A stretch of DNA of 34,117 nt from Nitrospirota bacterium (lineage in GTDB: Bacteria > Nitrospirota > Thermodesulfovibrionia > Thermodesulfovibrionales > SM23-35), in the NCBI GenBank assembly GCA_014859105.1, contig JACUUX010000002.1, forward strand, positions 1 through 34,117. The letters run 5' to 3'. Shown piece by piece: positions 1 through 34,117 of this stretch. The notes under the pieces were generated by a model. It ran no database searches and had not been told where the DNA came from. It worked only from the letters and a program-made list of their open reading frames with translations. Each line of letters opens with the position of its first letter. The first letter of the stretch is position 1. A program made the position numbers and the translations under genes.

Positions 1-16
1 CATATAAATTACCTTC
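1..16 (-). promoter_or_regulatory. Possible ribosome site and start codon of a gene running off the left edge
   Basis: On the minus strand a GAAGG (12-16) lies 8 bases before an ATG at 3-1. This spacing suits a Shine-Dalgarno and start, so a gene may begin here and continue beyond the window. Only the start codon is inside, so nothing can be said about the product. Confidence 0.25.
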
Positions 17-67
17 TTTCATCCCCTTTTCCTGATATAATTGTGACACAGCCTCTTGATCGGGGAA

Positions 68-361
68 TCAAGTAATTATGTCCTCGTACAAATCTTTCCA
101 CTCAGGATTAAATTTCTCAATAATTTCTAATTTCCACTTGCGGTTATAATTTTTCTACCTTTTTTCTCTCTTAATAGCGCTCTCTACTTCTCGAAATTGT
201 TCATAATAGACAAGTTTGTCTACTCCATATTTTTTAGTAAACCCTTCTACTAATTTATTCTTATGCTCCCAAACACGCTTTACAATATCAGAGGTCACTC
301 CAATATACAAAGTGCCATTTCTCTGGCCCGCTAATATGTAAACATAAAAACTCTTTTCCAT
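68..361 (-). pseudogene. GIY-YIG family endonuclease-like gene with one in-frame stop
   Basis: The first 68 codons (361 to 158) encode a UvrC-type GIY-YIG domain: YVYIL near the start, then LYIGVT, an Arg in the helix after it (VKRVWEH), and the VYYE segment with the family glutamate. A TAG at 155-157 stops it after KREKR. The same frame then stays open for 28 more codons, encoding NRKWKLEIIEKFNPEW, which is the usual C-terminal tail of these roughly 95-residue proteins, before TGA at 68-70. One base change (for example TTG to TAG) would explain the break. Such small GIY-YIG proteins are common solitary genes of unknown cellular role. It is either recently inactivated, makes a slightly shortened protein, or carries an assembly error. 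It has no operon partner in view. Confidence 0.8.
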
Positions 362-366
362 ATTCT

Positions 367-397
367 CTGGATTCTCTGGTCAAGCCAGAGAATGACA
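367..397. repeat. Short palindromic intergenic repeat
   Basis: A hairpin with arms ATTCTCTGG and CCAGAGAAT around TCAAG, bounded by CTGG and GACATT. Read on the minus strand it has the same frame (GTCATT, arm, CTTGA, arm, AATCCAG) as the copies at 18327-18355, 19952-19983 and 19993-20022. The rest of the gene-less stretch 362-600 is AT-rich and shows nothing else I can name. Confidence 0.7.
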
Positions 398-600
398 TTA
401 TTACCCTCACTTATTGTTTACGTATTATCCATATTATCCATCCTGCTTTTTCATGAAACTTTTGACATTACCTCTAATCGAATAGATTACCTGATAATTA
501 AGGATATTGTTTAAAATCTTATTTTATCCGATATGTTTGAAAAATATAGAACATCCGGAAACAATAATTCAACCCGGATTACGAAGAGGTCTCTTGAATG

Positions 601-641
601 TCATTCTGAACCATGTCCTGAATTTAATTCAGGACCTACGA
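601..641. repeat. Palindromic repeat overlapping the methyltransferase stop codon
   Basis: A near-perfect hairpin at 615-635 (arms GTCCTGAATT and AATTCAGGAC, one-base centre) preceded by TCATTCTGAACC. The methyltransferase stop codon (601-603) and its last codons lie inside it. The GTCATTC-arm-arm layout resembles the other palindromic repeats in the window. Confidence 0.6.
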
Positions 642-1452
642 TTTCAGCTCTTTTTTCTTTCATCAGAGAATAATAAAGTTCGAGAAGCTTTTTATATTCA
701 TCTTTTGTTGAATCTAAATTTACCGCAGTCTCTGCATGGAAGAGTCCATACTCCGGAGGTGCGCCAAGTTCCAGTACATTCCTTGCAAAACAGTAATGGG
801 AATAAGCAGCCTGATCAGGGTCTTCATAGTCAAAATCTTCTTCTCCTGTTTTTGTGTCAACTGCAAATTCAAACCTCTCTTCCCAGTAAAGCTGCACGCA
901 TGTTATGTTACGGAAGTTTGTCAGGGCGCTTTCATACAGTTTCGGATTCTTCCATACCTGGGGCAACATGAAATTCATAAACGGTGAATTGATGAACCTC
1001 CGCTTTTCAAAGTAAAGTTTGCCTTCTATTAAATCCACAAGCCACCTGTGTGACGGATGGCCTGCATAGAATTCCGTCCACTTCCTCGGAGTTTCGATAT
1101 ACCCGCGTTTGCCGACTCTCATTAGCTCTCCGCATGCAGCTGCAGGGTCATCAACATGTTCGAGCACGTGTGAACAGAAAATAAAGTCAAAACTTTTATC
1201 CTTAAATGGTAAACAGGTAATATCTGCAGCAATGTATTTGCCGAGTTTATCTGAAGGTACTTGTTTGCCGTCCCTGTGCCCGCTTTTCAAAAGGTTTTTT
1301 TCCACTATGAAATCAGCCCTGCTGAACGGCATATGGCCCCCGCCCGCATCGAGAACGACTTCTTTTTCATTAATTGAAAACATTTCAACGAGGATGTCGT
1401 GATTGTCGGCAGGGTAGTTTATGCCAGAGAAATTTTTTTTCAGGTTTCCCAT
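601..1452 (-). CDS. SAM-dependent methyltransferase of the polysaccharide cluster
   Basis: This 283-residue protein is a class I (Rossmann) methyltransferase of the Methyltransf_11 type. The SAM-binding motif I is VVLDAGGG at residues 33-39, and the post-motif region LPFKDKSFDFIFCSHVLEH lies around residues 82-100. It probably methylates a sugar or glycan terminus in the cytoplasm; the acceptor cannot be read from sequence. It is the last gene of the minus-strand run PaaK-like, GT4, methyltransferase, and its start overlaps the end of the GT4 gene by 13 bases, so translation is likely coupled; no strong Shine-Dalgarno is seen. The final dozen residues (ending ELNSGHGSE) are encoded by a palindromic repeat, so the native C-terminus seems to have been replaced. 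Confidence 0.85.
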   Translation of the reverse strand: MGNLKKNFSGINYPADNHDILVEMFSINEKEVVLDAGGGHMPFSRADFIVEKNLLKSGHRDGKQVPSDKLGKYIAADITCLPFKDKSFDFIFCSHVLEHVDDPAAACGELMRVGKRGYIETPRKWTEFYAGHPSHRWLVDLIEGKLYFEKRRFINSPFMNFMLPQVWKNPKLYESALTNFRNITCVQLYWEERFEFAVDTKTGEEDFDYEDPDQAAYSHYCFARNVLELGAPPEYGLFHAETAVNLDSTKDEYKKLLELYYSLMKEKRAEIVGPELNSGHGSE

Positions 1453-2561
1453 AAATTTGTAAAAGACTTCAGTGTGTCTTCAAACTGTAAGGCAATCCCG
1501 TCCCATAAATATCTGCCGGCATATTCCCTTCCCCTTCCGCCCATTTCCTTTCTCATCTTCTTGTCTTTTAGCAGTAATCCCATCTTTTCTGCAAGCCCGG
1601 ATGCAGAACCGGAAGGGAAACCCAAACCGAATCCCCCGCCGGAAACAAATTTGAGTTCGGGGATATCGCTGACAATGACAGGTTTCCCGCATGCAGCCGC
1701 TTCGAGTATGCTGACAGGTGCGGATTCATGGCGTGAAGGGAGGACAAACAGTTTTGCGCCTGATAAAAGTTTTATTTTTTCTTCACCTGTCACAAACCCT
1801 GCATATTCAATTTTTTCTTTTAAAGAGACGGGAATGCCTGATATGAGCTTATCAAATCTGTCAAATTCGTAACCTGCAAGGATAAGCCTTGAATCCGGAT
1901 ATTCAGGGCTTATCCTTCTGAATGCCTCTATTAATATATCAAGGCCCTTTGTGTAGATATCTATTCTGCTTAAAAAGAGTATATAATCACCCTCTTTTGA
2001 ATCAACATTCAAAAGTCTTTTGTCTATTCCATTGGGAATAACTTTTGAAAAGTGGACTTTTTTCCTGATTCGGGATATCACGTTTTCCCTGGTTATCCCG
2101 GAGACAAAAATGAACTTATCATACAGTCCCGGGTAAAACCTTTCCACTATATACATCGGCATAGAATAAAAAGGAGAGAATTTTCTTAAAGAATGTTTCT
2201 CCATTATCCCCTGGACCTGCAGGATTACGGGCGTTTTTGTCAGGAGTCTCGAAAAAAAGGGTGTGGAAGGCAGGAAGTTCTCGACTATCACATCGAAGTC
2301 TCTGCCGTATTTTTTGATAAAATTTGCCGCATTGACAACATATGCAAGTACGCTCTTTGTGAGGCTTTTACTCTCTGTCCCTGAAAACAGATGCTTTAAT
2401 CCTTCTATCTCTCCGTCTTTTGCACCGGGATATTTCATGCAGAGGAGGGTAACATCATGCCTGTCTTTTAATCTTATATATATCTCATAAGCCCTGACAC
2501 CAGCGCCGCCGAATCCAAAAGGACTTCCAAGGCTTTCATAGATGAGCTGAAGGATTTTCAT
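1440..2561 (-). CDS. Glycosyltransferase family 4 (GT-B), copy A
   Basis: This 373-residue retaining GT-B glycosyltransferase has an N-terminal glycine-rich loop (FGFGGAGVRAYEIY, residues 15-28) and a C-terminal donor domain with PNGID, the switch sequence SRIDIYTKGLDILIEAF and the E-x7-E motif ESAPVSILE. It should transfer a nucleotide-activated sugar to a lipid-linked acceptor on the cytoplasmic face. It lies 9 bases after the PaaK-like gene and overlaps the methyltransferase by 13 bases. It is a clear paralogue of the GT4 at 11446-12723: both share the segments LKDRHDVTLLC, KYPGAK and GTESKSLTK. The donor and linkage cannot be inferred. Confidence 0.9.
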   Translation of the reverse strand: MKILQLIYESLGSPFGFGGAGVRAYEIYIRLKDRHDVTLLCMKYPGAKDGEIEGLKHLFSGTESKSLTKSVLAYVVNAANFIKKYGRDFDVIVENFLPSTPFFSRLLTKTPVILQVQGIMEKHSLRKFSPFYSMPMYIVERFYPGLYDKFIFVSGITRENVISRIRKKVHFSKVIPNGIDKRLLNVDSKEGDYILFLSRIDIYTKGLDILIEAFRRISPEYPDSRLILAGYEFDRFDKLISGIPVSLKEKIEYAGFVTGEEKIKLLSGAKLFVLPSRHESAPVSILEAAACGKPVIVSDIPELKFVSGGGFGLGFPSGSASGLAEKMGLLLKDKKMRKEMGGRGREYAGRYLWDGIALQFEDTLKSFTNLWET

Positions 2562-2570
2562 AAAAAAATT

Positions 2571-3971
2571 TCAGCCCACTAAGAATTTTCTTATATTCAA
2601 TCTCTGGTCAACGATAATGATTTTTCCGGAGGGTGTTCTTGATATATCATCAGTAAAGATTATTTCTATGTCTAAGGTTTCCTTCATATGGCCGAGCATC
2701 TCGGCAAGCTTTGATTTTATGAATATAGTATCTGTGTCTGTATACTTTTCTGTTTTCACCACTTTCAGATAAGCCTTCCCCAGTTGTTCCTGAAAGAACT
2801 GATATTGTTTGGTATTTGGAAATACCCTTATCCATGGCATAAGTCTGGGAATTACCTTTTCTTCTTTATTTATTAGAAAGTCATTTATTCTTCCTTCGAT
2901 CATGTCAATAAGCTGATGCTTACGGCCGCATTCCGGACAGGAGTCATTGCCTCTCATCCCGATATCATTTGTTTTATACCTAATCAGGGGCATAACATAA
3001 TTGGTAAAACCGGTAGTTATTATCTCTTTGTGATCATTATCCAATGAAATAAATTCAGTTAAACCGTACTGGGGGTAAGTGTGCAGACTGCTCGAATGTT
3101 CACATTCACCGGCAAACACGGCCAATTCGGTCATTACATATATAGAAAAAACCCTGACACCTAACGCCTCCTCTATAAGATTCCTTTGCCAGTGGTACAA
3201 TGTCTCAGATTGCGTTATTACTGTCTTTAAGCTTTTAAAATTTGAATAGCCTTTTTCCTTTATGTATGCAGAGAAAATTGCTAATGTATTCGGGTAGCCG
3301 ATTATAAACTCAGGTTCAAATCTTACAATCGTATTATAGAAAGTTTGCATCCATTTGTCCGTAATATAATTAACTGAAAGGATAAGCCTATTCCCATACT
3401 TCAGGAAAGGATATTTACGCTTACCTAACTTGATCATGCCCCAGAACATAACTATTTTGCTCTTTGGAGTACAGCCTGCCCTGAGGAGCAAGTCGTCCCA
3501 AAAAGCAGTAAATATTCTCTGCGGTTCTTTGGTTTTATAAAAGGTTAGGGGTATCCCGGTAGAACCACTTGTGGACTTCATTAACAGGGATTTTCGCGGG
3601 ACACTGCTATCTATAAATTCATGGAGACTGTCCCTGACTGTTTCCTTATTCAGATAAGGTAGAACCTTTATATCATCGAGAGTCTGCAGTCTCTCTGGAT
3701 CAAACCCATAATCAGAAAAAAGTTTTTTGTAATAAGGAATATTTTTTATTGCGTGCTTTAACAGATTTTTAAGCTGTTCGATCTGGTATGCTTTTATCCT
3801 GTCTTTATCCCACTTCTCAGATTCTTGCAAAAAAGCCCGCCAGTGAAGATATGATCGGCCATAAATAAATTTATACCTGAAAAATAAAGGCAGTCGCTCA
3901 TAAATCTCAAGGGCGACTCTCTCTAATTTTGCTAAACCGAGAAATTTCTTTATTGTCTCTAATGTTCCCAT
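2571..3971 (-). CDS. PaaK/CapK-like adenylate-forming enzyme, copy A
   Basis: This 466-residue protein belongs to the ANL superfamily near phenylacetate-CoA ligase and coenzyme F390 synthetase/CapK. Visible motifs are the phosphate loop STSGSTG (133-139), the A5-like YVMTE (278-282), the A7-like LIRYKTNDIG (329-338), GRINDFLI (360-367) and a C-terminal TPSGK with the A10 lysine. C290, H292, C345 and C348 make a plausible zinc site of the kind found in PaaK-type ligases. The family activates a carboxylate as acyl-adenylate and passes it to CoA or another acceptor; members beside glycosyltransferases are mostly uncharacterised. The A7 motif has N where RTGD normally has G. It is a paralogue of the equally long protein at 9021-10421. 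It begins the run leading into GT4 copy A and the methyltransferase. Confidence 0.85.
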   Translation of the reverse strand: MGTLETIKKFLGLAKLERVALEIYERLPLFFRYKFIYGRSYLHWRAFLQESEKWDKDRIKAYQIEQLKNLLKHAIKNIPYYKKLFSDYGFDPERLQTLDDIKVLPYLNKETVRDSLHEFIDSSVPRKSLLMKSTSGSTGIPLTFYKTKEPQRIFTAFWDDLLLRAGCTPKSKIVMFWGMIKLGKRKYPFLKYGNRLILSVNYITDKWMQTFYNTIVRFEPEFIIGYPNTLAIFSAYIKEKGYSNFKSLKTVITQSETLYHWQRNLIEEALGVRVFSIYVMTELAVFAGECEHSSSLHTYPQYGLTEFISLDNDHKEIITTGFTNYVMPLIRYKTNDIGMRGNDSCPECGRKHQLIDMIEGRINDFLINKEEKVIPRLMPWIRVFPNTKQYQFFQEQLGKAYLKVVKTEKYTDTDTIFIKSKLAEMLGHMKETLDIEIIFTDDISRTPSGKIIIVDQRLNIRKFLVG

Positions 3972-4053
3972 AATTTCAAAAATTCTCTAATCGAAGAAAT
4001 ACCGCTTTTTATTTCAATATTAAATCTATTAAACTGGTTATAGTTAATAACTT

Positions 4054-4228
4054 TACTATACCTAAATTGAGCGATTTATTATCTAATAATGCCTCTGAGA
4101 CAGGCGGGACGCCTGTCCTACAGGTTTGAAGACTTCACCTTTTTTGAAGATTGTACCTTTTTTCAGGTAGGACAGCCGTCCCGGCTGTCCTTGCTTTGTG
4201 AAAAGAATCGCTCAAATTAGGTATAGTA
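4054..4228. mobile_element. MITE-like element with 22-bp terminal inverted repeats
   Basis: The ends 4055-4076 and 4206-4227 are inverted repeats (CCTAAATTGAGCGATT at the left) matching at 21 of 22 positions. Inside are two nested palindromes, 4099-4121 (GACAGGCGGGACGCCTGTC) and 4167-4190 (GGACAGCCGTCCCGGCTGTC). There is no coding capacity. The element fills most of the gap between the PaaK-like gene and the opposed GT2, and its right end reaches to within 25 bases of the preferred GT2 start. No clear target-site duplication was seen. Confidence 0.75.
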
Positions 4229-4251
4229 TATTACTTTTGAAAGGATATTTT

Positions 4252-5301
4252 GTGGGCAGAAAACCTATTGTAAGTGTCCTGACTCTCGTATTTAACCACG
4301 GCCCCTATATAAAAGAGACTATCGATAGTGTCCTGAAACAGACCTATCAGAACTGGGAATGGATAATCATTGATGACGGTTCAACAGACGGTACCGGTGA
4401 TGTTATAAAAAACATCAAGGATAGCAGGATAAGGTATCTCTGTCAGGAAAATACGGGTTTTGACAGCCAGGTTAAAAATTATAATAAAGCCCTCAGTATG
4501 AGCAGTGGTGACCTGGTGGCGATGCTTGATGGAGACGATTACTGGCCGGAGTACAAGCTTGAAGTGCAGGTGAAGAGCTTTGATGACCATGGCATTATTC
4601 TCAGCTACGGGGAATGCTGTTTGATAAACCAGGGAGGAAAGAGTATAGGCTATATGGACCTCTCAGATAATGCGAGCATAGCCTGTAATACTCCGATAGG
4701 GTCATCCCTGAAAGCATTTCTGAAGATAGTTAAGTTAAAAAGATATTTATTCATGCATAATTCAACTGTCATGCTTAAGAGGAGTGCCTTGTTAAATATC
4801 GGTGGATTTATATATGCACCAATGGCTCATGGAGATTTTCCGACGTGGACAAGGCTTTCTCTCGAAGGCAGGTTCTCGGCTATACCTGCCTGTCTCGGAT
4901 ACTGGCGGAGACATCCTTCAGCTGCAACTTTCGGGCGCAATCCGTTACATTTATTCGATGCCGGGATTAGCTTCCTTAAAGGATTCATTTTAGAGAATGA
5001 GAAAAAACTTAAGGAAATCGGCTTTTCATATGATATAGATGACCTTGAGAAACGCTGGCAAGAGACGAGAAAGGAATTTGTTACTTATCATCCTTATAAC
5101 ACGGCATTGCAGATGATGAAGCCTGGTTTATTTGAAAAGTCCAAATCTGAATTTTTAAGTTTTTTAGAGAAAGACCGATCCCTTAAGTCCGGAATGATTT
5201 ATTCTCTTATCGCTCTTTCATCCCTGTTAAATTTTGATATTCTTCATCCCGTTATAGACTTGAAAGAAAGGTTAAGAAAGATTCCCATGCTTTATAAATA
5301 G
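4252..5301 (+). CDS. Glycosyltransferase family 2 (GT-A)
   Basis: This GT2 enzyme has the nucleotide-binding VSVLTLVFNHG strand and loop at residues 7-17, DDGST at 41-45 and the metal-binding DGDD at 93-96, followed by an acceptor region and a helical C-terminus. It should transfer a sugar from a nucleotide donor in the cytoplasm. I chose GTG at 4252 because AGGA lies 6 bases before it and because GT2 proteins start just before the first strand. An upstream in-frame GTG at 4198 would add 18 residues encoded largely by the end of the MITE-like element. It is the only plus-strand gene in the first 12.7 kb and its tail overlaps the opposed gene by 10 bases (5292-5301). Confidence 0.88.
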   Translation: MGRKPIVSVLTLVFNHGPYIKETIDSVLKQTYQNWEWIIIDDGSTDGTGDVIKNIKDSRIRYLCQENTGFDSQVKNYNKALSMSSGDLVAMLDGDDYWPEYKLEVQVKSFDDHGIILSYGECCLINQGGKSIGYMDLSDNASIACNTPIGSSLKAFLKIVKLKRYLFMHNSTVMLKRSALLNIGGFIYAPMAHGDFPTWTRLSLEGRFSAIPACLGYWRRHPSAATFGRNPLHLFDAGISFLKGFILENEKKLKEIGFSYDIDDLEKRWQETRKEFVTYHPYNTALQMMKPGLFEKSKSEFLSFLEKDRSLKSGMIYSLIALSSLLNFDILHPVIDLKERLRKIPMLYK

Positions 5302-6887
5302 GGATTCTTGGGGCTTTTTATAATCGGCAACTTTTTGAATCCTTTTGACATCTCCGGATATGCACGGACAACCTGAAGCGTATCAGCCTGTTTCCACAAT
5401 TCAGATGTTATACCGGCACCTGAACTCCTGCCCCGGAGCTTATCGAGCAGGACATTCTTGAAATTATTCTCATTCAGATTTCTCACCTCCGGACTCACGG
5501 CAATAATGAGATTACACAACCCCTTGTCATCCTGCTTCTCCCAGAACTGATAGTCATCGGGACATCCGCCGGCGTCTTCGATCAGCCCCGCGATTATATC
5601 ATCGAGATCAGAACCGAGGAGTGTCATACCCTCTCCGGTCAGTTTGTCGTAACTCCGGACCTCTGATATATGCACATTCATACCCAGCTCACCAAATAAA
5701 CAACTGCATGGTTTAACCTCTAATCTGCCGAAATCTCCTATTTCTGTATTTAACAGGACCTTTCCGGTAGTGGACAACAAAGATGTAAACAAAAAGCTAT
5801 TTATGTTATGTTCCCCGATATTTGTCCTGCGTTGCATCTGTATGACTGCAAGACGATCAAGGTAAACATGCATTTCATCCGGCGGCGTCCTGTTCGCACA
5901 GGAAGCTCCTATCAATCCTGATTCAGTGGCTACATATCTTGGAAAGGCATTCACTCCTGCCGATTCCATAAACCCTAGCCTCCTCTCTGTAAGCGGTTCT
6001 CCTCCTGTAAAGATGACATTCCCGCCGATATCTATACCTCTATCTATCGCAGCCTGAACAACACGTACAGCTGAACTCGTATAAGTCCTTACCACACATT
6101 TTCCTTTGCTTCTTTTAGCTTTCTCCATCCATTCCGCAACTTTTACTGCATCCCCGATACCTGCCAACTCTATAGGGGGAGCAGAAAGGCCAAACATGCG
6201 GCAAACCCATGAAATGTATTGCATGGCGAAACGATTCCTTAAAGACGGTCTAATCATTCCGCTCCCCAGATGAGAGAACCACTTCTCGGGAGGTCTGCGA
6301 AACTTTATATTCATCAGAAGGTTATGAATACCTGATATGGCAGGCAGTCCCGGGAGCCAGAGAGCTAAAGGCAGAGCAGTAAGTCCGTGGGTTTCATAGA
6401 GTATCAATTCGCTGGCAGCTTCTTCAGCAATAAAATCCCAGTCGTACATCACACGTGTGCCCTTTGAGCGGCTTCCGCTCGTTGAAGCCTGTATGCTCTT
6501 GCCCATGAGAAAGGGGTTGTCAAAATCGGGTTCTGTGGTTTCAAAAGTTAATCCGTTTCTGCATACAGGGATTTTTGACTTAAATTCCTCGAGGGTTAAA
6601 TAAACCCCTTCATCCCGCAATTTTTCCAGCGTCTTCTCAATGCCTTCATGTCTGACACTATCCTCAAGGTCGCCATAATCACATCCCGCCCATAAAAGAA
6701 GCTTGCGGTAGGGGCTGTATTTATTCCCGTAAATGATATTCTTTGCTATGCTCAAGAAGTTTTTTTCACGGTTATCCATCCTGTGCCTGACGTCATCTAT
6801 CGCATGTTCAAGAGTTAATGGTCGCCTGAGATAATTATGGAAACCCCAGGTTATAAGAGCCAGTTGTCTGATTCGACTTATTTGCAT
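5292..6887 (-). CDS. PaaK/LuxE-like adenylate-forming enzyme of a divergent type
   Basis: About 531 residues. Weak but ordered ANL-superfamily signatures are visible: a Ser/Thr/Gly phosphate loop STSGSRSKGT (135-144), RYVATES (317-323) as the A5 motif, and LNTEIGDFG (379-387) in the place of the A7 motif. It differs strongly from the two 466-residue PaaK-like proteins nearby, and no standard A10 lysine motif stands out. It most likely activates a carboxylic acid as adenylate, as in LuxE or PaaK, but the substrate is unknown. The start at 6887 is preferred over TTG or other upstream codons because GGAAG sits 7 bases upstream, and the preceding gene stops one base before it, which implies tight coupling with the binding-protein-like gene. 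A function other than acyl activation remains possible. Confidence 0.7.
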   Translation of the reverse strand: MQISRIRQLALITWGFHNYLRRPLTLEHAIDDVRHRMDNREKNFLSIAKNIIYGNKYSPYRKLLLWAGCDYGDLEDSVRHEGIEKTLEKLRDEGVYLTLEEFKSKIPVCRNGLTFETTEPDFDNPFLMGKSIQASTSGSRSKGTRVMYDWDFIAEEAASELILYETHGLTALPLALWLPGLPAISGIHNLLMNIKFRRPPEKWFSHLGSGMIRPSLRNRFAMQYISWVCRMFGLSAPPIELAGIGDAVKVAEWMEKAKRSKGKCVVRTYTSSAVRVVQAAIDRGIDIGGNVIFTGGEPLTERRLGFMESAGVNAFPRYVATESGLIGASCANRTPPDEMHVYLDRLAVIQMQRRTNIGEHNINSFLFTSLLSTTGKVLLNTEIGDFGRLEVKPCSCLFGELGMNVHISEVRSYDKLTGEGMTLLGSDLDDIIAGLIEDAGGCPDDYQFWEKQDDKGLCNLIIAVSPEVRNLNENNFKNVLLDKLRGRSSGAGITSELWKQADTLQVVRAYPEMSKGFKKLPIIKSPKNPYL

Positions 6888-6888
6888 A

Positions 6889-7752
6889 TTAACTTCCAAG
6901 ACTCCCTGCAGCTCTGTCAAGAAATGTTAAGTCGCTATAATTTGTTGGAAGCTTCTCTATGTAGCCGAGTTTCATCATAAGAGAGAGAACATTTTCCATT
7001 GCTTTCCTGTTCCTGATTGCATCAACATCCGGTCTATTTACATTTAAGGCATCACGGATAAACCTCACACTAATGCCAATATAACCGGAAGATATCTCTG
7101 CAGATTCATCAGGATTGTCTCTTACGAAAATCGCCCCGCGCACGAACGCCTTGACCACGCTTTGCACGGTCTCAGGGGCGGTTTCTTTCATCTGAACAGT
7201 CGTTGTCAGAGAACACCCCGGCGCCCCTTGCCATATGTCTCCTGTTCTCTTTACCACCGTCCCGACACCCAGTCCCTCCATCATGGTCGCATAAGGCTCT
7301 ACCATTGAAGCTGCATCAGCCCCCATACCAAAAAGAGCTATAATTGCCCCGTCACCGGATGGAAGTCTGACAAGCTCGACATCTTTCCACCCCAGATTTT
7401 CTATTAATCCCATTGCTGTCAGGTCTTTCATGCCTCCTCTCTGCGGAATAGCAACCCTTTTCACATCGGAAGTGCTTATCCCCTTTCGAATAACTATAGC
7501 AGCCTCTTCAAAACCTGAACCGGAAATTAATACAAGCGGTATATCTTTTTCTTCTGCTGCTGCAACTCTTGTCCATGGAATAACTGCAAATTGGCATTCA
7601 CCGCTCATTAGTTTATTTGGAACCATCCATGCAGTAGGTTCAATGCTTAACATAGCATGGATTCCTTCTTCTTTAAAAAAACCTTTTTCATGTGCCACGT
7701 AAGCCGGCATCTGACAGATACCCCTGAGCAGGGAAAAAGTAACCTTCTCCAT
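6889..7752 (-). CDS. NMT1/THI5-type periplasmic-binding-fold protein lacking a signal peptide
   Basis: This 287-residue protein looks like an SsuA/TauA/THI5-type substrate-binding protein: the opening PAYVAHEKGFFKEEGI (residues 16-31) is the classic NMT1 signature, followed by a segment on sampling wealth of small residues and a second lobe. It starts directly with the first beta strand (MEKVTFSLLR), with no signal peptide or lipobox, so it should stay in the cytoplasm. No ABC permease or ATPase of the nitrate/taurine class is beside it. The start has a strong AAGGAGG 6 bases upstream. It is coupled to the downstream adenylating enzyme (1-base gap). Cytoplasmic members of this fold include enzymes such as THI5 and the MqnA/MqnD group, so it may be an enzyme or a small-molecule carrier; which one is unknown. 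Confidence 0.75.
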   Translation of the reverse strand: MEKVTFSLLRGICQMPAYVAHEKGFFKEEGIHAMLSIEPTAWMVPNKLMSGECQFAVIPWTRVAAAEEKDIPLVLISGSGFEEAAIVIRKGISTSDVKRVAIPQRGGMKDLTAMGLIENLGWKDVELVRLPSGDGAIIALFGMGADAASMVEPYATMMEGLGVGTVVKRTGDIWQGAPGCSLTTTVQMKETAPETVQSVVKAFVRGAIFVRDNPDESAEISSGYIGISVRFIRDALNVNRPDVDAIRNRKAMENVLSLMMKLGYIEKLPTNYSDLTFLDRAAGSLGS

Positions 7753-7815
7753 AAAAACCTCCTTATTGTTTTTATTCCAGAAATGTCTTAAAAATCCGAA
7801 AAATAAAAAATATAA

Positions 7816-8976
7816 CTATGAATCCATCATTTTAGTAAAATACCGTTTGGCAAATGGTCTTTTAAAAAACTCCGGTACTAATGGCTTTAAAAATCTTGAT
7901 AATCCAATCTTCCTGCTTTCTTGCTTCATAAATTTAATTCGTTCTTCTACCATAATTCTCGCAACCTTTCCCGGAAGCGTTCTTGTTTCTTGAGATCTGG
8001 ACAAAAGCCTCCTTACTTTTTTGCTATAATCACTCTTAAAAATTTCCTCTATCTTATTATCACTCATATAATGTCTCATCAGACTTCCTAAAACTCCACC
8101 CGAGTTGGAGACAAAATCGGGAAGGCATATCTGACCTTTTTCAAACAAGGCCTCTTCGAATCTCTCAGTCAAAGGCGCATTCACACCCACGCATATGATC
8201 TTTGCTTTTATTTTCTCTATAGCCAGTGTTTCAGCAACAAACGACCTTCCGCAAAAAACCAGGATATCAACAGGCAGATAATACAATTCGTGATTCTCGA
8301 TCTTCGCCGTGTCAGGATATTTAAAGATCATCCCGTCCTTATACCTATCCTTTATCCGGATGAGGGTATCAATGTCCAGGCCTTCCTCTTTATATATAGC
8401 GCCAAGTTTATTTGATACTCCAACGACTGTAAAACCATTCTCAGAAAATATCTTTGCAACCTCAGATCCAACTTTGCCAAATCCTTCTATAGCAACCTTT
8501 CCATTCCTGATGCCCGTGATCTTCAATGTCTCTTCAGCCGCTGCATAAATTGTCCAGCTTGTATAAATATGTGATACATCTTTCCACTTATTTAATCTGA
8601 GGTTTACCCCTGCCCCTCTTTCAAGCTCTTTAAGATCATCAAGCGTCGTACCCAGGTCGATACCCGGCAGATATATCTTATTTTTTAGTAAAGGAGCAAT
8701 TTTTTTGCCAAATCTTCTAAATACATTCTTTCTCTTCTCCTGATCCTCACCATTTATTATTACGCCTGCTTTAGCGCCACCTACAGGAAGACCGAGAAAA
8801 CCATATTTCATAGTCATTGTCCTTGCATTCTGGATAAGCTCGTCAATAGTAAGGTCGGGAACTGTTCTTATACCTCCCCAGCAGTTATTGTTAATGATAG
8901 AATCAATCACGAGATAGCCTGTTACTCCAGATTCATCATATATCTCGCATATAATTTCCGGTGTTATTTTATCCAT
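7816..8976 (-). CDS. Glu/Leu/Phe/Val dehydrogenase family enzyme
   Basis: This 386-residue protein matches the amino-acid dehydrogenase fold. The dimerisation/catalytic N-domain shows GGIR (34-37), MTMKYG with K57, LPVGGAKAG with the catalytic-type K69, and GIDLGT with D107. The NAD(P) domain begins VAIEGFGKVG (161-170), and LPDFVSNSGGV matches the conserved glycine/asparagine stretch. All key residues seem present, so it is probably active in oxidative deamination of an amino acid or reductive amination of a 2-oxo acid. GAKAG instead of GAKGG and the C-terminal tail rich in basic and aromatic residues are unusual. It sits 44 bases after a PaaK-like ligase and 63 before the binding-protein-like gene, which suggests it makes or consumes the acid those enzymes activate. 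Confidence 0.85.
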   Translation of the reverse strand: MDKITPEIICEIYDESGVTGYLVIDSIINNNCWGGIRTVPDLTIDELIQNARTMTMKYGFLGLPVGGAKAGVIINGEDQEKRKNVFRRFGKKIAPLLKNKIYLPGIDLGTTLDDLKELERGAGVNLRLNKWKDVSHIYTSWTIYAAAEETLKITGIRNGKVAIEGFGKVGSEVAKIFSENGFTVVGVSNKLGAIYKEEGLDIDTLIRIKDRYKDGMIFKYPDTAKIENHELYYLPVDILVFCGRSFVAETLAIEKIKAKIICVGVNAPLTERFEEALFEKGQICLPDFVSNSGGVLGSLMRHYMSDNKIEEIFKSDYSKKVRRLLSRSQETRTLPGKVARIMVEERIKFMKQESRKIGLSRFLKPLVPEFFKRPFAKRYFTKMMDS

Positions 8977-9020
8977 ATGTTAAAAATGTTAAAACCCTTC
9001 ATACCTTTATCATTGAGAAG

Positions 9021-10421
9021 TTAATTTATAAAATCTCTTATATCAAGCCTCTGCTCAACCATCCTGTATTTTACCAGAGGATAAAATTCCTTCTTATCCA
9101 TCAGCAAAACCGCAAATTCCATCCTGTCTCCTTGAGGACCAAAGCTGCTCTTTATGGCATTTAATACCATATCTATATCAGCATTTATATGTTTAGGCCA
9201 TATCCTCAACTCCACCTTGCCCGGGATATGCTGATATAACTGGAACCGCTCGATATCCTCGAAGAGCCTGAAGTCTATATTAAGATAGACAGAGACGATC
9301 TGTCCATCTGCATTAATCAGGAAATCTCCCATACGCCCTTCGATCCCGGACAATGTCTCATAATTTCTCCCGCACCTGTCGCACACCTTCCCGACACCTT
9401 CACAAACGTCCCCTGTCCTGTACCTGATCAAGGGCATGGCATAGTTGATGAATCCGGTGCCCACCAATTCATGGCGGGAATTTCCCGGATCGAGATATTC
9501 GGTGAGACCATATTGAGGATAAAGATGATAAGCATCGGAATGTTCGCATCCCCCTCCATGTATCACTTTCTCCACCATCCCGTAATCAGAGAATACCCTT
9601 GCCCCAAAAACATCCCTGATGAACTCCCTCTGCCATCCGTAGAGATTCTCTGCATAAACAATGATACCCTTCAAACCGTCATAAACGGACTTCTCTCTTT
9701 TCCTGACATAGGAAGAAAATACAGCAAGCGTGTGGGGAAAGCCTATCATATATTCAGGTCTGAAATTATTTATCATCTCCATATATCTATCCGTCCATTC
9801 ATCTGTAAAATAATTGCTTGAAAGAATTAACTTATTTCCGTATTTTTTATAGGGCAGATTGTCTCTGCCACCATGCCGTATATTGGCCTCAAAGAAAATC
9901 GTTCTTGATGCGGGACTATATCCGATTCTGCTCCAGAGATTAATCACAGTTGCCCAGTGTTTCTCTTCCGTCTCTTTTGTGCCATAGAGTGTGAGGGGTA
10001 TCCCTGTTGTACCGCTTGTGTCAGCCGGTATCAGCCTGTCTTTCGGGATGTTACCTGCTACAAATTCATCGTGTCTTTTCTTTACTGTCTTGCGGTCTAT
10101 GTATGGTAATATTTTGACATCGTTCAAACTCTGAATCTTCTCGGGTCTGAATTGAAGGTCTGCAAAAACTTTCTTATAATAAGGAACGTTCTTTCCGGCA
10201 TGTATCAGCAAATCCCTCAATTGCTCAACCTGATATGCCTCAAGCCTGTCTCTGTCCCATTTCTCTGATTCCTTTAAAAATGCAAGCCAGTGTCTGAATA
10301 CGGGGCCATAAGAGATGCCATATCTGAACCGCACGGGAAGCCTCTCCAGAACCTCCCTTACAGCCCTCTCAATAACCCTGCTGGATTCTATAAACTTTCT
10401 AATAACCTGTAAACCTTTCAT
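9021..10421 (-). CDS. PaaK/CapK-like adenylate-forming enzyme, copy B
   Basis: This 466-residue paralogue of the 2571-3971 protein has cleaner motifs: phosphate loop TSGTTG (135-140), YGMVE (280-284), LIRYRTGDV (331-339), GRMGDFLI (362-369) and a putative zinc site C292, H294, C347, C350. The C-terminal TPSGK of copy A is replaced by PLVKY, but the lysine is kept. The reaction expected for the family is ATP-dependent formation of an acyl-adenylate and then an acyl thioester or other conjugate. Its start overlaps the GT2 upstream by 23 bases, so the two are probably translated together, and the dehydrogenase-like gene follows after 44 bases. The linkage of ligase, glycosyltransferase and amino-acid enzyme hints at acylation of a sugar, which is inference. 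Confidence 0.87.
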   Translation of the reverse strand: MKGLQVIRKFIESSRVIERAVREVLERLPVRFRYGISYGPVFRHWLAFLKESEKWDRDRLEAYQVEQLRDLLIHAGKNVPYYKKVFADLQFRPEKIQSLNDVKILPYIDRKTVKKRHDEFVAGNIPKDRLIPADTSGTTGIPLTLYGTKETEEKHWATVINLWSRIGYSPASRTIFFEANIRHGGRDNLPYKKYGNKLILSSNYFTDEWTDRYMEMINNFRPEYMIGFPHTLAVFSSYVRKREKSVYDGLKGIIVYAENLYGWQREFIRDVFGARVFSDYGMVEKVIHGGGCEHSDAYHLYPQYGLTEYLDPGNSRHELVGTGFINYAMPLIRYRTGDVCEGVGKVCDRCGRNYETLSGIEGRMGDFLINADGQIVSVYLNIDFRLFEDIERFQLYQHIPGKVELRIWPKHINADIDMVLNAIKSSFGPQGDRMEFAVLLMDKKEFYPLVKYRMVEQRLDIRDFIN

Positions 10422-11427
10422 ATTTTAATCGCTGGAGAAATCCGTAGCCTTTAACCAGATTGTGAAAAAATGGACCAGGAACAAATAATGCTACAAAACT
10501 TACAGCAATACCTTTTAAAAAGTCTTTATAATTAAAGTCTCCCTTGAAAAGTGCCGGTATCTGCCTTATCCCTTCAATTCTTTTGCCGGTAAGAACATTA
10601 TAAAAGATTATCTCTTTAGCCCGGACTCTTTTGATTGTATTTAGATCTATTGCCTTCATGCAGAAACCCTCACAATTCTTGATTATCTCTAAAAACCTTT
10701 GCCGCATATGCGCAAAATCCATGTTGACTTTAGCCATCTCGCTGCAATCACGATGCCCTGCAAACATTGTTGTGTTATCACTGTGCAGCCTGTATTTACC
10801 CAGCGTCTCCGGGATATACTCTGTCTGCGCATAACATGATGATAAAGCAACCATATAAAAATCTATCCCCCTTTTTATATCTTCAGGGACCGGATAAGCT
10901 CTTTTTACAACATCCCGTCTAAAGGCAAAAGAACTGCCGCCACAGAATATCCGGCCGGAGCTGATGTCGTTAGTGACCCAGCCCCTGATGCCTTCCTTAT
11001 AACCGAAGGACTTGTTAAAATTCCTATGAATGATGTTTCCATTACTATCAATCAACTCAATAGAGTGATAAACAAGCCCCGCTTCAGGGCTTTCCATGAA
11101 TTTATTTACTACCTTCCGGATTCTTTCTTCGTACCACTCATCGTCAGCATCAAGAAAGGTGATTATCCCGCCTTTTGCGACAGCCAGTCCCCTGTTCCGG
11201 GCACCCGCTATGCCCCTGTTTTCCTGATAGATGTAGGTGACCCTGTCCAGATATTCATGAACGATTTCGCCGGTGTTATCATCAGAACCGTCATCAATAA
11301 CGATTATCTCCGTGAGTCCGGCCGGATATGTCTGACGGAAAATGCTCTCAATGGCAAACTTAATGAAGGAACCGTTATTGAATGCAGGAACAATTACAGA
11401 AACTACCGGATGTCTGCCGTGTGTCAT
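10399..11427 (-). CDS. Glycosyltransferase family 2 (GT-A)
   Basis: This 342-residue inverting GT2 enzyme has VSVIVPAFNNG (9-19), DDGSD (45-49), RGIAGARNRG (71-80) and the metal site DADDEW (93-98), then a C-terminal helical part with a hydrophobic stretch (IAVSFVALFVPGPFF) that may associate with the membrane. It likely adds one sugar to the undecaprenol-linked chain in the cytoplasm. It lies 18 bases after GT4 copy B and overlaps PaaK-like copy B by 23 bases, so it belongs to that operon. The donor sugar is not predictable. Confidence 0.9.
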   Translation of the reverse strand: MTHGRHPVVSVIVPAFNNGSFIKFAIESIFRQTYPAGLTEIIVIDDGSDDNTGEIVHEYLDRVTYIYQENRGIAGARNRGLAVAKGGIITFLDADDEWYEERIRKVVNKFMESPEAGLVYHSIELIDSNGNIIHRNFNKSFGYKEGIRGWVTNDISSGRIFCGGSSFAFRRDVVKRAYPVPEDIKRGIDFYMVALSSCYAQTEYIPETLGKYRLHSDNTTMFAGHRDCSEMAKVNMDFAHMRQRFLEIIKNCEGFCMKAIDLNTIKRVRAKEIIFYNVLTGKRIEGIRQIPALFKGDFNYKDFLKGIAVSFVALFVPGPFFHNLVKGYGFLQRLKYERFTGY

Positions 11428-11445
11428 TTGTCTTTAATTAATGAA

Positions 11446-12723
11446 CTATGAATGACGCCTGTAAACTCCATTAATAAACTCCTCGTATTTCGAGGCTACC
11501 CTTTCCCATGTAAATTCCTTTACCCAATTACGGCCTCTCAGACCCATCTCTTGACGTTTATTACTGACCATAAGTTCTTGCATAGTCTGTGAGAGAGAAT
11601 AGGGGTCCTCGAATGCAAAAGCAATTCCCGTACCCTTTTGAATAACAAAATCAAACCCGGAGATCTGACTTACTATAACAGCCTTGCTGCATGCCATTGC
11701 TTCGAGAACCGAAATTGGTTGAACCTCATGCCTTGAGGGGAAGACGCAGAATAATGCCTTTCTTATAACCTCTGTTTTTTTATCACCGGAAACCCATCCT
11801 GTAAGTGCTAAGTTTTTTCTTACGTCTTCAGGTAATTCAGCAAGCATGCTTTTGAACCCTTCCATGTCCTTTCCATCACCTGCGATTACCAGTCTTATAT
11901 CAGGGAATGATTTATAGAATTCCTTATATGCCTTTATAAGGATATCAAGCCCTTTCCCGTAAATATCTATCCTGCCGAGATAAAGAATATAATCACCGTC
12001 TTCAGGTGAGGTATCCAATAATTCCGGTGATATGCCGTTAGGGATGATTGCAATGACTTTCTTGGTTTTTAATGGAAAAAATCCCCCCTCACCCCCCTTT
12101 ACTAAAGGGGGGGTGGGGGGATTATCGGGTAAGAGTCTTTTTACAGGCAAGTCAGGCGAGACGCCTGACCTACTGATGCATGGGAATATATAACTGGTAG
12201 GACAGGCGTCCCGCCTGTCCGAAGAGATATCTTCAGATAAAACTCTTCTTAGGGTCTCTGTATTCACAAATATAAAATTCTTATAAAATTTCGGCCTCAG
12301 GTATTCCATAAAGTAGAGAAAAAGGGCATAAACTAAATTATATTTTTTAAAATAAAGTCTGCCCGTATATCCCTGTACCTGAAGGACCAGAGGCTTTCTT
12401 GTAAAGATGTGTAAAAATGTGGGGATAGCAGGAGAGAATTCTTCGATGATGATATCAAATTTCTCTCCATGCCTTCTGACAAATGATGCAGCCCGGTATG
12501 CATACAAAAGCAGGGTTTTAGTTAAACTCTTGCTTTCAGTGCCAGCAAAGATGTGTCTTAATCCCTCCATCTCCCTATTTTTAGCACCCGGGTATTTCTT
12601 GCATAAAAGGGTGACATCGTGTCTGTCTTTCAGATATTTGTATATTTCATATGCTCTTGTACCAACACCACCGGTGCCGAAATAATCACCTTTGCTTTCA
12701 TAGAGAATATGAAGGATTTTCAC
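11446..12723 (-). CDS. Glycosyltransferase family 4 (GT-B), copy B, with repeat-encoded insertion
   Basis: A GT4 enzyme of about 425 residues, paralogous to 1440-2561. It has FGTGGVGTRAYEIY near the start, PNGISPELL, LGRIDIYGKGLDILI and the E-x7-E motif EVQPISVLE. I place the start at GTG 12723 (VKILHILYES) because it aligns with the start of copy A; an in-frame TTG at 12795 would add 24 residues without similarity. About 55 residues (roughly 163-218) between the two GT-B domains are absent from copy A and are encoded by three palindromic repeats (12080-12220), giving a peptide with NPPTPPLVKGGEGGFF. The frame is kept throughout, so the enzyme may still be active. It is the first gene of the minus-strand operon. 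Confidence 0.88.
   Translation of the reverse strand: MKILHILYESKGDYFGTGGVGTRAYEIYKYLKDRHDVTLLCKKYPGAKNREMEGLRHIFAGTESKSLTKTLLLYAYRAASFVRRHGEKFDIIIEEFSPAIPTFLHIFTRKPLVLQVQGYTGRLYFKKYNLVYALFLYFMEYLRPKFYKNFIFVNTETLRRVLSEDISSDRRDACPTSYIFPCISRSGVSPDLPVKRLLPDNPPTPPLVKGGEGGFFPLKTKKVIAIIPNGISPELLDTSPEDGDYILYLGRIDIYGKGLDILIKAYKEFYKSFPDIRLVIAGDGKDMEGFKSMLAELPEDVRKNLALTGWVSGDKKTEVIRKALFCVFPSRHEVQPISVLEAMACSKAVIVSQISGFDFVIQKGTGIAFAFEDPYSLSQTMQELMVSNKRQEMGLRGRNWVKEFTWERVASKYEEFINGVYRRHS
12080..12124. repeat. C-rich/G-rich palindromic repeat inside the GT4 gene
   Basis: The arms AATCCCCCCTCACCCCCCTT and its G-rich complement flank ACTAA. On the minus strand it encodes NPPTPPLVKGGEGGFF in frame with the glycosyltransferase. 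Closely similar units occur in other genes at 28589-28635 and, in degenerate form, at 17169-17203. Confidence 0.8.
12151..12220. repeat. Pair of facing GGCGTCCCGCC-type palindromes inside the GT4 gene
   Basis: Two palindromes, 12151-12173 (GTCAGGCGAGACGCCTGAC plus CTAC) and 12197-12220 (GTAG plus GACAGGCGTCCCGCCTGTC), face each other across 23 bases. The same facing pair lies inside the element at 4054-4228. Here both are translated in frame, giving DRRDACPT and RSGVSPDLPVK. Confidence 0.8.
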
Positions 12724-12760
12724 TTTTTCATTAGTGACTTTGAGCAGTTTTATATCGCCT

Positions 12761-12789
12761 TTGATAACACGGTTATTATACAATATACA
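12761..12789 (+). promoter_or_regulatory. Putative sigma-70-type promoter for the wzm/wzt operon
   Basis: TTGATA (12761-12766) and TATACA (12784-12789) are separated by 17 bases. Transcription would begin close to 12796, only at the first ATG (12795) of the permease; this favours translation from the in-frame ATG at 12807. The call rests on motif spacing only. Confidence 0.3.
12775..12780 (-). promoter_or_regulatory. Putative -10 box for the minus-strand GT4 operon
   Basis: A perfect TATAAT reads on the minus strand about 50 bases before the GT4 start at 12723. No good -35 hexamer is found 16-18 bases upstream, so support is weak. It overlaps the plus-strand promoter candidate, which would make the region divergent and mutually exclusive. 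Confidence 0.25.
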
Positions 12790-12794
12790 AAACA

Positions 12795-13580
12795 ATGATT
12801 CGATATATGCAGGAAATCCCGCTGATAATAAGTTATAAGGAGCTCCTGAGAAACCTCGTTTTAAGGGATATCAAGAAAAGATATAAAAGGTCGGCTCTCG
12901 GATTTCTCTGGGTGATGCTTGACCCCTTATTAATGATGCTTATTTTTTATATCATCTTCGCCGGAATTTTCAAAAGAACCATAGACAATTATACTGCTTA
13001 TGTCATGGCAGGAATTATCATGTGGCAGCTTTTTTCACAGGGCACAAAGGTTGCTTCAACGGCATTTATCCACAACCGGGATCTTATTAATAAGCTCTAC
13101 CTCCCGAAATCTATCTTTCCTATTTCAAATGTGGCATCTTCACTTGCCCATTTTATCTTCGCACTCATTCCGCTTTTTATTATTATGATTTTCTCGGGTA
13201 CAGCTATCAGTCATAACATTGTTCTGCTTCCTTTCATTGTCATGCTCATTTTCTTATTTTCCATTGGTATTTCTCTTACTGTCTCTACTCTTACAGTTTT
13301 CTTCCACGATGTCATATACATTTATGAAGTCTTATTGATGGGCTGGATGTATTTCTCGGCGATATTCTATCCGGTTTCCATCCTTCCTGAAAAACTCCAA
13401 TTTCTCATGTCTCTGAATCCTGTTTATCATTATATAACGCTTTTCAGGGCATGTCTGTATGACAATACTCTGCCACTAACTGAACATTTCGTTTTTGGAG
13501 CGGTTTTTGCCCTCCTTTCTTTTTCTATAGGATGGGTTATTTACAATAAAAATAAAGAAAAGATTATATTTTATCTCTGA
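12795..13580 (+). CDS. wzm: ABC-2 type polysaccharide export permease
   Basis: This 261-residue membrane protein is the permease subunit of an ABC glycan exporter. The amphipathic N-terminus with ELLRNLVLRDIKKRYKRS, followed by GFLWVMLDPLLMMLIFYIIF, is characteristic of Wzm/TagG/KpsM proteins. About six membrane helices can be recognised, with the short NPVYHYITLFR re-entrant-type segment before the last ones. It should form a homodimer with the ATPase encoded 19 bases downstream and move a finished undecaprenol-linked glycan from cytoplasm to periplasm. The start may be ATG 12795 or ATG 12807; neither has a clear Shine-Dalgarno. It is transcribed divergently from the GT4 operon on the left, which probably supplies its substrate. 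Confidence 0.92.
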   Translation: MIRYMQEIPLIISYKELLRNLVLRDIKKRYKRSALGFLWVMLDPLLMMLIFYIIFAGIFKRTIDNYTAYVMAGIIMWQLFSQGTKVASTAFIHNRDLINKLYLPKSIFPISNVASSLAHFIFALIPLFIIMIFSGTAISHNIVLLPFIVMLIFLFSIGISLTVSTLTVFFHDVIYIYEVLLMGWMYFSAIFYPVSILPEKLQFLMSLNPVYHYITLFRACLYDNTLPLTEHFVFGAVFALLSFSIGWVIYNKNKEKIIFYL

Positions 13581-13599
13581 GCAGAACAGAAACTATTTT

Positions 13600-14343
13600 A
13601 TGATCAGTCTTCAGGGTGTTTCGGTCAAATACAGGCTCATAAAAGAAAAGAAAAGGTCTTTTCAGGCACATCTCATAAATTATTTCAAGGGAAAAAGAAT
13701 TCAAATACAGGTTCTCTGGGCATTAAGAGACATATCCCTTAATTTGAACAAAGGAGAATCACTCGGAATAATCGGCCACAATGGTGCCGGGAAAAGTACC
13801 CTTTTAAAGGTTGTCTCCGGAGTAATAAAGCCTGCCGGAGGAATCGTCAAAGTAAACGGGAAAATAGCACCATTGATAGAGCTAAGTGCCGGATTTGACC
13901 CTGAACTGACGGGAAGAGAAAATATTTATCTGAATGCCTCAATACTTGGTTTTTCAAGAAAGGAAATAGATAAAAAATATGACAGTGTTGTCGAGTTCTC
14001 TGAGCTGAGAGATTTTATCGATACGCCACTCAAGAACTATTCTTCAGGTATGATCGCCCGTCTGGGCTTCTCTATAGCTACGGAAGTTGATCCTGACATA
14101 CTGATAATAGATGAAGTTCTGGCTGTTGGTGATGCGTGGTTTAAAGAGAAAAGTAAAGAGCGGATATTAGAATTCAGGAAAAAAGGTGTTACCACACTCT
14201 TTGTCTCACATAATATGGAAGAGATTAAAAGCCTCTGCAGCAAAGTTCTCTGGCTTGAACATGGAAAGATAAAGATGCTCGGCGACCCTGAAAGCGTTAT
14301 CTCCGAATATGGAAAGGAGGTGATCCGATTCTCTGAAGCTTGA
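13600..14343 (+). CDS. wzt: ABC-type polysaccharide export ATPase, short form
   Basis: This 247-residue nucleotide-binding subunit partners with the upstream permease. It has Walker A GHNGAGKST (59-67), the KIAPLIELSAGFDPELTGREN stretch typical of Wzt/TagH split across residues 88-107, signature YSSGM (147-151), Walker B ILIIDE (167-172) and the switch histidine in VSHN. It ends shortly after the ATPase fold and lacks the C-terminal carbohydrate-binding domain that longer Wzt proteins use to recognise capped chains, so this exporter is likely of the chain-cap-independent type, as in systems with length set elsewhere. It follows wzm by 19 bases. The second Wzt in the window, at 32245-33849, has a long extension. 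Confidence 0.93.
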   Translation: MISLQGVSVKYRLIKEKKRSFQAHLINYFKGKRIQIQVLWALRDISLNLNKGESLGIIGHNGAGKSTLLKVVSGVIKPAGGIVKVNGKIAPLIELSAGFDPELTGRENIYLNASILGFSRKEIDKKYDSVVEFSELRDFIDTPLKNYSSGMIARLGFSIATEVDPDILIIDEVLAVGDAWFKEKSKERILEFRKKGVTTLFVSHNMEEIKSLCSKVLWLEHGKIKMLGDPESVISEYGKEVIRFSEA

Positions 14344-14409
14344 TGCCTTTATCAAGAAGTTTATAAGATACTATATTTAACCCTTTTAATTAATAAATTT
14401 TGCATATAC

Positions 14410-14517
14410 TGGCAGATACAGTATTTTCGCTCATTCTCAGCCCTGATAAGACCGGAGCTTACGGGGTAAATTCTTTCTTTGAAAGAATTTAAATCCGCTT
14501 AAATACTGTATCTGCCA
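14410..14517. mobile_element. MITE-like element, copy 1
   Basis: A 108-bp unit bounded by perfect 17-bp inverted repeats (TGGCAGATACAGTATTT). Next to the left arm is TCGCTCATTCTC and next to the right arm AAATCCGCTT; both blocks recur in the copies at 18150-18256 (reversed) and 19776-19887. It has no coding capacity and occupies the gap between wzt and the DPM-like gene. The rest of 14344-14568 shows only the GGGAG ribosome site of the next gene. Confidence 0.85.
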
Positions 14518-14568
14518 ATAATCTTATGAATAATCCGGATTAAATATCTGAAAAGAGGGAGAGAAAGG

Positions 14569-15267
14569 CTGAACGTATTAATCGTAATTCCTGCCTATAA
14601 TGAAGAAGCAAGTATCGGGCATGTTATTAATGATGTCAAAAAGAGCAATCCCGACACGGACATACTGGTTGTCAATGACGGTTCTACCGATAATACATCG
14701 GAAATAGCGAAACAGACGGATGTTCTGGTATTAGATATCCCATTCAATATAGGATACGGTGGGGCTGTTCAAGCAGGGTTTCAATTTGCAACTAAATACG
14801 GATATGACGTGGTTATTACCATGGATGGAGATGGACAGCATGATCCCCTGTCTGTCAATAACCTGATAGAAAAGATGATTCAGGAGGGAGCAGATGTGGT
14901 TATCGGCAGCCGTTTTATTGAAGGTACATATAAGATGAGTGCCGGCAGGAAAATCGGGGTACGGTTGTTTTCAAAGATAGCGGGTATATATACAGGGAAA
15001 AACTTCACAGATCCCACTTCGGGCTTTCAACTGCTGAATAGAAAAGTTTTCTCACTCCTTTCTGAAGGCGATAATTATCCGTTGGACTATCCTGATGTAA
15101 ATATCATTATGATTCTCCACAAGATGAGATTTAATGTCGTTGAGTCTCCGGTAAAGATGAATGAAAAACCCGGTGGCAAGTCTATGCACAGTGGTTTGAA
15201 GCCATTAATATATATATTGCAGATGTTTTTAGCCGTTCTAATGGTTTATTTGAGAAAGGAGGATTGA
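14569..15267 (+). CDS. DPM1-like polyprenyl-phosphate glycosyltransferase (GT2) with apparent CTG start
   Basis: Reading from 14569 gives 232 residues beginning LNVLIVIPAYNEE, with VVNDGST (34-40), MDGDGQHDP (85-93), GSRF and DPTSGFQL, the layout of dolichol/undecaprenyl-phosphate sugar synthases. These transfer a sugar to polyprenyl phosphate for later use outside the membrane. The frame is open from 14530, but no ATG, GTG or TTG occurs before GTG 14809, which would delete the essential NDGST region. CTG 14569 has GAGGGAG 7 bases upstream and stands exactly where family members start, so I take it as the start. An assembly error changing ATG is the alternative. The gene is followed after 4 bases by DUF2304, its usual partner. 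Confidence 0.85.
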   Translation: MNVLIVIPAYNEEASIGHVINDVKKSNPDTDILVVNDGSTDNTSEIAKQTDVLVLDIPFNIGYGGAVQAGFQFATKYGYDVVITMDGDGQHDPLSVNNLIEKMIQEGADVVIGSRFIEGTYKMSAGRKIGVRLFSKIAGIYTGKNFTDPTSGFQLLNRKVFSLLSEGDNYPLDYPDVNIIMILHKMRFNVVESPVKMNEKPGGKSMHSGLKPLIYILQMFLAVLMVYLRKED

Positions 15268-15271
15268 GAAT

Positions 15272-15634
15272 ATGGCTTTCAGTGTAAGAATATTTATTTT
15301 ATTGATAGGCATCTCTTTATTCATTCTGATATTTGAACTGGTACGCAGAAAGAAATTCAGGGAAGAACTTTCCCTCATCTGGCTGATTATAGGTCTGGGT
15401 TTAATTCTCAGTTCATTTGCTGATCTGATTATAGACCCTTTGGCCATCAGGCTGGGAGTTCATTATCCTCCTGTTCTGGTATTTCTTGTCATATTTTTTA
15501 TTTTAGTCTTTGCGACACTTTATTTTTCGCTCATATTATCGGACCTGAAAAGCAAAACTAAAGAGCTCGGTCAGAAGATGGCTTTAATAGAATATGAACT
15601 CGATAAAATCATTAAAGACAAGGGTGAGAGATAA
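15272..15634 (+). CDS. DUF2304 family membrane protein
   Basis: This 120-residue protein has three hydrophobic helices (about residues 5-24, 36-54 and 68-90) and a charged coiled-coil-like tail (SKTKELGQKMALIEYELDKI). The central EELSLIWLIIGLGLIL and the ending FATLYFSLILSDLK are typical of DUF2304. The family is nearly always found beside a DPM-like GT2, and it is thought to help the lipid-linked sugar reach or cross the membrane, though its function is not proven. AAGGAGG lies 8 bases before the ATG, inside the end of the GT2 gene, indicating coupled translation. Its stop is 2 bases from that of the opposed gene. Confidence 0.85.
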   Translation: MAFSVRIFILLIGISLFILIFELVRRKKFREELSLIWLIIGLGLILSSFADLIIDPLAIRLGVHYPPVLVFLVIFFILVFATLYFSLILSDLKSKTKELGQKMALIEYELDKIIKDKGER

Positions 15635-15636
15635 TG

Positions 15637-17862
15637 CTATCTCCCGATAATCAATTTTCTGAGCCTTTCGGGCAGATTCTTATTTTTTTCGAGCTCCGAC
15701 AGATAATACTCGGTTTTTTCTTTATCGCCCTTTATATAATATGCCCTCGCCTTGCCAAATAAAAGCATATAATCCGGCATGCCACGATCAATTGCTTTTT
15801 TATAGTGATTATCTGCCTCTGCCTCTCTGCCAAGTACGATGAGCACATTCCCCATTGTGAGATAGGGCTGATAAAATGGCGGAGACTTCGAAACAGCCCT
15901 TTGTGCATATATAAGAGCATTTTCCGGCTTTGATTTCATAATCAGCATAAGATCAGCCATGTCAGAGAGGGCGAGGACATTATCAGGCTCAATAGACAAA
16001 GCCTTTTGGAGATATTCATAAGCACGTTCGACTTCTTTTTTGTTTATAAAAGAGACCCCCATTCCATAATACGCAGCCGAAAAGCCGGGATCGGCAGCTA
16101 TTGCCTGTGAGTAATATTCGATTGCGTTATCCCATAAACCTTTTTTCCGATAGGCATCACCAAGGAGGGTTAATACTATAACTTTATCGCGGCCTCTTGT
16201 TTTATTGATAATGTTGTTATATTCTTCAATGGCTCCGTCTAAATCATTTTTTAATGATTTATAATACCCCCTGAGAATTTTGATCCTGTATGATTCAAAT
16301 TTCTCACCGAATCCGTCGATTAATTTTCTGGCCTGATCCGTTTTTCCCTGAAATAGATATATCATCCCGAGACTGTATGCTGAATCATTAAGGAAATTAA
16401 ATCTATTTTGAGAACTGCTTAGCTGAACCGCCTGTGTAAAATATTTTTCTGCATTATTGAAATCTGAAAGTTTGAGATGCGCATTTGCCAGACCCGTCAT
16501 CGCTCGAATATTTGAAGGGGCTTTATTCAGGGTATCGCTCCAGAGCGATATGGAATCTTTCCATACATAATTTCTTGAGAAAGTAAGAAAACCAAGCAAA
16601 ATGCACAAAACAAATGCGACTGCCCATAACGTTTTTTCCTGCATCTTTATTCTGCAGGATGCTGCAAATTGTCCTGCAATTCCCGCGAACAAGCCGGAGA
16701 CCGGCAGGTAGTTTCTGTGCTCAAAATAAAGGTCGGAGCCCGGGGCAAGGAAGCTTTCAAGAGAAACCGCAATCAAATACCACAGGATGCCAAAGCAGAA
16801 CATCGGATACCGCCTTAATTTCCAGACGGCGAGGAGGGTTAACAGGATAATTAAAAGAAAGGATAATAATGTCGTGATTGGCTCGGTTATGCCCTGAGAT
16901 ACCGGGAATCCCCACCAGTCAAAGACAAGCAATTGCGGAAGTGGCAGCAATATAAGCACAAGGTATCTTGCAACTACTCGGAATTCTGTGAAGATATGCT
17001 GTAGCGGAGTCCAGTAGACGTCTATGGCCATCCATTCTCTTGCCGTGAGAGGCTGGTTTGGATTCAGGAAAAATTTAGCTATATCAATGAATGCAGTGTG
17101 CAATTTTAAAAAATAGGATGCTACAGCGATGCTTGCAATGCCTATGCTGACAATAATTATCACCCTTTTAATCCCTTCTTTAATAAAGGGAGGGTGTGAG
17201 GATTTTTTGCCTTTTTGTGAAAGGAAGACATAGTCGTATAGGATGATGAGCGGGACAGCCATGACAGCATTTTCCTTGGAAAATATCCCCAAAACAATAC
17301 TTATGCCGCTCAATATGTAAAGCAGGGTTTTTTTTACTCTGTTGTCAGACTGTGTGGCAATTATATAAAGCAGAATTGTGAGCAGGATAAAGAATGTGGC
17401 AAGAGACGTCATCCTCTGAACTATATATGCGACAGCATTTATATTTATGGGATGAAGTCCGAAGACCACCCCACTTAGCAGAGCTGCAAAAAAGGCCTGA
17501 TTCTGGCCAATCAGATCAGGTTTACTTTTATGCTTATTTACCTTTGTGTGACCTGCTTTATTTTTTGATATTAAAGTTATCGTGTAATAGGTAAGCACAT
17601 ATACAAGTACTGTATTCAGAATATGTATAAAAATATTAAACAATCTGAAATTTACAGGACTGAATGGGCCGATTGTCTGGTTCAGGAGAAAAGTGAAGTA
17701 AGCAACCTTTCTGAAGCCGGTGAAATCATGGATATCATTTATGCTGACAGGTTTATTTGCAACGATATCATCCAGCGCCCATGTCCCATTAAGTGAATTT
17801 GAATAGGCAATGAGTATGGAAAAGATGAATAATGCAATTGCAAAAATATGTTTTTTATTCAT
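15637..17862 (-). CDS. TMTC/PMT-like membrane protein with C-terminal TPR repeats
   Basis: This 741-residue protein has about 11-12 membrane helices in residues 1-440, then a soluble region of TPR repeats (about 455-725; examples AEKYFTQAVQLSS, AIEYYSQAIAADPGFSAAYYGMG and AYEYLQKALSIEPDN). Early acidic WALDD (residues 28-32) in the first external loop and the FEHRNYLP motif place it with GT-C-fold TMTC-like proteins, which in eukaryotes O-mannosylate proteins; bacterial members are presumed periplasmic glycosyltransferases using lipid-linked sugars. The DPM-like enzyme on the facing strand could provide its donor. The loop at residues about 219-231 (SSHPPFIKEG) is encoded by a palindromic repeat. 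It is a single gene, convergent with DUF2304, with no intergenic terminator. Confidence 0.83.
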   Translation of the reverse strand: MNKKHIFAIALFIFSILIAYSNSLNGTWALDDIVANKPVSINDIHDFTGFRKVAYFTFLLNQTIGPFSPVNFRLFNIFIHILNTVLVYVLTYYTITLISKNKAGHTKVNKHKSKPDLIGQNQAFFAALLSGVVFGLHPININAVAYIVQRMTSLATFFILLTILLYIIATQSDNRVKKTLLYILSGISIVLGIFSKENAVMAVPLIILYDYVFLSQKGKKSSHPPFIKEGIKRVIIIVSIGIASIAVASYFLKLHTAFIDIAKFFLNPNQPLTAREWMAIDVYWTPLQHIFTEFRVVARYLVLILLPLPQLLVFDWWGFPVSQGITEPITTLLSFLLIILLTLLAVWKLRRYPMFCFGILWYLIAVSLESFLAPGSDLYFEHRNYLPVSGLFAGIAGQFAASCRIKMQEKTLWAVAFVLCILLGFLTFSRNYVWKDSISLWSDTLNKAPSNIRAMTGLANAHLKLSDFNNAEKYFTQAVQLSSSQNRFNFLNDSAYSLGMIYLFQGKTDQARKLIDGFGEKFESYRIKILRGYYKSLKNDLDGAIEEYNNIINKTRGRDKVIVLTLLGDAYRKKGLWDNAIEYYSQAIAADPGFSAAYYGMGVSFINKKEVERAYEYLQKALSIEPDNVLALSDMADLMLIMKSKPENALIYAQRAVSKSPPFYQPYLTMGNVLIVLGREAEADNHYKKAIDRGMPDYMLLFGKARAYYIKGDKEKTEYYLSELEKNKNLPERLRKLIIGR
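17169..17203. repeat. Degenerate palindromic repeat inside the membrane-TPR gene
   Basis: AATCCCTTCTTTAATAAAGG with a G-rich right arm resembles the C-rich/G-rich unit at 12080-12124 and 28589-28635. It encodes HPPFIKEG in frame, in a loop predicted to lie between membrane helices. Confidence 0.6.
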
Positions 17863-17999
17863 GCTCTAAAGTTTAAGGGGTTAGTTTTTCTATAAGTTTT
17901 CTATAAGGATTTTCAGGATAATAGTTTGCTTTTCTAAGGTTTCTCTTTTCATGACTAAGATTATATCAGAATTCCTATATCAAATATGAGACCATGCTC

Positions 18000-18071
18000 C
18001 TATGGTAGAATATTAAACCCTGCAGTAATAAAATGCTTATCAAAACCGAATGCCTTTTTGATCTTCTGCCT
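18000..18071 (-). pseudogene. Tail fragment of a PIN-domain (VapC-like) toxin gene
   Basis: The minus frame ending at TAG 18000-18002 reads KKAFGFDKHFITAGFNILP, which closely resembles the C-terminal FDKHF...GF end of VapC-type PIN ribonucleases. Upstream the frame closes after 23 codons and no catalytic acidic residues can be found, so only a relic remains. The stretch 17863-18149 otherwise holds nothing I recognise except a 20-codon frame (17952-17890) whose opening MKRETL matches the mntA start at 27239. Confidence 0.5.
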
Positions 18072-18149
18072 CTACAAAAACAGATTCACGTGTTATCATC
18101 TTTTCTTTGAAGCAGAATACCTTGTAACCCAGATTATTCATAAAATTAT

Positions 18150-18256
18150 TGGCAGATACGGTATTTAAGCGGGTTTATCCCGAAAGCTGTCGGGATACCC
18201 CGGAGACCTCGATTTATCGAGGTCGAGAATGATGAGCGAAAATACTGTATCTGCAA
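18150..18256. mobile_element. MITE-like element, copy 2
   Basis: Ends are TGGCAGATACGGTATTT (18150-18166) and AAATACTGTATCTGC (18240-18254), inverted repeats nearly identical to copy 1. It is inverted relative to copy 1: AAGCGG follows the left arm and GAGCGAA precedes the right arm. The core holds two hairpins (ATCCCGA/TCGGGAT and GACCTCGAT/ATCGAGGTC) absent from copy 1. Confidence 0.85.
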
Positions 18257-18264
18257 ATATAAGC

Positions 18265-18355
18265 AAAATTTATGTTATAAATCTGCGAAGATCTTAAAAG
18301 TTGTTTAAGTTTTTCTGGTTTTTTCTTGTCATTCCGCACTTGATGCGGAATCCAG
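18265..18355. repeat. Composite repeat: conserved AT-rich block plus palindrome
   Basis: Begins AAAATTTATG, contains a 22-base block (18288-18309, starting AAGATCTTAAAAG) and ends in the palindrome TGTCATTCCGCACTTGATGC with its GCGGAATCCAG arm. The same order recurs at 19896-19984, again right beside a MITE-like copy. Confidence 0.75.
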
Positions 18356-18382
18356 TAGTTCGCTCTTTCCCGAGCTGCCAAG

Positions 18383-18410
18383 CCCTGTAATCTCTATTGC
18401 AGGGTCATCT
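18383..18410 (+). terminator. Possible hairpin terminator
   Basis: CCCTGTAAT and ATTGCAGGG form a 9-bp stem with a CTCT loop (one G-T pair), followed by TCATCTTTT. On the minus strand it lies just past the end of the ATPase gene, so it could serve either direction, but the T-run is poor. Confidence 0.3.
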
Positions 18411-18449
18411 TTTAGCGGCAAATAAAGGAGAATTATTTTTTAATCAAAC

Positions 18450-19667
18450 CTATGAGAGAATAATGTTTAAAGGTACAGCCCATATTCGTTCATCAAGTTT
18501 GAAAGCCTCCGAGCCGTTATATGCAAGTATTGCAGCAATGCAATGCGGCGTTGCCGCAATAAATGCCCTGAGGCCTGCAAGGTCTTTTTCTTCCCATCTT
18601 GCTGCGGTCTTCACTTCTATTGCAAGACACCTGTTGCCCGCTTCTATTACAAAGTCAACCTCATATCTGCCCTGAATATTCCAGAAGTAAAGCTTTGCCT
18701 CCGGCCAGCTTGCGTCAATTATCCCTGAAAGATTCTGTGCAATATATGTTTCAAACATTGCGCCTTTAAGAGGTTCAGATTCAAGGCTGTCAATTCCTGC
18801 AAGATAGCACGCAAGGCCGGAATCACTAATATATGACTTCGGGGATTTAATGAGCCGGGCAGACCGATTTTTGAGATAGGGGCTTAGCCGATAGAAAATG
18901 AAAGATGCTTCAAGCAGCGATAGATATCTTGATGTAGTTGCTGTATTTAATTTTGCATCCCTGCCAAGTTGACTTAAACTTAAAAGCTGACCAGTTCTCA
19001 GGGCAGTCAGATGCAGAAGATGCCGAAAAGAAATCATATTGGCAATTTGACTCATTTCTCTGACATCCCTTTCAAGATATGTCTGCTCATATCCTTTAAA
19101 CCATAGGAATCTATTTTTTATCTGTCCAAGACAAACGGACGGCATGCCACCTTGCAGGATATCCGCAGCCTTTACAAGGTTCGTAGTCTTGATCTTCGGG
19201 ATTTGTTGAATCTTTAAAAATCTGCGCAAAAAAGGTTCTTCTGATGTGCTACCCTCAATCTCCCTCCTGGTAAAAGGGTGCATGGTAAAATATACTGCAC
19301 GGCCTGCAAGGCTTTCTGAGATCCCCTTCAAGATAGAGAAATTAGCAGAACCAGATAACAAAAATTGTCCTGGTTTTTTCTTTCTGTCAACATTTTTTTT
19401 AATTGCAGTAAGAATTTCGGGAAATTTCTGTGCCTCATCAATTGTAAGAGGTTCATCTGTGTTAACAAACCCGTCCGGATTCTCCCTGGCTGCTTCAAGA
19501 TGCGTAAAGTCATCAAAAGTAAAATACAATCTATCCTTAAACCCGTTTTGCATCTGTAAAAAAGTGCTTTTACCGGTCTGCCTCATGCCGGTAATAACAA
19601 CCACAGGCATTTCATCCAGTGCTTCCAATATTGTTTTACCTATATCGCGTTGAAAATATTCTGTCAT
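18450..19667 (-). CDS. AAA-family ATPase with C-terminal DUF4143 domain
   Basis: This 405-residue protein has Walker A GMRQTGKST (27-35), Walker B PLTIDEAQ (73-80), sensor-like LLSGSAN, a winged-helix-like middle and a C-terminal DUF4143 segment with GRYEVDFVIEAG...LAIEVK, a restriction-endonuclease-like arrangement of acidic residues and lysine. The family (AAA_14 plus DUF4143) is widespread, often solitary and variably present between strains; proposed roles in defence or mobile elements are unproven. The gene stands alone between repeat-rich stretches on both sides, which fits an acquired cargo gene. It is full length compared with the usual 380-420 residues. Confidence 0.9.
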   Translation of the reverse strand: MTEYFQRDIGKTILEALDEMPVVVITGMRQTGKSTFLQMQNGFKDRLYFTFDDFTHLEAARENPDGFVNTDEPLTIDEAQKFPEILTAIKKNVDRKKKPGQFLLSGSANFSILKGISESLAGRAVYFTMHPFTRREIEGSTSEEPFLRRFLKIQQIPKIKTTNLVKAADILQGGMPSVCLGQIKNRFLWFKGYEQTYLERDVREMSQIANMISFRHLLHLTALRTGQLLSLSQLGRDAKLNTATTSRYLSLLEASFIFYRLSPYLKNRSARLIKSPKSYISDSGLACYLAGIDSLESEPLKGAMFETYIAQNLSGIIDASWPEAKLYFWNIQGRYEVDFVIEAGNRCLAIEVKTAARWEEKDLAGLRAFIAATPHCIAAILAYNGSEAFKLDERIWAVPLNIILS

Positions 19668-19775
19668 AATATTACATATTATAGCAGCATTATGACACTA
19701 TAGCAAGAAAAAATCGCATGATGCCATTGAGAGCAAGATATGTTAGCCCAGTTAATTCACAAAATATTAATAAAT

Positions 19776-19887
19776 GACGGAGGATATATTATTTTCGCTC
19801 ATTCTCGGCTGCCGATACACCGGCAGCCTGTGAGGCAATTCTTTCGTCAAAAGAATTGAAATCCGCTCTAATACTATATCTCCCGTC
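19776..19887. mobile_element. MITE-like element, copy 3 (diverged)
   Basis: Same layout and orientation as copy 1: left arm GACGGAGGATATATTATT followed by TTCGCTCATTCTC, and right end AAATCCGCTCTAATACTATA then TCTCCCGTC. The arms match each other at about 15 of 18 positions. The core forms a GGCTGCCG/CGGCAGCC hairpin. Confidence 0.75.
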
Positions 19888-19895
19888 TGCCACGG

Positions 19896-19984
19896 AAAAT
19901 TTATGCTATTAATGCTCAAAGATCTTAAAAGTTGTTTAAGATTTTTTATTATGTCATTGCCCGACCACGATCGGGCAATCCAGA
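19896..19984. repeat. Composite repeat, second copy
   Basis: Begins AAAATTTATG, carries the same 22-base block (19919-19940) as 18288-18309 without mismatch, and ends with the palindrome TGTCATTGCCCGACCACGAT and its CGGGCAATCCAG arm. Only the palindrome arms have changed, in a compensating way. Confidence 0.75.
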
Positions 19985-19992
19985 GAAATGAA

Positions 19993-20022
19993 CTGGATTA
20001 TCCGGTCAAGCCGGATAATGAC
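19993..20022. repeat. Palindromic repeat, inverted relative to its neighbour
   Basis: CTGGATTATCCGG, TCAAG, CCGGATAATGACG. It is the reverse-complement form of the GTCATT...AATCCAG repeat that ends nine bases earlier, so the two face each other. Confidence 0.75.
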
Positions 20023-20072
20023 GACCATTGGAACGGAGTTCGCTATGAATTAAACGGGTTAATTGACGTACG

Positions 20073-20473
20073 CTATGGCTGAATCTGCTTCATGCATGTG
20101 CAACCTGGATCGAAAATCCAGATCGAATCGATTTTTCCTTCACCAAGCGCTTTTAAGGCGATTTCTTCTTCGCAGGTAATAAGTGCTCGTCCCGGAGAAG
20201 CGGGAACAATCGCTTTCTCCACTTCCTTAAGAGGTGTAAGTAAGTTGAACGACGGATACCAGCACGTCTTCCTATCGAGAATGCTTGCCTCTCATTGCTT
20301 TGTAACAGGAAGCTTGATGTTACTTCATGCTCCCGTCTTACTTCTTCATAAATCTTTATCGCTGATTGAAAGTGCCAGAGAGTGTTGCCAAAAATAGCCA
20401 GGGCAATTGCTATAGGGATACATAGAGAATTAGCAGCGGATTGAAAAATTAGCAGAACCAGACTCGGTAATTT
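20073..20473 (-). pseudogene. C-terminal remnant of a frameshifted membrane protein
   Basis: No intact gene lies here, but two minus-strand frames join into one sensible protein end. The first, open from 20473, encodes LPSLVLLIF then CIPIAIALAIFGNTLW (a membrane helix) and KIYEEVRREHEVTSSFLLQS. Near 20280-20290 the coding signal moves to another frame, which encodes CWYPSFNLLTPLKEVEKAI, PASPGRALITCEEEIALKAL and IDSIWIFDPGCTCMKQIQP before TAG 20073. The layout, a last membrane helix followed by a periplasmic domain with a PGRALI strand, recalls GT-C sugar transferases of the ArnT/PMT39 type. The N-terminal part and start codon are missing. The function call is tentative; the decay is well supported. 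Confidence 0.6.
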
Positions 20474-20524
20474 TTATTTCATCACGGTAAAATCCGCTGT
20501 TTATTTGAGGAGTCGGGTACATGT

Positions 20525-20530
20525 TATAAT
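20525..20530 (+). promoter_or_regulatory. Possible -10 box before the membrane protein gene
   Basis: A perfect TATAAT lies 26 bases before the ATG at 20557. No convincing -35 hexamer is visible 16-18 bases upstream, so it is only suggestive. The stretch 19668-20556 otherwise holds the repeats and remnant listed separately. Confidence 0.25.
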
Positions 20531-20556
20531 TTTGACTCAAAGATAGGGATGGTTCT

Positions 20557-22479
20557 ATGACGAGAAAGTCAGAGTTAGAATTAAATTCGAGAGACGAATC
20601 CAAGAATACACTGGTTATTTTTTTAAAAATTATCCTGCTTTTCTATCTTGCACTGATTGCCTTTCCATACAGGTTTTCCCCGATAACTCCCGGTCTTGAC
20701 CCCTCGTGGATTTTTGCCATCAATTACTTTGCTGACAGGCATATCATATTTGGAAAAGACGTGATATGGCCCTACGGGCCTCTTGGGTTTATTTCCATGC
20801 CATTGAATGTCGGTTATAACCTGGATATAGCAACAATATTCCAGCTTTCTCTCTGGATTATGTTCTCAACTCTTATTGCGTATCTTGCGTTTAAGAATTA
20901 TGTTTCATTGCTTCAGTTGTTTCTGTTTGTGTTGCTTTTCTCTGGTGGGCAGGCCCTCTATTATTTTGGTTACATCGGATATGACTATTGCATTGCCTTC
21001 TATATACTTCTTCTTCTCTCACTGGCCTTGTATATGAAGCGGTGGTATATTTACTATATTTCTGCCCTTCTCCTTTCTGTTCTTGTTATGTTCATAAAAT
21101 GCAGTTCTCTTCTGTTTGCAGGAGTTTCTATAGTGTTCTTTATTGTAGTAACGGCATTTGTCGAAAGGGAAAAGGCATTGAAGGCAGGAGTCCTTTCTCT
21201 TAGCGTCCCTGTGCTCTTTGTACTCTTTTATTTGTTATACTACCCGTCGTTTTCCTCTCTTATCTCATATCTCAGGGGAATGTATGAGTTAACCTCCGGA
21301 TATAATGTTGCCATGAGTTCCCCGGGGAAGACGGAAGAACTTTATCTCGCTCTCTCTACTTCTATCCTCTATTTTCTTTTCATGCTATTCCTTCTAAAAT
21401 CAAAACAACGCTCATTCGCCATGTCATTGATGTTTTTGGGACCGCTGTTCTTGGCATTTAAGCACGGTTTTGTAAGACAGGATACCCATACCATGATCTT
21501 TTTTTCCACCCCACTTTATATGGTAGGCCTCCTCATTCTTTTTACAGATTTGAGCAAGTTTCTCAAACGGGCCATCTTATTGGTCGGTGCTTTTATTTCC
21601 ATATGGGTATTAGTTGCTGTACAGTATATATCAACTCCTTCTTTTATGCTGAGTGGAATTACAGGGCTTATCACTCTCAACAATATGAAGGCAACCTTGC
21701 ATTACGGACAGACAAAGAGATTTCTTGATGTTGTTGCTAAAGATGCCCTCCAGACGGTTAGATTGTCTGAAGATTTTCTGAGTAAAATCGGAAAAGAAAG
21801 AATTGGTATTTTCCCATGGGAAATCTCTTATGCGGCTGCAAATAATCTCAATTATGTTCCATTCCCGGTGATCCAGGCTGATAATGCATATACTTCATAT
21901 CTTGATTTTCTTAATGCAGATTTTCTGGAAGATAATGAAAAGGCCCCTATCCTTATCCTCACGGAGTGGACGGCTGTAGACGGCCGCCATCCGTTAATCG
22001 ATGCACCTGCCATGTGGCTCTCCATGTTCAAATGGTATGACTCATTTGAGAAAAACGGTGAAATCCTACTTTTAAAGAGAAGAGATTCCCCGCGTTTTGT
22101 TAAGATGGAATTGATCGAGAAAAAAGTTTACAGAGCACAGGAGATTGTTGAGCTTCCGGCTATGGACAACCCTCTGGTTGCAAAGATATCTTTGCAACTG
22201 AATACCTCCGGCAAACTTTCCAAACTTTTTTTCAGAATAGGTGAGGTCAGGATGTCTCTTTTCATGGAATCCGGACGTATTGAAGACTACAGAGTTGTAC
22301 CTGACACCCTTGAAGACGGGCTCCTCGTCAACTTACTTCCAGTCAATCTTAATGGTATAGAGGATTTGCTTGATAATAATCAGGTAGAAAGAGTCAGGGG
22401 TTTTAAAATACACGGAAAGGGTTTAGATTCTTATAAAAGAAAAATGATTATTGAATTTTACAGAATACCGGGCTTATAA
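20557..22479 (+). CDS. Large GT-C-like integral membrane protein
   Basis: This 640-residue protein starts with a short charged cytoplasmic tail and then has about ten membrane helices up to residue 375, followed by a soluble part of about 260 residues that should face the periplasm. The first external loop contains TPGLDPSW (residues about 48-55) with an acidic residue in the place where GT-C glycosyltransferases carry their catalytic Asp, and a second loop has WPYGPLG. In the soluble part IGIFPWEISYAAANNLNYVP and ILILTEWTAVDGRHP resemble GT-C C-terminal domains. It may transfer sugars from polyprenyl phosphate outside the membrane, possibly made by the ALG5-like enzyme encoded on the facing strand. 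I do not recognise the exact family. Confidence 0.75.
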   Translation: MTRKSELELNSRDESKNTLVIFLKIILLFYLALIAFPYRFSPITPGLDPSWIFAINYFADRHIIFGKDVIWPYGPLGFISMPLNVGYNLDIATIFQLSLWIMFSTLIAYLAFKNYVSLLQLFLFVLLFSGGQALYYFGYIGYDYCIAFYILLLLSLALYMKRWYIYYISALLLSVLVMFIKCSSLLFAGVSIVFFIVVTAFVEREKALKAGVLSLSVPVLFVLFYLLYYPSFSSLISYLRGMYELTSGYNVAMSSPGKTEELYLALSTSILYFLFMLFLLKSKQRSFAMSLMFLGPLFLAFKHGFVRQDTHTMIFFSTPLYMVGLLILFTDLSKFLKRAILLVGAFISIWVLVAVQYISTPSFMLSGITGLITLNNMKATLHYGQTKRFLDVVAKDALQTVRLSEDFLSKIGKERIGIFPWEISYAAANNLNYVPFPVIQADNAYTSYLDFLNADFLEDNEKAPILILTEWTAVDGRHPLIDAPAMWLSMFKWYDSFEKNGEILLLKRRDSPRFVKMELIEKKVYRAQEIVELPAMDNPLVAKISLQLNTSGKLSKLFFRIGEVRMSLFMESGRIEDYRVVPDTLEDGLLVNLLPVNLNGIEDLLDNNQVERVRGFKIHGKGLDSYKRKMIIEFYRIPGL

Positions 22480-22483
22480 CCCG

Positions 22484-23200
22484 TCATCTGTATTTTCTGA
22501 ACCTGATTTTCAAAACATCCAATGCTGTTTGAAATGAATCCTTCAGTGGCCTGACCCTTGAGTCAGGAGAGTTAATCCACCTGATAGGAACCTCTTTTAT
22601 CTTATAACCCGCTTTGCCGGCGATATAAAGTATCTCGACATCATAAGCAAACCTGTCGATACAAGAATGTGAAAAAATCTCCCTTGCTACATGTCCCCTG
22701 AAGAGCTTGAATCCGCACTGTGTGTCTTGAAAATCTTTCAGAAGCAGATTTTTTACGAATCTGTTGAATGTCTTACCCATAAATTCCCGCCACCATGGTT
22801 GCCTTACAACAATCTGACTTTCCGCTAAAGCCCTTGAACCGATAATAACATCTGCTCCGCTCTCATAGAAATTAAGGAGTTTTTCTAATTCCTCAATCGG
22901 CGTTGAGAGGTCGGCATCGGATATAAGGACAATATCTCCTGTGGAATGTGCCACCCCTTGCCTCAGGGCATATCCTTTGCCCCGGTTAGGTTGATAACCT
23001 ATATATTTAACGGATGTTATTTTCTCTCCGGCCCCCAGTACAATATCGCCGGTATTATCAAAACTGCCGTCATTCACAACTATTATCTCGTAATTCTTAA
23101 AACAACTTCGAAGATATTCGTCTATTCGACCGAGTGTCGTGAGAATACGTCCTGATTCATTGTAAGCCGGAATAATGACAGAAATAAATTCTTTCCTCAT
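22484..23200 (-). CDS. ALG5-like polyprenyl-phosphate glycosyltransferase (GT2)
   Basis: This 238-residue GT2 resembles dolichyl-phosphate beta-glucosyltransferase (DPG synthase): VIIPAYNESGRI (8-19), VVNDGS (41-46), NRGKGYALRQG (72-82), the metal site DADLSTP (95-101), GSRAL, DTQCGFKLF and, near the end, RWINSPDSRV. The family moves glucose or a similar sugar from a nucleotide to polyprenyl phosphate at the cytoplasmic face, giving the donor for GT-C enzymes. It has no C-terminal membrane helices. It lies 15 bases after the methyltransferase and converges with the GT-C-like gene (stops 4 bases apart), a likely functional partner. Confidence 0.88.
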   Translation of the reverse strand: MRKEFISVIIPAYNESGRILTTLGRIDEYLRSCFKNYEIIVVNDGSFDNTGDIVLGAGEKITSVKYIGYQPNRGKGYALRQGVAHSTGDIVLISDADLSTPIEELEKLLNFYESGADVIIGSRALAESQIVVRQPWWREFMGKTFNRFVKNLLLKDFQDTQCGFKLFRGHVAREIFSHSCIDRFAYDVEILYIAGKAGYKIKEVPIRWINSPDSRVRPLKDSFQTALDVLKIRFRKYR

Positions 23201-23215
23201 AATTATGCGGTATGT

Positions 23216-24001
23216 CTATCTTTTGCCGGAGATCACAAAGAGAGCTGTCAATGTCTCTGTTTTATTAAGATAAGTTGAGACAGGAACTTTTTCGAAGAAG
23301 AAATCCTTTTCATCTATTGTGCAGTCTTTTGGTTTATTTGCGAAGTCAAGGACGTAAGGATCACCATGTTTATTTTTCTTATTAGTTTTAAATAAATGTC
23401 TAAAAGTTTCGATATTAGTATAATAGCCTGAAAGGATATCTATCCACTCGCCGACTTTTAAATTGGTATGATGAAAGGGATTATCCTCAACGGGTTCAAA
23501 CCCATACAAAGGAGGAGTCGCAAGGATAAAGACTCCATCATCCTTAAGGACATCTTTAACGCCTTTTAAAAATGCATGATAATTTTCAAGATGTTCAATC
23601 ATATTTGATGAAAAAACCACGTCAAAAGATTGCTTATCTAAGTTTATGTTTTCGCAATCCATCTGGATAAATTTGAGGTTTGGTTGTTGGTAATTCTCTG
23701 TTGCAAATTTGACTGCATCTTCCCCTATATCAATCCCGCAAACAGTTTTTGCACCATGAGTTGCAAGGTAATGTGTTCCATATCCAGAGCCACATCCTGC
23801 ATCAAGCACTGCTTTGTTCAGAACAAAGTCTTTTGCAAAGTTGTATATAGACAGGTGAGCGTAAAAACAATCATTTTTATAAGCAGGAACTACCCTTTCG
23901 CCTGTATACGAAAGAGCATCGGGGCATTCCAAAAGTTCGCTTAACTTGAAGAAAGACCGCGCAAGAGTTTTCCTGAGACCATGTCTTCTTAAATATCTCA
24001 A
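23216..24001 (-). CDS. SAM-dependent methyltransferase
   Basis: This 261-residue class I methyltransferase has TGERVVPAYKND (33-44), a segment often found in methyltransferases of polysaccharide clusters, then motif I VLDAGCGSGYG (65-75), acidic GIDIG (89-93), FDVVFSSNMIEHL and a post-motif ILATPP. It likely methylates a sugar hydroxyl or a chain end in the cytoplasm, but quinone-type methyltransferases share these motifs. The basic N-terminus (RYLRRHGLRKTLARSF) may touch membrane lipids. It stands 33 bases after the secreted-protein gene and 15 before the ALG5-like gene, so these three probably form one transcript. Confidence 0.85.
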   Translation of the reverse strand: MRYLRRHGLRKTLARSFFKLSELLECPDALSYTGERVVPAYKNDCFYAHLSIYNFAKDFVLNKAVLDAGCGSGYGTHYLATHGAKTVCGIDIGEDAVKFATENYQQPNLKFIQMDCENINLDKQSFDVVFSSNMIEHLENYHAFLKGVKDVLKDDGVFILATPPLYGFEPVEDNPFHHTNLKVGEWIDILSGYYTNIETFRHLFKTNKKNKHGDPYVLDFANKPKDCTIDEKDFFFEKVPVSTYLNKTETLTALFVISGKR

Positions 24002-24034
24002 TGCCTTGCTGACCGTTGTATCGCCCCCTCTCGT

Positions 24035-25501
24035 TTAATTGGCCAAGCGTACTTTAAATAAATGTGTGCGCATAGTGGCCCCCGATTGATACAGGTTTGT
24101 AAAATAGCTTTCCTTTATTCTAAAGTTAATCGCCTGAACATAAGAACGAGGAACAGATCCCATTTCGAATGTAGTTTTATATTTCGTATTACCCAACCCG
24201 GAAAGGTGACCAAGAAAGTAGTAATAAGGACCATTCTGTAACCAAACTTCAACTTTGGGGTTTCCTGTTGTTCCGCCCGTGACCCATCCGTACCAGGTGA
24301 TCTCTAACTTTGTGCCGCTTGAAAAGTCTGGATTGAGAAATCCCCTCAGAGCTATAGTGCAGGCTTCATCAACTCCGTCTCCATCTGCCTTAAAGTCCCA
24401 GTAGTTAATATCATCACCTTTAGGGCCGTTACTATGCCACGCATAATAGGGCCCGATAATAGAAACCCCTGGGGCTTCACACGCCCGGGCTCCAAACCAC
24501 GGGTCAACAGTGTTTTGCTCGGCATCCATAATCGCAAACTTAGCAGCCTCTATATCCCAAGGCCCAGGAAAGCCGTTACCGATGCCATAAGCGACCCATA
24601 TGTCTGGTGACTCTGAAAGTTGGTGGCCAAGCCCATCCCTCCAGAAGGCCGGCTCTAAAAGATATTGATATATTGGGTCTGAAAGTGATTTCCTCGCTTC
24701 GCTTATCGACAATTCTCCAAGAAGAGTTTTTGTTCCTTGTATAGTTGTTGAACTATAGATTCCTAACTTGGTAAATCCTGTATGCATGACGGAATACCAG
24801 ATCCCCGAAGAATACATAAAGTCCACTCCGAAATCTGTACCCGGTGTGATTCCCGGAGGTATATAAAATGTCCCACTGCTCCAGTTTATGCCATTCGTGG
24901 AGGTCCTAACACGAGCCCCCCATTGATTTGTACCGCTACCAAGTATTTCCGTGTGATGCATATAATAAGTCGAGCCAACCTTAACAACGCTTTGCTCGCC
25001 ACAGCCATAATAGTTTGGTACGATGGGGCAATCTACTACTTTCCCATACTTCACCCAATCTATTCCATCGGCAGATAAAGCCAACCCAATATCGTTGGAG
25101 CAACCTGAGGGATCTGATGTTCCCGTATACCACAAAGCCCAAGGGTAACCCTGTATATTTACACCATATAGTACGGAAGGATCGCAAACAAACAGTGAAT
25201 CCCAGCTGCCAGCAGTAGGCGCAAGTATTGCCTTCAGCGGATTTCGCGTCCAATCTATTCCATTAGAAGACACCCATCGATAAATTTTATCTTTACCCTC
25301 TCCGTCAGCGTTCCATCCGCACTGATACATCACCCATTGACTGCCATCCCATAGAATCGATGGAGCATAATCAGAAGAACTTGGGAAAGCCCAATTAATG
25401 TCTTGGAAGCGCATGCGTGGGTCAGCACTTCCAATACTGCCTGTAAAGAGAATGAAAAGCACAGCAAAAAGAGCCAACCCTAAGATTTGCTTTTTTTTCA
25501 T
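24035..25501 (-). CDS. Secreted five-bladed beta-propeller protein, glycosidase-like
   Basis: 488 residues from ATG 25501, which has GGAGGA 5 bases upstream. The N-terminus is a signal peptide (KKK, then LGLALFAVLFILFTG, cleavage probably after GSIGSA). Repeated blade motifs follow: DYAPSILWDGSQWVMYQCGW, CDPSVLYG...WALWYTG, GEQSVVKVGSTYYMHH and FGVDFMYSSGIWYSVMH, each with an opening acidic residue as in GH43/GH32/GH130-type propellers. Residues from about 375 to the end look like a beta-sandwich (KLEITWYGWVTGG, PKVEVWLQNGPYYYFLGHL). It may trim or bind the exported glycan, but catalytic residues cannot be assigned with certainty. Many cysteines fit an oxidising compartment. It is first in a run with the methyltransferase and ALG5-like genes. 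Confidence 0.8.
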   Translation of the reverse strand: MKKKQILGLALFAVLFILFTGSIGSADPRMRFQDINWAFPSSSDYAPSILWDGSQWVMYQCGWNADGEGKDKIYRWVSSNGIDWTRNPLKAILAPTAGSWDSLFVCDPSVLYGVNIQGYPWALWYTGTSDPSGCSNDIGLALSADGIDWVKYGKVVDCPIVPNYYGCGEQSVVKVGSTYYMHHTEILGSGTNQWGARVRTSTNGINWSSGTFYIPPGITPGTDFGVDFMYSSGIWYSVMHTGFTKLGIYSSTTIQGTKTLLGELSISEARKSLSDPIYQYLLEPAFWRDGLGHQLSESPDIWVAYGIGNGFPGPWDIEAAKFAIMDAEQNTVDPWFGARACEAPGVSIIGPYYAWHSNGPKGDDINYWDFKADGDGVDEACTIALRGFLNPDFSSGTKLEITWYGWVTGGTTGNPKVEVWLQNGPYYYFLGHLSGLGNTKYKTTFEMGSVPRSYVQAINFRIKESYFTNLYQSGATMRTHLFKVRLAN

Positions 25502-25812
25502 ATCGTCCTCCAATCTTTCTTGCCGATTACTTTAATCCAAATGCGGATATTGCTAAAAAATTTATTTAATTCGATGAGTTTATTAAAATATCTCTCTTAT
25601 ATGAACAAAAATATTGTTTAACCATCAGTTCAAAGTGCACTAAGGCATGAAAAGTAAAATTTTTCACAACATCTGCATTATTTCAATTAAAGTTTTTTGG
25701 ATTAATTTAACACATTATATAATATATCTTAAGCGTGCGGTTGCTGTCACCCAAATCCCGATATAGAAATTACATAAACCTATCCGAACAGTATTTAAAG
25801 CCAAATTTTTCA
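25502..25812. other. AT-rich gene-less stretch upstream of the secreted-protein gene
   Basis: Apart from the GGAGGA ribosome site at 25506-25511 this stretch holds no frame or repeat I can support. Its strong AT bias and position suggest it carries the promoter for the secreted-protein operon, but no convincing -35/-10 pair was found. Confidence 0.5.
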
Positions 25813-25974
25813 TTATATGGTATCTGTCTCTGTTAAATTAGTCTCTAAAATTTCTTTTGCAATGAAGAAGCCGCTTTCATGCAAAACCTTTGCTGCTTTA
25901 AGTTCATCCATCGCCCGATTAAACTCATCCTTCGCAAGAAGCCTGCCTTCCTCCTTCCCTATTCTTTCGACCAT
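25813..25974 (-). pseudogene. Truncated HEPN-domain toxin gene
   Basis: The 53-residue frame from ATG 25974 begins MVERIGKEEGRLLAKDEFNR, then AMDELKAAKVLHESGFF, which is the first-helix pattern of MNT-associated HEPN proteins (usually 120-140 residues). After GFF it passes abruptly to IAKEILETNLTETDTI and stops, so the expected YYAxFH helix and the RX4-6H catalytic motif are missing; an internal deletion is likely. Its start overlaps the nucleotidyltransferase-like frame by 16 bases, the usual arrangement for such pairs. Probably non-functional. Confidence 0.65.
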
Positions 25975-26297
25975 ATCACAACTCCCTCTTTTTTAACTTT
26001 CATAAGACAGGTATTAACCCTGTCTCTGAAGTCTGACTCTGAAACGAAAATGGCTGAGACTACGACGTCATAAGATAATTCATAGTTATAGATAATGTCG
26101 CTTATCTGAAACCTTGTCGACCTGTCCATATTGTCCTCTGTGATAAATAGAAGGTCTATATCAGAACCCTCAAGGAAATCACCCCTTGCCTTTGAGCCGT
26201 AAAGAATAACCCTTTTTACAGGATACTTCGATGTAACCTCTTTAAGAATGCCGTTGAGGGCGCACTGTTCATTATAATTAAAGTGAACCCTGTCCGG
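25959..26297 (-). pseudogene. MNT-type nucleotidyltransferase without a start codon
   Basis: A 112-codon minus-strand frame encodes VKRVILYGSKARGDFLEGSD then IDLLFITED, i.e. the GS-X-DXD catalytic motif of minimal nucleotidyltransferases, followed by YDVVVSAIFVSESDF with the third acidic residue. The frame is closed by TAA at 26298-26300 and contains no ATG, GTG or TTG before the catalytic motif, so the start appears lost, perhaps by a one-base shift (an ATG at about 26312 opens a different frame). With the truncated HEPN gene overlapping its end it is a decayed MNT/HEPN toxin-antitoxin pair. A rare start codon is the alternative. Confidence 0.65.
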
Positions 26298-26365
26298 TTA
26301 TAGAATGCATTTTAAAAGATTATAGTAGACGGATATTTTAGTCAATATTCCGCCAAATTTTTTCG

Positions 26366-26824
26366 TTAATCTCTCTTGTCTAATCCTTTTCTGTAATCTT
26401 CTATAAAAATAACAATTTTTGAAATGAAGCGTTCAATATCAAGCAGGTGTTTTGTGAGAATCCCGTAAATCTCCTTCGACGTAATCTCATTATAAAGATG
26501 TACCATCCTGTTTCTATATCCGGCCATCTTTAAAAGTGTTCTGGCGTACTCTTTATCTATCACACCCCGCTCGCCCAGCTCTATAGCGATCTTTTTATAC
26601 TCAATTTCCTTAAAGCCATAACCCTTTGCCAGTATATGCCTTCCAATATCAAATATTGCCTCCAGTGAACGCCTCAAAAAACTCTCTGAAGCTGCGGCAT
26701 TCCTTCTGTCAGAAAGAAATTCCTCCTCGGACATCTTCGAAAGTCCTTTCAGTTCCAGAAGGGAGTCCTGTATTAAGGAGAGGTTCTTTTCTATCTTATC
26801 AACGTGTAATCTCGAAATAACCAT
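26366..26824 (-). CDS. hepT: HepT-type HEPN ribonuclease toxin (DUF86)
   Basis: This 152-residue all-helical protein has the HepT active-site pattern R-X4-H-X-Y as R104-NRMV-H109-L-Y111, following LLKMAGY, the classic DUF86 context. HepT toxins cleave RNA and are held inactive by the cognate nucleotidyltransferase, which adds AMP to the tyrosine of the motif. The gene overlaps the end of mntA by 26 bases, so both are made together. The pair follows a glycosyltransferase gene and may be read through from the polysaccharide operon. All key residues are present, so it is probably functional. Confidence 0.88.
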   Translation of the reverse strand: MVISRLHVDKIEKNLSLIQDSLLELKGLSKMSEEEFLSDRRNAAASESFLRRSLEAIFDIGRHILAKGYGFKEIEYKKIAIELGERGVIDKEYARTLLKMAGYRNRMVHLYNEITSKEIYGILTKHLLDIERFISKIVIFIEDYRKGLDKRD

Positions 26825-27239
26825 TTTTGACAGCCTCGATAAAATCCTTCTCAGATTCAGCCTTTTTAAATGAAAGGTCAGAGGCCACCTTCATCACCTT
26901 TTCTTCATACTCATCAATAAAGGATTCATCGTCACAACAGATAAGTTCACCAAGAATAGCCTCATACTGAAAGAAGGGGTCAGTTTCCTGAAGGAATACC
27001 AGATCAATATTAAAAGGGTCAAAAAAAACAGAAAGTTCGGCATAAAGTTCACCATAGGTGTCAAAAACATCTCCCGGCAACCTTTCAAACACAACTCCAA
27101 TATCAAGGTCTGCTTCTTTGTCAATATGCAGAATAGCGTTTTTAAGAAAGGCCACCCCTGCCTCCTTCTGAGAACCGAAAAGATAGGCTGCTTTAACTCC
27201 TTTTTTCATCAATAGCTTTGCTAAGGTTTCTCTTTTCAT
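26799..27239 (-). CDS. mntA: MntA-type nucleotidyltransferase antitoxin
   Basis: 146 residues. YLFGS (19-23) and DLDIGVVF (44-51) give the nucleotidyltransferase GS and DXD elements, and IDLVFL supplies the third acidic residue. It is expected to AMPylate the HepT tyrosine and so neutralise the toxin. The loop between GS and DXD is 20 residues, about twice the usual, and contains HIDKEA before the acidic pair, a feature seen in the subset of MntA proteins that use it to hold a helix. The start (AAAGAGA just upstream) is 6 bases after the stop of the GT2 gene. It overlaps hepT by 26 bases. Confidence 0.85.
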   Translation of the reverse strand: MKRETLAKLLMKKGVKAAYLFGSQKEAGVAFLKNAILHIDKEADLDIGVVFERLPGDVFDTYGELYAELSVFFDPFNIDLVFLQETDPFFQYEAILGELICCDDESFIDEYEEKVMKVASDLSFKKAESEKDFIEAVKNGYFEITR

Positions 27240-27245
27240 TCTCTT

Positions 27246-28043
27246 TCACAATTTTACCATTTCCGCCTTAAAAGGAAAATGTTTCAGATAAAACCTTATC
27301 AATCCCTTGTAAAACTCCTGCTTTTTCTTCGCACCGAGTGTATTAACAGTAGCCCCCACATGATGAATAACCTTTACATCTGGACATAAATATATTTTGT
27401 AATCAGTATTTTTGTAAACCCTGTAGCACCAGTCAACATCATTGAAGAATATCGGGAATCTTTCGTCGAATGGGCCCACAGCCTCCCAGCATTCCCTTTT
27501 TATAAGTAATGCTGATGCCATAGGTTGCGGGACCGGGCCGCCTTTTAAGTGTTCCTTTTCATTAAGCTTCCACCTTTTAAATGGACCTGAACTGTTTAAA
27601 TGCAGTTTTTCAAAGATGAGCGCTGAGGGCGTGGGGAACCTCCTGCAGGAAACCTGAAAACTTCCGTCAGGATAGATGAGGAGAGGTGCAGCCGCACCTG
27701 CATCAGGATGGTTCATCAAAAAATTGCATAGTACATCTACGGTGTTCTGAAAGAATCTCGTATCGTCATTTAATAAGAAAAGTATGTCTCCTCTGGAGAG
27801 TTCAATAGCTCTATTGACAGATTTAGCATAACCCTGGTTTTTGTCATTTTTAATAACTGTGACCCCGGGGAAATTCCTGTCTATATATTCAGAAGTGTTG
27901 TCTGACGAGGCATCGTCCACAACGATTATCTCTGTTTTCAGACTGGAAGGATATTTTAAAATGGACTCAAGGCATTCGGTGAGAAGCTTTTTCTGGTTCC
28001 AGGTTGGTATGACAATAGATACAATTTGCCTTCTTTCAGCCAT
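27246..28043 (-). CDS. Glycosyltransferase family 2, rhamnosyltransferase-like
   Basis: This 265-residue GT2 has VSIVIPTWNQ (8-17), VVDDASSDNT (41-50), NQGYAKSVNRAI (69-80), LLNDDT (90-95) and, later, FPIFFNDVDWCYRVY, the acidic acceptor-side motif of WbbL-type rhamnosyltransferases. It probably adds a deoxyhexose to the lipid-linked chain, but the donor cannot be proven. It follows the WsaF-like gene by 9 bases and precedes mntA by 6, in the same orientation as the whole right-hand block. Confidence 0.88.
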   Translation of the reverse strand: MAERRQIVSIVIPTWNQKKLLTECLESILKYPSSLKTEIIVVDDASSDNTSEYIDRNFPGVTVIKNDKNQGYAKSVNRAIELSRGDILFLLNDDTRFFQNTVDVLCNFLMNHPDAGAAAPLLIYPDGSFQVSCRRFPTPSALIFEKLHLNSSGPFKRWKLNEKEHLKGGPVPQPMASALLIKRECWEAVGPFDERFPIFFNDVDWCYRVYKNTDYKIYLCPDVKVIHHVGATVNTLGAKKKQEFYKGLIRFYLKHFPFKAEMVKL

Positions 28044-28052
28044 AAGAAAACT

Positions 28053-29408
28053 TTAGCTTTTTCCCGTGATGAAACTGTAAATCTTCTCCATCTGCGAGTT
28101 CCAGTCAAAAGATGACACTGTTTTGAGTGCATTATCGCGAATGTTCTTCTGAAGATTTTTATCAGAGATCAACGACAGGAGCTTTTCGCTTATATAAGTA
28201 GGTAATGGTTCGACCACCAAACAGTTTTCCCTGTTTTTTAACAACCATGTATTTGCATTATTATAGTTTGTAATCACGATTGAGCCGCTTGCCATAAGCT
28301 CCATCGGGATATATGACGGATGCTTTGTGAACATAAGTATAAGGCCGAAATCACAGGTTCTGTAGAGACTTGCGGTCTCTTTATAGCCGAGGAGACCAAG
28401 ATTTTCTATCACTCCTTTAACACCATAGACTTTAGCATCCCATTCACTGCCTGCAGAAACTATTTCTAATCTATCTCCGAGAAGGGCTTTTATCTTTTTT
28501 GAAGTTGCGAGCGCCAGCTCGAATGCATTCCTTTCATGATGCGGCCTCCCGTAAAGGAAAAGTTTTATATTCTCTCCTTTTTCACCTGATAATCCCCCCT
28601 TCCCCCCTTTAATAAAGGGGGGTGAGGGGGGATTATTTCTATTATCCTTCGCGCCGTGAGGTGACATAAATATATCAGGGTTCTCTTTTGGAAAGAATAT
28701 GTGGCGGTCAACGGCAGGAATGAAATATTCAGCTATCATTTCATATTTATTCGTTACAAAGTCATAAAGCCCGGGTGTATTCACAATGCCATGAAACCCG
28801 AACCTGTATGTAGCTTCTGATAAGGCATAATACGACCCTGCCGGATAGAAAAGTGGTTCGTAATCCTGTATAAAATAAAATTTCCCCAATGTGTTCCTGA
28901 ATTTCATAACCTGATAAGCGGATGTCCACAGGGTGGCAATTGATATGTCTGCATAGGGTATTACGTTAACATCCGGTCCCTTGTAAATGTAAACCTCCTC
29001 TTCAGAAAGTCGGGGAAACGTTTCTCTGATTTTGCTCTTTATCTCCTCTTCAGTAATATAAGGGTTGTCATACAGTACCAGTCTTGTTTTTATTCCTTTT
29101 TCAGTCGCAAAGAAATTTGCAAACCTGAATATGGTGTAAATACCACCATAATATGCATGTAAAAAATAAGGGATAAACCAGTTTATACTTTTTATCTCGA
29201 TTCTTTTCTTTTCAAAACCAGAAATAATCTGTCTGTTATGCTCAAGGTCATCAAGGGAAAAATCGAGAGCAGCTATAAGATTCAGGGCATCGAGCGTTTG
29301 TACAGGGCGGTCATGGTTTTTTGTAAGTTTATGAACTACCCTTAACAGACCGTTGTAACCATCCTTTTTAATAATATCAATAGCCTTTTTAACTCTGTCC
29401 AAGTGCAT
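28053..29408 (-). CDS. WsaF-like GT4 glycosyltransferase with repeat-encoded insertion
   Basis: This 451-residue GT-B protein resembles the rhamnosyltransferase WsaF: INWFIPYFLHAYYGGIYTIF (75-94), FYFIQDYEPLFYPAGSYYAL near residue 190 and PSYIPMELMASGSIVITN in the donor domain, which lacks the standard E-x7-E of typical GT4. It should lengthen a rhamnose-containing or similar glycan. Its start overlaps the triple-GT2 gene by 20 bases. Residues of about 257-273 (NNPPSPPFIKGGKGGL) come from a palindromic repeat at 28589-28635 and lie just before the donor domain, in a linker that can tolerate an insertion. Otherwise full length. Confidence 0.85.
   Translation of the reverse strand: MHLDRVKKAIDIIKKDGYNGLLRVVHKLTKNHDRPVQTLDALNLIAALDFSLDDLEHNRQIISGFEKKRIEIKSINWFIPYFLHAYYGGIYTIFRFANFFATEKGIKTRLVLYDNPYITEEEIKSKIRETFPRLSEEEVYIYKGPDVNVIPYADISIATLWTSAYQVMKFRNTLGKFYFIQDYEPLFYPAGSYYALSEATYRFGFHGIVNTPGLYDFVTNKYEMIAEYFIPAVDRHIFFPKENPDIFMSPHGAKDNRNNPPSPPFIKGGKGGLSGEKGENIKLFLYGRPHHERNAFELALATSKKIKALLGDRLEIVSAGSEWDAKVYGVKGVIENLGLLGYKETASLYRTCDFGLILMFTKHPSYIPMELMASGSIVITNYNNANTWLLKNRENCLVVEPLPTYISEKLLSLISDKNLQKNIRDNALKTVSSFDWNSQMEKIYSFITGKS
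28589..28635. repeat. C-rich/G-rich palindromic repeat inside the WsaF-like gene
   Basis: ATAATCCCCCCTTCCCCCCT with its G-rich complement around TAATAAA. In the gene frame it encodes NPPSPPFIKGGKGGL, nearly the same peptide as the unit at 12080-12124. Confidence 0.8.
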
Positions 29409-32244
29409 TCTTTATTATTTCTTTGAGAATTTTTTCTTCACCGTTACTTCTTAAAGAACAGTCAGTTTTCAAACGGGTAAGGTTGGGATTGTAGTACGGA
29501 TCTCCCTCTGTAAGGTATTTATTGTAAACAGTGGATGATAATTTAAAATCACCATGCGGGATATCCTTCCCCCGTGTTTTTGCCTCATAATGATATAACT
29601 TTGCAAAAGGAGTGTAAATAATCCTGTATCCTTTTTCGATTAATCTGAGGCAGATTTCCACGTCGCTTCCGCAGAGTATAAACCTTTCGTCAAAACCGCC
29701 TGTCTCGTTAAATACTTCCTTTCTCATCATCATGCAGGCACCAGTTACCGCAAGATAATTGCGGACAAAATCTGCTGAACCGAAATATGTATAAGCATCT
29801 CCAGGAAGCCCGCTGAATACGTGTCCTGCAAAGCCTGTTAACCCGATAACTACACCGGCGTGCTGGATGGTATTGTCAGGATATAACAGCTTGCATCCTA
29901 CTGCACCTGTTTCTTTTCTAAGGGCATGTCCGAGCATCGATTCAATCCAGTCTACTGATATTACTTCTGTATCATTATTAAGAAATAACAGTACCTCTCC
30001 GTCAGAATGTTTTACAGCGTAGTTGTTCAGTTTTGAATAATTAAATGGTTCATTATATTCAAGTATTCTAACAGACGGCAGTTCCTTAAGTTCTTCAAGA
30101 TAGTCGAATAGCTGCTTTTCGGCACTGTTATTTGATACAAGAACAAGCTCATAGTTTTTATAAGAACTTTTATTAATTATGCTTTCAGTACATTTTTTAA
30201 GCAATCTGTATTTATCCTTAAAGGGGATGATTATTGATACACGTGGCAGTTCACTTAAGCGGTAATTTATCCTGTAATTTGTGATTCCCGCTCCTTTATC
30301 TATTTCTGCTTCAATGCCCTTTCCTGACAGATATTCCTCGAGGGCCTTTTTACCTGATTCGTGTGCATAATCCTTTATATATATGTTTTGCGCTGTGGAT
30401 TCAGAATGCATCCGCCAGTGATATAAAACCTTCGGTATGTGAAAAATTTTTGATGTCCCTGATACGCACCTTAGAACAAGGTCATAATCCTGAGCGCCGT
30501 CATATCCATCTCTAATTCCGCCAATTTTTTCCAGAAGGGTTTTCCTTATTGCCAGCAAGTGGCAGACGTAATTTACAGACGTAAGCAGGTCTGGTGACCA
30601 GTCCGGCTTGAAGAAGGGATGGCATCTTTTTCCGGAAGGATTGATTTTGTCTTCATCTGAATAAATTATATCTATTTCTCCGGAGTTATTCAAAACCCTT
30701 ACCACTTCATAAAGAGCAAACGGAGAAAGTTCATCATCATGGTCAAGGAAGGCAACAAATTCTCCTGTTGCTGTTTCTAATGCCCTGCCTGAATTCCCGG
30801 CTATATTGTAATTTTTATCAAGAAAAGTGACTTTTATTCTATTGTCTCTGTCTGAATACTCTGAAAGAACCTCCTTAACGTGAGGAATGTCAGAATTCCC
30901 GTCTGCAATACATAATTCCCAGTTATCATATGTTTGAGATAAAACCGAATTCAACATGGAAATAAGCATATTCCTGTCCGTGTTATAAACAGGGACAATG
31001 ATACTGATTTTTGGCCTGTCAGGAAATTGCAGGGATTCAGTTAGCTGGAGGTTTAAAGCCTCTGCGTCAGGCTCATTTTTAGAGAGCCATTTTAAATATT
31101 CGTTATCTGTGCGATGTGTGGAGGTTAAAATACCCCTGTACTTAAGAGGTGAGATGATTCCTTCGTAAATTCTTCTTCTTGATGAACCGGGCGGGGTTAT
31201 TTTATCCCTGATCCTCCTGAGTTTTGTTAATGCCCTCCAGCCGATTGTATTCATCATTAAGTGTATCTCTCTTTCCAGGAGAGCTACTTTTTCTTCTAAA
31301 TTTTTATTAATGGTTCCCTGGTATTCAAGTTTTTCTCTAAGCTCCTGTATCTTCTTATTGTGTTCTTGTATTCTGTCTTCATATTCCTGCATCCTGTCTT
31401 CTGACAGCTTAATATAATCTTTATATTCTTTTTCTATTTTTTTATAAATGTTAAGGGTATTCTGTAACTCGCCTTCGATGATATCCCGCTTTTTCTTGAG
31501 ATGTAAGACCACATCTGCATTAAACTTTTCTCTGTGTTTGTGGAAAATCCTGTGATAATATTTATGCCTTTCCGATTCACTCTGTGATATCTGATACATT
31601 CTGTCCCAGAAAATGTATTTGACCGTAACCTTTGGTATATGGAAAGGGGGATGTTTTTCGGCAACTCTTAATAAAAGGTCCCAGTCTTCGTAAAGTTCAA
31701 AACTCCTGTCAAAACCGCCGGCTTCAAGGAGAATTCTCTTTGTGAATAAGATAGTTGTGAGTGGTATATAGTTTTCAGTTATAAGGTCGATATACGAAAA
31801 ATCATAAGAACCGAATATTTCTGATTCATGTTCTTCCATCTGTCCTGTCTCAGCATTAAATCTTCTTCTGACCTTCAGGGCATCTGTATAAACAATTCCG
31901 TAATCACCCTGTATAGCTGCGGAAAAAAGTGTTGAAACATGTTCGGGATAATATTCGTCGTCGTCATCCAGAAAACAGATGTATTCACCGGACGCATTTT
32001 TTATTCCTGTATTAGCTGCAAAAGCCCTGCCGTGATTTGATTCAAGTCTCAGATAATTCAGAGGTATATCATCCAGTAAACCTTTGAGATCTTCTGTATC
32101 AATATCGCAACCGCCGTCATTAACGAGAATTACCTCAAGTGGCGTGTAAGTTTGTGCAGATATGCTTGTAAAAACCCTTTTTAAAAGATTGGGTCTGTCC
32201 TTTGTCCTGACGATTATGGAGATAAGCGGATTTTGCCTGTTCAT
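29389..32244 (-). CDS. Multidomain glycosyltransferase: three GT2 domains and a coiled coil
   Basis: 951 residues. GT2 domain 1 (about 7-240) has ISIIVRTKDRP, VNDGG (41-45) and FLDDDDEYY (91-99). Residues about 250-335 are a heptad-like coiled coil (for example DRMQEYEDRIQEHNKKIQEL), ending in the NTIGWRALTKLRRI linker common in such proteins. GT2 domain 2 (about 412-640) has ISIIVPVYNTD and DHDDEL (501-506). GT2 domain 3 (about 668-920) has VSIIIPFKDK, LNNDTE (755-760) and an acidic FILCGSDVEICLRL. It is probably a polymerase making a repeat unit with several linkages, acting with the WsaF-like enzyme. The gene begins directly at the stop of the long wzt, and overlaps the next gene by 20 bases. 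Confidence 0.9.
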   Translation of the reverse strand: MNRQNPLISIIVRTKDRPNLLKRVFTSISAQTYTPLEVILVNDGGCDIDTEDLKGLLDDIPLNYLRLESNHGRAFAANTGIKNASGEYICFLDDDDEYYPEHVSTLFSAAIQGDYGIVYTDALKVRRRFNAETGQMEEHESEIFGSYDFSYIDLITENYIPLTTILFTKRILLEAGGFDRSFELYEDWDLLLRVAEKHPPFHIPKVTVKYIFWDRMYQISQSESERHKYYHRIFHKHREKFNADVVLHLKKKRDIIEGELQNTLNIYKKIEKEYKDYIKLSEDRMQEYEDRIQEHNKKIQELREKLEYQGTINKNLEEKVALLEREIHLMMNTIGWRALTKLRRIRDKITPPGSSRRRIYEGIISPLKYRGILTSTHRTDNEYLKWLSKNEPDAEALNLQLTESLQFPDRPKISIIVPVYNTDRNMLISMLNSVLSQTYDNWELCIADGNSDIPHVKEVLSEYSDRDNRIKVTFLDKNYNIAGNSGRALETATGEFVAFLDHDDELSPFALYEVVRVLNNSGEIDIIYSDEDKINPSGKRCHPFFKPDWSPDLLTSVNYVCHLLAIRKTLLEKIGGIRDGYDGAQDYDLVLRCVSGTSKIFHIPKVLYHWRMHSESTAQNIYIKDYAHESGKKALEEYLSGKGIEAEIDKGAGITNYRINYRLSELPRVSIIIPFKDKYRLLKKCTESIINKSSYKNYELVLVSNNSAEKQLFDYLEELKELPSVRILEYNEPFNYSKLNNYAVKHSDGEVLLFLNNDTEVISVDWIESMLGHALRKETGAVGCKLLYPDNTIQHAGVVIGLTGFAGHVFSGLPGDAYTYFGSADFVRNYLAVTGACMMMRKEVFNETGGFDERFILCGSDVEICLRLIEKGYRIIYTPFAKLYHYEAKTRGKDIPHGDFKLSSTVYNKYLTEGDPYYNPNLTRLKTDCSLRSNGEEKILKEIIKNALGQS

Positions 32245-33849
32245 TCAGTTTGATATCTTTCGTGCAATTATCAATGCATGTGTATTTTTTAGAAGACCGT
32301 TTTTTATTAAAACCTGCTCGACCTGCATAATGGTATTTATCATTACAGAGTCTTTGCTGTCAGCGGGGTCAAATCTGTACAGAATTTTATTGAAAATAAG
32401 ATTATATAATGGACTTCCAAAATATTTTATTGTAACAATCTCAAAAAATTTTCTGATGAGAGGTATAACGTTTATGGAGTTAACCGCAGTTTTTTTGTTA
32501 TCCGAGAATGAGTCAGTTAGCGAAGAAGATTTTTCAACGGCATTATTTAAGGCGGTGCATATCGTATCTGCAATCCCGATCTCTTCAGCGGACCACTGAA
32601 AATTAACCGGCCCTATATATTCCAGTGCGACAACAAAACCTTCTTCCTTAAGTGAATGGTGTATTTTTTCAAGAAACAGCTCGAGTTTTTCAATACTGTT
32701 CAATGCATCGATGCATAAGAATAAATTATAATATTCCTTTTTGAGTTCATATGTTCCTGATATTATATCTTTTATTTTATCCTTATCATCGATCACATCA
32801 AAAGACTTGCAGATGCCGTATGAGATAAAATTATTTGATATTCCCTTCAATCTGTTGCATAAGCATAGCCCTTTTTCAAAAGAGGATATCTGATGCTGCT
32901 TTTTTAAAAAATCATAGAAGTGTACCGAAGGGTCTCCTGTAATATGTTCCTCGCATCGTTTTAAAATAACGGGGGAATCCCACCATGAGAGATGCTCCAC
33001 TTTATCGGGGAGACCTGTACTATCCTGAATATCCGTTGATTCATCAGGTGGTGATTGTTCTGATGTCACAGCCCGTGGTTGCTCTTTAATCAAAGGTATA
33101 TCTACCGGTTGTCCGAGATATTTTAAGTATAAGGTTATAACTTTTTCCGGTTCTCCGACTGCCATAATACTTCCGCTGTCTATCCATGCTGCCCTGTCAC
33201 ATAACTTTGCTATCATGCTCAAGTTATGACTAACTATTATGATTGTTGCCCCTGACTCTTTAAATTCTCTTATCCTTCTCAGACATTTCTCCTGAAAGCT
33301 CAAATCTCCGACTGCGAGTGCTTCATCTATAAGGAGGATATCGGGATCTATATGCACAGCTACAGAAAACCCGAGCCTCACATACATGCCCGAAGAATAA
33401 GTTCTTAATGGCTGATATATAAAGTCTCCGAGTTCGGAAAACTCTATTATCTCCTCCATCTTTTTCAACATATCATGCCTCGTATTACCCATTAGGATGC
33501 CATTGAGGATTATATTCTCAATCCCGGAGAGGTCGGGATGAAAACCTGCTCCGAGTTCGAGGAGAGACGAAATCCTGCCACTTGATTTTATCAAACCGCT
33601 ATTCTGTCTGATTACACCTGCTGATAGTTCAAGTATTGTGCTTTTACCTGAGCCGTTTCTGCCGACTATTCCGAAGGTTTCTCCTTTTTGAACTTCGAAT
33701 GTTATGCCTTTTAATGCTGTAAATTTATTTTTTTTAAAAGAAGCAATATTTTTAGGCAGGTTGAAAACAAATGACTTAAAACCAGCGGTGATATGCTGAT
33801 AGACAGGGTATTCTTTATATACATCTTCGAATCTCACAGCAAAGTCCAT
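32245..33849 (-). CDS. wzt: Wzt-type ABC ATPase fused to a degenerate methyltransferase-like domain
   Basis: 534 residues. Residues 1-245 are a polysaccharide-export ATPase: Walker A GRNGSGKST (63-71), LLELGAGFHPDLSG, signature YSSGM (151-155), Walker B ILLIDE (171-176) and VSHN. A low-complexity linker (about 250-284) leads to a domain opening LSWWDSPVILKRCEEHITGD, as in methyltransferases of O-antigen clusters, followed by FEKGLCLCNRLKGISNNFIS where motif I should read D/E-x-G-x-G; those glycines are gone, while LFLCIDALNSIEKLE, HHSLKEEGFVVAL resembles the later motifs. So the fold is kept but SAM binding is doubtful. Known Wzt extensions are carbohydrate-binding beta-sandwiches; this one is different. 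Its start follows the permease stop without a gap. Confidence 0.88.
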   Translation of the reverse strand: MDFAVRFEDVYKEYPVYQHITAGFKSFVFNLPKNIASFKKNKFTALKGITFEVQKGETFGIVGRNGSGKSTILELSAGVIRQNSGLIKSSGRISSLLELGAGFHPDLSGIENIILNGILMGNTRHDMLKKMEEIIEFSELGDFIYQPLRTYSSGMYVRLGFSVAVHIDPDILLIDEALAVGDLSFQEKCLRRIREFKESGATIIIVSHNLSMIAKLCDRAAWIDSGSIMAVGEPEKVITLYLKYLGQPVDIPLIKEQPRAVTSEQSPPDESTDIQDSTGLPDKVEHLSWWDSPVILKRCEEHITGDPSVHFYDFLKKQHQISSFEKGLCLCNRLKGISNNFISYGICKSFDVIDDKDKIKDIISGTYELKKEYYNLFLCIDALNSIEKLELFLEKIHHSLKEEGFVVALEYIGPVNFQWSAEEIGIADTICTALNNAVEKSSSLTDSFSDNKKTAVNSINVIPLIRKFFEIVTIKYFGSPLYNLIFNKILYRFDPADSKDSVMINTIMQVEQVLIKNGLLKNTHALIIARKISN

Positions 33850-34117
33850 TTACAGTACCTCGGCGAATTTCCAGTTCAGTTTCCTGAAGATAAAGTATCC
33901 TATAGCCGCAAGTATCGCAGAATATATAAAACAGGGTATTATGTCCGGAAAATTCAGCGTGCCATTCATGAAAAGATTTCTCCAGCTGATCATGAGGGTG
34001 GACAGGGGATTCAAAAGGATTAAATTTCTAAATTCATGCGGGATCATATCCTCTGAATAAATTATCGGCGTAAGGTAAAACATCAGTGTGGTGAATATAA
34101 AAACTATTCTTTCGATG
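33850..34117 (-). CDS. wzm: ABC-2 type polysaccharide export permease, C-terminal part
   Basis: The frame is open to the right edge of the window and continues beyond it, so only about the last 88 residues are seen. FTTLMFYLTPIIYSEDMIPH, NPLSTLMISWRNLFMNG and a final helix (FIYSAILAAIGYFIF) with a basic end (RKLNWKFAEVL) are typical for the end of Wzm/TagG permeases. An internal ATG at 34083 is not the true start. It abuts the long Wzt gene (stop 33850-33852, next start 33849), the standard permease/ATPase pairing of an ABC glycan exporter. Confidence 0.9.
   Translation of the reverse strand, partial: IERIVFIFTTLMFYLTPIIYSEDMIPHEFRNLILLNPLSTLMISWRNLFMNGTLNFPDIIPCFIYSAILAAIGYFIFRKLNWKFAEVL

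Follow-up and report, generated by a model that had tools for sequence, protein, structure and literature searches.

The stretch of DNA analysed here, referred to below as the window, is the 34,117-base start of contig C48 (160,702 bases), which is part of a 3.16 Mb Nitrospirota genome. It carries a string of genes on the reverse strand that starts with two glycosyltransferases, divergent from the genes of an ABC polysaccharide exporter. The features are as follows:

2571..3971, (-) strand: CapKb, a CapKa paralogue (43% identical) with a canonical PSGK motif
5292..6890 (ATG start), (-) strand: ADE, a divergent adenylate-forming enzyme with a predicted PaaK fold
6889..7752, (-) strand: NMT, a cytosolic NMT1/SsuA-fold protein
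7816..8976, (-) strand: DH, an ELFV-type amino acid dehydrogenase whose clade occurs in glycan clusters
9021..10421, (-) strand: CapKa, a PaaK-like (CapK-type) adenylate-forming ligase
10399..11427, (-) strand: GT2c, a family 2 glycosyltransferase whose gene overlaps that of CapKa and accompanies it elsewhere
11446..12795, (-) strand: GT4 glycosyltransferase, first in the same gene string
12795..14343, (+) strand: genes for a Wzm/Wzt-type ABC polysaccharide exporter, oriented divergently from the string above

The original prediction described CapKa, DH, NMT and ADE as tightly packed, co-oriented and continuous with GT2 and GT4 genes. All four open reading frames are present on the (-) strand, with gaps of 44 bases between CapKa and DH and 63 bases between DH and NMT; CapKa overlaps GT2c by 23 bases, and the GT4 gene lies 18 bases upstream of GT2c. 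The 1-base gap claimed between NMT and ADE stands for the genes as listed, where ADE (5292-6920) begins with TTG, and gives way to a 2-base overlap should translation begin at the ATG at 6890. NMT and ADE had the highest G+C content among the measured genes (0.455 versus 0.400 for the window), which fits a separate origin. The paralogue CapKb lies outside the region 5292-10421 to which the original prediction was confined.

CapKa had no match in Pfam, and its NCBIfam matches were to PaaK-family models, all below cut-off; against TIGR02155, which represents phenylacetate-CoA ligase proper, it scored 78 bits where the cut-off is 646. Together with a phmmer match to the PaaK-type ligase 4r1l (E = 3.6e-20), these matches support the predicted PaaK-like ligase. 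The protein carries a glycine-rich SGTTG loop and a C-terminal lysine in the motif PLVKYRM. In genome G156, homologues of GT2c (51%) and CapKa (48%) overlap as they do in the window and are followed by a GNAT gene and a beta-keto acid cleavage enzyme (BKACE); this pair lies outside a polysaccharide cluster and occurs without DH, NMT or ADE. CapKa homologues (67% and 56-60%) also adjoin ADE genes in G227 and G272, where ADE belongs to a different subfamily from that of the window and is not co-oriented with CapKa. G227 has two places where CapKa and CapKb homologues lie near each other; one adjoins ADE, and the other has a NeuB gene in its vicinity. A literature search returned nothing relevant on CapK-type ligases in polysaccharide clusters or on NMT1 proteins with adenylating enzymes.

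DH matched PF00208 and PF02812, both above cut-off, and shares the two-domain architecture and the catalytic residues of the ELFV dehydrogenases (GDH, LeuDH and the tryptophan dehydrogenase TrpDH ScyB); the predicted residues K57, K69 and D107 proved invariant in the aligned ELFV set. In the phylogenetic tree, which has several long branches and an unsure order inside the clade, DH and its homologues formed a clade of eight with 100/100 support, apart from 27 other ELFV proteins (26 LeuDH-like and one GDH). Its members differ from the known enzymes in the cofactor loop, where Asp is replaced by Thr or Asn, and several have a C-terminal extension. The lysine that binds the gamma-carboxylate of glutamate is absent throughout the clade, its position being occupied by Trp33 in the window DH and by A, I, R, S or G elsewhere in the clade, so that DH does not classify as a glutamate dehydrogenase.

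Glycosyltransferase genes adjoin seven of the eight clade members. For the eighth, L189, the glycan evidence is thin: its contig, of 4.2 kb, also holds one acetyltransferase-like gene and one AsnB-like gene. AsnB-like genes also adjoin DH in L052, L186 and L187. L186 and L188 have a SerA-like 2-hydroxyacid dehydrogenase next to it, and L052 and L053 have CapK-like ligases in the vicinity. The LeuDH-like loci with inspected surroundings, L054-L060, had no match to the window glycosyltransferases, and plasmids yielded a single DH match (27%). Judged by these neighbourhoods, the clade is kept in glycan gene clusters; it appears to be undescribed.

NMT was assigned to PF13379/PF09084 above cut-off and, with no signal peptide recognisable by eye, agrees with the cytosolic NMT1-type protein that had been predicted. 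Its N-terminus (MEKVTFSLLRG) is alike in four clade members, whereas relatives carry a leader, again as judged by eye. The predicted structure (pLDDT 89.8) was closest to NrtA (Z 32.8 over 285 residues, 2.1 A) and to an S. aureus ABC binding component (Z 32.5), followed by the CmpC regulatory domain (Z 31.5); the enzymes of this fold gave Z scores of 19.3 to 23.6 (Thi5 23.6, MqnD 21.1, DszB 19.9). NMT thus shares its fold with NitT/TauT/SsuA binding proteins and with the enzymes Thi5, MqnD and DszB, but unlike the binding proteins it has neither a signal peptide nor an adjacent importer.

The cytosolic NMT proteins formed a clade with 100/99 support, in which R10, C13, W42, W60, R62, E82, E83, K109, D110, D134 and C180 are invariant. 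The first nine of these, R10 to D110, are shared by the four cytosolic members without exception, one of which is an isolated copy in G542 (42% identical). Six other aligned relatives lack this set, except for R10, E82 and D110 in L154, leaving C13, W42, W60, R62, E83 and K109 as invariant residues that none of these six has. Such conservation is compatible with an enzyme as well as with a highly specific binding protein. DszB-like catalysis through Cys13 and Arg62, by analogy with the active-site positions of DszB, is a tentative lead. Among 296 genomes of the phylum we found one weak NMT homologue, which has a leader sequence; among 241 genomes of the phylum of the Verrucomicrobia bacterium described below (L136), the protein occurred in the L136 genome and as an isolated copy without ADE.

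These two proteins bear on whether the genes serve ordinary amino-acid or thiamine metabolism and stand beside glycan genes by chance. That NMT shares its fold with Thi5 as well as with SsuA-type binding proteins would agree with this, as would the distant relationship of DH to glutamate dehydrogenases and its status as the sole ELFV match in the genome. We nevertheless consider it very improbable, given that members of the DH clade stay within glycan clusters and group apart from the LeuDH-like enzymes of relatives, that the glutamate-binding lysine is missing across the clade, and that most of the proteins of known structure closest to NMT in sequence are NitT/SsuA-type binding proteins rather than Thi5.

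Searches of Pfam, NCBIfam and PHROGs gave no hit for ADE at E<=0.01. Its structure, predicted with AlphaFold2 from a five-sequence alignment (pLDDT 78.5), aligned over residues 34-534 with PaaK2 (2y4o; Z 28.2, 400 residues aligned, about 15% identity) and includes the C-terminal domain, which favours the divergent PaaK/LuxE-like adenylating enzyme of the original prediction. Asp396 (100%) and Lys529 (98%) are conserved across 62 members and, by analogy, may be the ATP-binding and the catalytic residue, respectively; a Cys/His cluster (C341, H351, C405 and C407) is also kept. The fold or sequence family of ADE and CapKa is that of the PaaK-type ligases PaaK1/2, BT_0428 and NatL2. ADE differs from these in falling below every family cut-off and in its partners, a binding protein or radical SAM proteins, and no phenylacetate pathway genes were seen beside it.

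As a single-sequence query of genome_contigs, ADE returned nothing, and the five-sequence alignment was needed to recover 73 loci from many phyla, including one archaeon; none were found in plasmids. Glycosyltransferases were present in 13 of 57 ADE loci of 8 kb or more. A secreted NitT-type binding protein is a frequent partner in ADE clades other than that of the window, and such proteins directly adjoin ADE in 16 of 18 cases (Fisher p about 2e-13, indicative only, since slot counts were rounded and related loci were treated as independent). Radical SAM pairs stand beside ADE in four genomes, an isopropylmalate-dehydrogenase-like gene and isochorismatase/aldehyde dehydrogenase genes in G162, and TPR and GNAT genes in G221 and in record DCVG01000054.1 (Nitrospiraceae bacterium UBA2194). 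In the ADE tree, rows with radical SAM pairs clustered relative to the other labelled rows, as did rows with binding proteins, whereas rows with TonB-receptor or Nramp neighbours were not grouped, transporter names having been assigned by eye. The neighbours of ADE elsewhere include genes that make or handle acids. ADE itself represents a widespread adenylating family of predicted PaaK fold, for which the databases have no model and whose members frequently have a binding protein as partner.

NMT lies directly upstream of ADE in the window and in two other loci: L071, from another Nitrospirota (NMT 72%, ADE 60% identity), and L136, from the Verrucomicrobiota (64% and 49%), while in L070, from the Planctomycetota, NMT is internally deleted and ADE is 56% identical. 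The four ADE proteins of these loci formed a clade with 100/100 support, and NMT and ADE can be regarded as a true pair, apparently undescribed. The surroundings vary: L071 has patatin, SDR, mtnA and ald-like genes and L070 has heme-biosynthesis-like genes, both without a glycan cluster, and L136 has GNAT-like, Mur-ligase-like and flippase-like genes, all named by reading the sequences rather than by family scan. The pair therefore occurs without CapKa or DH and twice away from glycan genes.

The strongest doubt about acid decoration of the glycan, the explanation favoured below, is that NMT-ADE may be a passenger: an independent two-gene organic-acid unit at the 3' end of the string, with only GT2c-CapKa and DH serving the glycan. 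We regard this as possible, if somewhat doubtful. Its occurrence in unrelated surroundings in three phyla (as a remnant in the Planctomycetota), the main association of ADE elsewhere with uptake systems and the distinct G+C content all speak for it; the recurrence of CapKa/CapKb with ADE in G227 and G272, where ADE-type genes keep returning to the site, and the Mur-ligase-like and flippase-like genes near the pair in L136 argue against it. A further reading, rather doubtful in our view, is that NMT evolved into a cytosolic enzyme from a NitT-type binding protein and that it forms with ADE an undescribed convert-then-adenylate pathway, a portable unit serving glycan and other pathways.

By family, all four genes would make, bind or activate carboxylic or amino acids. 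Along with their packing and co-orientation, this is what might suggest a dedicated four-component machine for acyl or aminoacyl decoration, with a logic like that of Dlt or AlmEFG, a reading that we consider improbable. The exact set was seen in the window only, DH was near ADE in 0 of 66 homologous ADE loci, and NMT-ADE and GT2c-CapKa each occur without the others. For these reasons the four genes, judged from their neighbourhoods, are three separable units in one string: GT2c-CapKa, the DH clade and NMT-ADE. One conserved four-gene machine, as originally proposed, is thus not upheld, and the independent occurrence of the genes elsewhere, which would speak against it, holds in part. The proposed tie to glycan gene neighbourhoods persists through the DH clade and the link of CapKa to the GT2 gene.

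The adenylating enzymes of the Dlt and Alm systems are of the NRPS type, while ADE and CapKa are PaaK-like. The likeness to DltA/DltC and to AlmE/AlmF/AlmG lies in an adenylating enzyme that activates a small acid destined for a molecule of the envelope, as in the envelope aminoacylation in which AlmE activates the acid (PMC12930378). A simple motif scan for a carrier protein, run without a positive control on the short ORFs of the window and of related loci, found none, and the gene string holds no recognised acyltransferase or matching transferase. The Wbp/Vim pathway yields 2-N-seryl or 2-N-glycyl uronic acid sugars, with amidation by the AsnB-like WbpS (PMC7468200). It would resemble the present case in placing an amino acid and an amide on a glycan sugar, and the AsnB-like genes beside DH relatives may hint at a link; no AsnB-like gene, however, was seen in the window, which has an amino acid dehydrogenase as well as PaaK-like ligases instead.

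Overall, we favour, at a probability of about one half, a patchwork of units that make and activate acids at the end of the GT4-GT2 string, whose acid is placed on the ABC-exported polysaccharide and whose supply genes are exchangeable. Acid decoration is the leading explanation because, by family, every one of the genes deals with small acids, and because glycosyltransferases open the string. DH would reductively aminate a 2-oxo acid other than that of glutamate to an amino acid, or catalyse the reverse; NMT would bind or convert a small organic acid, which ADE would adenylate; and CapKa with the overlapping GT2 would activate an acyl or aminoacyl group destined for a sugar of the exported glycan. 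Related genomes have CapKa/CapKb with another ADE subfamily and two radical SAM genes, or GT2-CapKa with GNAT and BKACE, which would be cases of exchanged supply genes. The analysis established the gene order and families, the predicted folds of ADE and NMT, the conserved residues of catalytic type, the clade membership and the recurring neighbours; the substrates, the order of the steps, the acceptor and the joint working of the units are inferred.

The locus brings forward two enzyme groups without a known role, the PaaK-fold ADE family and the dehydrogenase clade of glycan clusters, either of which could explain unusual acyl or amino acid groups on bacterial surface sugars. Exchangeable supply genes, if confirmed, would explain the variation of these coats.

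In four genomes from three phyla, a pair of radical SAM genes comes after the gene for the divergent PaaK-fold adenylate-forming enzyme (ADE):

L012, 8649-12029: ADE and two radical SAM genes
L013, 786-4189: ADE and two radical SAM genes
L090, 740-4068: ADE and two radical SAM genes
L099, 9959 onward: ADE and two radical SAM genes

In the tree, these four radical-SAM-linked ADE proteins form a single clade with a support of 100/100.

A 101-residue remnant of the NMT1/SsuA-fold protein (L070, 9638-9943, + strand), shortened by an internal deletion, adjoins an intact ADE and heme-biosynthesis-like genes. In genome G156, the glycosyltransferase–ligase pair GT2c-CapKa belongs to a four-gene string, GT2c-CapKa-GNAT-BKACE (L153, 7626-11367, - strand; BKACE, beta-keto acid cleavage enzyme), which sits apart from other glycan genes.

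Further features on the contig of the window were as follows:

14809-15267 (+): GT2 ORF matching the Pfam GT2 profile
24035-25513 (-): protein of 492 residues whose N-terminus resembles a signal peptide
26366-27239 (-): overlapping HepT-like RNase and Polbeta nucleotidyltransferase genes
29389-32244 (-): protein of 951 residues that contains three GT2 stretches; its central part is coiled-coil-like
32245-33849 (-): second Wzt-like ATPase, whose C-terminal part is long
L018, 351-1121 (-): second Wzm-like permease, immediately outside the window

Since only positions 82-164 of the GT2 profile were matched, the first of these genes is probably cut short, carries a frameshift or has a wrongly assigned start; it is followed by a DUF2304 gene. 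Pfam gave no match for the 492-residue protein, and the overlapping RNase and nucleotidyltransferase genes are arranged as in HepT/MntA-type toxin-antitoxin pairs. With the second Wzt-like ATPase and the second Wzm-like permease, there are two ABC glycan exporters on the contig.
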